DNA from: Bacillota bacterium | GTDB lineage: Bacteria > Bacillota_I > Bacilli_A > Acholeplasmatales > Acholeplasmataceae | DNA: 46,261 bases | Direction of reading: 5' to 3' | Assembly: GCA_018818645.1 (NCBI GenBank) | Contig: JAHIRQ010000100.1 | Coordinates: 1 to 46,261, forward strand | Program-made: the position numbers and the translations under genes | Notes under the pieces: model-generated | The model's input: only the letters and a program-made list of their open reading frames with translations | Database searches by the model: none | What the model was told of the DNA's origin: nothing | Shown here: positions 1-46,261 of the stretch, piece after piece | Position numbering within the stretch: the stretch's first letter is position 1 | Layout of the letters: each line of letters begins with the position of its first letter

Positions 1-1421
1 CTATGTAGATAAGCAACCTTTAGCCCCAATTGTTTAAAATAGGCAGTTAAGTCTTCACTCATTCTAATCGTTAGTGTTGTAACTAAAACGCGTTCTCCTG
101 CTGAAATACGTTTCTTGATTTCAAAATAAAGATCATCCATTTGACCCTTTGAAGGTCTAACTTCGATTTCTGGATCTAATAAGTAAGTAGGACGTATGAT
201 TTGTTCAACAATAGGTAATCCTTTTTCTAATTCATAGGCACCAGGTGTTGCAGATAAATAAATGACCTTTGAGAATTTATTTTCGAATTCATCAAATTGT
301 AGTGGTCTATTATCTAGGGCACTAGGAAGTCTAAATCCGTAATTGACTAAGGTTGTTTTTCTGGATCGATCTCCAAAATACATGCCTCTAACCTGAGGAA
401 TTGTGACATGAGATTCATCAACAATCATGATAAAATCTTTGCCAAAAAAATCAATCAGTGTAGCTGGGGTTTCGCCTGCTTCACGAAGTGATAAATGTCT
501 TGAATAGTTTTCAATACCACTGCAAATCCCGATTTCTTCAAGCATTTCCATATCGTATTTTGTTCTTTGTTCAATTCTTTGTGCCTCTAATAAAAGATTG
601 TTTCCTTTAAAATAAGCGATTTGTTCCTGCAATTCATTTTTGATTCTACGAATCGATTCCTTGAGCTTATCCTTATTGGTCATGAAGTGTGATGCAGGAA
701 ATATAGTGACGTAATTTAAGCTTTCTAATGGTTGACCAGTTAAGACATCAAATCGTTTGATTTCATCAATCTCGTCTCCAAAAAATGAAATTCTAATACC
801 ATTGGCTCTTTCATAGGCTGGAATGACTTCAATCGAATCCCCTCTAACTCTAAAGGTCCCTCTATGGAAATCCATATCATTTCTTTGGTAGGTTTGTTCA
901 ACCAGTTTATTGATTAGCTTATCTCTTCCATAATTATCCCCGATACGAACTGCAATCATCGAGTTTTTATAATCTTCTGGGTCTCCAATCCCATAGATAC
1001 AAGAAACTGATGCGACAACGATGACATCCTCATTATCCAATAAGGATGAGGTTGCACTATGTCGCAATTCATCGATTTCATCATTGATTGATGAATCTTT
1101 TTCAATGTAGGTATCCGAGGATACGACGTAAGCTTCTGGTTGATAATAATCATAATAGGAGATAAAATACTCAACACGGTTCTCAGGGAATAAACTTTTG
1201 AGTTCCCCATATAATTGACCAGCTAGTGTTTTATTGTGTGCTAATACAAGTGCTTTCTTACCTAATTTTTGAATAATATTAGCAATTGTGAAGGTCTTAC
1301 CAGTACCTGTAGCACCCAGTAATATCTGCTCTGTTATGCCATCGTTAAAGTTATTTATTAATTTTTCTATCGCCTCTGGTTGATCACCACTCGGTTGAAA
1401 AGGTGATACTAATTTGAACAT
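1..1421 (-). CDS. uvrB: UvrB, excinuclease ABC subunit B (N-terminal part)
   Basis: This is the DNA-damage recognition helicase of nucleotide excision repair, which is loaded by UvrA and recruits UvrC. Reading leftward from the ATG at 1421, the protein begins [18 protein letters not shown], has the Walker A motif GATGTGKT near residue 40, and contains the [10 protein letters not shown] beta-hairpin used for strand separation. It also carries the downstream DESH Walker B segment and the YLSATPG helicase motif. About 473 residues are present; the C-terminus lies beyond the left edge of the window. The start is fixed by AGGAGAG a few bases upstream. It is the only clear housekeeping gene here and marks the chromosomal flank of the inserted DNA. 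Family identity is certain from the sequence. Confidence 0.97.
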
Positions 1422-1476
1422 ATAAATCTCTCCTTTTTCTCGTTTTAGTGAATTTACTATGATTACTATCAACCAG

Positions 1477-1553
1477 AAAATTCGCCCCATTTAAGCATTG
1501 ATTCGCCCCATTTTTTTGGTTAAATTGATGATTTCGACCAGTGGGGCGAATTT
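1477..1553. repeat. Inverted/direct repeat cluster of an ATTCGCCCCA motif
   Basis: Two direct copies of ATTCGCCCCATT-like sequence (about 1479-1492 and 1501-1512) are followed by one inverted copy, TGGGGCGAATTT, at 1542-1553. This GC-rich motif stands out in an AT-rich gap between uvrB and the first integrase. Multiple subterminal copies of this kind resemble insertion-sequence ends, but no transposase is present, so it may be a remnant. It could also be part of the attachment region. The rest of 1422-1696 shows no gene. Confidence 0.4.
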
Positions 1554-1696
1554 AGGTCACAAATCTTACTATCCCAAACTACTTAAACCTAGATAATACT
1601 TATCAAGTTTACTTGAGATTACCTAGTCAATTTTAACATTTATAGATGAAAATAACAAGGAAGCTAAACTCAATCTTTCTTGTTATCTGTTTCATG

Positions 1697-2992
1697 TTAT
1701 ATTAGTTCATCGATTATGTTTTCTATGTTATCGAGAACTTCTTCATTGATTTCTTTTGGATCTTCTTGATTTGGAATAACTGATTCAATAAATGGTTCTA
1801 ATTCTTCTAAGCAATCATTGACGATTTTTGATTTTTCAGTGTAAACATCGACTGAAATGATTTCTGATGCATGACCCATCATTTTGGAAATAGCTTTTAG
1901 ATTAAACTTTTCATTAACAAGTAATGTACAGTATGTAGCTCTTAAATCATGAAATCTGATATCTGGTAAATTGTTCTTTTTCAATATTTCTTTCCAGTAC
2001 ACATAATCAAAGCTCATTGATCTTGGATTACCATAGGTTGAACAGCAGATATAATTTAGGTCTTTAAATGGTGTCGTTTGATCGTTGATTCTTCTTCGTT
2101 TGTTTTTCTCATACTGTTTTCTTTTTTTCAGTATTTCCTCAAATAATATATCCGGGATTTCTAGTTCTCTATTACTAGAATAACTTTTAACTGGAATTTC
2201 TTGTTTTGTTACTGTCCCTTTTTCCAAATCATCAGTGCTTGTATTAGCTGCTCTACCTAACTGTCTTTGGATTTTTATGCGCCGATTGATAATGTCTATG
2301 TCATCAAATTTTAAACCTTTTATTTCACTTCTTCTTAAACCCATTAAAACTGCAAATAATATTTCCAAATAAATTGGTGAATCTTTGCATGATTCAATCA
2401 ATACTTTGACTTGATCAGCACTTAATGTATGCTCTGTACTGATTTCAATTGTACGATACTTTTTAGATTTAACTTGTTTAGGTAATTCAATATCCTTAGC
2501 TATATTGGTACCAATTAGTTTATATTTTAATGCATCTTTCAATCCAGTCTTAATGACGCATTTTGTTAATCTGGCAATACTATGAGATTTTGATGCAATA
2601 AAATTGTATAGTTCTTGAATGTGCGCTCTATTTAATTCATTAATTTTGATTTTTCCAATTTTAGGAACAATGTAATTATAAATAATGTTGTAATATGCTT
2701 GATATGAGTTATGAGCTATCCTTGGTTTCATTTCATCTTTTAACCAACTTTTAAAGTACTCCTCTGTTGAGATAACACTATTTAGAACGAAGGTACCGTT
2801 ATGAAGTTGAGCAATTGTTTCATTCCTTGCCTCATTTGCTTCTCTTAATGTTTTAAATCCTGCCTTTTGAATCGTTTGAGATGATTCATCGTTGAATATC
2901 AATACGATTCTATAACCATATTTTTTCTTGATCTGGGTTATGTTGTATATTTTATATTCAATATAGGTCTTTGGTTTTAAGATATCATTCAT
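1697..2992 (-). CDS. Tyrosine recombinase / phage-type integrase (second of a coupled pair)
   Basis: This is a site-specific tyrosine recombinase of 431 aa that probably integrates or excises the flanking prophage-like element. An N-terminal arm-binding region is followed by a SAM-like core-binding domain and a catalytic domain. Visible catalytic residues are Arg in GLRRSE, the HDLRATY box (H-x-x-R), the late His in MGHAS and the tyrosine in VDVYTEKS. I chose the ATG at 2992 (MNDILKPK) because its ATGA overlaps the TGA stop of the preceding integrase at 2985-2987, which indicates translational coupling. A start further upstream would lie inside that other gene. The two integrases are similar in layout but clearly different in sequence. 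Confidence 0.9.
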   Translation of the reverse strand: MNDILKPKTYIEYKIYNITQIKKKYGYRIVLIFNDESSQTIQKAGFKTLREANEARNETIAQLHNGTFVLNSVISTEEYFKSWLKDEMKPRIAHNSYQAYYNIIYNYIVPKIGKIKINELNRAHIQELYNFIASKSHSIARLTKCVIKTGLKDALKYKLIGTNIAKDIELPKQVKSKKYRTIEISTEHTLSADQVKVLIESCKDSPIYLEILFAVLMGLRRSEIKGLKFDDIDIINRRIKIQRQLGRAANTSTDDLEKGTVTKQEIPVKSYSSNRELEIPDILFEEILKKRKQYEKNKRRRINDQTTPFKDLNYICCSTYGNPRSMSFDYVYWKEILKKNNLPDIRFHDLRATYCTLLVNEKFNLKAISKMMGHASEIISVDVYTEKSKIVNDCLEELEPFIESVIPNQEDPKEINEEVLDNIENIIDELI

Positions 2993-4175
2993 TGTCTTCT
3001 CCAACCTCAACTGGAAAAGTGTTATTAACAAAATTCATAATTCTCTCTTTTTCTTCCATCACATCACAGTAAAAATCGAAAGTTGTATGAATTGATGAAT
3101 GGCCAAGAAGTGCAGATATTTTGGCAAGCGATACACCTTGTTCAATCAAAATGGTTGCATACATGTGTCTTAGGTTATGAACTGAAATTCGCTTGATACC
3201 ATATTTGGTACACGTTCTATATAAATAGGTATACAGGCTGTTTAGATGACTTGGTACACCATTTTTTTGAATACTAATGTAGTTGTTATCTTGATAGTTT
3301 AAAACTTTTGTACTTTCAATTTCAATTAACTGTTTTCGTTTCGCTAGCTCAGTGATGATTATTTTTGGTACTTTTAAAATCCTAATACCATTCACTGTTT
3401 TAGGATCCCTTTCTACTTGTTTGGTAAAATCAATACCAAACTCATTTTTATTAAGTGTATATTCATTAGCAATTTGTCTTTGAATACTCACTGTTTGATT
3501 TTCTAAATCAAAATCAGAAAATTTTAAACCTAAGATTTCACCTTTTCTTAAACCACAAAACAAGGCCAGCAATATCTCTAAATACCAATTACCAGTCGAT
3601 GCTATACTTAGAAACTTTTTTAGCTCTTCTTTACTCAAAATAGTGATATCTTTTCTTCTTGATTTATATGTCTTAACATTTGAAATGATATTATTAGGAA
3701 TAAACTCATAAGCTTGGGCATCTTTAAAGGCTAAATATAAGGCTTGTCTTGATTTATGTGCTGCCGATTTGCTGTATGGTTTAATTCTATTTAGCAATTC
3801 CTCAATATAGGTTGCTGTCACTAGTTTTAATTTAATATCATATGATATGTTAGGCAAAATAAAGTTGTGGATAGCAAATGAGATAACCATAATTGTTGAA
3901 CTTTGAACTTTTTTAGGATAAATCTCGTTGATCCAATAGACCATGTAGTCTTTAAAATTAATGTTCTTGTTTATTGTTGGGATAAGTAGTTTTTTTCGTT
4001 CAGACTCAAATTCTTTTAGATGTTTATAATAACTTTCTTCAGCTTCTTCTGGCGTGGAAAAGCCATCCATTCTTCGATATAAAATCGTTCCATCTTTTGA
4101 CATGATTTTTCTTCTATGACTCCAATATCCACGATAAAGAAAGGCAATGCTACTATTATATGTTTGACTTGTCAT
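2985..4175 (-). CDS. Tyrosine recombinase / phage-type integrase (first of a coupled pair)
   Basis: A 396-aa tyrosine recombinase whose N-terminal part (MTSQTYNSSIAFLYRGYWSH) resembles the AP2-like arm-binding domain of Tn916/phage integrases. The core-binding domain and catalytic domain follow. The catalytic set is complete: Arg in CGLRKGE, the HNLRHMYAT box, LGHSS and the tyrosine in FDFYCDV. An AAAGGAGG ribosome site sits 5 bases before the ATG. It lies 11 bases after the excisionase-like gene and overlaps the next integrase, so xis-int-int form one leftward operon. Two intact coupled integrases in one element are less usual than one; they may act together or one may have been acquired later. 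Confidence 0.9.
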   Translation of the reverse strand: MTSQTYNSSIAFLYRGYWSHRRKIMSKDGTILYRRMDGFSTPEEAEESYYKHLKEFESERKKLLIPTINKNINFKDYMVYWINEIYPKKVQSSTIMVISFAIHNFILPNISYDIKLKLVTATYIEELLNRIKPYSKSAAHKSRQALYLAFKDAQAYEFIPNNIISNVKTYKSRRKDITILSKEELKKFLSIASTGNWYLEILLALFCGLRKGEILGLKFSDFDLENQTVSIQRQIANEYTLNKNEFGIDFTKQVERDPKTVNGIRILKVPKIIITELAKRKQLIEIESTKVLNYQDNNYISIQKNGVPSHLNSLYTYLYRTCTKYGIKRISVHNLRHMYATILIEQGVSLAKISALLGHSSIHTTFDFYCDVMEEKERIMNFVNNTFPVEVGEDNE

Positions 4176-4186
4176 TGTGACCTCCT

Positions 4187-4375
4187 TTACTTATTAGTTA
4201 TCCATGCATCAAATGACTCTTTAAATATTTTGTATTGTCTACCAATTTTTATGATTCTAAATGGCTCTTGACTTTTAAATACATTTTCCAGGAACTCATA
4301 AGTCTTTGTTTTTCCTAGTCCTAGTATCTTTTGAATGTCTTCAGCATCATAAACTTTTTTAGTTTCTTCTGACAC
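4187..4375 (-). CDS. Excisionase-like small HTH protein
   Basis: A 62-aa protein with a MerR-like/HTH_17 fold: YDAEDIQKILGLGKTKTYEF is the winged helix-turn-helix start, and FRIIKIGRQYKI with FDAWI is the typical end of excisionase-type DNA-binding domains. Such proteins direct integrase toward excision or act as small regulators. I start it at the GTG at 4375, not at the ATG 24 bases upstream (4399), because an AGGAGG lies inside the longer frame at the right distance before the GTG. It sits directly before the two integrases, which supports the excisionase reading. The exact role is inferred. Confidence 0.8.
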   Translation of the reverse strand: MSEETKKVYDAEDIQKILGLGKTKTYEFLENVFKSQEPFRIIKIGRQYKIFKESFDAWITNK

Positions 4376-4413
4376 TTCGTCACCTCCTATATCACTCATG
4401 ATATAAAAGAGTT

Positions 4414-4429
4414 TAGACAGTATGTGTCG
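4414..4429. promoter_or_regulatory. Near-palindromic 16-bp motif, copy 1 (candidate operator)
   Basis: TAGACAGTATGTGTCG lies in the gap ahead of the excisionase-integrase operon. It matches TAGACACTATGTGTCG at 20011-20026 in 15 of 16 positions and in the same orientation. The core is two GACAC half-sites around TAT, with one mismatch in this copy. An operator for the nearby XRE repressor is the simplest reading. A short direct-repeat boundary of a 15.6-kb segment is the alternative. Confidence 0.45.
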
Positions 4430-4431
4430 GA

Positions 4432-4725
4432 CTACTTAAATTCTTCTGATTGAAAGTTGTAAACCATAGCAAAATATCTTCGATCTGAATGATAACTAAT
4501 CGCCAATGGCGATAATCCAATCGCAATATCATAGCCAAAGAAATCAAGCATAAAATCTTTACTTTGAATTTTATGTTCTTGCTTGGTACCAATAACTACT
4601 TCTTTAAAACCTAAAGTAATGAGTTGTTTCTTGAGCTCTGGTGTAACGATTTTCTTTGTATCCATTAGGACCTGTAAATATAAGATAGCCAGCTCTCTTT
4701 TTGAATATGACTCTAAATGTTTCAT
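4432..4725 (-). CDS. Small hypothetical protein, first gene leftward of the repressor promoter region
   Basis: A 97-aa protein of unknown function with no domain I recognise. It starts MKHLESYSKRELAILYLQVL; the first half is predicted helical and the second half (SPLAISYHSDRRYFAMVYNF) looks like mixed alpha/beta. I chose the ATG at 4725 because AGGAGAGG lies 5 bases before it; an ATG 33 bases upstream has no comparable site. A good sigma-A-type promoter (4763-4791) points directly at it, so it is probably an early gene controlled by the divergent repressor. It may be an antirepressor or immunity-type regulator, but nothing in the sequence proves this. Confidence 0.7.
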   Translation of the reverse strand: MKHLESYSKRELAILYLQVLMDTKKIVTPELKKQLITLGFKEVVIGTKQEHKIQSKDFMLDFFGYDIAIGLSPLAISYHSDRRYFAMVYNFQSEEFK

Positions 4726-4762
4726 ATACCTCTCCTTTTGCTCACATTTCGTGTTCAAATAA

Positions 4763-4791
4763 ATAATAACATTTCATTTTGAGTTTGTCAA
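4763..4791 (-). promoter_or_regulatory. Leftward sigma-A-type promoter in the repressor intergenic region
   Basis: On the minus strand TTGACA (4791-4786) is separated by exactly 17 bases from TATTAT (4768-4763), a near-consensus promoter firing toward the 97-aa gene and possibly xis-int. The facing repressor gene starts about 90 bp to the right, so this is the likely lysis/lysogeny-type switch region. Confidence 0.7.
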
Positions 4792-4882
4792 CGCGTTTTG
4801 TGAGCAAAAATAGAAATAAATTTGACTTTGTGTCATTTTGACTATAAAATGTTATTGTGAATATGAGGTGATGATATCTACT

Positions 4883-5398
4883 ATGAATAAAATCAAGTTT
4901 TTAAGACAAGAATTGAATTTAACAACAAGACAAATTTCTGCTGTTTTTTCATTGGCTGATTCAACCATTTCTCAATATGAAAACGAGACTAGAGATATTA
5001 ATACCTCGATGCTTAGAAAACTATCTGAATTTTTCCATGTTACCATTGATTATTTATTGTGCAATGATGATTTAGGTCTATATGTTTATTATGAGAATAG
5101 CAACACTCGCTTCATTTTGACTGAAGATGATTATTTAAAATATAAAACTTCCGGTTTGATCTATTACATCGACAGCAAAAGATTTATCAATATCAACAAA
5201 AAAATTGGTATTGATGGGTCTCAAAATCTATCTAAGCTTTTTGAATTGTTATCAGATTATGAAACAGTAGATAGATATATTCTCGATAATACAATTAATC
5301 TTCCAGTTCCACTAAAAAGAGTTGATGAAGTAAAAAAAATCATCGTGCTAGACGATGATAAATTTAATATTATAAAACAAATGATCACAGTTATGTAA
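4883..5398 (+). CDS. XRE-family phage-type transcriptional repressor
   Basis: A 171-aa DNA-binding protein. Its N-terminal residues (about 1-62) form a classic XRE/CI helix-turn-helix: KIKFLRQELNLTTRQISAVF, then ADSTISQYENE as recognition helix, then LRKLSEFFHVTIDYLL. The C-terminal 100 residues have no clear peptidase Ser-Lys dyad, so it is not an evident LexA/CI self-cleaving type. I start it at the ATG at 4883; an ATG 15 codons upstream overlaps its own GAGGTGATG ribosome site. It is transcribed divergently from the integration operon and is followed by a strong terminator, the usual layout for a prophage master repressor. Confidence 0.85.
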   Translation: MNKIKFLRQELNLTTRQISAVFSLADSTISQYENETRDINTSMLRKLSEFFHVTIDYLLCNDDLGLYVYYENSNTRFILTEDDYLKYKTSGLIYYIDSKRFININKKIGIDGSQNLSKLFELLSDYETVDRYILDNTINLPVPLKRVDEVKKIIVLDDDKFNIIKQMITVM

Positions 5399-5436
5399 AA
5401 AGAAGGAAATCACGTTATCTAAAATCCTTCTTTTTT
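5397..5436 (+). terminator. Rho-independent terminator of the repressor gene
   Basis: The stem AAAAAGAAGGA (5397-5407) pairs with TCCTTCTTTTT (5425-5435), with a 17-base loop and a T-run. The stem begins within the stop codon region of the repressor gene. In reverse it could also end transcription from the leftward OLD-nuclease gene. Confidence 0.8.
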
Positions 5437-5482
5437 ATTTATTACATTCAATCATTGCTTTTTTAGGTAAAATTATTTTACC

Positions 5483-7399
5483 TTATGCGGTATGAGTAAA
5501 TAGTTTATTAACTTTTTTGAATATTTCCTCGAATTTATTTAATGTTTTCTCAGGAATTGCAATCGTTTCTATTTGAGACATAAGATGCTTTGCTGGTAAA
5601 TAATGATTATAATCTTTACCTCCATTTTGGAGTATAATCTGTTTGATTATTGGTTTATTTGGATCTATCTTTGAACTATCAAGAGCAACTTTAAAAGTTT
5701 TGTTGTATAGTTCTATATATTCTTTTGTATCGAACAAATCTTCTATATCAGCATATTCAGTGCCCGCAAAGTTGTGATAATATAGTATATTAGAATCTCT
5801 AATTAGCTTTTCTTTCACGGTGTTATTTATTTTATCTTTAGCTGATTGATTAGTTATCGTATCAAATAGTATTACTTTTTCAAGTTTGTTTCCTCTTAAT
5901 AATGAAATAAATGTACTAACTCTATCTGCTCCCCCAATTGGAACTATTGTTATATCAGAATTCAATGATTCTCTATTTTTTTGTTCTAGTATAGAGGATA
6001 TCAATTCTATATAAGTTAAATCAGCAATTCCTTCAACAACTAAGTTTTTAGGTGATATAAACAGATTTTGAGCCAAATCATATCCTAATGCCGCTTGCAA
6101 TGGAAATAATGTGTTTGGATCTTTTTCCTGCACAGTATCAGATATAACGGTTCCATTTGTACTTTCAAAGACAGTTCTAATCTTATTCAAAGAATGAGGT
6201 TCAATCATAAAAGGTGAGTGTGTAGTATAAAGTATCTGGTAATTTGCAGATAGGTCTGCAAAGAAGTTCAATAAATCTGCTTGTGCTTTTCCATGTAAAT
6301 TTAAACCAGGTTCATCTAATAATAAAATATATTTTGAATCCTTTTTTTCCTGAATTTTATTAAACCAAACTAAAAAACTGAAAAACCAGTTAAATCCCTT
6401 GCTTCTATTTCCAAGAGGTAAATCAACACCATTATTACTGTTTTTAACTCTGATTTTTAATACTCTGTCAACAATAGTATTATGGTTATAAGCCCCTGGA
6501 TTAGATTCTATTTTTTCTATCATAAATATGATTTCAAGGTTTACATTAGATTTCCAATATTTAAACAATTCTTCTGTTATTTCTAAAGATGCCGAATTAA
6601 GTTCTGCATTGTATCGCTCAAAATTGGTAGAATTTGACAATGATTTTAAGTCAATATCAGCTAGTTCTATTAAAGCTTTTGCTGTTTTAGCAGAGTTTTT
6701 AGTTAACTGATTATTTGCCAGTTGACTTATAGAAAATTCAGAATCAAGCGCATAATACTCATCATAATACATAAACTTAGGTAGATTGGGTATTAAATAC
6801 TCAGTGACTAAATAACTAGCAAAAGGATGTTCATAAGTTGAATTGTCAACGTAATAATTAATTTTTCCTAAAATAGTTAATATGGTCGCATTTGTTTCTG
6901 GATCCTTTTTCAATTCTACTATTTCAGCATTGAGTTCTTGTTTTGTCTTAATTAGTATCAATTTTTGCAATAGCGTATTTTCTATTTCACTGAACTTTGA
7001 ATAAAAATCTGATGGTGTAGTTTTAACGTTAAAATCAAACTTAGTTTTATTATCGTAATATTTAGTAACTGAAACATTACTATCAATCTCAATACCTGTT
7101 TTCTCTAAAATGATTTGTTTTAGATTCTGCACATCAAAATGCAAAGTAATTGCTTTGGGATTATCACCTGATTTATTGCTTCTTACTAATCTTTTTCTAG
7201 GGTAATCATTCGTTTTATCAAACGAATTGAGTTCAACATCACCACTATCAAAGTAGTTAGATTTTGCAATTGCTTCAAGAATACTTGTTTTACCGGATTC
7301 ATTCATACCTACAAATGTAGTTATATCATCTTCAACATCAAATACTTGTGGTTGATCTATAGATTTGTATTCATGAATTTCAACTTTTTTTAAAATCAT
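5483..7399 (-). CDS. OLD-family ATP-dependent nuclease (AAA ATPase plus TOPRIM)
   Basis: A 638-aa protein of the OLD (overcoming lysogenization defect) family. An SMC/RecF-like ATPase core opens with MILKKVEIHEYKSID and Walker A GMNESGKTS near residue 35. The ABC-type signature region (LPLGNRSKGFNW) and Walker B (YILLLDEPG) follow at about 330-370. A C-terminal TOPRIM-like domain shows VVEGIADLTY, PIGGAD and VILFDT as metal-binding segments. OLD proteins cut DNA and often act in phage exclusion. It stands alone, without the GajB helicase of Gabija immediately next to it. It lies inside the prophage-like element, so it is a candidate superinfection-exclusion gene. Family call is strong; the biological role is inferred. 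Confidence 0.88.
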   Translation of the reverse strand: MILKKVEIHEYKSIDQPQVFDVEDDITTFVGMNESGKTSILEAIAKSNYFDSGDVELNSFDKTNDYPRKRLVRSNKSGDNPKAITLHFDVQNLKQIILEKTGIEIDSNVSVTKYYDNKTKFDFNVKTTPSDFYSKFSEIENTLLQKLILIKTKQELNAEIVELKKDPETNATILTILGKINYYVDNSTYEHPFASYLVTEYLIPNLPKFMYYDEYYALDSEFSISQLANNQLTKNSAKTAKALIELADIDLKSLSNSTNFERYNAELNSASLEITEELFKYWKSNVNLEIIFMIEKIESNPGAYNHNTIVDRVLKIRVKNSNNGVDLPLGNRSKGFNWFFSFLVWFNKIQEKKDSKYILLLDEPGLNLHGKAQADLLNFFADLSANYQILYTTHSPFMIEPHSLNKIRTVFESTNGTVISDTVQEKDPNTLFPLQAALGYDLAQNLFISPKNLVVEGIADLTYIELISSILEQKNRESLNSDITIVPIGGADRVSTFISLLRGNKLEKVILFDTITNQSAKDKINNTVKEKLIRDSNILYYHNFAGTEYADIEDLFDTKEYIELYNKTFKVALDSSKIDPNKPIIKQIILQNGGKDYNHYLPAKHLMSQIETIAIPEKTLNKFEEIFKKVNKLFTHTA

Positions 7400-7422
7400 A
7401 TTGCTTTTGTATACTCTTTTTT

Positions 7423-7479
7423 AGATTATAGTATATGTTATTGAGTATACTCTCCTTCATAATTTTTATACTATAATCT
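7423..7479. repeat. 13-bp inverted repeat between OLD-nuclease and AlbA-type genes
   Basis: AGATTATAGTATA (7423-7435) and TATACTATAATCT (7467-7479) are perfect inverted copies. A further GTATACTC/GAGTATAC pair lies between and left of them. The repeat occupies the gap upstream of the OLD-nuclease start, so it could be an operator or a processed hairpin. There is no T-run on the strand that would make a standard terminator. Confidence 0.5.
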
Positions 7480-7515
7480 TAATTCGTTACTTCTCTAGAA
7501 AATATCATTGAGTCT

Positions 7516-8868
7516 TTAGTTGTTTACTTTATAACTTGTACTTGGTCCACCTCCACGTTTTGTAATCTTTCCCTTATCTGACCATTTTTCAATTAAATAC
7601 CTTGCTTGATCATGCGTAAGGTTTAGATCTTGTTCTAACTCTTTCCGTGTAAATATTGTTTTTTGTAATAAATAATTTTCTTCATCTACTGTTTCACTTT
7701 GAACTTTCTTTATGTTACCTTTGTCAAACTTAATGATAACATTGACACCATGAATACTATTCACTTCAAAAACTAAAGGATACATGGATTCTTTTTCTAA
7801 GGCCTCATTAGCACGTGTGATACCTGATCCCCATTTTTCAATAATTCCGATATGGTAAAAGATTTCACTAATATTGGGATTTCTCAGTTTTGAAATACCA
7901 CTTAAGACATCTTTTAACTGTAACCCATCAAAGAATGTTCCTGGTGAAAAGATTTCAATGCGATCGTCAAATAAACTCATTCTAATCGGTTCATTTTCTA
8001 AATAGTTACGATGAATAATTGCATTAGCCACAATTTCTCTTAAAGCTACTTCAGGAACTTGATACTGCTGTTCTCTAATAACGCCAATTTTGAAATCTGT
8101 TTTTAGTTTATCCAATAATACGTTCATTACTTCATCGTATTGAGATATAATGGACCCTTTAATCGTAATCTCATCTATGATTTTGGTTTTGGTCAAACCT
8201 GAAAAATAACCTACTCTTATGTGGCTTTGACTAAATTTGTTATCTAGCAATAACATTAAGCCATTGGTAACATACGTTTCATCAAAGTTTTTCTTCAGTA
8301 AATGCCATTCAAGAAGTTTGCTTAAACTAATTTCTTTGCCTGTTTTAACGCGTTTATTAATATCTATTAAAAAATCTTTAATATTGACATCACTTAATTT
8401 AATTAATTTGCCTTGTTCATCATATAGTTTACTCGTATAATTCTCATTTTTTCTACTAAGCATCAACTCTGTTCGTTGGCTATTGGTCGCTTTTTGATCT
8501 GTTGAACCATATCTGATATAACAGCCCTCTTCAACGCCTTGTTTCTTTATATAATAAGGTTGTTCGTTGCCCTTAGCAATTTGGATGATAGCTATATCCT
8601 TATCTTGTATGTTTTTAAAAACAATGTCAATGATTGGTTTGGGTTCAATGTTATGATAGATTGTTTCCATTATTTTTTGCTCAAAAACCGATCTCACTTC
8701 ATTGATACCAAAAACCTTTAATGTTGCATCTTCAATACCAATAACAAGTTCTCCGCCAGCCGTATTACTAAATGAAACAATTGACTTCAGCCACTTGTTT
8801 GCCTCTTTCGGTAACGTCTTTTTATATTCAATTGTATTGGATTCTTCTTTAAAGTTTTTATCTGTCAT
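7516..8868 (-). CDS. AlbA_2/Schlafen-type ATP-binding transcriptional regulator
   Basis: A 450-aa protein with an N-terminal Schlafen AlbA_2 domain: EESNTIEYKKTLP, IVSFSNTAGGELVIGIED and the IQIAKGNEQPYYIK segment. A GHKL-like/HATPase_c_4 central region (VALREIVANAIIHRNYLENE, ... IEIFSPG, GSGITRANEAL) and a C-terminal winged helix follow. This family is widespread in mobile DNA and is usually annotated as a putative ATP-dependent DNA-binding regulator. The start is supported by AGAGGATG upstream. Its promoter region carries a run of about 10-bp repeats (8903-8961), so autoregulation is plausible. It lies 116 bp upstream of, and on the same strand as, the OLD nuclease. Substrate and target are unknown. 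Confidence 0.85.
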   Translation of the reverse strand: MTDKNFKEESNTIEYKKTLPKEANKWLKSIVSFSNTAGGELVIGIEDATLKVFGINEVRSVFEQKIMETIYHNIEPKPIIDIVFKNIQDKDIAIIQIAKGNEQPYYIKKQGVEEGCYIRYGSTDQKATNSQRTELMLSRKNENYTSKLYDEQGKLIKLSDVNIKDFLIDINKRVKTGKEISLSKLLEWHLLKKNFDETYVTNGLMLLLDNKFSQSHIRVGYFSGLTKTKIIDEITIKGSIISQYDEVMNVLLDKLKTDFKIGVIREQQYQVPEVALREIVANAIIHRNYLENEPIRMSLFDDRIEIFSPGTFFDGLQLKDVLSGISKLRNPNISEIFYHIGIIEKWGSGITRANEALEKESMYPLVFEVNSIHGVNVIIKFDKGNIKKVQSETVDEENYLLQKTIFTRKELEQDLNLTHDQARYLIEKWSDKGKITKRGGGPSTSYKVNN

Positions 8869-8891
8869 AATGTATCATCCTCTCTGACCAT

Positions 8892-8961
8892 ATTATACCA
8901 CATTATCTAGGGAAATCTAGGGAATCACGGCAAATCTAGGGAAATCTGGGTAATTCAAGGG
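8892..8961 (-). promoter_or_regulatory. TATAAT promoter overlapped by helically phased 10-bp repeats
   Basis: A minus-strand TATAAT lies at 8897-8892. Upstream of it (8903-8961) are six consecutive units of 9-10 bp based on AAATCTAGGG, some degenerate. Units two to four cover the place where a -35 box would lie. One unit per DNA turn suggests cooperative binding along one face of the helix, probably by a regulator of the AlbA-type gene. Confidence 0.55.
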
Positions 8962-9065
8962 ATGCCACCTTTCAAATACCTCTTTTGCCCTATATCAGTT
9001 TAGATTATTAATTTATATGTAAAATAGTAAAACTGCAATCTTTGATTAAACTGCAGCTTTACTTT

Positions 9066-9332
9066 TTATCCCCTTAAACACGCTTTAACTAATTCATAAT
9101 TTTGACTATCTCTATTATAAATGATTTGTGTTTCATATATCGAACAATTCTCTAATGACTTTCTGATGGTTGCTATGACACGGTTAAAGGTTCTTCTTGA
9201 TGCGCCAAAGATTTCATAGAATGTATCATAACTGACCCTTTGCCTCGCTTCTAGCATAAAATAGACCGTTAATACCTTCTCATCACTGGTGATGATTTCA
9301 CGATTATAACAACGACTTTCTGTTTCTAACAT
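9066..9332 (-). CDS. Small winged-helix-like regulator
   Basis: An 88-aa protein. The central part (SDEKVLTVYFMLEARQRVSY, then TFYEIFGASRRTFNRVIATI) reads as a DeoR/HTH_11-like helix-turn-helix with ASRRTFNRVI as recognition helix. I start at the ATG at 9332, with GAGGTG immediately before it; the longer frame begins with GTG inside that ribosome site. It is the next gene after the 155-aa protein (4-10 bp gap) and the last in the replication operon before the AlbA-type gene. Likely role is regulation of the phage-like operon, inferred from size, fold and place. Confidence 0.65.
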   Translation of the reverse strand: MLETESRCYNREIITSDEKVLTVYFMLEARQRVSYDTFYEIFGASRRTFNRVIATIRKSLENCSIYETQIIYNRDSQNYELVKACLRG

Positions 9333-9342
9333 AATCACCTCT

Positions 9343-9810
9343 TCATAAGCAGATCATTTCAAACACATTCTTAAATGTGTAATAAAACTCTTCTGATTTA
9401 AAATTAAACATTTTTGATATATCTTTTAAGTTGAAATTACAGGTAACACCGGTTTCAATGTTTTTGTATTCCTGCTCTGATATTTTAAGTAGCTTCGCAC
9501 TAGTTTCAATAGATAGTCTTCTAATCATTCGATTGGCGAAGATAATGATGTTTTCTTTGGGTACATTAGGATAAGATATCGCGATTAAATAAAGGTAGAA
9601 CTTTTTTAACGTCGTTTTGTAACAAAGTAATAATTCTTCTTTTAAGAATGTACAGTTGTTGTCAAAGTTCATGTATAAAACTTCTTTGTGTTCTTTGGAT
9701 AAATAAACATAGATGAGATCGTCCTCATCATGGGTATAAAGTAGTTTAATGATTATATCTCGACAAATAAGTAAGCGATCATCTTTTAATATTCTGTGAC
9801 AAGAAAACAT
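9343..9810 (-). CDS. Hypothetical protein with possible XRE-like C-terminal half
   Basis: A 155-aa protein that I cannot assign. Residues about 105-150 (MIRRLSIETSAKLLKISEQE, then NIETGVTCNFNLKDISKMF) resemble a degenerate XRE-type helix-turn-helix, with E-Y-K-N-I-E-T-G in the place of the usual Y-x-x-x-E-x-G stretch. The N-terminal half is helical and rich in Leu and Tyr. The ATG at 9810 follows a GGAGG at good spacing; an ATG five codons upstream overlaps that site. It lies 37 bp after the helicase gene on the same strand. A regulatory role in the element is possible but unproven. Confidence 0.55.
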   Translation of the reverse strand: MFSCHRILKDDRLLICRDIIIKLLYTHDEDDLIYVYLSKEHKEVLYMNFDNNCTFLKEELLLCYKTTLKKFYLYLIAISYPNVPKENIIIFANRMIRRLSIETSAKLLKISEQEYKNIETGVTCNFNLKDISKMFNFKSEEFYYTFKNVFEMICL

Positions 9811-9847
9811 TGTATCGACCTCCATTGACTTATTTGATTTTTCTAGA

Positions 9848-11686
9848 TTAAAACTTATCTAGATGAATGCATTCTAAATTCATGTTTTTTAGGAATGATG
9901 ATGGTTTAAATGTTTGGATTTTACCGTGAAGCGTTCTCTGATTTGCACTTAAAAGATAAAGTCTTTCTTTGGCTCTGGTGATGGCGACATAAAAGATACG
10001 TCTTTCCTCTTCGATATCATTGTTGGTTGCTTTAAAAGATGGCAAGATACCTTCATTGCATCCTGCAATAATCACAACCTTAAATTCTAATCCTTTGGCT
10101 TGATGAATGGTCATGAGCTTCACAATTTTGTCATCTGTCGTTTCATCTGGTTTGAGATATATATCATTTAGGAACTTTATCGTTTCTTGATCTGGATATT
10201 CTGTATTTGGTAATCCAGCAAACATTTGTATAAAATCTTGAATCCTACTTAGTTTTTGCTTCACTTTTTCTTGTTTTGATAAGTAATCATTGTACTTAAT
10301 GGTTTCTAGTAATACTTGAATATAATCTTTAGGTGATTCCGTTTTAAAGCTTGTTTCTAGCTTTTTAATAAGTTCAACAAATGCTTTGATGTTCTCATTC
10401 GTGCTTAACTGCATTTGTTCATAAATTGATGTGTTAAGCTGCTTTGCATCCGTTTCTAATGTACTGAATGTGACATCACCAATCTTTCTTGGTGGTACCG
10501 CATAAATTTCATTTAAGGATAAATCATCTTTATTGTTTAAAAAGTAATAATAATTGCTGATTGTCTTAATTTCCTTATGTTTGAAAAAGGGATAACTACC
10601 AATGATTTTATAAGGTATCTTTTGTCTAATGAGTTCTTTTTCAAAACTGTTGCTAATGGCGTGATTTCGATAAAGCACCGCAATATCCTGATAAAGATAT
10701 CCAGCATCAGATAGTTTTATAATTAAGTTAGCAATATATCTTGCTTCTTCATAACTATTTTCTAGTGGTGCATAAATGACTTGATAGTTTTTTGAAAACT
10801 GGTTGGTATAAAGCGTCTTATCTAATCGCTTATTATTGTTTTTGATTAAATTGTTGGCCACATTTAAGATATTGGCATTAGAACGATAATTTTCTTCTAG
10901 TTTAATAATCTTGGGTTGCTTTGTTTCAATAAAATGCTTGATGTTATCAAGATTGCTTCCTCTAAAGGTGTAGATGCATTGATCCTGATCGCCAACCATA
11001 AAGAGATTGTTGTGCTTTTTTGATATTATTTCTAGAATTTCATATTGAATCACATTGGTATCCTGGCACTCGTCCACCAAGATGTATTCACATGCTTCTT
11101 GCAAAAATTCTTTTAAGGCTTCATAATTTGCTAAGAGATTCTTAAATTGATACATCAAATCATCTAAATCCATCTTGTTGTTCTTTAATATAATTGCTTG
11201 ATACTCATGAAAGATGAAGTTCATTTTTACTGCCTGATCAATGCTTGTGTAGGTTGTATCGGTATGATTCTTAACGTTTGATATCGTTTTGATGGCATCT
11301 GCATCTAGAATATCTAGTTCATGTTCCTTAATAATGTTTCGAATGATTTTTAGTTTATCGTCATCATCAATGATGCCAAATTTCATTTCATATCCTACAT
11401 AGGGTGCAAAATCATAAAGATAACCATAACAGAAACTGTGAAAGGTTGAAATACTTATTTCATCTGCTTTTTCATTGAACTTTTTAATCCGGTACTTCAT
11501 TTCATTTGCTGCCTTATTAGTGAAGGTAAACGCGTAAATACTTTTGGGATCAACACCATTATTTATAAGATTAATGATTCGGTTAATCAGTACTCGTGTT
11601 TTTCCTGTTCCTGCACCAGCTAATACTAAAGTATTTCCGGTTATTTGGTTGACTGCTTCTAATTGTTTTTCATTTAATTTGTCAAT
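9848..11686 (-). CDS. UvrD/PcrA-like superfamily 1 helicase with probable ATT start
   Basis: A 3'-5' SF1A DNA helicase of 612 aa. All motifs are present: Walker A GAGTGKT near residue 30, motif Ia TFTNKAANEM, motif II DECQDT, motif III GDQDQCIYTFRGS, motif IV LEENYRS, motif V MTIHQAKGLEF and motif VI YVAITRAKERL. The first ATG at 11500 would remove Walker A. The frame is open back to a stop just before AGGAGG, and the only well-spaced initiator is ATT at 11686 (IDKLNEKQLEAV). That ATT overlaps the TGA of the preceding gene (ATTGA). The helicase probably unwinds the template during rolling-circle replication by the adjacent Rep protein. It is shorter than chromosomal PcrA (over 700 aa). Confidence 0.88.
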   Translation of the reverse strand: MDKLNEKQLEAVNQITGNTLVLAGAGTGKTRVLINRIINLINNGVDPKSIYAFTFTNKAANEMKYRIKKFNEKADEISISTFHSFCYGYLYDFAPYVGYEMKFGIIDDDDKLKIIRNIIKEHELDILDADAIKTISNVKNHTDTTYTSIDQAVKMNFIFHEYQAIILKNNKMDLDDLMYQFKNLLANYEALKEFLQEACEYILVDECQDTNVIQYEILEIISKKHNNLFMVGDQDQCIYTFRGSNLDNIKHFIETKQPKIIKLEENYRSNANILNVANNLIKNNNKRLDKTLYTNQFSKNYQVIYAPLENSYEEARYIANLIIKLSDAGYLYQDIAVLYRNHAISNSFEKELIRQKIPYKIIGSYPFFKHKEIKTISNYYYFLNNKDDLSLNEIYAVPPRKIGDVTFSTLETDAKQLNTSIYEQMQLSTNENIKAFVELIKKLETSFKTESPKDYIQVLLETIKYNDYLSKQEKVKQKLSRIQDFIQMFAGLPNTEYPDQETIKFLNDIYLKPDETTDDKIVKLMTIHQAKGLEFKVVIIAGCNEGILPSFKATNNDIEEERRIFYVAITRAKERLYLLSANQRTLHGKIQTFKPSSFLKNMNLECIHLDKF

Positions 11687-11948
11687 GGTGATTATCCTCC
11701 TTTAGATCAATTTCAAAATATTTTAAAATATCACATAAAAGTGTTTCTTCTTGATAGTTGATGGTATTGTTAAAGTTTAAGTATAGATATTTAAGTAATG
11801 CGTTAATGTGATACTTCTTGTCTAAAAACGTCTCATAATGCTCTGGGTTTTGCATGATGTAGTTGGTGATGATTTGCGGGATGTGCGGTAATAAATAATT
11901 GTTGTACCTGTGCATCATGACCACATGTATATCAGTGTATCTATGCAT
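11682..11948 (-). CDS. Small hypothetical protein between Rep and helicase
   Basis: An 88-aa acidic protein starting MHRYTDIHVVMMHRYNNYLL. It has no recognised domain; the middle and C-terminal parts are helical. The repeated MHRYTD/MHRYNN suggests a small internal duplication. Its ATG overlaps the TAA of the Rep gene (TAATG-type overlap), and its TGA overlaps the helicase initiator, so the three genes are translationally linked. A function in replication is a reasonable guess from its place only. The exact start is uncertain, since two further in-frame ATG codons lie 10 and 11 codons in. Confidence 0.6.
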   Translation of the reverse strand: MHRYTDIHVVMMHRYNNYLLPHIPQIITNYIMQNPEHYETFLDKKYHINALLKYLYLNFNNTINYQEETLLCDILKYFEIDLKEDNHH

Positions 11949-13078
11949 TAAAATGGTAATTCCTCCGTTTCTATATATTTTTCTAATTTTTCTTTGGCTA
12001 TTTCCAAATCACTGATGGTGATTTTCTTAAGCCCAGACTCCTTTAAAAACTGATTGAGTTTCTTTAGTTTTTGCTGATCAATCGTGTCAATCGCAAGGAT
12101 GCCATTTCTAACAATTGCTATCACAGTTGAATCAATGTCAAACTTTTGGTGAATAAGAATATTAAGGAAGAAAAGGGCGGCAAGTGGTCTGCCCCATTTG
12201 TAATAAGTCTCATGGGTACTTATCCTAATTTTGTATTTTTCAATTTTAGCCTTTTTAACGTCTTCTAAAAATTTACGCCATTTTATGTATGTCTTTGCCT
12301 TATAGAGATTAGCATCGCCTAAGTTAGATGCTTCTTTTAAATCAAGCATGTCATATAGGAGTCCAAGGATATAACTCCTAAAGCTTTCTTTATCGTTTTT
12401 TAAGATGTTCATACAAATGTTATGGGCTTTTTCTTTGTAGAATCGCATTTCATATCTCACCCAGTATTTTTGTTTACAAGGAATGCCCTGTGATAATTGT
12501 TCCTTTAACTTTTCATAAATGACCAGCATCTGGGTTGAAGTACGACTACCAAACTGGAGAGTCATGCCCTTTTTTGAATTGAACAGCGTATAATCTTTCT
12601 CACGAAAGCTTGTTGTATATAGTCCTTGATCAAGTTTCCTTTTGACCTCATGAATCGTGATGCGTTTACCACTATAATCATCAAGAGCCACATCAAACCT
12701 TGAAGTTGCTGCATTCATTCTAACCAGGAAGAATTCAAAGAGGTCTTGCCATGTCTTATCTGGATTGTTGTTTTCATAGCTTCTACATCCCTGCCCCTTT
12801 AATTCAATCGAACAGGATTTATAGCCGGATTTTAATTTGGGGCCACAAAGTCTTAAGATAATATCATTACCAATGATGTACTGATATTGAAATCGATTTT
12901 GTGCATAGTCTTCCCTAGTGACATCTTCTTTTTTGTAACCTAGAAAATTTGAGACCATCATAAGGATATCTTCAATGATTTTTAACTCAAAATCATTTTC
13001 ATGAGAAATGAATGGAAAGGTGGCAGCAAAATAGTCAATAACAATGTGTAGTCCGAATTTTTCTTCTAAATCAATCAT
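11948..13078 (-). CDS. Rolling-circle replication initiator, Rep_trans family
   Basis: A 376-aa protein of the Rep_trans / replication initiation factor family (pT181 Rep, Tn916-type MobT relatives, filamentous phage gpII-like initiators of Firmicutes). Landmarks are HIVIDYFAATFPF near the N-terminus, the invariant SRFDVALDDY segment with its acidic metal-site residues near residue 147, and the WVRYEMRFYKEKA segment near residue 220, with Tyr and acidic residues of the nicking region. It should nick one strand at a hairpin origin, and a 60-base hairpin lies just upstream of the gene (13144-13203). The next genes downstream are a small protein and a helicase, the normal partners. Start supported by AAAGGA. 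Whether it serves phage replication or conjugative transfer cannot be settled from this gene alone. Confidence 0.85.
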   Translation of the reverse strand: MIDLEEKFGLHIVIDYFAATFPFISHENDFELKIIEDILMMVSNFLGYKKEDVTREDYAQNRFQYQYIIGNDIILRLCGPKLKSGYKSCSIELKGQGCRSYENNNPDKTWQDLFEFFLVRMNAATSRFDVALDDYSGKRITIHEVKRKLDQGLYTTSFREKDYTLFNSKKGMTLQFGSRTSTQMLVIYEKLKEQLSQGIPCKQKYWVRYEMRFYKEKAHNICMNILKNDKESFRSYILGLLYDMLDLKEASNLGDANLYKAKTYIKWRKFLEDVKKAKIEKYKIRISTHETYYKWGRPLAALFFLNILIHQKFDIDSTVIAIVRNGILAIDTIDQQKLKKLNQFLKESGLKKITISDLEIAKEKLEKYIETEELPF

Positions 13079-13100
13079 TTTATCCTTTCTTTTTTAGATC

Positions 13101-13203
13101 TTAGTAATACTAAAATGTTTCATCAAACAACACGTTTTAGTTCAAGTTTAGTATGCGATAACGTGGCTATTAGTATAGCCACGTTCCGCAAGCACCTAAA
13201 CTT
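13101..13203. other. Candidate rolling-circle origin: nested hairpin beside rep
   Basis: The gap between the Rep gene and the Zot-like gene holds a three-tier hairpin. Its outer arms are AAGTTTAG (13144-13151) and CTAAACTT (13196-13203), its middle arms TGCG and CGCA, and its inner perfect 11-bp arms AACGTGGCTAT (13160-13170) and ATAGCCACGTT (13175-13185), with loop TAGT. A separate palindrome, TTAGTAATACTAA, lies at 13101-13113. Large hairpins beside rep_trans genes are typical nick sites. There is no T-run, so it is not an ordinary terminator. Confidence 0.6.
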
Positions 13204-13233
13204 ATGGATTAAAACTAGATTTGTTCGGTTGTT

Positions 13234-15156
13234 TTAGACATCAATGAAGTCATCTTTTTCAGCACTTTTTTTATCTTTTGGTGCGAGTGATTCTAAATTA
13301 ATGCCGTTAATCTTGTTGTAAAACCTTGAATTGTTTTTGGTTAATTCGTCAATTGATGGTGTTAGACTCGTATACGTTGGTAAATCCTTGAATCTCATAT
13401 TTTTCTTTTGTTCATAAGCGTATGACAAAAAGGTTGAATCATAAAGCGGATTGCCATCAAGCTTTAAGTCACATAAGTTAAGATTGATTGATACTTGGGT
13501 ACCCTTGCCGCCATCTTCTTGTGAGAGTAATGTCGTGAGCTTAAAATACCAGTAATGGTCAAAGAAGGCCTTAATTGAGCGTAAGCGATGTTGTAGTAAT
13601 CTTAAGACCGCATAAATAAACGTATAGTCATTGCGCTTGTAAGTTGAAATTGATTTTCGTTTGGTTTTTCTTGTAATGGTTTGACGTTTTGTTTCGTATT
13701 TTTTAATGAGTTTATTGATTAATTTATCAAATAGGATAATCGGTAAATAGTACAGGTAAAGAAGCATCGGATACTTTTTTTTGCGTGATTTAATGGTGAT
13801 GAAATACTCTGAATTACCCCTAATTCTAAGTGGCACTTGATCCTTTAGCTGATAGTCGCAAAACACCTTAACTGTTCTTTTTAGATCATGCGATATTGTT
13901 GAGAAAAAAGTTGCTGCACCATCTTCACCAACAGCTTTCATATCGTCGTGTGAGTTATATTCCTTATCAAGTTCTGAGATGGAGATGACGGTATATTGTT
14001 CTAATGCATAGACATCAGATTTAATGTTTTTGCGCATGAAGTTAAAATCAAAGATTTTGGAATAATCCTTAAAATAAGGACTATAGATCGAGAAATTGGA
14101 AATCAGATAGGTTGATCTAGCTTGCAAGAAATCATAGAGCTTAACATATTCTAAATGTTCTTCACTGGTTGGATTCACTCTGATATTTGCAAAGTTTAAA
14201 TACGGGTATTTTGTTTGATACTGACGCATCTTTTCTTCTAGTTCTTCAATGATGTTTTCTTCACTGGCAAGCGATAAAGATACATTAAGTAGCGTTTTCC
14301 CAACGCCTGGTGCACCATTGATGAAGGTTGTTTGTGTAAGTTTTTCATTTGCAAACTTTTTAAGTCTTGAATGATTTTTAGTTAATCTATAGTTTGCGCG
14401 TTGAAAAGCTTTGATAAGTATCAAGAATAGCAGCAGGAAAAATAACACAATTTTAGATATGTTTTTTAGATATGGATATAGGAAAACAAATAGTGCTTCA
14501 ACTAAATTTGTTAAAACAATATAGACTTCCATGTTGATTGCAGCAAACACATAGGTAATCAAAAAAATAATGACTTCTGTTATAAAAGCATAAAGTATAC
14601 CGTTGGATATTAGAGTTAATAGTATGATGATTGCGATGCTTCTTTTGCTTCTATTAAGCCATTTACACGTGGTGATAACACCTTGTTTAATCTTGTTTAT
14701 AACAAAGTTAATCACTTGTTGAATCTTTATGAAAATTTGTGTTGGTTTGGTATACTTGATACTTAGATTGGTGCCATTAAATGTTTCATTGAAAAAGAGC
14801 ATCAGAACAAATATGATGTTGATTCCAATATTAACAAAGTAATTTAAAAAGTTTAGAATAAAGATTAATACATCGACAAAAAGATTCAGTAGGATTCCTT
14901 TTATGTCTAGTTCTGATTCAATCACTTCTCTGATTTTATCAATGATCGTATTTGCGTCCTTGGTGATTTCATCGATGATGATGTTTTTAGATGCTGTATA
15001 TCTTTGGAACCAGTTTTTCAGATTGTGAATATCGAGTATCTCTAGTAATCTAATTGTTGTTTGTTTAAAACTTTCAAGATTCAAGATTAAAAGCGTAGAG
15101 CATAGCACGATAAACAGTGCTATGCCTACATACTTTATGTTTAGTTTTTGAGCCAC
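13234..15156 (-). CDS. Zot/gpI-like membrane ATPase, phage assembly protein
   Basis: A 640-aa protein. The first 250 residues contain about seven hydrophobic segments. A P-loop ATPase domain follows with Walker A GAPGVGKT near residue 283 and a probable Walker B at VISISELDKE near residue 390. The C-terminal part is Lys/Arg-rich. P-loop proteins of this type beside a Rep_trans initiator and signal-peptide surface proteins match the Zot (gpI) morphogenesis ATPase of inoviruses, which drives virion extrusion through the membrane. Classical gpI is shorter, about 350-450 aa with one TM segment, so the multi-TM N-terminus is unusual. Starts with GTG at 15156, 16 bases inside the end of the preceding gene. 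Family call rests on motif and context. Confidence 0.65.
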   Translation of the reverse strand: MAQKLNIKYVGIALFIVLCSTLLILNLESFKQTTIRLLEILDIHNLKNWFQRYTASKNIIIDEITKDANTIIDKIREVIESELDIKGILLNLFVDVLIFILNFLNYFVNIGINIIFVLMLFFNETFNGTNLSIKYTKPTQIFIKIQQVINFVINKIKQGVITTCKWLNRSKRSIAIIILLTLISNGILYAFITEVIIFLITYVFAAINMEVYIVLTNLVEALFVFLYPYLKNISKIVLFFLLLFLILIKAFQRANYRLTKNHSRLKKFANEKLTQTTFINGAPGVGKTLLNVSLSLASEENIIEELEEKMRQYQTKYPYLNFANIRVNPTSEEHLEYVKLYDFLQARSTYLISNFSIYSPYFKDYSKIFDFNFMRKNIKSDVYALEQYTVISISELDKEYNSHDDMKAVGEDGAATFFSTISHDLKRTVKVFCDYQLKDQVPLRIRGNSEYFITIKSRKKKYPMLLYLYYLPIILFDKLINKLIKKYETKRQTITRKTKRKSISTYKRNDYTFIYAVLRLLQHRLRSIKAFFDHYWYFKLTTLLSQEDGGKGTQVSINLNLCDLKLDGNPLYDSTFLSYAYEQKKNMRFKDLPTYTSLTPSIDELTKNNSRFYNKINGINLESLAPKDKKSAEKDDFIDV

Positions 15157-17639
15157 TTCATACCCTTTTTAATACCCACATAGATAAAGTATAGAATGAC
15201 AATTCCTACGATGGATGACAGTGCAATTGTTGACCATTTTAAGATATCATTTTCAGATAATTTATCCTGTATTTTAGTAAATAAATCAATCTCACCATAT
15301 GCATCTTTATCCGTTTTAAATGGATCTTTAAAATTATCAAAGTTTAAATCTTTATCGGTAACTACCACCTTAACAGTAAATGTATCTTCTGTATCTTCAA
15401 GTGTGATTTTTTCGGTTAACGTTCCTGGTTTAGTCAAGGTAATCGACAGTTCATACTGATCAATATATGCATCCAATTCATGCGATTCAAAGTAGCTTTT
15501 GAATATTGATTTTGCATCAACATCGTCTTTGATGGTTCTAGCCTCTATAAATAGTGTATAGGTGTTTGTTTTGGTATGCTTGTAAATAATATACTCACCA
15601 ATATCAGAATCCAGAACTAAGAATGTAACTGTCACATTAAATGTTTGGCCATTTGGATATGTTCCCATAAGTGTCAGTTTAGTTGCGGTTTGTTCTGCTG
15701 CAATCGTATATGCTTCATCAACTTGATCGCCTTCTTTAAATAAGAGATGACCTTTGACTGCTTGAATTACTTTGTTGATATCAATGTTTTTTGTTAGCAT
15801 AAATGTGTCTGGCAACTCATAATTGATATAGGTTTGAGCTAATGATTTGTTTGTCACATACGCATGAATAATAAATCCTTCATTGTTATATGTGAAACTA
15901 GATGCAATAGTTTTTTCTATTTTTAGATCTGTCTCTGCATCAATATTCAGTGTCACACTTTGATTCTTCAAGACAATATCAGTGTATAGTTTAAATATAT
16001 CCCCAAAGGTTTTATCATCTGATTTATTGGTAATCAGTTGTAGCTCATTGCCTGATTTGATGAATGCGACAGTTTGATTAAACTCATTATATTTCACATT
16101 AACCACTCTTGTAGTTGGCGGTTGATTATTAATAACTGCATCAATTTTAAATTGACTGTTTTCGATTAGACTAAGATCTTCTGAATCAAAATTTAATACA
16201 ATTGATGTAGCATTTCCATTTACTAACTTATCTTTCATCGCTTCAACCACTATTCTTGGATCCATGCCTTTGTTTAAGTGAATGTCAGTGATTGGTTTTA
16301 ATGTAATTGTTTGACTTGATACTTTTTTTGTTGGGAATCCATACGATTCTACCGTTTGATTAACGAATGATTCATTCGATAAATCAATTCCTAGTGCTTC
16401 TATTTTTTGAATGCTATCCAAAATTGTATCAATGTCAATGTAGTCATCAGAGCTTTTATAAATTGTTTGGCCATCATCAGATGCAAATTCGAAATAAACT
16501 TTACCTGGTGCATTCGTATAATATTGAACCTTTGGTCCTAAGGATGCATGATCAATAATGACCTGAAATGGTGTTTTGTTATCCTCAGGTATATAGATGT
16601 TTTCAATGTGTTGTCCGGTTGCATTTACTGAAGTTATTGCTCCTTGAGTCGAATCATAAACAAAATAGATGTTTTTGAAATTTAGTCCAGATGTGTTCAA
16701 TGTATAAGCGTTGTTTGAAGCAATTAAAGTTTCACCCTTAAAACTTTGTAGACCGGATACAGAATAGCCTTGAGCATCGAGTGTTTTAAATGAATATCCT
16801 GTCAAGATTCCAGGACCTGAGATATTCGTAACTGTTGCTGATTTTACTCTTGGATCAATCGCATATGGTACATAAGGAATTTGGTCGTTAGATGCATTGT
16901 AAACAGGCACATCATATCCAACTTTATGGTAATACTTAATGCCTGATTTTTCTAGAGTCAGCTGATAATCATCACTAGGATAAAATGATTCTTTAGTGTA
17001 TTTTAAACTTGATTCATTCCTTAACTGAAAGTTATGTTCCTTTGTTGATCTGGCGTTGTATTCATCAACAACCTTTTGAAAGAACAATTGATTAAAATCA
17101 TAGTAGTAGGTATTGTCAAACTGCATCTCATCAATCTTTGATTTTGAGTTGTAGGTATCAAAATTTGTTTCACTAGCCTCATATGGTGCAACAAAATGAT
17201 AGTTTTCAACTGTCATTGTTTTTGCATCAATTGGAAATACATTGGCATGTGCCATATAAAGATTTTTGATTGATAAATTTTTAATGATGTTGTTTGGATT
17301 AGATAAATCAAACGCGATTATATCCTCTAGACCTGTATAAGCTTCTAATGAACTAATGTAAATGTACAGCACTGGAATATCATAGAGTTGATCGTAAAAC
17401 ACAATCGTCTTAATGTCTTCTGGGTTTTCCGTAATCAATCCAGCATATAATCTGTTTGCTGATGCACTATATTGATATTTAAAGCCGTTGAGTTCATATG
17501 ATTTTCCATCGACTGGTTCTTCATAGAAACTGTGTGTTAAATGAATCTGTGTTGTAATGCTTGCATAAGTCTTTGTTGTTCCGATAAAAGCAATCATTAA
17601 CAATGTTAAGATGCTTATTGAAAATAATTTTTTTATCAT
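15141..17639 (-). CDS. Large secreted, C-terminally anchored protein (inovirus minor-coat/adsorption candidate)
   Basis: An 832-aa protein with an N-terminal signal peptide (MIKKLFSISILTLLMIAFIG, then TTKTYAS as likely cleavage area). A long beta-rich, Asn/Thr/Asp-rich ectodomain follows, then one C-terminal TM segment (about residues 802-822, STIALSSIVGIVILYFIYVG) and a short Lys-rich tail. That is the topology of filamentous-phage gpIII-type adsorption proteins, which stay anchored in the membrane until virion release. The ectodomain may contain repeated beta modules. It overlaps the ATPase gene and lies 3 bp after the 507-aa gene of similar architecture. No sequence-level homologue is recognised, so the role is inferred from topology and place. 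Confidence 0.7.
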   Translation of the reverse strand: MIKKLFSISILTLLMIAFIGTTKTYASITTQIHLTHSFYEEPVDGKSYELNGFKYQYSASANRLYAGLITENPEDIKTIVFYDQLYDIPVLYIYISSLEAYTGLEDIIAFDLSNPNNIIKNLSIKNLYMAHANVFPIDAKTMTVENYHFVAPYEASETNFDTYNSKSKIDEMQFDNTYYYDFNQLFFQKVVDEYNARSTKEHNFQLRNESSLKYTKESFYPSDDYQLTLEKSGIKYYHKVGYDVPVYNASNDQIPYVPYAIDPRVKSATVTNISGPGILTGYSFKTLDAQGYSVSGLQSFKGETLIASNNAYTLNTSGLNFKNIYFVYDSTQGAITSVNATGQHIENIYIPEDNKTPFQVIIDHASLGPKVQYYTNAPGKVYFEFASDDGQTIYKSSDDYIDIDTILDSIQKIEALGIDLSNESFVNQTVESYGFPTKKVSSQTITLKPITDIHLNKGMDPRIVVEAMKDKLVNGNATSIVLNFDSEDLSLIENSQFKIDAVINNQPPTTRVVNVKYNEFNQTVAFIKSGNELQLITNKSDDKTFGDIFKLYTDIVLKNQSVTLNIDAETDLKIEKTIASSFTYNNEGFIIHAYVTNKSLAQTYINYELPDTFMLTKNIDINKVIQAVKGHLLFKEGDQVDEAYTIAAEQTATKLTLMGTYPNGQTFNVTVTFLVLDSDIGEYIIYKHTKTNTYTLFIEARTIKDDVDAKSIFKSYFESHELDAYIDQYELSITLTKPGTLTEKITLEDTEDTFTVKVVVTDKDLNFDNFKDPFKTDKDAYGEIDLFTKIQDKLSENDILKWSTIALSSIVGIVILYFIYVGIKKGMKWLKN

Positions 17640-17642
17640 ACT

Positions 17643-19166
17643 TTATTCCTTTCCTTTCGTTTTAAATATGTAGTTGATAAATTTGATAATTTTATAAATA
17701 ATGTACAGTAAAATCAATCCGATGATAACTGCACCGATAGTATAAATGGTATCTGTTGCTGTGCTTAGCTTTTCTGAGACCTCGTCAAATACATCATAAA
17801 TGCTTTCTTTGACTTTCCATGTACTTGAATCCGTATCCAGAATCAGATCGCGGTCAAGAATACCTAGTGTTTCGCCATCAACGGTATCCATCTTGACAGC
17901 TACATCATAGACCTTTTCATCTACGATGTAGTTAATTCTTAAGATTTTGAAATTCTTGATGACTTTGTAATCTGCTTCATAGTAAGACTTGAATTCAAAT
18001 AGATTCCATGCATCGTCATCATAATTCAGATGCAACTGATACTGATAGGTTTTTGAATCCTTGACATTGGATTTGAATGTGCCTTCCTTAAAACCCTGAT
18101 ATTCAAATAGGTTAAAGATACCACTTGAGATCCGTTTAGCTGTCAAGGATTTTTTAACATCCTGTTCTTTGGTGTTTAGATAAAACTCATACCATTTCTT
18201 GTTTTCACTGGATAAGGTGTAGGATACATCAACACGGTAAATCTTATCGATGCTGATGGTTGTGTTAAAGACCGCATGGTGTTTAAACCCTCCAAAGCCT
18301 AAATCAAAATGACTTTGCACTTCAACATCCTGAATGATTTCATAAGCATGAGTAACTATTTGAAATGCTTTTTTGCCATCTTCTTTTGGAACGAGTCCTA
18401 AATCAAAGGTAACTTCATCTATTGATGTTGTTGTATACTTACCAGTTGGATCTGGATTATTAAAGAACAAGACTTCATCAACACCAGCTGTAAATCCTTG
18501 GATGTGATATTTTGGGGTCAGTGGTACACCAAACTGTTTTCCGTTATAGAAACCGGCAATGGCAGTTTTATGAATGGTAAGATTTGACGTGCCATAGTGT
18601 AGATAATCTGAATCTTCCCATGTTGGTGTATAGTCTTCCTTATCCTTTTCAGTTTCATATTGCTTGTATAGAGTTCCATTAATCGTTACTTCTTTTAAGG
18701 TAATAAATTCGGTCGGTTGATATTCGGTTGTCCAAACTAAATAAAGATATGAGTAGTGCTTGCTGAGATTGGAATCCCAATATAATCCAAGTATTTTGTT
18801 GGCTTCTAAGTTATAAGGTTCAATATCTAGGTTATGGACTAAATCATTCCATACGGTATCAACTTTGTTTCGATACATTGATGTAATTGCTAAAAGCTGA
18901 TCTTCGTTATAGCTTGACCATGTATCTAGTGGATCCTCAAACATGCCTAGTTTAAAAACCTTCGTATAAAATGTTTGATAACCGGATTCCCATGAATAAT
19001 TGTTATGCCAGGATTCCAGTTTTCCTTCAGATACATAGGTTTCAACTTCGCTGACAATATCATCGTAATGGGTTGCTGCATAAGTAGTTTGAATCGTTAA
19101 GAACAATGATGCCATTAGCATGAGAAAAACGATTAAAATCTTTGGTTTAAACTTTTTATGAATCAT
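17643..19166 (-). CDS. Secreted, C-terminally anchored protein (second surface/structural candidate)
   Basis: A 507-aa protein with a signal peptide (hydrophobic FLMLMASLFLTIQ, then TTYAA). An extracellular region rich in Tyr, Trp and Asp follows, then a C-terminal TM helix (IYTIGAVIIGLILLYIIYKI near residues 470-490) and a basic tail. It has the same plan as the 832-aa neighbour but no evident sequence repeat of it. Start supported by GGAAAGGAAG. Its first codons overlap the stop of the 55-aa membrane peptide, so expression is coupled. Likely a virion minor coat or attachment protein of the inovirus-like element; a surface adhesin is the alternative. Confidence 0.7.
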   Translation of the reverse strand: MIHKKFKPKILIVFLMLMASLFLTIQTTYAATHYDDIVSEVETYVSEGKLESWHNNYSWESGYQTFYTKVFKLGMFEDPLDTWSSYNEDQLLAITSMYRNKVDTVWNDLVHNLDIEPYNLEANKILGLYWDSNLSKHYSYLYLVWTTEYQPTEFITLKEVTINGTLYKQYETEKDKEDYTPTWEDSDYLHYGTSNLTIHKTAIAGFYNGKQFGVPLTPKYHIQGFTAGVDEVLFFNNPDPTGKYTTTSIDEVTFDLGLVPKEDGKKAFQIVTHAYEIIQDVEVQSHFDLGFGGFKHHAVFNTTISIDKIYRVDVSYTLSSENKKWYEFYLNTKEQDVKKSLTAKRISSGIFNLFEYQGFKEGTFKSNVKDSKTYQYQLHLNYDDDAWNLFEFKSYYEADYKVIKNFKILRINYIVDEKVYDVAVKMDTVDGETLGILDRDLILDTDSSTWKVKESIYDVFDEVSEKLSTATDTIYTIGAVIIGLILLYIIYKIIKFINYIFKTKGKE

Positions 19167-19323
19167 CTTCCTTTCCTTTCTTTTTAAGGAAAATACCCAT
19201 GAAAATGGATATTAAAAGAATGCCAATCAACATGAGTACTTTCCAAATATTTTTGATGACTATTTTTAGTAATTTATAGATCAGTTCTAAGATATTCTTA
19301 AACAGGTTGAAAACTGTATCCAC
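19156..19323 (-). CDS. Small single-TM peptide, major-coat-like candidate
   Basis: A 55-aa frame begins with GTG at 19323 (VDTVFNLFKNILELIYKLLK). An amphipathic helix is followed by a strong TM segment (WKVLMLIGILLISIFMGIF) and a basic tail KKKGKEDDS. Amphipathic helix, TM and a positive C-terminus that would face DNA is the layout of filamentous-phage coat proteins. It starts 7 bp after the 141-aa gene and ends overlapping the 507-aa gene, filling an otherwise empty gap. No strong ribosome site is visible, so coupling to the upstream gene is assumed. A holin-like or accessory membrane peptide is possible. Confidence 0.6.
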   Translation of the reverse strand: MDTVFNLFKNILELIYKLLKIVIKNIWKVLMLIGILLISIFMGIFLKKKGKEDDS

Positions 19324-19330
19324 AAACTTT

Positions 19331-19756
19331 TTATTCTACCGTTGGATTGATTTCAGCTTCACTAAACTCAAATCCTAAATCAACATACTTTAGGTTTCTA
19401 ACCTGACTTTCGCTTAAGTAACACGTTCTATATAAATCCTTACATAACTCGACTTTAACAAAGTAGTACTTGTCACCGGTTTCTGCATAGGTTCCAATAC
19501 CAGCTTCAGCGTTGGCGTCTTTAATTCTAAAACCTTTGGTGTTTTGCATGAGATCTCCTAGACCTCTTTCGTTGCAAATCAATTGATAATCACCCATATC
19601 CAGTGGTTTTGCAGGAATAAGTTCAATGTTTGAATAGTTCTTGCCAAAGGTTCTTTGATTGGCATTGATATCCTTTAAAATAACGTTTAACTCATACCTA
19701 GGAGTTAACCCTTTTCTTTGTACTGCTTTTAATGTGAATTCTACTTTTACTTGCAT
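19331..19756 (-). CDS. Small beta-rich hypothetical protein (possible ssDNA-binding gpV-like)
   Basis: A 141-aa protein beginning MQVKVEFTLKAVQRKGLTPR, with alternating hydrophobic beta strands, several basic residues in the N-terminal half and an acidic tail (FSEAEINPTVE). The size, beta content and acidic C-terminus are those of single-strand DNA-binding proteins, and inovirus-type elements carry one (gpV) near their coat genes. I do not recognise a specific family signature, so this is a context-based suggestion. It is the second gene of the late leftward operon. Confidence 0.5.
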   Translation of the reverse strand: MQVKVEFTLKAVQRKGLTPRYELNVILKDINANQRTFGKNYSNIELIPAKPLDMGDYQLICNERGLGDLMQNTKGFRIKDANAEAGIGTYAETGDKYYFVKVELCKDLYRTCYLSESQVRNLKYVDLGFEFSEAEINPTVE

Positions 19757-19780
19757 GTTTTTCCTCTTTTCTTTTTATTC

Positions 19781-19939
19781 TTAGTAACTGCTTTTGTTGT
19801 AGATTTCCTCAGCTTCATAGTCTGAGACTTGTTTGTCTTTGCGCTCTAGAAGTTTAATCAGTTCCTGAGCACGCTTCTTGCTATAACCTAAATCCTGTAA
19901 AACAGCGATCAATTTACCTTTGCATGCAATAGTAATCAT
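19781..19939 (-). CDS. Small basic helical protein, first gene of the late operon
   Basis: A 52-aa protein, MITIACKGKLIAVLQDLGYS, then KKRAQELIKLLERKDKQVSD. The middle looks like a short helix-turn-helix or SAP-like helix pair with a basic face. I start at the ATG at 19939, because AGGAGG lies 8 bases upstream; an in-frame ATG 11 codons further up covers that site. It is the first gene after the 16-bp motif at 20011-20026. Possible DNA binding; function unknown. Confidence 0.6.
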   Translation of the reverse strand: MITIACKGKLIAVLQDLGYSKKRAQELIKLLERKDKQVSDYEAEEIYNKSSY

Positions 19940-20010
19940 TTTTATGCCTCCTATTTCTTTAGATTTATCCAATGTGCACGTTGGATATGTTCATAGTTTA
20001 AACAGTAGTG

Positions 20011-20026
20011 TAGACACTATGTGTCG
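20011..20026. promoter_or_regulatory. Palindromic 16-bp motif, copy 2 (candidate operator)
   Basis: TAGACACTATGTGTCG contains perfect GACAC/GTGTC arms around TAT. It is the upstream partner of the copy at 4414-4429 (one mismatch) and lies about 70 bp ahead of the first gene of the structural operon. Control of both operons by one palindrome-binding regulator is the simplest idea. Confidence 0.45.
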
Positions 20027-20379
20027 CTGTGTAAAAAAAGTATTTATTGAAATCAAGATGATTTTACTGCACGATAATGCTTCATTTGAATAACTCAGAG
20101 CATACAAAAAGGAACCAACCATATCCAATCAGTTCCCTTGCGTTTAATTATTGAAATTTCTCAATCTAATTTTTAAGTGAGAAATACAGTTTTTTGATTT
20201 ATCTCCGTTTATCATTAAAGCATATTATTTACTTATACATGTGTGTGATTTTCTGCTTTAAGTACTTATAAACATTACTTATTGAATAAACTATTCCACT
20301 TTTAGCTCCTAAAACAAGGGCTTAAACATAGCACTTAACTTCTTCTTATTTTTTTATGTAGTGTGCTCTTCCTTCTTCG
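20027..20379. other. AT-rich gap without a recognisable gene
   Basis: No frame with a start and ribosome site is visible. A weak inverted repeat, AAGGAAC/GTTCCCTT, lies around 20111-20150. This stretch separates the inovirus-like element from the biosynthetic cluster and may include a right-hand junction, but I found no copy of the uvrB-side sequence here. Confidence 0.5.
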
Positions 20380-20685
20380 CAGTGATACTTAATAATTCAT
20401 CACAAAATGGCAATACAACAATACAGAATTTTGTTTTATATTTGGTTCTTCTACTATTTTTCAATTGCAAACTACCATTTTAGGTTGGCTTGCTTAAATG
20501 TGCCTATATCCTAGAAGTGGTGTATTCGTTTCTTCAATAACTTTGCCATTCATATACTACTCCAAAAATGTAAATGAGTAATTTGGCTTTGGGATCCCAA
20601 TTCTCAAAGCAGTTGGATCTTTCACAAAATTTGACTATGCTAATGAATTGTAACTGGCTTTGACTTTATCATAGCCACACCTTTT
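20380..20685 (-). pseudogene. Decayed coding remnant with several in-frame stops
   Basis: One minus-strand frame reads as protein-like text interrupted by five stops. The readable pieces include YDKVKASYNSLA, FVKDPTALRIGIPKPNYSF, MNGKVIEETNTPLLGYRHI and KIVEEPNIKQNSVLLYCHF. The stops are TAG, TAG, TAA, TGA and TAA, so recoding of TGA does not restore it. Composition and continuity suggest an old gene killed by point mutations. Its family is not recognised. This is a visual judgement and could be chance. Confidence 0.35.
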
Positions 20686-20783
20686 TTATTCTGTAATTAT
20701 CAAAAGATAATCGAGTTATTTTTTTAAAATACTTTACTATATGATTAAACCGTTAACTCCATTTTCCCATTTTATTGCATATT

Positions 20784-21410
20784 TCAAAATATCCTTTTAA
20801 CATAACTCATGTCACTTACCCTGTGAATATATTTTTTACCATCGGGGAATTTTCCATAGAATGTTACACCACCAGAATCACCTTTTATGAGGCAGCTATC
20901 AACATTCTTTTTATCAAGTCCTAAGTGAATCATGTTTAAAAGAGATAGTGTTATTCCATGAGAAATGACAATTATTGTCTTTCCGCAAGATTGATTTACT
21001 AGAACCTCGTTATAAAAAGACGTAAGTCTATCCCAGACCTCACTATTGCTTTCGGCATTACTAAAAGCTTTTGAGTGTAGAGATATTTCATCTGTTATCC
21101 TGTTTTGTTTAAACCACTCAAGAGATTTCCCCATTGCATCCCCTAAAGATAACTGGTTAATTCTATCGTCAATAATAACTTCCTCTGCATTGAGAATTTT
21201 TGCAATAATGAATGCTCCATTTTTCGCTCTTTTCAGTGGAGAACTATATACCAAAATTTCTTTTTCGCCTAGAATTTCTTTTTTTAGTCTCTTCGCTATT
21301 CTTTTGATGTCTTTCAATCCTTTTGGAGTCAAATCCCAATCGGTTCTGGATCCAACCATCTTATTTAAGTGATGGTAGCTTTCTGTATGTTGAATAGTGA
21401 TTATTTTCAC
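20784..21410 (-). CDS. Histidine phosphatase (phosphoglycerate mutase-like)
   Basis: A 208-aa branch-1 histidine phosphatase. The catalytic His is in ITIQHTESYHH (His8), the second His is in VISHGIT near residue 150, and the SSPLKRAKNGA segment supplies the phosphate-binding Arg. The usual RHG is QHT here: the first Arg is replaced by Gln. Some Firmicutes paralogues share this feature, and their substrate is unclear. It is the last gene of the cluster, 268 bp after the methyltransferase, so it may have its own promoter. In a cluster with a kinase and nucleotidyltransferases it could remove a phosphate from an intermediate or act as a resistance step. Substrate unknown. Confidence 0.82.
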   Translation of the reverse strand: MKIITIQHTESYHHLNKMVGSRTDWDLTPKGLKDIKRIAKRLKKEILGEKEILVYSSPLKRAKNGAFIIAKILNAEEVIIDDRINQLSLGDAMGKSLEWFKQNRITDEISLHSKAFSNAESNSEVWDRLTSFYNEVLVNQSCGKTIIVISHGITLSLLNMIHLGLDKKNVDSCLIKGDSGGVTFYGKFPDGKKYIHRVSDMSYVKRIF

Positions 21411-21678
21411 AATATAGCCTCCTTAAAGTTAATTCTCTAAATTAATAGTTTTCTAAAATCAGTATAGTGTGGTTTTTTAGCAATCACTTTCTAACTAATT
21501 ACTATTTACTCCAACATAAAAACACTTCTCAAATGAATTATAGAATCTTTATAGTTGTATTCTAACATTCGATTTTTCCATTATTTATCTATTAAAACAT
21601 ATCTAATAATCATCAATATATACCATTTACTCGTTGATAAATTTATAAATAAAGATTAAGTATATCATGAAATGGACT

Positions 21679-22506
21679 TTAACTTTTTTTACCAATAATA
21701 ACTATCTGGTTCCCCCTACAGGCGCATTCTTCGTTCATAATCAATTTTTTCTCCATTTCATAAATTTTATTAAAGTAATCTGTATCTTCCAAGGCGTTTT
21801 TTAATGATTTTGTTTGTCCATGTAATTGTGTTTCAGAATAACCCGGATAAATACACACTGGAAATCCATGTACATTTATATTTTTAATTTTTATATCCGA
21901 ATATATTTTCTTTAAAATTACTGGAGTAAACATATGCATTTGAGGCATTTCCTTAGTAAATCTTCCCATATGATTGTTAAAAGTTTCTGATGCCAAATCC
22001 AAATTATTAGAAGCAATATTAAAGTATATATTATGATAAAAATTAGGAACGCCACAAACAACATAGCCATTAAGTTTAGTTGTTTTGTTCATTTTTCCAA
22101 TAACAATTTGTGGATTTTCAACAAATCCTAAAACGTTATGAAATGTGAAGGATATATCAACCACAGATTCATCTACCTTCACGGTATCCAGGTTATCTAT
22201 AATTATCTCAACTCTATCTGAGTAACCCCTAGAATTTAATTTTTCTTTTGCCACATCTATCATATCTGATGAAAGATCTATCATAATACCTTTTGCTTTG
22301 GGATACTTTTCTAAAATTTTTAATGTCCATCTTCCTGTTCCTGCTCCAGCATCTAAAAATGTAAATTCCTTATCGGAGTAGTTACTAAGCACTTGCTCAT
22401 CAAAAATATTCCACAGTAACATATCTGATAGTACCCAGTATAGTTGATGATCGACGTCATCATATTCTTTAGCTTTTTCTTTAAAATATTCTTTTACTTC
22501 TCCCAT
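21679..22506 (-). CDS. Class I SAM-dependent methyltransferase
   Basis: A 275-aa Rossmann-fold methyltransferase. Motif I is FLDAGAGTGRW near residue 50, an acidic residue follows at the end of strand 2 (IMIDLSSDMI), and motif IV-like DISFTFHNVLGF lies near residue 118. The acceptor is not deducible; the family covers small molecules and quinone-type substrates. It follows the S66 peptidase by 21 bp with a GGAGAA ribosome site, so it belongs to the same operon. A modifying enzyme of the cluster product is the likely role. Confidence 0.85.
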   Translation of the reverse strand: MGEVKEYFKEKAKEYDDVDHQLYWVLSDMLLWNIFDEQVLSNYSDKEFTFLDAGAGTGRWTLKILEKYPKAKGIMIDLSSDMIDVAKEKLNSRGYSDRVEIIIDNLDTVKVDESVVDISFTFHNVLGFVENPQIVIGKMNKTTKLNGYVVCGVPNFYHNIYFNIASNNLDLASETFNNHMGRFTKEMPQMHMFTPVILKKIYSDIKIKNINVHGFPVCIYPGYSETQLHGQTKSLKNALEDTDYFNKIYEMEKKLIMNEECACRGNQIVIIGKKS

Positions 22507-22527
22507 ACTATTTGGTTCTCCTTTATT

Positions 22528-23502
22528 TTATTTATTAATTATATAGCCTTTATTCTTCAAAATTAGTCTAATGTCATTATTTTTAACACTCATAAAATAT
22601 ACTCCTCCTATTTTGATTGGCAAACAAGGATAAGTGTGGGCAGAATCGAAATTTTTAAATATTGGAACGTCATAATTCTTGAAAAACTGATATATGTCAT
22701 CTCCATAATCTCTAGATTGATCCAAATAATTCTCACATTTACATATTATCAATCCAATAATGGACGAAATTGCACCGCTATTTGCTAAACTCGCTATACA
22801 ACTCTCTACTATTTCTGGCGAAGAAACCGAGTCTTCCAATACTAATATTACTTTTTTAAAGCTGGGTAAATACTCCGATCCCAACAACTTAACAATTGTT
22901 TTTAAATTCCCACCTAAAAGTACACCTGATGCCACACCATCATTTAGACCTATCCACTGATTTTGAAACACTTTTTTGGGCCTTTCATGTTGATTCCAAT
23001 TTATATAATCATTTGTATACACAGTTGGTTTGAAATATTCTATATCTGCATTTTGTGACATGATTATCTGATTAAAGTTATTGTAATTTTGACTCAACAT
23101 AGGTTCGAATTCTCCAAAAGCGGGAAGCAAGGTCATAAAGTGCCATGTTGGTAATTTTATTTTTGCATAAATTGCAAGCAATATCGCTGTAATATCCGAG
23201 TTTCCAATAATGATTTTGGGGTTAATAGTTAATTCAGCATAATCAATTTTGTCCAAAAGGGATGATGAATTTTCTCCTCCAAATGAAGCATAAATAATTT
23301 GGGCATTAGATTTAAAAGCATCATTCAACTCTGTGACTCTTTCGGAGATTGTTCCTGTAGTATGTCCAATTGTCTTATCTAATAGTTTTCCTCTGATTAT
23401 TTTATAACCTTGGGTTTTAAGAAAATTAATTGCTCTTTCTCTTCTTATAACACTATGTGGAACATTTGGTGAAGATGGACTAACAATATAAATGACTTTC
23501 AT
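22528..23502 (-). CDS. S66 LD-carboxypeptidase family, MccF-like serine peptidase
   Basis: A 324-aa S66 family protein. It starts with the family beta strand MKVIYIVSPSSPN. The nucleophile Ser102 is in IIGNSDIT, SFGGENSSSLLD precedes it, the catalytic Glu is in VLEDSVSSPE, and the catalytic His is in AHTYPCLPI. S66 includes murein LD-carboxypeptidases and MccF, which inactivates microcin C-type aminoacyl-nucleotides by cutting the aminoacyl-nucleotide bond. Next to an AsnRS/AspRS-like enzyme and nucleotidyltransferases, an MccF-like immunity or tailoring role is the better fit. I start at the ATG at 23502, where the conserved fold begins; an ATG 11 codons upstream would overlap the preceding gene. 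Confidence 0.85.
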   Translation of the reverse strand: MKVIYIVSPSSPNVPHSVIRRERAINFLKTQGYKIIRGKLLDKTIGHTTGTISERVTELNDAFKSNAQIIYASFGGENSSSLLDKIDYAELTINPKIIIGNSDITAILLAIYAKIKLPTWHFMTLLPAFGEFEPMLSQNYNNFNQIIMSQNADIEYFKPTVYTNDYINWNQHERPKKVFQNQWIGLNDGVASGVLLGGNLKTIVKLLGSEYLPSFKKVILVLEDSVSSPEIVESCIASLANSGAISSIIGLIICKCENYLDQSRDYGDDIYQFFKNYDVPIFKNFDSAHTYPCLPIKIGGVYFMSVKNNDIRLILKNKGYIINK

Positions 23503-23512
23503 TATGCTTGGT

Positions 23513-24526
23513 TCACAGTGGTTGTACTTCGCCATTCACTCGAAGAATGAGTTGTGTATCTCTTATGTCGTTATGATTCAAAACCCAAAGAAGAAATCGT
23601 TCGACTCCCATTCCAAAACCACTAGTTTGAATAGGATATTTATCTTTCATTTTTATATACCACTCATATGGATTACTATCTAGCCCTTGAGATGAAATCG
23701 AATCACAAACATCTCTTCCGGTTAGGCATCTTTCACCGGCCCCTACGACTTCGCCAATTCCGAACAACAAATCAGCACAGAGAGCATTACTCGAATCCAT
23801 ACCACAAGACGCTTGGTAAAACGGCACAGTTAATCGCTTGAAATGAGTTACCCATACAAATCCACCATGCATCTCTATAAGTTTCTTTTCCCCAATGTTT
23901 GTAATGAAAGCATAACCTTCTCTATATTTGATTGCTCCTTCTGTTTCATACAATAGTTTTAACGCTTGTTCAAAACTAATTGTAGGGAATGATTTTAAAG
24001 AAACCATTTTTTTCATATGATCAATAGACTTTGAAAAGGGGATAATATCATCACTCATTTTTTCTATTAGTTTTGTGGTCAAAAATTTTAGATAATTCTC
24101 TACAAGCGTGATTACATCTGATAATTCACCTTTAATTTCCGCCTCACTATGAAAAAACTGATTTAGATGTCGTTCATCAAGTTGCTCTCCTCTAAAAGAA
24201 GGCATAATGTAGTATGTCCCTTTTTCTGTTAAACGACAAGAATACTCTAATAGAAATTGCATCGAATCAGCTAAATATGTCTTGATTCCCGCAATTTCAA
24301 TACCAACAGGTAGAGAATCACTACTTAATCCAATTGGACTTGATATTGAACCTGTAGTAATTGGTAAGAAAACAGATTTGATTCCCTGATCTCTAAAAAA
24401 AGAATGTGTGCAATGATTAATTTCATCACATATTTTGAGTATCAAAGAATACCATTTTGAATCTACTACTTTTAAATAGTCTTCGTTCTTATTTCTTAAA
24501 CTTGGAATCTGGAAATCATCGTTCAT
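23513..24526 (-). CDS. AsnRS/AspRS-like class II synthetase catalytic core without anticodon domain
   Basis: A 337-aa paralogue of asparaginyl/aspartyl-tRNA synthetase. The catalytic motifs are intact: YLADSMQFLLE (AsnRS-like substrate loop), motif 2 FRGEQLDERHLNQF at 111-124 followed by acidic residues, and motif 3 GFGMGVER with Arg near 310. The N-terminal OB-fold that binds the anticodon is absent. Such proteins activate Asp or Asn as the adenylate; the archaeal AS-AR paralogue makes asparagine. Here it could activate an amino acid for transfer to a small molecule. It overlaps its NUDIX neighbour by 11 bp. Amino-acid specificity is inferred from family resemblance. Confidence 0.85.
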   Translation of the reverse strand: MNDDFQIPSLRNKNEDYLKVVDSKWYSLILKICDEINHCTHSFFRDQGIKSVFLPITTGSISSPIGLSSDSLPVGIEIAGIKTYLADSMQFLLEYSCRLTEKGTYYIMPSFRGEQLDERHLNQFFHSEAEIKGELSDVITLVENYLKFLTTKLIEKMSDDIIPFSKSIDHMKKMVSLKSFPTISFEQALKLLYETEGAIKYREGYAFITNIGEKKLIEMHGGFVWVTHFKRLTVPFYQASCGMDSSNALCADLLFGIGEVVGAGERCLTGRDVCDSISSQGLDSNPYEWYIKMKDKYPIQTSGFGMGVERFLLWVLNHNDIRDTQLILRVNGEVQPL

Positions 24527-24986
24527 TATTATTCCCCTCTCTTTTTATGTAATTTAAAACTCTATCAAGCATTTCAAATGCACTTTGATACTTGAACAAT
24601 GTTCGCGCTTCATCTATCGAAAAAAAGGATATTTTACTATCAGGTTCTCCAATTTCTTGAATTTCATCAGGAAAATCTCCTTCCCAGTCAGTAATGACAA
24701 AAATATAAAATAAGACATTTATTTCAGGAACAATTAGTTCTCCTAGAAAAGCTTTATCCAAAATATTAATCCTGTTTTTAAATTCTTCAGACACTTCTCT
24801 AAAAAGCGCATTTACAATATAATCATCACTAGAATTTTTGTCCTTAATTTCTATTGTTCCATTTGGGAAAAAAGCTTCAACATTAAATCCTTTACCTCTA
24901 TCTTCTAAAAGCACTTTGTTGTCTTTGTAGAAACAAAACACAACACCTTCAATAAGCCCATTCTTATATGATCTAGTATCAATCAT
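24516..24986 (-). CDS. NUDIX-like hydrolase
   Basis: A 156-aa protein with NUDIX layout: an N-terminal beta strand pair (GLIEGVVFCFYKDNKVLLED) and a Nudix box represented by FFPNGTIEI and the catalytic helix LFREVSEEF. The box carries an insertion or degeneration between its Gly and the REVSEE helix, so activity is uncertain. The family cleaves nucleoside diphosphates linked to another group. It overlaps the genes on both sides, so it is translated as part of the cluster. Processing of a nucleotide-linked intermediate is a plausible role. Confidence 0.75.
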   Translation of the reverse strand: MIDTRSYKNGLIEGVVFCFYKDNKVLLEDRGKGFNVEAFFPNGTIEIKDKNSSDDYIVNALFREVSEEFKNRINILDKAFLGELIVPEINVLFYIFVITDWEGDFPDEIQEIGEPDSKISFFSIDEARTLFKYQSAFEMLDRVLNYIKREGNNNER

Positions 24987-26079
24987 TTTTTTTAATCTCC
25001 TTAATTATATCCATGAACGATTCATAAATCATGGTATCTATTTTGTATAAATCAGTGTATTCCACAAAATCATATCTAGCTACTGCTAAAGCAATTAATT
25101 CGATACAAACAGTTGAAGCAAGTGGTGGCATCAAATCATAGAATTTATAATCTGAATTTTTAAAGTACTCCTTTATCATAGCAAGTGCTAAACTTATATC
25201 AAAAAAACTTGGTGCCGTTTCAAATCGAGTACTATTTTTTTTATACTTGAAAACGCAAAAAACTAAAATCATTTCAACAACATCTCTAATTGGATTGCTG
25301 AGTGCTGAATTATCAAAATCCAAAATCGATTTCACCTCTTTATCGTTAGTAAATACTAAGTTCCACGGATTAAAATCACCGTGTATTGGGAACAAAATAT
25401 CACTATATCCTTCACGATATGCCTCATCACGAAATGATTCAATTTTATCTACTGCGTATTTGTAATAACTATCAAAATCACAAATGTTAGATACACCTTT
25501 TTCATTTATGCTATCTAATGCAACTTTCAACATTTCTAACGACTTTGAAAAAGAATTAGAAACAGGATAGTAAATACTTTCATTTTTTTTGTAGTAATGC
25601 TCCATTTGCTCATGCAAAATAGCTAATTGATGTGATGCTTTTAAAGCCTCTGTTAAAGACCCATTCCATGTTTCACCCACAATAAAATCTTGCACTAATA
25701 AAAAACTTTCACCTAAACCATAGTCTAATATAGTAAACAATGCTCCTTCAATTGATGGGATTATTTTTGGAACTTTAGATCCATTCTCATATAGACTTTT
25801 CAACATTTGAGTTTGATATACGACAAAGTCTTTTGACGAACAATACCAAGGTATTTCTTTGATAAAAATTAATTGTTTATTATCTAATAAAACAATTGCT
25901 TTTCTCGCAGTTTCAGAACGACGAGTAATCAATATTGCATCTCCACTAACATTAAGAAAAGGAAGCACCACCCATTCTTTCACATTAATGAAACGCTTAC
26001 TAATACACTTTGCGATTACTTCATCAGGTAGCATACCTTGAAATTTGTCAACTTCTTTTTTACTCACTAACTGGGACAT
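24979..26079 (-). CDS. Aminoglycoside phosphotransferase-fold kinase
   Basis: A 366-aa APH/choline-kinase-fold protein. The catalytic loop is HGDFNPWNLVF (Asp base and metal-binding Asn), followed by ILDFDNS with the metal-binding Asp (the DFG equivalent), at about residues 230-265. The family phosphorylates hydroxyls of antibiotics, sugars or choline-like molecules. I start at MSQLVSKKEV (26079), because GGAGGTGATAGAA lies just upstream; the longer start overlaps that site. It overlaps the ATPase gene before it and the NUDIX gene after it. It could phosphorylate a pathway intermediate or protect the producer. Confidence 0.85.
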   Translation of the reverse strand: MSQLVSKKEVDKFQGMLPDEVIAKCISKRFINVKEWVVLPFLNVSGDAILITRRSETARKAIVLLDNKQLIFIKEIPWYCSSKDFVVYQTQMLKSLYENGSKVPKIIPSIEGALFTILDYGLGESFLLVQDFIVGETWNGSLTEALKASHQLAILHEQMEHYYKKNESIYYPVSNSFSKSLEMLKVALDSINEKGVSNICDFDSYYKYAVDKIESFRDEAYREGYSDILFPIHGDFNPWNLVFTNDKEVKSILDFDNSALSNPIRDVVEMILVFCVFKYKKNSTRFETAPSFFDISLALAMIKEYFKNSDYKFYDLMPPLASTVCIELIALAVARYDFVEYTDLYKIDTMIYESFMDIIKEIKKND

Positions 26080-26857
26080 TTCTATCACCTCCAGAACTAA
26101 TAATAATATTTAATAAATCCAGATATTTAGACGCGGTTGAAGACTCTAAATTCGGTTCATTCATATAAGGTAATCCCCTTGATGCCATTTTGCTGACTTG
26201 AGAATCAAATGGAAAAGAGAGTAAGTATTTAATTCCAATTTTTTCACAAAGAACTTTTTTGCTATTTTCCGGAAACAAAACGATATTGTGATGACAGTTA
26301 TCACATTTTACATACGACATATTTTCGACTATTCCTAGAATTGGGATATTGAATCTTTCAATTAATGCAATGCCTCTAATAACATCTTCATAACTGGTTG
26401 AGTGCGGTGTAGTAACAAGGAGAACCTCACCCTTTAAGCTAAAAAATAATTCTTTATGCAAATCCGTTGTTCCGGGTGGCATATCTATTAACAAAATATC
26501 GATATCCCATTTAACTCCAAAGAGTAATTGATACAATGCGCCTTTTAAGTATTGACCAGATAAAAATGTTCCATCAGAGGGTATGCCGAGTAGACCTGAT
26601 GAAGTCAAAGCAATGTTCTTATATCTGGATGGTAAGACTATTACACCTTTCATAATTGGTTTTGTGAAATCAAGTCCTTTCACAAGATTAGGCATACTGG
26701 GTGTGGATAAATCTCCATCAAAAACACCTACTTTGTATCCAAAATTAGATAATGCAAAAGCAAGATTTAAACAGATTGTTGATTTTCCAACTCCGCCTTT
26801 TCCGCTATATACATAAACAACTCTTTTAAACTGTTTTTTATTAGCAAATAGTTCCAC
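26060..26857 (-). CDS. Mrp/NBP35-type P-loop ATPase (Fe-S carrier-like)
   Basis: A 265-aa deviant-Walker ATPase. GKGGVGKST lies at about residues 17-25 (signature Lys and P-loop), VGVFDGDLSTPSMP is switch I-like, and LIDMPPGTTD is the conserved Mrp segment. The VKCDNCHHN pair of cysteines near residue 190 matches the Fe-S binding CxxC of the Mrp/ApbC family. Mrp proteins insert or carry iron-sulfur clusters. No radical SAM or obvious Fe-S enzyme is encoded in the cluster, so its client is unknown; the adjacent nucleotidyltransferase-like proteins are possible partners. It follows the 524-aa gene by 13 bp. Confidence 0.88.
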   Translation of the reverse strand: MELFANKKQFKRVVYVYSGKGGVGKSTICLNLAFALSNFGYKVGVFDGDLSTPSMPNLVKGLDFTKPIMKGVIVLPSRYKNIALTSSGLLGIPSDGTFLSGQYLKGALYQLLFGVKWDIDILLIDMPPGTTDLHKELFFSLKGEVLLVTTPHSTSYEDVIRGIALIERFNIPILGIVENMSYVKCDNCHHNIVLFPENSKKVLCEKIGIKYLLSFPFDSQVSKMASRGLPYMNEPNLESSTASKYLDLLNIIISSGGDRNVPVSE

Positions 26858-26870
26858 CTATTTATAACTC

Positions 26871-28445
26871 CTATCTATTATTTTTAAATGTATCATTTCT
26901 TTGCTGATTCTCAAGTAAACTATATTTGATTTTTTTTAACTGTTTTTTCAATAGTATTCTTAAAGTACTATAATAATCTCTTAAAAACATTGCAAGTTCA
27001 ATAAAAGAATGGTTTAATTTCAGTTTATTAAGCAGCATGTACTCTTTTAAGTTATTCATTGTTTCATCAGAGCAGATTAGTTCATCAATATTGTTAGTAA
27101 AAATATCCTCAAATGTAAAATAATAGCTGTATTGAGTTTGAACATAAAAATCTTCAATAATCTTATTAGAAATATAGTTTTCAAAAACTCTTTTATTTTT
27201 AATCATAAGTTGAATCTCAGGTATATGTAGCAAAACGTTAATATCATATAATGAAGACATTTTTTTCTCATAAAAACTGTTATCTTTTCTAAAAAAACTC
27301 GATAGAGCGCCAAGCTTGGATACAAATGAAATCTCGATTTTATTTACCTTGAGATCTAATCTCACATTTTCACTAGTTTGATATAGTGGTTTCACTGAAA
27401 TAAAGTCATCCGCTCCGAGCACAAGTGAATTACATAAAATTTCAACAACAATCTTAGTTAATTTGCCCGATAAATTAGTATTCACAAAAATACATGAAGA
27501 TTGGAAAACTTTGTTGCGTATAGAAAAAATAATGGTCTCATGTGAATACTTATTAAATAGTTCTGAAGCCATTTGAACTTTTTCATATTCGGTCCCATTT
27601 ACAAAAACAAAGTCTAGATCATAAATGATTCTTTCAATTTCTTTAGTGAAGTATTTGTAAGAATAACTTCCTTTAAGAGCAATGCCTTGAAAATCCTTGG
27701 CCAGCAAACAAAACAGTCCCTCAAAAGTTGCATTTCTAACTTCATTTTTTGAAATTTTGGAATTTAACTCAACTGTAATTGTTTTTTTGTTGTTCCATTT
27801 TATCAAATCATCTGTTTTTGAAATCATATTATTGATAATAGCTTGCTTAACTGATTCGTTGACTAATTCCTTTAACGAACTATAGTGCGTTCTTTTATCA
27901 AATCCAAAGACATATTCTGATATTTTTTGATTGGAACTAGTTAAAAATAAGTAATCAACCAGATCTGATACTTCAATGTATTCATAATCTTGCACTAGAA
28001 ATAAACACTCAATAAGTTTAGCAATCGCTTGTTTTCTTAATGAGTTAAGATTTGATGTTAAATCAAAGTGTTTTAATATCAAAGCATTGAATAACATTCT
28101 TTTTTGCAATACTTCGTTATCTAATAGTAAATCCAAAGAATTAATATCAATAATCTCTAGGTAACGCGAATTAAAAAAAGGAGGATTGTTCACTAAATCT
28201 TGTAATTCTCTTTTTGAGAAACAAGTTATCTCAATGTTCCAAAATCCGTCATTTATGAGGTTTGCAATTTCATTTAGTTTATCCTTATTAAAACAAGTAT
28301 CATTATCTTCCGAAATAACAAAAAGAAATAGACTGTATTTGTTCTTTATTGGACAGAACAAATCAAAAAATAAAAAATCATTATCAAAATTATAGTGAAA
28401 ACCTTCTATCTCTTTAGAAAACCGACTAACAATCTCTTTTATCAT
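26871..28445 (-). CDS. Large protein with nucleotidyltransferase-fold core
   Basis: A 524-aa protein that I recognise only in part. Near residues 255-285 it has LKGSYSYKYFT followed by YDLDFVFVN, the G-S ... D-x-D signature of the polymerase-beta nucleotidyltransferase fold. It also has a possible third acidic residue after a beta strand. The 250 residues before and 180 after are helical and unassigned. The same KGS-x-YK plus D-x-D pattern occurs in the 317-aa neighbour, so the two may be distant paralogues. The ATG overlaps that gene by 20 bp. Transfer of a nucleotide onto a pathway intermediate or carrier is plausible; a toxin-type NTase is the alternative. Confidence 0.65.
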   Translation of the reverse strand: MIKEIVSRFSKEIEGFHYNFDNDFLFFDLFCPIKNKYSLFLFVISEDNDTCFNKDKLNEIANLINDGFWNIEITCFSKRELQDLVNNPPFFNSRYLEIIDINSLDLLLDNEVLQKRMLFNALILKHFDLTSNLNSLRKQAIAKLIECLFLVQDYEYIEVSDLVDYLFLTSSNQKISEYVFGFDKRTHYSSLKELVNESVKQAIINNMISKTDDLIKWNNKKTITVELNSKISKNEVRNATFEGLFCLLAKDFQGIALKGSYSYKYFTKEIERIIYDLDFVFVNGTEYEKVQMASELFNKYSHETIIFSIRNKVFQSSCIFVNTNLSGKLTKIVVEILCNSLVLGADDFISVKPLYQTSENVRLDLKVNKIEISFVSKLGALSSFFRKDNSFYEKKMSSLYDINVLLHIPEIQLMIKNKRVFENYISNKIIEDFYVQTQYSYYFTFEDIFTNNIDELICSDETMNNLKEYMLLNKLKLNHSFIELAMFLRDYYSTLRILLKKQLKKIKYSLLENQQRNDTFKNNR

Positions 28446-29379
28446 ATTTTTTCTGTCCCTTTTTTTTCATATAACGAAGAATTCTTCCTTCTTTGACAAT
28501 GGACGATATTAAAATCAGAGCATTTTTTGAATTTTGCAATATAAGTTCTGTATCACATTGATCCTTTAAATACTCAATATAACGCAACACATTAACATCT
28601 ACATCAAGAAAACTATAAATGCTTTTATTAAATATTTGATCGTAATGTTTATAATATTTTAAATAGTTGATTTGCAAAGTAAAATCTTTTTTAAATTCCT
28701 TAAAAAGAAATTTCTTGAATTTTTTTGTCCGTTTCATATTTGAAAAAATAGCTTTCACTTTTTCAGAATTAAATAATAAATGTAAATCATACAGTGTGTT
28801 AAACACCTTATCTTTATCAGTGAAAACATCTAAAGATAGTGCATTTGTTAAGGAACAAACCTTCTGCGCAATTAATTTCTCCAGGGAATATGTTTTAATT
28901 ATGAATGACTCTAGAATAATAGGATATTTGATTTTTAATACATTTAGGTGCTTTGTCAATATCGACTCAACTTCAAAGTTTACTGTTCCTTTCTTATCGA
29001 ATTTAGTATTGCATAAGCATTCAATTCTAGCAGAGTAATCAGATTCCTCAAACGGTAAATTTACAGACGCACTTTGAAAAACACTATCAATGTCTTTAAG
29101 TAATCGAAAATTTGCTTTTTCAAAAATATCTCTTACATAGTTAATATTATTGTAAAGACTTCTCCGCCTAACTAAAGCAATATCTATATCTCTCGGTAAA
29201 GAAGATATGTTGCACATTTTTTTATAGACAAAACTTCCTTTCACCACAATATGCTTGTGCTTGCTAATAGTCTTAAGGATTAAAAAAAATAGCAAGTCAT
29301 TTATGATTAGTTCTATTGATTGATTTGCTTTTTGAGTTACCAACAATACTAATTCTTTTATTCTTTCATCAATGATCAT
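28426..29379 (-). CDS. AbiEii-like nucleotidyltransferase
   Basis: A 317-aa protein resembling the AbiEii/AbiGii nucleotidyltransferase family. VVKGSFVYKKM near residue 42 and RDIDIALV near residue 62 give the GS and DxD metal site. SLEKLIAQKVCSL followed by the K-x-x-x-x-L-Y-D-L-H-L-L-F stretch is the characteristic later helix region of that family. Family members transfer nucleotides to RNA or protein as toxins, but here the gene overlaps the ABC exporter by 4 bp (ATGA) and the next NTase by 20 bp within a biosynthesis-like operon. No AbiEi-type antitoxin is adjacent. A metabolic nucleotidyl transfer is the favoured inference. Confidence 0.75.
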   Translation of the reverse strand: MIIDERIKELVLLVTQKANQSIELIINDLLFFLILKTISKHKHIVVKGSFVYKKMCNISSLPRDIDIALVRRRSLYNNINYVRDIFEKANFRLLKDIDSVFQSASVNLPFEESDYSARIECLCNTKFDKKGTVNFEVESILTKHLNVLKIKYPIILESFIIKTYSLEKLIAQKVCSLTNALSLDVFTDKDKVFNTLYDLHLLFNSEKVKAIFSNMKRTKKFKKFLFKEFKKDFTLQINYLKYYKHYDQIFNKSIYSFLDVDVNVLRYIEYLKDQCDTELILQNSKNALILISSIVKEGRILRYMKKKGQKKYDKRDC

Positions 29380-31139
29380 ATCTGTTTGCCTTCCAAAAAG
29401 ATGTTGCTTTTTGTAAGATTATATAGCTTTCTATACTTTCCATTCATTTTCATTAACTCGGTGTGATTGCCTTGCTCAATTATCTCTCCCTCATCAAGTA
29501 CATAAATTAAGTCAGCATTTTGAATTGTTGTCAATCTGTGAGCGACGATGATAAAAGTTTTATCTTTGTAGTATTTGAAAACATTATTCATCACTGCTTC
29601 TTCAGTCTTATTATCCAAAGAACTTGTCGCTTCATCCATAAGAAATAATTCCGCATTTTTTAGGAGCATTCTAGCGATTCCAATACGCTGTCTTTCGCCT
29701 CCAGAAATAAGCAAGCCCCCTTCACCAACTATAGTATTCAATCCCAAAGGTAGTTTTTCAATAAAATCCTCTAAACAAGCACAATGGATAGCTTTTTGAA
29801 CCATCTCTTCTGTAGCATTCTTATTCGAGAAAACAATGTTTTCATATATGGTGGTATTAAACAAAACTGTTTCTTGAAATGCTACACTTATTTTTCCCTT
29901 TAAATCGTATCTTGAAGTATTGTTAAGCTCTTTACCGAAAATCTTGATGATTCCTTCTGTCGGTTCATAAAGACCATCGCAAAGTTTTAGAATTGTTGAT
30001 TTTCCACTACCTGTAGTTCCTACAAAAGCACATATTGTGCCAACAGGAACAGAAAAATAGATTTTCTTCAATATCAACCTGCTTTCACTTGAATACTTAA
30101 AAGTAACATTTCTAAAACTCGCCACAGTATGCGAGTTATCAATGATATTAGATTCTTTATACGAATATGATTCATCTTTTTTAGAATTAGTTACAATGCT
30201 TGCACGTTCCTTTGAAGTCTTAGCTTTCTGGTAGTCTAAAAAAATCAATACTAATCCCTGCACTGGAACAATTAGCACTGTACCAAATGTTAAAATAGCG
30301 ACTAGTGATCCAATTGTGATGACTTCGTTGTATACTGAAAAAATGCCAAATCCAAGTGACACTATCAATAATCCTATCAACAACACATTATTTAATGTGT
30401 CCATTTTTAGTTTCAATAACTCAGTCTTGGAATCATTTTGCATCATATTCCCACTTTTTAACTCAAACTCTTCGAGTATATCTTCTTCATTTCTAATTGA
30501 GTGTATGTCTCTAATTCCTCTAATAGCATCAGTACAGTACTGCCACATTACTGTATTTCTTCTTCTGCTCTCTTTTGCAAGTTTCTTGAACCTTCCACTA
30601 ATTAAACTAATAATGATTCCAATCGTTATTGCAATGGGTATCAAAACAAGAGTCATCAAGGGATCTATTTGCCACATAAAAAAAACACTAAAAATAAAAC
30701 TAAACGATGCCTTGCTTATATTAAGTATCGGAGATAAAAATCCTTGAGCGATAAATTCGCTATCCTGCATGATTATTCCAAGCAAGATGCTCGAATCATT
30801 AACATCAAAAAAATCCTGTTTTAATTCAATCATATGACTAAAAAGTAATTTTCTTATATCGTTGGCTATATTTATTTTTAGTCTAGAACAAATATAATTT
30901 TGTACACAAATAAGAAGGTAACTACTTAGTAAACATACTACATACAAAGAACTTAATACGAAAACATGTTTGATAACGTGTTCAGTAACAACAGATAGAC
31001 TATCAATCATTCCTCTCAATATTTGAATTGGGTAAGCAGCTAAGAATGATGAAACAATCGGAAGAAAAAGTATATAAAAAATCTGAAATTGATATTTTTT
31101 AGTGTTAATGTATTTATATTTTCGCTCTGTTTCTTTAAT
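29376..31139 (-). CDS. ABC exporter (fused membrane and ATPase domains) with probable ATT start
   Basis: A half-size ABC exporter of about 587 aa. It has an ABC_membrane domain with six TM segments, then an ATPase with Walker A GTTGSGKST, signature ISGGERQRIG, Walker B LFLMDEATSS and the H-loop in IVAHRLTT. It exports lipids, drugs or peptides, so it is the natural exporter for the cluster product. The first TTG at 31019 would cut TM1. The frame is open upstream and encodes FYILFLPIVSSFLAAYPIQ, a proper TM1. The only site with a ribosome sequence (GGGTGAG, 5 bases away) is ATT at 31139. It is the first gene of the ten-gene operon. Confidence 0.9.
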   Translation of the reverse strand: MKETERKYKYINTKKYQFQIFYILFLPIVSSFLAAYPIQILRGMIDSLSVVTEHVIKHVFVLSSLYVVCLLSSYLLICVQNYICSRLKINIANDIRKLLFSHMIELKQDFFDVNDSSILLGIIMQDSEFIAQGFLSPILNISKASFSFIFSVFFMWQIDPLMTLVLIPIAITIGIIISLISGRFKKLAKESRRRNTVMWQYCTDAIRGIRDIHSIRNEEDILEEFELKSGNMMQNDSKTELLKLKMDTLNNVLLIGLLIVSLGFGIFSVYNEVITIGSLVAILTFGTVLIVPVQGLVLIFLDYQKAKTSKERASIVTNSKKDESYSYKESNIIDNSHTVASFRNVTFKYSSESRLILKKIYFSVPVGTICAFVGTTGSGKSTILKLCDGLYEPTEGIIKIFGKELNNTSRYDLKGKISVAFQETVLFNTTIYENIVFSNKNATEEMVQKAIHCACLEDFIEKLPLGLNTIVGEGGLLISGGERQRIGIARMLLKNAELFLMDEATSSLDNKTEEAVMNNVFKYYKDKTFIIVAHRLTTIQNADLIYVLDEGEIIEQGNHTELMKMNGKYRKLYNLTKSNIFLEGKQI

Positions 31140-31258
31140 AGTAACTCACCCGTCTTCTTAATAGATTATCGAACCATTTAGTTTATTCAATCAATTTGTT
31201 GATAACTCCATAATAAAAAACAGGTTATCTTATATATTTTTTAAAAAAAATTCAACTT

Positions 31259-31297
31259 GTGTATACGCTTTCATTTTATTATATTGTCGTGTATATG
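31259..31297. promoter_or_regulatory. Direct repeats GTGTATA-C/T-G, 30 bp apart, upstream of the cluster
   Basis: GTGTATACG (31259-31267) and GTGTATATG (31289-31297) lie in the gap ahead of the exporter gene, spaced by 30 bp (about three helical turns). They are candidate binding sites for the RRNPP regulator encoded at 31704. A TTGACA (minus strand, 31301-31296) lies beside the second copy, but no -10 at normal spacing is obvious. Confidence 0.4.
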
Positions 31298-31336
31298 TCA
31301 ATTATTATCATATTTTATGTCTATTTTCTTTTTAGT

Positions 31337-31374
31337 AATTCAAAAACCACCAATACTGTGATGGTTTTTGAATT
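31337..31374 (-). terminator. 13-bp perfect hairpin after the peptide gene
   Basis: AATTCAAAAACCA (31337-31349) pairs perfectly with TGGTTTTTGAATT (31362-31374), with a 12-base loop. It lies 26 bp downstream of the stop of the 70-aa peptide gene and before the exporter promoter region. It should separate the peptide transcript from the operon. The T-tract after the stem is weak, so efficiency is uncertain. Confidence 0.6.
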
Positions 31375-31399
31375 CCAACAAAGTTTTAAGAGTATGTCT

Positions 31400-31612
31400 C
31401 TATAAACCTATCCATTCAGGCATGCCAACATCATCAGAGTATTGTCTAGATACTTTAGTGCTATAATCAAAATCTTTTTGATTAAACTTAGTATCAAACT
31501 CTAAATCTTCGACTAATTCATGTAATTGATGATTAATCTCATTTTTTTTACTGTTAAACATGGCCACACCTCCAATAAAGAATATGAATAAAACAAAAAT
31601 CAGTTTTTTCAT
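31400..31612 (-). CDS. 70-aa secreted-type peptide, pheromone or precursor candidate
   Basis: A small protein with a clear export segment, MKKLIFVLFIFFIGGVAMF. A charged spacer rich in Glu, Asp and Lys follows, then a short C-terminal end, DDVGMPEWIGL. AAAGGAGG lies 7 bases before the ATG. Signal peptide, acidic spacer and a short hydrophobic tail is the layout of PapR/NprX-type propeptides sensed by RRNPP regulators, and such a regulator is encoded divergently 91 bp away. The mature signal would be the last 7-10 residues. It could instead be the substrate peptide for the adjacent biosynthetic operon. Neither role is proven by sequence alone. Confidence 0.7.
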   Translation of the reverse strand: MKKLIFVLFIFFIGGVAMFNSKKNEINHQLHELVEDLEFDTKFNQKDFDYSTKVSRQYSDDVGMPEWIGL

Positions 31613-31703
31613 TTATTGAACCTCCTTTTCTTGTTTTTCTTTAATTTTCGTGTTAAAGTAGAAAAAAGAGTAGAGCACATCTGTCACTTTTTGAGGTGTT
31701 TGT

Positions 31704-32615
31704 ATGAGAAAATTTGACCAATCAAGAGAAATTGCCCTTTTTATAGACAAACTTAGATCTTTTCGCAATATTGCCCAGGAAGATTTTTTGCATGATATTA
31801 TTTCAATGCGTCAATATAGACGATATATGAATGGGGATTCTACCCTTTCATATTTAGTTCTTGATAAGCTTGCCAAAAAACTAGGTTTCAATGCAGAATT
31901 TGTCATTATGGAATTGGAAACAGAAAAAATGAAACAAACTCAATCCGTGAATAATTTTTATAATTCTATTGTTGGAAACGATGTCGATAAATCAAAAGAG
32001 CTTGTTTTGAAAATAGATGAGCGTCATTTAATTGAAGGTAATAATTTGCTTTTATTCCAACACTCAAAGAATATTTTTGATTATAAGCTAGGTAATACTA
32101 GCGAATATGTTACAATTAACCGCACAAAAAAACTGATCGATTTAGATCAGTTAATAAAGAAAAAAGCCCTTTCTACTTCAGAGCTTTTAATATTGATTTC
32201 ATTTTTTCACTTCAAATCTTTCAAAGAGATCAACGTTATTGCTGAAAAATTAGCTTCATATATTGATAACCATGTCACAATCGTTAGTGGTCATAATATT
32301 AGAGTTTTAGCACTGGTTTTAGAAGAACTATCTAGATATTTCAGTATTAATGAAGACTATGAAAACATGTTGTACTATGCCTTGGAAGGCATAAAGTACT
32401 CAACATCTATGAGATCATACTATTTGCTAGACACACTTTATTATTTTGCTGCAGCTGCTTCTCATGAATTAAATCAAATTGACAAACGAAATGATTATTT
32501 GTTCAAGTGTCTGTCTTTGTTATATATGGAAGGAAACTCTGAAAGAATATCCAAGTATAAGTACTTATTTAAAAATAGATTTGATGTTGATATGCAAATT
32601 ACACCAATCGTTTAA
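31704..32615 (+). CDS. RRNPP-type (Rgg/PlcR-like) peptide-responsive regulator
   Basis: A 303-aa protein. Residues 1-65 form an XRE-type HTH of the Rgg/PlcR kind (IDKLRSFRNIAQEDFLHDII, then SMRQYRRYMNGDSTLSYLVL). The rest is all-helical, in TPR-like pairs (EDYENMLYYALEGIKYS; LYYFAAAASHELNQIDKRND), where RRNPP proteins bind a re-imported peptide. GAGGTG precedes the ATG. It is divergent from the 70-aa secreted peptide and 560 bp from the cluster's first gene, so it probably switches the cluster on or off in response to the mature peptide. Import would need an oligopeptide permease encoded elsewhere. Confidence 0.8.
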   Translation: MRKFDQSREIALFIDKLRSFRNIAQEDFLHDIISMRQYRRYMNGDSTLSYLVLDKLAKKLGFNAEFVIMELETEKMKQTQSVNNFYNSIVGNDVDKSKELVLKIDERHLIEGNNLLLFQHSKNIFDYKLGNTSEYVTINRTKKLIDLDQLIKKKALSTSELLILISFFHFKSFKEINVIAEKLASYIDNHVTIVSGHNIRVLALVLEELSRYFSINEDYENMLYYALEGIKYSTSMRSYYLLDTLYYFAAAASHELNQIDKRNDYLFKCLSLLYMEGNSERISKYKYLFKNRFDVDMQITPIV

Positions 32616-32756
32616 TTGTTATCCAACAGTTAATTCATTTTCTAGTTTTTAGCACACAATTACTTATGACGACTTCTAGAACAGTGTTTTTTTAATATGA
32701 TATTACAATAAGCATCTATTTAAAATGTCAATTACGATAACTTCACAGATATGAAT

Positions 32757-32789
32757 AAAAACGACCTCAAAAGAGTTGGGGTCGTTTTT
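32757..32789. terminator. Bidirectional rho-independent terminator
   Basis: AAAAACGACC (32757-32766) pairs with GGTCGTTTTT (32780-32789) and is flanked by A-runs and T-runs on both sides, so it can stop transcripts from either side. It lies between the rightward regulator gene and the leftward TIR gene, and it separates the biosynthetic cluster from the defence island. Confidence 0.85.
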
Positions 32790-33397
32790 TACTTTATGTA
32801 AACACGTGTCCTGTTAGCAATTGGGTGATTTCTTTTCTCAAATGCAAGATCAATATATCTTTCTGGATCCACTAAAAAATCATCCCATTTTACTAAAACG
32901 CAATATCTATCGTCATCACTCCATGAACAACCAGTGTGTGGCTGAATATAGTAATTAGCGCTAAACTCCTTGATCACGGTATTATCGTTAATTGAAACAT
33001 GATTGTGTGTTGCTCCACAAGTTGAACAAGTATATTGTCCTTTGTAAACTTGAGAGTATATTTGAGGTAATACAACACCTAAGACACCACTTCTTTTTTT
33101 ATGTTCTCTGTTATAAAACGAAGCTTGTAGTTCTTTTCTTATAAAGTATTGGTGATCATTTCCCTCATAGTCATATCCTTCTTTTTCTGATGAGTACTCA
33201 CCAATAAGAAAAATTGTAACAGTTGAATCATATAGGTATTCATCTCGAATGACGCCCATGATGTAATCACCATCTTCACTATCAATCCAACGATCTAATG
33301 TTTTATCTACAACATCAATCTTATTAAATATTGTTAATAAATGCTTTTTGTAGCCATTATCCTCTTTTTTACAACTGATAAAACATTTATGCCCCAT
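32789..33397 (-). CDS. thsB: ThsB-type TIR protein of a type II Thoeris system
   Basis: A 202-aa TIR-fold protein of the MTH538/TIR-like family. MGHKCFISCKKEDNGYKKHL opens the fold, STVTIFLIGEYS is the central strand with the conserved segment of ThsB proteins, and HQYFIRKELQAS holds the candidate catalytic Glu. An insertion TCSTCGATHNH carries two Cys and two His, as in a small zinc site. In Thoeris, ThsB senses phage and makes an NAD-derived signal; in type II that is His-ADP-ribose, read by a Macro-domain effector. I start at the ATG at 33397 (GAGGGTGA upstream). It overlaps the Macro gene by 11 bp, so the two are coupled. Confidence 0.82.
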   Translation of the reverse strand: MGHKCFISCKKEDNGYKKHLLTIFNKIDVVDKTLDRWIDSEDGDYIMGVIRDEYLYDSTVTIFLIGEYSSEKEGYDYEGNDHQYFIRKELQASFYNREHKKRSGVLGVVLPQIYSQVYKGQYTCSTCGATHNHVSINDNTVIKEFSANYYIQPHTGCSWSDDDRYCVLVKWDDFLVDPERYIDLAFEKRNHPIANRTRVYIK

Positions 33398-34217
33398 AAG
33401 AATCACCCTCTATTTTAAACAAATCAATTTTATCCTTTTTATCGAGATGGATAATAATTCTTACCTGCGATGGATAAGTAAATTTAACTTTACTAATTCT
33501 GAATGTCCATATAATAATCTCCAATAGTTCTTGATCCGTGATATCTGTATTATCTTTCATTCTAGTGATGCCACTTCCTAATAGTGGAATAGTGACTGTA
33601 TCCCCATTGTAAAACGTATCAATTTCTCCCCACATGTTCAATAGGCACTGAACATACTCATTCATAGTCAAGTAAGCTTTATTTTGATCATCGAATTTAC
33701 TAAATGCAAGTAAAAAGTATTTCTGTCTTTTATGAATTGTTCCAAGTTTATATCTAATCTTTTTCCCTTTTTTTCTTGATGAATTTTCATCCAATATTTT
33801 TTCTTTCAAATGATCACTTTTTTCAATTTCATGATCCAAAGTTTTAGTTGAATCTAACCGTCTAATATATTTTCCGTGTAACGTATTTGGAGAAATAATA
33901 TCCTCATCCATTGTAGTATCAAAATACTCATTCAATGGTATTATCTTGATTTCTTCTTGTTCAAAAATATCTCCAAAAAATATTGATAAGGTTGAATTAT
34001 TGACTTCAAGAATCAATCTTTCTAGCTTATTCACTCTTAAGAATATATAAACATATCCTAGGATACAAATTGATGCGATAACCACAAATGATACTATCCG
34101 AACTAACGAATCAACATCGATAAAAGTTAAAACTGTCGCAGATACACCAAATAACATTGAGAATAACGGTGTGGCCTTCTTAAAAATGTTCTTGTTAAAA
34201 AAAGTTGTTTTATTCAT
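33387..34217 (-). CDS. thsA: ThsA-type effector: two TM segments plus Macro domain
   Basis: A 276-aa protein. TM1 (PLFSMLFGVSATVLTFI, about 17-33) and TM2 (VRIVSFVVIASICILGYVYI, about 39-58) are followed by a Macro-like domain of the Thoeris ThsA type: FFGDIFE near residue 82, IKIIPLNEYFDT, TLHGKYIRRL and the late VTIPLLGSGI phosphate-binding loop. In type II Thoeris this protein binds the histidine-ADP-ribose made by the TIR partner and then attacks the membrane. AAGGTGG is upstream of the ATG. It is the first gene of a two-gene leftward operon, divergent from the TIR-STAND gene. Family placement is from the domain pattern. Confidence 0.82.
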   Translation of the reverse strand: MNKTTFFNKNIFKKATPLFSMLFGVSATVLTFIDVDSLVRIVSFVVIASICILGYVYIFLRVNKLERLILEVNNSTLSIFFGDIFEQEEIKIIPLNEYFDTTMDEDIISPNTLHGKYIRRLDSTKTLDHEIEKSDHLKEKILDENSSRKKGKKIRYKLGTIHKRQKYFLLAFSKFDDQNKAYLTMNEYVQCLLNMWGEIDTFYNGDTVTIPLLGSGITRMKDNTDITDQELLEIIIWTFRISKVKFTYPSQVRIIIHLDKKDKIDLFKIEGDSYGA

Positions 34218-34271
34218 ATATCACTTACCACCTTTTCTTCATTATATAATAATCTTTTCTCATTTTCACTC

Positions 34272-34296
34272 AAATAATTAATACTTATTAGGGGGA
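34272..34296 (+). promoter_or_regulatory. 25-nt leader of the TIR-STAND gene, identical to the SHMT-like leader
   Basis: The 25 bases directly ahead of the TIR-STAND start (from AAATAATTAATACTTATT to AGGGGGA) are repeated without change in inverted orientation at 38204-38228, ahead of the SHMT-like gene. The segment includes the ribosome site AGGGGGA. Five to seven bases separate GGGGG from each start codon. Confidence 0.85.
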
Positions 34297-34299
34297 AAT

Positions 34300-37014
34300 A
34301 TGGAAAAAATTTCTGATATCATTGTTTGTACTGTAGAAAACAGATATTTTGATGTCGCAGTTTCATTTAGAGGATATAATAGGGATATTGAAAAAATTGT
34401 TGAAAGATTATCTGAATCTAAGTTAAAAGTATTCTATGATAAACAATTGGCAAGTCAAACAGTGGGAGACAATCTATTAATAAATTCAGAAGAATATTAT
34501 CTTCAAAAAGCTTATTTTAATATTGTTTTATTTGATAAAGCTTATCTTAACTCTCCTCATACAAGAAGAGAATTCAACTATGCCATTTTAAGAGATCAAA
34601 TTACTCAAGATAGAGATAATACAAAATCATTATTGATATACTATTATTTTGATAATATACCATTTGAAACCAATGAGTATTCTTTTTATCCTTCCAAGTG
34701 CGATTTAGATACTTTTATAACATATGCTATTGAGTATATCAAATCGAAGTTATATAATGTGCCGGTTAAAGCAACTGAAAATGAAGAACGTAATAAAGAA
34801 ATTTTAATTGATATGAACTATATTAATACAATTAGTCATATTAAATCCTTTGATGGATTAATGTCAACCTTGGAAAGAGGAAAAAGTGCTATTATTGATG
34901 GTTTTAGTGGCTCTGGCAAAACAACACTTACTCAAAACTTCATCTCTATTTACCAGAAGGTTTATAATCGATATAATCATATCATTTATCATGAATTTGA
35001 TGATTCGATAGAAACATACGATGAAATATATACTAATCTTTTGAAAAAAATCAATCAAGTGACGTATAAACATTCAACTAAAGAAAATGCTATTCTAACA
35101 GATGAAAATGATGTTAGACTTCAAATTATTAGCAAACTAAAAAATCTTAAAAACGATGAAAATTTAAAAATACTATTAGTTTTAGATAATGTTCATAAAC
35201 TCTTATCCATCAGTGTTTCTGGTCTTGATTTCATTAATGTACTAATCGAAAATCAACAGTGTTTACTAATACATACAATAAATAAAGAGAATGAGATTCT
35301 TGAATTAAATTTCAATAAAGTATGCAGAGTATCAAATAATATTAACTGGGAACAAGAGTATTTTAAGTATAGTTTCAATTTATCAAAAAAAAGAAAAAAA
35401 ACTATTATTAATATTGTGAATCATAATATTAAATATATATCAGTTCTTGAAAGCCTAGTAGACAAAAGCATCATTAATCTTGATGAATTAGAAGAGCTGA
35501 AATCTATGAGTGATGTATTTGATTTGCTATTTATAAAAAATCCATCACTAATGATTGTTCTCACTATTGTGAATACCATTTATGGAGTTTCAAGTAACAG
35601 AGTTATAGAAGTTTTAGAGAAGTTAGGCCGTCCAACTTCTAGTGATGATATAGAATTGTTGATAGGCTTACAATTAATAACGGCTAACGATGGATTATAT
35701 ATATCGCATGATTCAATATCATACTTGATATTAAAGTTCACAATAAACTGCAAAGATGACTTATACTTAGATTTCATTCATGAACTAAAAAACTATTTTT
35801 CTAAGAATCAAACATACTATGATAGTTTATACAAAATTTGCATTCAATCAGATGATTTAAATTTTTTCAGATCATACATAACCAAATATGTCGAGTTTCT
35901 CGGTTCAGAAAACAGATACAATTCATTAGTAAGATTTTATGAAGATTTTATCAAGCATAATAATCGATTTACTTATTTGGAGTTAAGAGCATTAAATATC
36001 ATACTAGATGCTTGTTTCAAAACTCTAAACCTTGTTATTGCCCAAGATATTCTAGAGAAAACTCATATGTATTCTAATACTCTCAATCTATATAATATTA
36101 AACTTCACATACAACGCTATCAATACAATATAGCCCTCAATCTACTATCAAAAGAACTAACAAACAATTTTACTTTTGAGAAAATATCAATTTATTTCAT
36201 ATTAAAAATGCATATGAGATGCGATACAGAATTACTAAATAATTACAGGTTTTTAATTGACTTAGACTTTAGAGTAAAGAATAATATAAAGTTAAATGCT
36301 ATTGAAGATAAATATCATTTTTTAAACTTGCGTAATACAGCCCACCTGCACCGTGATCGTGATATTGCAATTGACAATTTGTTATTATCTAAACAACATT
36401 TTTCTAGTATCCAAGATAAAGACGAATTTCTTTTGGCTACTTGTCAAAACAACTTGGGAATTGCTTATTTATACAAGTATTTGGATACCAAAAAAACAAA
36501 ATTTCTGTCTTTAGCAAGAACTGAACTAATGGCAGCAAAAGAGTATATGCAAGATAATTCTAACGAAGTGTATCAATCCCAATATAACTTATATTTAGTA
36601 GATTATTTTTCAGACACAAATAAAAGAAATTTTGCATTATTAGAAAACAGTTTTAACAAAATCAACAGATTGTTAGAGAATACAAATTTGCATTACGATA
36701 AGATAAAATTTGAAGTTACTCATATGATTGTTAAGTACCTTTATGAAAAGATTAATAAGGTAAACTTAATCTCTATTTTAAAGGAACACCTCAATAACTG
36801 GAATCAGTCCAATATAGATAAAGATCCATGGCTAGAATATATGATTAATTACAATTTAGAAGTTTTAAAGAAAAGTAAGAAGATTAATCGATTTGTTTTT
36901 TCAAAAAAATATATTAAAGAGGGTTATGATGATAATTATGGGTTATACGTTTTAAATGACTCTAATACAAGTGAAATATTTCTATTTGCTGTATCTCCTC
37001 ATTGGAGATATTGA
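34300..37014 (+). CDS. TIR-STAND NTPase with helical-repeat C-terminus
   Basis: A 904-aa immune-type protein. An N-terminal TIR domain covers residues about 15-150: FDVAVSFRGYNRDI, KVFYDKQ and SPHTRREFNYAI, where Glu91 is the candidate NADase catalytic residue. A NACHT/STAND NTPase domain follows, with Walker A GFSGSGKTTL at 201-210 and Walker B LLVLDNVHK at 292-300. The C-terminal 450 residues are helical and TPR-like (LATCQNNLGIAYLYKYLD), presumably the sensor. STAND proteins oligomerise on recognising a phage molecule; a TIR effector would then destroy NAD or make a signal. Its 3' end overlaps the convergent SHMT-like gene by 16 bp, and the two genes share a 25-nt leader. Confidence 0.88.
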   Translation: MEKISDIIVCTVENRYFDVAVSFRGYNRDIEKIVERLSESKLKVFYDKQLASQTVGDNLLINSEEYYLQKAYFNIVLFDKAYLNSPHTRREFNYAILRDQITQDRDNTKSLLIYYYFDNIPFETNEYSFYPSKCDLDTFITYAIEYIKSKLYNVPVKATENEERNKEILIDMNYINTISHIKSFDGLMSTLERGKSAIIDGFSGSGKTTLTQNFISIYQKVYNRYNHIIYHEFDDSIETYDEIYTNLLKKINQVTYKHSTKENAILTDENDVRLQIISKLKNLKNDENLKILLVLDNVHKLLSISVSGLDFINVLIENQQCLLIHTINKENEILELNFNKVCRVSNNINWEQEYFKYSFNLSKKRKKTIINIVNHNIKYISVLESLVDKSIINLDELEELKSMSDVFDLLFIKNPSLMIVLTIVNTIYGVSSNRVIEVLEKLGRPTSSDDIELLIGLQLITANDGLYISHDSISYLILKFTINCKDDLYLDFIHELKNYFSKNQTYYDSLYKICIQSDDLNFFRSYITKYVEFLGSENRYNSLVRFYEDFIKHNNRFTYLELRALNIILDACFKTLNLVIAQDILEKTHMYSNTLNLYNIKLHIQRYQYNIALNLLSKELTNNFTFEKISIYFILKMHMRCDTELLNNYRFLIDLDFRVKNNIKLNAIEDKYHFLNLRNTAHLHRDRDIAIDNLLLSKQHFSSIQDKDEFLLATCQNNLGIAYLYKYLDTKKTKFLSLARTELMAAKEYMQDNSNEVYQSQYNLYLVDYFSDTNKRNFALLENSFNKINRLLENTNLHYDKIKFEVTHMIVKYLYEKINKVNLISILKEHLNNWNQSNIDKDPWLEYMINYNLEVLKKSKKINRFVFSKKYIKEGYDDNYGLYVLNDSNTSEIFLFAVSPHWRY

Positions 37015-38198
37015 GATAATATCTTTGATATTTTATTGTCATTATCAATATGATTTAATAGACTCTCATGAAATATCTCAATAATCTCTTCAAAATCAGA
37101 TTTTGTAATTGATAGACAAGCAATTGTCAAGAATCCAATTCTTATGCCTGAAGTAATAAATGGAGATTTAATATCTCCTGGAATCAAATTCCGATTAACT
37201 AGAATGTTATTTTTAGCAAGTCGTTCTTCAGCTTCTTTCCCAGAAATATTCACTCTTGATAAATCCATTATTAAGAAGTGTAAATCACTGCCATCTGTAA
37301 TAAAATCAAATCCTAACTTCTTCATTTTTTTATAAAAGATATCTTTATATAGGAGTATATCTGTAACAAATTTTCTAATATCCATCTTCAATAGTTCATC
37401 AAACATTACAACTTTTGCAATAATATCACTGAGTTTAGGAGCACCTTGTGTTATTGGGAAAATTGATTTCAAAACTGATTGATGATATTCTTTCTTATAA
37501 AAAATTAGTCCGCCACGTATTCCACGTGTAGTTTTATGTGTTGTCATTGTTATGAAATCAGCATGATCAAATGGAGAGATATGTAATCCTGTTGCAATAT
37601 ATACGGCAGTGTGAGATATATCAGCTAGTAGCAGACAATCATATCTTTTAGCAATTCGAGAAATTTTCTCATAGTCAATCATTCTTGGATAAGAACTAGA
37701 ACCAGCAATAATTAGTTTCGGCTTATACTTTTCACATTTCATCTCCATTTCCTCATAATCAATTTCACTATTTACGTTCAATGAATAGGTTACCAGATTG
37801 TAAAATTTCTTAATGTAATGATCATGAGAAACATGCCCACCAGCACTAGTTGTCATAGATAAAACATAGTCATCTTTGTTCAAAATAGCATTGTACACTA
37901 TTTGATTAGCCTGAGTTCCTGAATATGGCTCCAAAGTTACTTTATATGTGTTAGACGAAATATTGAAAAACTTCTTAGCCAAACTTTCACCTATTATTTC
38001 TAGGTCATCAATGCCCTTTGACTTTGGGAAATATCTTTTACCAACGTGTCCTTCAAAGGGACTATAGTTATAATACTCTGATTGAGTATCTAAGACGTTT
38101 CGAAAAGGTATACTTGAACTAGCAATCATGTTCAAATTTTGTTTAATAATGCTTTTCTCATTTTCTAATATGTTATAAATTGTTTTAGTATAATCCAT
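36999..38198 (-). CDS. Serine hydroxymethyltransferase-like PLP enzyme, defence-associated
   Basis: A 399-aa fold-type I PLP enzyme of the SHMT/GlyA family. VGKRYFP follows the N-terminal helix, PYSGTQAN (91-98) is the SHMT cofactor loop, GGHVSHD is next, LADISH (191-196) holds the PLP-binding Asp and His, THKTTRG (220-226) holds the Schiff-base Lys222, and SGIRIGF near the end holds the substrate Arg. It is about 15 residues shorter than housekeeping GlyA and diverges around the Glu/Tyr region (SPFEGHVG instead of YAEGYPG). It is tail-to-tail with the TIR-STAND gene, overlapping 16 bp, and has the same 25-nt leader. A stand-alone housekeeping role is unlikely; a helper or antidote for the TIR-STAND protein is inferred. 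Confidence 0.85.
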   Translation of the reverse strand: MDYTKTIYNILENEKSIIKQNLNMIASSSIPFRNVLDTQSEYYNYSPFEGHVGKRYFPKSKGIDDLEIIGESLAKKFFNISSNTYKVTLEPYSGTQANQIVYNAILNKDDYVLSMTTSAGGHVSHDHYIKKFYNLVTYSLNVNSEIDYEEMEMKCEKYKPKLIIAGSSSYPRMIDYEKISRIAKRYDCLLLADISHTAVYIATGLHISPFDHADFITMTTHKTTRGIRGGLIFYKKEYHQSVLKSIFPITQGAPKLSDIIAKVVMFDELLKMDIRKFVTDILLYKDIFYKKMKKLGFDFITDGSDLHFLIMDLSRVNISGKEAEERLAKNNILVNRNLIPGDIKSPFITSGIRIGFLTIACLSITKSDFEEIIEIFHESLLNHIDNDNKISKILSQYLQ

Positions 38199-38203
38199 TT
38201 TTA

Positions 38204-38228
38204 TCCCCCTAATAAGTATTAATTATTT
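38204..38228 (-). promoter_or_regulatory. 25-nt leader of the SHMT-like gene, inverted copy of the TIR-STAND leader
   Basis: On the minus strand these 25 bases are identical to 34272-34296 and sit at the same place, directly before the start codon, with AGGGGGA as ribosome site. The two copies form an inverted repeat around the TIR-STAND/SHMT pair. Shared translational or transcriptional control is favoured over a transposon end, because each copy is placed exactly as a leader. Confidence 0.85.
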
Positions 38229-38371
38229 TACCCAAATATAGATATTTTTATATTGATAAATCAACGTTATGTAAATCATTAAATGATCAAATACTATTGA
38301 TTGTTTTCTTTTAGTGTATCATGTTTTGTTACAATTAAAAAGGACAGAAATGTCACAAAAGGAGAAATAAC

Positions 38372-39268
38372 ATGCTAAATGCATCACAATTATGTACTGA
38401 TTTTATTAAAAAGATTGAAAATTCTAAAAATCTATCCTTCTTAACTATTTATGCTTATAAATCTGACTTATCCGATTTTATAGGGTTCAGTGATCAGTTA
38501 AACATCATTGATTATGTAAACAACTTAAGATTGGTTAAAAAACTTAAGGATACATCAATCAAGAGGAAATTAGTAACAATCAATATGTTTTATGAGTATT
38601 TACTAGATAAGGGGTTGGTTGACAATAATCCCATTTCTAAATTAAAATTTAACTTTAAAAAAGAAAGAAAACTTCCCAAAACATTAACCATTAAAGAGGT
38701 CTCGAAAATTTTAGAAGTTATTGACAGAAGTTTAACAGAAACAACCTCTTATTTTTCCGTATATATTTATACTAGAAATGCTGCTGTAATGGATTTGCTG
38801 ATTACAACCGGTATGAGAATCAATGAACTATCTTCGTTAAAGCTTGAGGATATTATTTATCATGATCATACAATTTTAATCCATGGCAAAGGTAGAAAAC
38901 AAAGGCTCATCTATATTTCATCTCAGACCACTTGGGACAGATTTAAAAATTGGTTAAAGATTAGAAAAGATATGGAATGCAATCATACTTATGTATTTAC
39001 AAATAGATATCATAATAGATTATCTATATATGCAATTGAAGATATTTATTCCAAATACAAAGTACAAGCTAAGATTAATAATCAATCAACACCACATTAC
39101 TTAAGGCATACATTCGCTACAAATCTACTATCTAACGGTGCGGATATTAGATCTGTTCAAGAGATACTTGGTCATTCTAGTATTACAACCACTCAGATAT
39201 ATACCGAGGTGACAAACAAGAGAAAACGTCAAGTATTAAACAAATACAATTATAGAAATAAGCTTTAA
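38372..39268 (+). CDS. Stand-alone XerC/D-like tyrosine recombinase
   Basis: A 298-aa tyrosine recombinase with the compact Xer layout. A SAM-like core-binding domain covers residues 1-90. The catalytic domain has Arg in TTGMRINEL, Lys in [19 protein letters not shown] and the nucleophile in TQIYTEV. All catalytic residues are present. AAAGGAG precedes the ATG. It is short for a phage integrase and does not lie with a repressor or excisionase. Instead it stands between the TIR-STAND/SHMT module and the HEPN-like operon, as recombinases in defence islands often do. It may mobilise the island or act on Xer-type sites. Its 3' end is 3 bp from the convergent gene. Confidence 0.9.
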
Positions 39269-39271
39269 TCA

Positions 39272-39901
39272 TCATTTTATTAACGATTGGAAATATATGA
39301 TTGAGAGTAAACTTTCAATGTATTCATAGATTTCAGGACCTGAAAATGATTTCATTTGGTCTCTAATCATTTTTATTGTGAAGTAATATACTCCTATTAC
39401 TATTAAGATTGCAAACATAAAACTTAATCTTTCTTGAGATATATTATTAGTTTCACTCATAATGAATGTTAATATAGATATTGAAATGGCTAGTATACCC
39501 AAAAACAATCCAGATCCCACAATGTTCCTAGCTGTAAATGTTTGATAATGTCTGATTGCTTCTTGTACTTTAGGACGAGTATTTATACTATTTTCCTTTA
39601 ACAACTCAATTAACACGTTCAAATCGTTATTTTTTCGTTCTTTGATATATGTATCTCTATTAGCTTTAAATCTCCAAAATGAAAAATTCTTATTAATTTT
39701 TCTTAGAATGTAATACATCTGTATATATGCAGCAGCAATAGCTAAAACTGAAAATATGATACTGCTATACAACATGTCTCTTGTTAACGCCCAAATTAAT
39801 ATGGCGAATGCGAGGTAAACAAAAACAATGATAATCATTAGAATATTTTCTTTATGCCGCCAAGATTTAGATTTAAACTTACTTTCAATTCCATAATACA
39901 T
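39272..39901 (-). CDS. Four-TM membrane protein, third gene of the DUF5677-HEPN operon
   Basis: A 209-aa membrane protein with two hairpins of TM segments: about 21-40 and 44-67 (MIIIVFVYLAFAILIWAL; YSSIIFSVLAIAAAYIQMYY), then 128-149 and 157-175. A charged cytoplasmic loop lies between them (FWRFKANRDTYIKERKNND). No family is recognised with certainty; SLATT-type pore effectors have a comparable size but usually only two TM segments. It follows the HEPN-like gene by 12 bp in the same direction, so it is probably a functional partner. A membrane effector is a possibility only. Confidence 0.65.
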   Translation of the reverse strand: MYYGIESKFKSKSWRHKENILMIIIVFVYLAFAILIWALTRDMLYSSIIFSVLAIAAAYIQMYYILRKINKNFSFWRFKANRDTYIKERKNNDLNVLIELLKENSINTRPKVQEAIRHYQTFTARNIVGSGLFLGILAISISILTFIMSETNNISQERLSFMFAILIVIGVYYFTIKMIRDQMKSFSGPEIYEYIESLLSIIYFQSLIK

Positions 39902-39913
39902 AATTATCTTCTC

Positions 39914-40375
39914 CTATATTCGTTTATAGTGTTTTAATACCTCTAGTCTAACTTTTTCGACTTCTCTATATAATTTTTTAATTCTTTCATAAAATGATTT
40001 TAATCTACTACATTCATTCTTGTACTCTTCTGTTAAGCTAAAGTTTTCTTTATATAAAAAGTTTCTGTAGATTTGATGTGTCAAATGATTTCTAAAACTT
40101 TTTATTTCTTCTAGCAATTGATAATCTTCATTTGAAAGGTATGGATTACCATCAGACTCATCTAGTAATCTTAACTGTTTTATAGTTTTTCCTAGAGTCC
40201 ATAATGAAATACTATTGTATGTTTCAACATAGTTTCCTTCTCTCATACCTGAATAAATCCATTTAATATCATTTTCTACGGTTTGACAATGCATAATTGT
40301 TTTTCCGATATAAGAATGAAAATCGTCTATGTTCATATTCTTCAATATTCCTTTCATGACATAATATTCTAACAC
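39914..40375 (-). CDS. HEPN-like helical protein
   Basis: A 153-aa all-helical protein. The segment EIKSFRNHLTHQIYRNFLY near residues 98-116 contains R-N-x4-type RNHLTH, which matches the R-x4-6-H motif of HEPN nucleases. The rest is made of long helices (SRLKSFYERIKKLYREVEKV). Proteins of this size with this motif act as RNases in toxin and abortive-infection systems. The motif alone is short, so the activity is uncertain. It follows the DUF5677 gene by 3 bp and precedes the TM protein by 12 bp. There is no MNT antitoxin gene directly next to it. Gene reality is well supported by its packing between neighbours. Confidence 0.65.
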   Translation of the reverse strand: MLEYYVMKGILKNMNIDDFHSYIGKTIMHCQTVENDIKWIYSGMREGNYVETYNSISLWTLGKTIKQLRLLDESDGNPYLSNEDYQLLEEIKSFRNHLTHQIYRNFLYKENFSLTEEYKNECSRLKSFYERIKKLYREVEKVRLEVLKHYKRI

Positions 40376-40378
40376 TGC

Positions 40379-41236
40379 CTATCTTTCAGTAGTTTTCATC
40401 TTTATACTTATCTCAGCAATCAAGTTGAACAACTCATTTTTAAATTCACCGAGTATTTCATCCATTTGCTTATCAAATGTATAATCATGATTTCTTTCAA
40501 TAAGTTTATGCTTGACAATGAATGCATTAAAGATACTTTGAACATTTTTCAGTGAATTCATCGCATCAATTAATACTAAATTCAATAAATCTCTATTTTT
40601 TTTATTTTTTTGAGCATGATAGGTTGAATGTATGTATTTGCTTGAATATGAGAACTCTTGATTGGTATGATTTTGTTCAGCAAATTTTTGCAGTCCGCCA
40701 GTGAAGGATAAACTTACTTCTTTCTTTTGAAACTTACTGTTAAAATCATCAATGGAAAGAAGCCAACCGTAATCAATAAATCCTTTTCTGTTCTTGACGC
40801 TAAATCTTGACATTTCGTTAATAAGTTTTTCTTCCATAATCAAGATGTCTGACTTGAGTTTAGTGGCCATTTCTTTTGATATTAGATCATTCACTTCTAA
40901 ATTTTCATAATTTAGAACCATACAACTTTCATGGTTTTCAAACGCATTTGCAGCAACTTCACCATATTTATTTAGCACAAACAAAATACACTCCTCCTCA
41001 TGCAATGATCGCCACAAAATAAAGGCTTCATTCTCATATCCCAAGGATACAAGTTTGAGGATTGCTTTAGTTTTTTTGATTACATTAATCATACTAACTA
41101 ATAATGTATCAACATAATTTTCAACTGGAGACTTAAGATTAACAATTAAATTAAGCATTGCATCACATAGTTTTTCACTTATATCGATTGTTTGATTTAA
41201 TTCAATCTTAGATGTAGGATTGTATTTGTTATGCAT
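40379..41236 (-). CDS. DUF5677-family protein
   Basis: A 285-aa helical protein with the pattern of DUF5677 proteins. ETKKAILKLVSLGYENEAFI-type repeats lead into LWRSLHEEECILFVL (about 75-95), a conserved R-S-L-x-E core, followed by helices rich in Glu and Lys. The function of the family is not established; it is common in mobile and defence-linked loci and has a HEPN-like helical style. It is the first gene of the three-gene leftward operon. The start ATG at 41236 has only a weak ribosome site (AAGGGGAA). Confidence 0.7.
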   Translation of the reverse strand: MHNKYNPTSKIELNQTIDISEKLCDAMLNLIVNLKSPVENYVDTLLVSMINVIKKTKAILKLVSLGYENEAFILWRSLHEEECILFVLNKYGEVAANAFENHESCMVLNYENLEVNDLISKEMATKLKSDILIMEEKLINEMSRFSVKNRKGFIDYGWLLSIDDFNSKFQKKEVSLSFTGGLQKFAEQNHTNQEFSYSSKYIHSTYHAQKNKKNRDLLNLVLIDAMNSLKNVQSIFNAFIVKHKLIERNHDYTFDKQMDEILGEFKNELFNLIAEISIKMKTTER

Positions 41237-41297
41237 TTGAATTCCCCTTATAGTTTTCTTTAAGCATTACTTTAATTATAGCATGCACTTAACAATT

Positions 41298-41334
41298 AAA
41301 AAAAGTGCTCTCCAGTATTAGTGAAGTGCACTTT
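41298..41334 (-). terminator. Rho-independent terminator of the nucleotidyltransferase gene
   Basis: On the minus strand AAAGTGC (41334-41328) pairs with GCACTTTT (41308-41301), with a 19-base loop and a T-run after it. It lies 5 bp after the stop of the nucleotidyltransferase gene. Confidence 0.8.
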
Positions 41335-41338
41335 AGTC

Positions 41339-41968
41339 TTAGTAGTTTTGATTGTATATATTGTTGATTGCTTCTAGGTATAGCTGATAAGATTTCTTTT
41401 CTTCATCATTATTGTTATTTTTTAAATCTAAATACTCATCTCTTAAATCTTGCCATAAACCATCTTCTTTGATCTCTTTTGCTTTATCAGCATAATTATT
41501 ACTTTTGGCACGGATATTCCATATATGATTACTTGGTTTATCAAATATATTGATTTCATTTCTTAAATCATCATTATCATCTAGAATCTCTCTTACAATA
41601 CCAAAATCGCAACTATGCTTTATTAAACTATTTTCTTGATCAACTACTTTAATTGTAATAGCCGATTTTGAACTACTTGGATTATTGTACTTAGTTCCTT
41701 TTAATGCTTTCTTAAAAGCATCCATAAATTTATCTCTAATTTCTTTTGCTGTAAAATCAAATGCACCTTGTTGTAGCACAAGATTGTAATCAAAATCAAA
41801 ACCTTTACTGCTACCTATTTCTTGGGTTATTAGTTTCTTTGAACCACTACCAATGAGATCAAACCTAAAGGTTATTTCTCCTCTTAACTCATCTTGTACA
41901 TTCTTAATAATGTCTTCCAGTTCACTTCTTACTGAACTGTACTTGGTTTTACTAACATATTCAAACAT
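41339..41968 (-). CDS. Nucleotidyltransferase-fold protein of unknown substrate
   Basis: A 209-aa protein with a polymerase-beta nucleotidyltransferase core: LIGSGSKKL at 38-46 (G-S loop), FDFDYNLVL with Asp58 and Asp60 as metal ligands, and HSCDFGIV with Asp122 as third acidic residue. The C-terminal 80 residues are helical and charged. This metal site also occurs in CD-NTases and MNT-type antitoxins, but no effector gene is directly linked. GGAGGAAA precedes the ATG. A decayed partial copy of this gene lies 1.1 kb to the right (43087-43299), so the locus has been duplicated. Product and target are unknown. Confidence 0.78.
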   Translation of the reverse strand: MFEYVSKTKYSSVRSELEDIIKNVQDELRGEITFRFDLIGSGSKKLITQEIGSSKGFDFDYNLVLQQGAFDFTAKEIRDKFMDAFKKALKGTKYNNPSSSKSAITIKVVDQENSLIKHSCDFGIVREILDDNDDLRNEINIFDKPSNHIWNIRAKSNNYADKAKEIKEDGLWQDLRDEYLDLKNNNNDEEKKSYQLYLEAINNIYNQNY

Positions 41969-42090
41969 GAAACTTTCCTCCGTTATCCCTATCCGACCAC
42001 ATGACTTTATTTAATCATATCGAAGTATTCTATCATCATCTGCAGTCAAAGTCAATCAGCGCATATTTAAAAAAACAATTCTAAAAATAT

Positions 42091-42944
42091 TTACCAAAGC
42101 ATGGGATTTTTATATGCAGAAAACAATCCATCTTGTCTAATCATTTCTTGAAATCTTACCATATCCATTCTGTCTGTTGGAGTTAGATTTCCGTTAATAA
42201 TTCTCATATTTTGATACCAAATTCTTTGTTTATCATCTTCAAATAACAAAGCAAACTCTGGTGAAAAACTAGAAGTCAGCACATGATCTACTTTAGTGTA
42301 ATTAATCAAAATATGAAATGTTTCACCACTTTTGATCCTTCTTTTACCATTAGAATAGATATTCATAAAACCCTGACTCATATAATACTCTAATCCTCTA
42401 ACATCTATTAATGCTGTGTTTCTAGTAATATTTGTTGTTATTGTGAAACGCTCAATCGTTTTTTGACCAGTATTTTTGAATGATATATTGCTTAAACCAA
42501 TTCCTGTTAATATAACTAGAATCCAATATGGTGATGATTGTAATAGGAAATATGTCATAAAAGTAATGATTACAAATAGCACTACTGGTGTTAAAACAAA
42601 AGCAAATGGCTTTTCAAACGAATCACTCATTAGTCTTATGTTTAATGTCTGCTGTGCTATGATTGGATCATATGATGAATCTGATAATACCGCAATTTTC
42701 TTCTTTTCTTTATCAGAATAATATAAATCGTTTACTGTTATATCGAAATACACCGCTGCTTGATAGATTTGATCTACAGTCATTTTGCTTTTACCGCTTT
42801 TCCAATGTGAACCAAGCGTTCTATCTACTAAATTATCTTCAGCATATTTGGAAAAGGATATCTTTCTGCTATTAAGATTTAAAAAGAAATTTCTATGAAT
42901 TATTGCAAATCTTTGTTCAGATATAGATTCTAATTTTTGTTCAT
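42091..42944 (-). CDS. XRE-HTH protein with two TM segments, apparently frameshifted near its start
   Basis: The open frame from the ATG at 42783 gives 230 aa, but 50 more protein-like codons lie upstream in the same frame without an ATG. They include RNFFLNLNSRKISFSKYAED and TLGSHWKSGKSK, an XRE helix-turn-helix that continues into MTVDQIYQAAVYFDITVNDL. An ATG at 42944 with GGAGGG 10 bases before it is one base out of frame. Adding one A to the A5 tract (42938-42934) would give a 284-aa protein. Two TM segments (VLTPVVLFVIITFMTYFLL and the next hydrophobic stretch) are followed by a beta-rich C-terminus. A membrane-tethered regulator is inferred; as read, it is broken or phase-off. Confidence 0.65.
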
Positions 42945-43043
42945 TAACTATCTACCCTCCTATAATGATTAGAGATCGCTATTTTTCCTGCATTGCTGAT
43001 TAAATTTCATGCTTACCTTAATTATAACTTTTTAATGGCCATA

Positions 43044-43080
43044 ATAAAAATGCAACCTAGAATTGTATTCTAGACTGCAT
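43044..43080 (-). terminator. Terminator after the decayed nucleotidyltransferase copy
   Basis: ATGCA (43050-43054) and CTAGAAT (43057-43063) pair with ATTCTAG (43067-43073) and TGCAT (43076-43080), and a T-rich tract follows on the minus strand. It sits 7 bp after the pseudogene stop, matching the gene-terminator arrangement of the intact copy at 41298-41334. Confidence 0.7.
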
Positions 43081-43086
43081 CATTTT

Positions 43087-43299
43087 CTAATAATTTTGAT
43101 TGTGGATATTCTTGATTGCTTCAAGGTAAAGTTGATAGGATTTTTTATCCGAATCATGATTACCATTTTTAAAACCTAAGTATTCATCTCTTAAGTCTTG
43201 CCACAATCCATCTTATTTAATTTGTTTAGCCTTATTAGCATAATTTTTACTCTTAGGTCTAATATTCCAAATATAGACATCGTTCGGCTTATCAAAAGT
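43087..43299 (-). pseudogene. 3' remnant of a second nucleotidyltransferase gene
   Basis: The minus-strand frame reads TFDKPNDVYIWNIRPKSKNY, then ANKAKQIK, a TAA stop, then DGLWQDLRDEYLGF and SYQLYLEAIKNIHNQNY. It lines up with the last 70 residues of the 209-aa nucleotidyltransferase (41339-41968) at roughly three of four positions. The GAA codon of the intact gene has become TAA, and the 5' two thirds are missing. Confidence 0.85.
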
Positions 43300-43335
43300 A
43301 TATGGTTATTATCAATATATTTTTATTGTTTTTTG

Positions 43336-43400
43336 TTGCATTTACTAAAATCAATGTTATAATATAGACATAACAGGAAACCCTTGGTGGTTTCTTTTTT
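43336..43400 (+). ncRNA. Promoter-hairpin unit 1 (candidate tiny RNA)
   Basis: TTGCAT (43336-43341), 16 bases, then TATAAT (43358-43363) forms a good promoter. About 15 bases later comes the hairpin GAAACC-CTTGGT-GGTTTC (about 43377-43394) and a T-run. A transcript would be about 30 nt, little more than the hairpin. Unit 2 lies exactly 140 bp to the right. No gene follows on this strand. Confidence 0.5.
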
Positions 43401-43475
43401 TAATTTTAGCAACACATTTTCAAATATTTGTTTAATTAATAATCACATTTTAAATACAAATAAAATGTTTTGGGG

Positions 43476-43540
43476 TTGCATTTACTAAAACAAATGTTAT
43501 AATACAAGCATAACAGGAAGCCCTTGGTGGCTTCTTTTTC
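43476..43540 (+). ncRNA. Promoter-hairpin unit 2 (candidate tiny RNA)
   Basis: Same layout as unit 1: TTGCAT (43476-43481), 16 bases, TATAAT (43498-43503), then GAAGCC-CTTGGT-GGCTTC and T-run. Relative to unit 1, one stem base changes A to G and its partner changes T to C, so the pairing is kept. It ends at the stop codon of the convergent dGTPase-like gene. Confidence 0.55.
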
Positions 43541-43541
43541 T

Positions 43542-45149
43542 TTATCGCGTTCCCATCAGTTTAAGATATGTATCTTTTGCGTATGAATCTGTCATGCCAC
43601 AAATATGATCAATAACCATTCTAATTCTAAAGTAAATATCGTCTGCTGATGAAGATTCAATTTTTTGATCTTTAATAACTTTTTTGTAAACTTCAACATA
43701 ATTTTTTGATATCAGTTGTAAAACTTTATGATTTTCATTTTTTGTCTCTCTTCTATCTTTAATGAACTCTGAAAACTCTTTACTCAGTACACTGTCTATA
43801 AACTCTTTTAACAAAAAATTTATGATTTTCTTTCCTTGTAATTCAGCTACAATAATTATATCTTGTGAAAACACAAAATGTTTTTTTATTTTTGATAAAA
43901 AATTATAAAACTCTGCATAATCACTTTTATCAATAAGTGTTTCGCTAAAGTTTCCTTTTACTATAACATCATAATTCTCAATAAAGCACTTCGCAACACT
44001 AGTTTTTAAGTTTTCTCTTTCCAAACTAATCATTCTAGAAATTGTACTTCTTAATGGCTCAGAAATGCCTTCATTTGCATTACTTTCATAGTATTCAAGA
44101 ATATCTTGGATAAACTTTTCACACTTATCAATTGATTCTTGTTTAAAACCAGCAGTGTACTTACTAATATTTTTTGATATGTAATACAAATTTTCAAATT
44201 TAATGCTCTCTTTTTGAATTGCATCTTCAAAATCAGAAATTGTATATGCTATATCATCTGATGCCTCCATTATTAAAGAAAGTGGATTCCTTTTTTTATC
44301 CTCGTATACTTTCCATGAATTAGGTGTGTTTAATTTCTTAAGTTTTTCTATGAGATCCTCTTCTGAATATAAATACCCAAACTTTTCGTGTTTAAAACTA
44401 GCGTCTTGGCTTGAATATGGATATTTAAAGAGCGAGCCAAGAACCCCATATGTCAAGTTTAGTCCATATTTTTTACTGGTAGAATTTTGCAGTTTTGCAA
44501 CAATCCTAATTGTTTGAGCATTCCCATCAAAATGCACTAAGTCATTTTTCATCTGTTTATTATTTTTTATAGCATTAAAAATTATTGCTTGCTTTTCAGT
44601 AAGACGTTTATCATCATCTCTATCTTTTTTTTCATGAGTATAAAATATGTCAAAAAAGTATTTTTTAATTACATCTTCACCAAAATGTCCAAAAGGAGGA
44701 TTACCGATATCATGCAACAATGATGCACATTGCAAGCAGAGACTTGTATCCTGTATGATATTCTTATGTTGAGCAATCATTTGATTAATTTCACGATTCT
44801 TTTGTTTCCATTCTTTTTCATTCATGTCATCTTTTAATTTTTTATGCCTAATTGATTTATCGTTAAGCATGCTATTTATTCTTTTTACTATAATATTACC
44901 AAGTGAGCTTGCTAATGCAGAAACTTCCAATGAATGAGTCAATCTTGTTCTAACAAAATCTTGAGTTTCTAAAGGATAAACTTGTGCTTTGTCTTGCAAT
45001 CTTCTAAAGGAAGATGAAAATAATATTCTTTCTAAATCTGATAAAAAAGCATTTTTGTATTTACTATGAGAATCTCCACCATTGTGTTCTCTTGAATAAG
45101 GATCAATTCTGCCTTGAAATAACAACTTATCTTTCGCTATGCTAAACAT
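43542..45149 (-). CDS. dGTPase-like HD-domain triphosphohydrolase
   Basis: A 535-aa protein of the Dgt dNTP triphosphohydrolase family, which converts dNTPs to deoxynucleosides and triphosphate. DPYSREHNGGDSHS and FRRLQDKAQVYPLE precede the HD site: His72 in RLTHSLEVS, His146-Asp147 in LLHDIGNPPFGHFGE, and the later Asp in ASDDIAYTISDFEDA. All metal ligands are visible. The length is typical of the larger Dgt forms. Besides housekeeping dNTP balance, some Dgt enzymes protect against phage by depleting dNTPs. Its place in this island makes that worth considering. It has no operon partner; the gap to the next gene is 256 bp and shows no feature. Confidence 0.9.
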   Translation of the reverse strand: MFSIAKDKLLFQGRIDPYSREHNGGDSHSKYKNAFLSDLERILFSSSFRRLQDKAQVYPLETQDFVRTRLTHSLEVSALASSLGNIIVKRINSMLNDKSIRHKKLKDDMNEKEWKQKNREINQMIAQHKNIIQDTSLCLQCASLLHDIGNPPFGHFGEDVIKKYFFDIFYTHEKKDRDDDKRLTEKQAIIFNAIKNNKQMKNDLVHFDGNAQTIRIVAKLQNSTSKKYGLNLTYGVLGSLFKYPYSSQDASFKHEKFGYLYSEEDLIEKLKKLNTPNSWKVYEDKKRNPLSLIMEASDDIAYTISDFEDAIQKESIKFENLYYISKNISKYTAGFKQESIDKCEKFIQDILEYYESNANEGISEPLRSTISRMISLERENLKTSVAKCFIENYDVIVKGNFSETLIDKSDYAEFYNFLSKIKKHFVFSQDIIIVAELQGKKIINFLLKEFIDSVLSKEFSEFIKDRRETKNENHKVLQLISKNYVEVYKKVIKDQKIESSSADDIYFRIRMVIDHICGMTDSYAKDTYLKLMGTR

Positions 45150-45405
45150 ATACCGTTCCCCTTGTTGTTAAAAATCTTTAATTAACTATAGTGATTATAA
45201 CATCAAAAACCCTATTTTAATATGTTACAAATGACTACAACAATATTAAATTGGTTTTATAAGTAAGTTTTTACATTTTCTTATATTTATCACAGCAGAA
45301 ACAAGCAATTTCTGTTCTTATTTGTTAAGTGGTTTTTCTATATTTTTGTGTTTCTTTATTTTCAAATATATTATCTTTTCTAATCTCTAACTATTATACA
45401 GATTG

Positions 45406-45993
45406 CTATTTCCATATACTATTCATAAACACAATATCTTTGCCTAATGTCTTTTTAGGATTTGTAATTACAAAATCAATATGAGGCATCCATGAACTTT
45501 CTTTAGGATAACAACATCTTTTAAATCTTTTACCAGAACCACAGGGACAATCTTGTTTCATCTTTATATCATTAAACTCTGGTTTCAACCTTTTTATTTC
45601 CTTATAATCCCATTTTTCAAAGGGATCTGATAAACCCTTCATCAGGTGTTCTAAAACTGCATAGTTATATTCTTGACCCTGTGGTTTAATGACTGCATAT
45701 TTATCCAAAGGATCTTGTACTAATGCTATAGCAATAAGTTCAAGTTTACAAACTTCATACAAACACAATTCCCCGCAATAAACCCTACCCGCTATGTGAC
45801 CACACGGTTGCATTGGATTAACAATTTTTCCACAAATACTACATTTAAGTTCTTTTATAATCTCTTCTCTACTGGTAAACCATTTATATGGGTATAATTT
45901 TTGTATTTTATGTACAGTATCTAGAATTACCTCAATACCATAAGGCAGTGGTATTTGATACTGTTTTCGAATATTAACAATAACGGTTTCCAT
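45406..45993 (-). CDS. SEC-C motif protein, start uncertain
   Basis: A 195-aa protein with a C-terminal SEC-C zinc motif, DCPCGSGKRFKRCCYP near residues 155-170. A second Cys cluster lies in the middle: CSICGKIVNPMQPCGHIAG, then CGELC. The N-terminal half is helical and unassigned. The ATG at 45993 has no ribosome site, and the frame stays open and protein-like upstream (NDYWFLEQFYFIREKYIQIF) to a stop at 46144-46146, with no ATG and an A10 tract at 46129-46120. The real protein is therefore probably longer and either starts at a non-ATG codon or is frameshifted in the A-run. SEC-C domains bind partners or nucleic acid; the role here is unknown. Confidence 0.7.
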   Translation of the reverse strand: METVIVNIRKQYQIPLPYGIEVILDTVHKIQKLYPYKWFTSREEIIKELKCSICGKIVNPMQPCGHIAGRVYCGELCLYEVCKLELIAIALVQDPLDKYAVIKPQGQEYNYAVLEHLMKGLSDPFEKWDYKEIKRLKPEFNDIKMKQDCPCGSGKRFKRCCYPKESSWMPHIDFVITNPKKTLGKDIVFMNSIWK

Positions 45994-46143
45994 TTTAGCA
46001 AGTTCTATCCAAGAATCTTCAAACTCAAATTTCTGTAATTTTTCGAATATTTGAATATATTTTTCTCTTATAAAATAAAACTGCTCTAAAAACCAGTAAT
46101 CGTTAGCTAAATTACAGTCTTTTTTTTTTCTGACGATTGGTGA

Positions 46144-46261
46144 TTAATGTTGGTGACGATCCATATGTGTCTTTAAAATATCTGTAATACCATCATCACT
46201 AAGATAAGTTTGATAGGTTATTGTTTTAGCTGTTTTCATCATTCTTTTATATAAATCTTCA
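46144..46261 (-). CDS. C-terminal end of an unidentified gene (partial)
   Basis: A minus-strand frame enters from the right edge and reads EDLYKRMMKTAKTITYQTYL, then SDDGITDILKTHMDRHQH and a TAA stop. Only 38 residues are visible. The text looks coding, but the family cannot be named. It is in the same frame as the SEC-C gene that follows, so it might instead be the upstream half of one disrupted gene. Confidence 0.4.
   Translation of the reverse strand, partial: EDLYKRMMKTAKTITYQTYLSDDGITDILKTHMDRHQH

Follow-up and report, generated by a model that had tools for sequence, protein, structure and literature searches.

A putative peptide pheromone and RRNPP-type receptor beside a biosynthesis and export operon in the Acholeplasmataceae

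Genes and features at the locus

The window examined in this study (the whole stretch of 46,261 nucleotides, contig JAHIRQ010000100.1 of assembly GCA_018818645.1, from a member of the Acholeplasmataceae with a host genome of 2.23 Mb in 194 contigs) contains a small propeptide gene and, starting 91 bp away on the opposite strand, the gene of a regulator (Table 1). The original prediction had described a 70-aa export-type peptide divergent from a regulator, and both ORFs were recovered at the positions given here. The pair is not a chance arrangement of reading frames, since an orthologous pair is found in Acholeplasma oculi (regulator 77% identical, collinear peptide with the tail YSDDVGMSEWVG), further pairs occur in other genera, and dozens of more distant pairs have the divergent layout, the tail motif and the operator in common.

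Behind the peptide gene lies a putative target operon that opens with an ABC exporter. The exporter frame is open up to an ATT codon at 31139, past the TTG at 31019; translation may start at this ATT, or the sequence may contain an error. The alignment with the exporter of genome G028 begins at residue 6 of the extended frame. The sequence GGGTGAG was observed ahead of the ATT codon, upstream of the first ATG, GTG or TTG. The remaining genes encode two nucleotidyltransferase-like proteins, an Mrp/ParA NTPase, an APH-like kinase, a NUDIX-like protein, a class II tRNA-synthetase-like protein, an S66 peptidase, a methyltransferase and a histidine phosphatase; the product of the operon (20784-31139) may be a peptide- or aminoacyl-nucleotide, with self-immunity of the S66 type. 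The S66 peptidase is of the MccF/LD-carboxypeptidase family, and the tRNA-synthetase-like protein has no obvious anticodon domain. The hairpin between peptide gene and operon, a possible terminator or attenuator judging from its sequence, is not followed by a U-tract.

Beside the regulator, at 32789-37014, a TIR-like protein, a membrane protein and a large TIR/NTPase-like protein were noted by eye, and these are possible defence genes. The window further contains, at 1697-19756 and 38372-39268, two recombinase-like genes, a replication-initiator-like gene, genes of large secreted or membrane proteins and another integrase, which together suggest an integrative mobile element that carries the cluster.

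Table 1. Features of the locus, with repeat precursors from related loci.
Feature	Positions	Strand	Basis or description
Propeptide gene, 70 aa	31400..31612	-	ORF with Shine-Dalgarno AAGGAGG; orthologues in A. oculi, G029, G034 and G028
Predicted pheromone region DDVGMPEWIGL, C-terminal residues 60-70	31403..31435	-	Top orthologue conservation; motif repeated in relatives' precursors
RRNPP-type receptor/transcription regulator (predicted), 303 aa	31704..32615	+	AlphaFold2 model; PDB matches; family of relatives
Predicted operator GTGACAGATGTGCTCT	31672..31687	-	Between the divergent genes, abutting the peptide promoter -35; homologous 16-bp site in 43/43 intergenic regions
Predicted peptide-gene -10, GAAAAT, weak	31644..31649	-	22 nt after the operator, spacing as in relatives
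Hairpin between peptide gene and operon	31338..31373	-	TTCAAAAACCAYCA...TGRTGGTTTTTGAA, read from sequence
Operon promoter element (predicted) TTGACATATACACGACAATATAAT	31278..31301	-	GACA half-sites, -10 TATAAT
ABC exporter, first gene of the operon	29376..31139	-	44% identical to the G028 exporter across 576 aa
Remaining genes of the putative target operon	20784..29379	-	Same strand; genes mostly overlapping or abutting
Candidate second operator GTGACATTTCTGTCCT	38341..38356	-	TACACT 22 nt downstream; upstream of SHMT-like gene
SHMT-like PLP enzyme	36999..38198	-	Pfam SHMT E 6e-91; behind the candidate operator
Repeat precursor, host genome locus L003			5 copies of GFDGNDAPDWVTL
Repeat precursor, locus L014			8 copies of DFHNSGNPEYEEL
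Repeat precursor, locus L027			6 copies of DFDDSGFPEFVRI
Repeat precursor, locus L067			9 copies of DFDDRDEPEFINI
Repeat precursor, locus L050			7 copies of DFDDCGEPEFVHL

Predicted fold of the regulator

Pfam identifies a sub-threshold HTH alone in the window regulator and gives no TPR match, so the earlier description of this protein as an HTH-TPR regulator rests on the structure model, which sustains it, and not on Pfam. The AlphaFold2 model, computed with an alignment of 38 relatives, is all-helical (pLDDT 93, pTM 0.85); with its 303 residues, N-terminal HTH and C-terminal TPR-type helical repeats, it has the size and domain order described for RRNPP receptors (250-500 aa, HTH followed by TPR). 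Foldseek returned 35 matches to solved structures at E<=1e-3, all of them RRNPP-type regulators (PlcR, ComR at E 2e-6, PrgX, a streptococcal NrpR and a Listeria regulator), with Rgg2/Rgg3 next in the list. With a second aligner, the PlcR-PapR complex (2qfc) ranked first (Z 17.5 over 276 residues), and Rgg scored Z 14-15. TPR proteins generally, such as LGN and Rap, also score in the list of structure matches, and the argument is therefore carried by the full-length HTH-plus-TPR matches. A sequence search of the PDB with the regulator yielded weak matches only, including ComR at E 0.06, so the fold claim rests on the fold search; Pfam RNPP_C matched weakly in two of the 38 family members. The predicted fold of the regulator is supported as that of RRNPP receptors.

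The propeptide and its tail

The propeptide (MKKLIFVLFIFFIGGVAMFNSKKNEINHQLHELVEDLEFDTKFNQKDFDYSTKVSRQYSDDVGMPEWIGL), whose ATG is preceded by the AAGGAGG at a distance of 8 nt, is built as a hydrophobic export-type N-terminus, an acidic middle and a pheromone-like tail. It begins MKKLIFVLFIFFIGG, with MKK and a hydrophobic run (a simple hydrophobic-run test detected such a run in 50 of 60 loci), and it ends DDVGMPEWIGL. At 70 aa and 91 bp from the regulator, it falls within the size range given for adjacent RRNPP propeptides (10-100 aa).

The tails of the window clade are SDDVGMPEWIGL in the window, SDDVGMSEWVG in A. oculi, SDAIGDLEWVGEV in G029, ADAVGLPEWIGIY in G034 and KKSGLPEWVETFA in G028. 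In a comparison of four orthologues, conservation is highest in the tail (58% mean pairwise identity), followed by the acidic segment (52%), and lowest in the spacer at residues 23-36 (14%). Identity to the peptide of G028, which is more distant, is 35% for the tail and 9% for the acidic segment. A tail conserved over the spacer favours the original prediction that the C-terminal residues are a pheromone, a reading also supported by the repetition of the motif up to nine times in relatives and by the RRNPP-receptor predicted fold. The mature pheromone would be a short piece of the tail around GMPEWI.

Relatives across the family and class

Two further copies of the regulator, 36% and 30% identical, were found in the host genome. 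Of 20 congeneric genomes, 19 contain relatives, as do 45 of the 88 genomes from the family and, in a sample drawn across the class, 62 of 395; among the family genomes, no relative occurs in the reduced genomes of genus group g11, and collections of phages, plasmids and viral contigs gave no match. Comparison of approximately 60 loci, drawn from Acholeplasmataceae, Izemoplasmatales and further members of this class, showed a divergent layout in most, with start codons about 85-117 bp apart, and most of the regulators examined face a small ORF with a Shine-Dalgarno sequence and an export-type start. Some of the 60 loci have no recognisable peptide.

In most relatives, the propeptide contains a motif resembling D-F-x-x-S-G-x-P-E-(W/F/L/I)-(V/I), which DDVGMPEWIGL fits. 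This motif is repeated in tandem, in 2-9 copies, in about 25 of the 60 loci (examples in Table 1), as expected of a multi-copy pheromone precursor, and single-copy precursors carry it at their end (VDFENSGEPEWVTR, VDFEDSGDPEFVTS). Many relatives have precursors of more than 100 aa. A loose tail regular expression applied to all propeptides also matched 50% of shuffled controls and was dropped; the motif claim rests on identical repeats and on the orthologue alignment.

The peptide of a gyrA-linked subfamily has no clear export segment. The paralogues concerned (L002, L004, L005, L007) face an ORF of 56-61 aa with the motif KFSDMGMPDII near the N-terminus, and this ORF possibly encodes a leaderless signal.

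Operator and promoters

A 16-bp pseudo-palindrome was found in every aligned intergenic region, with the consensus AGGACATATACGCCCT, invariant positions 3, 5, 12 and 16, and a mean match of 13.6 versus 8.4 in shuffled regions; in some regions it is a perfect palindrome (AGGGCGTATACGCCCT and ACGACATATATGTCGT). In relatives as in the window, the predicted operator ends 22 nt before the peptide -10 and therefore abuts the -35, which is the geometry of a class-II activator. The location of the operator just upstream of the regulator start codon also suggests that the regulator may repress its own gene. The window regulator has a variant of its own, GTGACAGATGTGCTCT, and a pattern search of the host genome, the method behind the genome-wide operator counts, gave a single exact match to this window-type pattern.

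Away from propeptide promoters, 12 of 20 operator sites have TAnnnT at exactly offset 22, compared to a background of 3% and to 0-4 at neighbouring offsets, and the 20 sites are not all independent because some are orthologous promoters in related genomes. The other promoters with the operator at identical spacing in relatives form a putative regulon, the evidence for which comes largely from paralogues of the window regulator. In five genomes the family operator precedes an SPFH/Band-7 gene (L128, L127, L129, L130, L133; site at 1501), which suggests a conserved target of the rlmI-linked paralogue. No clear target gene could be assigned to an exact window-type site at another place in G034 (724268) or to a one-mismatch site in G028. 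Within the window, the second operator is a candidate only, because 10% of shuffled windows reach its score; the SHMT-like gene behind it is a possible further target.

The adjacent operon and alternative explanations

The original prediction held that the pheromone controls the biosynthetic cluster, and the support for this part is indirect. The 24-bp element in front of the operon is unique in the host genome and in A. oculi and precedes different cargo in each; its core (TTGACANATANNNGACANTATAAT) occurs once per genome even when two mismatches are allowed, and its GACA half-sites are 22 and 11 bp apart in the host and A. oculi. About 68 bp between peptide gene and cargo are common to the two genomes (score 57 versus a shuffled maximum of 40 in 500). 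Against this, the element scores -0.8 as an operator and is not a full one; any action of the regulator at this place is putative and might be repressive.

Modules of the window type were found in five genomes, which belong to four genera, and their neighbours differ. In A. oculi the cargo consists of a secreted protein, a 153-aa protein and an FtsX-type ABC transporter (assignment to a lactococcin-972 type cassette was rejected, the secreted protein being unnamed by Pfam or NCBIfam). In G029 a C39-type bacteriocin exporter lies in line behind the peptide gene, and in G028 an in-line operon contains nucleotidyltransferase-like genes, an oxidoreductase, a thymidylate-kinase-like protein and an ABC exporter. 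A CRISPR-like array with the repeat LLDSKNYEGNTT was seen in G028 beside a Cas2-like gene (L112:1802-2908). The neighbours in G034 are helicase-like genes; in this genome an insertion with an IS91-like transposase divides the gene of the orthologous regulator, and the peptide gene is intact (L090:7845-10578).

The alternative that survives best is a pheromone pair whose control is limited to itself and perhaps other genes, and which stands beside the operon through chance insertion in a mobile element. The incomplete operator at the cargo promoter, the hairpin between peptide gene and operon, and the helicase-like neighbours in G034 all suit this explanation, which we nevertheless consider unlikely, given that the cargo element is kept before two unrelated cargos and is unique in both genomes, that G028 and G029 have their cargo in line directly behind the peptide gene, and that biosynthesis or export genes form the cargo in four of the five genomes. 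Control of the adjacent operon by the regulator is, on these sequence comparisons, likely.

Far less probable is that the 70-aa peptide is the core precursor of a modified peptide made by the adjacent cluster, with the divergent regulator an ordinary cluster regulator; the original prediction had mentioned the peptide as cluster substrate as its own alternative. The peptide gene does adjoin the cluster on the same strand, and a comparable layout is seen in G028, where a related ABC exporter is accompanied by a nucleotidyltransferase-like gene. The substrate reading is disfavoured because the cargo next to the orthologous peptide and regulator is unrelated in A. oculi and in G029; in addition, distant relatives retain the pair, the motif and the operator despite other neighbours, and the peptide gene has its own predicted promoter carrying the family operator. 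Least probable of all is an antimicrobial or toxin-like peptide whose production the regulator controls without pheromone sensing: the peptide is short and of export type with a hydrophobic start, and ABC exporters, one with a C39 peptidase domain, are often adjacent, but a single acidic motif in tandem repeats, conserved from Acholeplasma to Izemoplasma, suits a signal better, the receptor fold is one whose known members bind such peptides, and the propeptide has no double-glycine leader.

A model of the pheromone circuit and its implications

In the preferred reading, to which we give a probability of approximately 0.8, the pair works as an RRNPP-type quorum-sensing module, feeds back positively on itself and also controls the adjacent operon; the central element of this reading, that peptide and regulator are pheromone and receptor, is very likely. 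From the computed features (ORFs, predicted fold, tail conservation, operator, spacing and the common cargo-promoter element), we infer the following course of export, processing, import, peptide binding and regulation. The propeptide would leave the cell by way of its hydrophobic N-terminus and then be trimmed extracellularly, so that the short pheromone is freed from the tail around GMPEWI; an oligopeptide permease would re-import this pheromone. The original prediction had proposed looking for such a permease, and the host genome encodes four SBP_bac_5 proteins, one of them followed by two permease domains; these genes would offer a route for re-import. The pheromone would be bound by the regulator in its TPR-like domain, and the regulator dimer would bind the operator beside the -35 and activate the peptide gene, resulting in positive feedback. 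The operon promoter at 31278-31301 would be a further target of the regulator, the SHMT-like gene possibly another, and the product would thus be made when the same strain is dense. The operon, which the pair probably switches on, would make and export a small molecule; if so, the candidate peptides provide a handle for turning on a silent biosynthetic cluster.

With somewhat less assurance than for control of the operon, we lean towards a broader view in which these systems form an unrecognised branch of quorum sensing, with its own receptor subfamily, motif, repeat precursors and 16-bp operator, throughout Acholeplasmatales, Izemoplasmatales and relatives in the class, and in which a mobile version, the one seen in the window, fronts different biosynthesis and export cassettes across genera as a swappable density switch. 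If this is correct, the wall-less bacteria of the group signal to one another by peptides, and the pheromones, receptors and target promoters involved can be predicted. The repeats show the candidate peptides directly, and the claim is therefore cheap to test.

Comparison with known systems

RRNPP systems as such are already known. RRNPP receptor-propeptide systems have been predicted beside 196 biosynthetic gene clusters, which they probably control (PMC10075063), and the adjacency of receptor, propeptide and biosynthetic cluster is shared with the window. That search required a match to a TPR HMM and propeptides of 10-100 aa, and its text makes no mention of Mollicutes or Tenericutes (PMC10075063). 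A tool of this kind would probably miss the present systems because it needs the TPR HMM and propeptides of at most 100 aa; the TPR-profile step of RRNPP_detector would pass over the window regulator, which has no Pfam TPR match. The literature searched contained no paper with both 'Mollicutes' and 'RRNPP', and as far as it shows, the receptor subfamily, host group, operator and motif appear to be new.

Fold class is shared with Rgg-SHP and ComR-ComS of streptococci, and Rgg and SHP genes can also be divergent. The SHP is short and hydrophobic and exported by PptAB, whereas the window propeptide has 70 aa, an acidic middle and an acidic tail motif. SHP and ComS have short precursors that are exported otherwise than by Sec and in which repeats were not found (PMC9765709), while repeats are common in the relatives described here. 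Tandem copies of the mature pheromone are found in Rap-Phr, NprR-NprX and AimR-AimP, up to six (PMC9765709) or up to eight (PMC11343458), and duplicated pheromones also occur in PlcR systems (PMC9765709, PMC11343458); the repeats therefore represent a known device in a new lineage, here in about 25 of 60 loci, where the copy number reaches nine and a single motif is shared among several families of the class. Rap, unlike the window regulator, has no HTH.

PlcR-PapR of the Bacillus cereus group provides the best structural match, at about 15% sequence identity. It combines an HTH-TPR activator with a Sec-type propeptide that carries a C-terminal pheromone, an arrangement predicted here too. PapR7 is ADLPFEF (PMC6568020), and both it and the window tail have Pro beside acidic and aromatic residues, which is a resemblance only. 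In PlcR systems the propeptide gene lies immediately downstream of the receptor (PMC9765709) on the same strand, while the genes here and in relatives are divergent. A further similarity is the palindromic PlcR box, which is found in many promoters (PMC2464732); the operator of the present family is of the AGGACATATACGCCCT type, unlike that of PlcR, and multi-copy precursors are frequent in this family.
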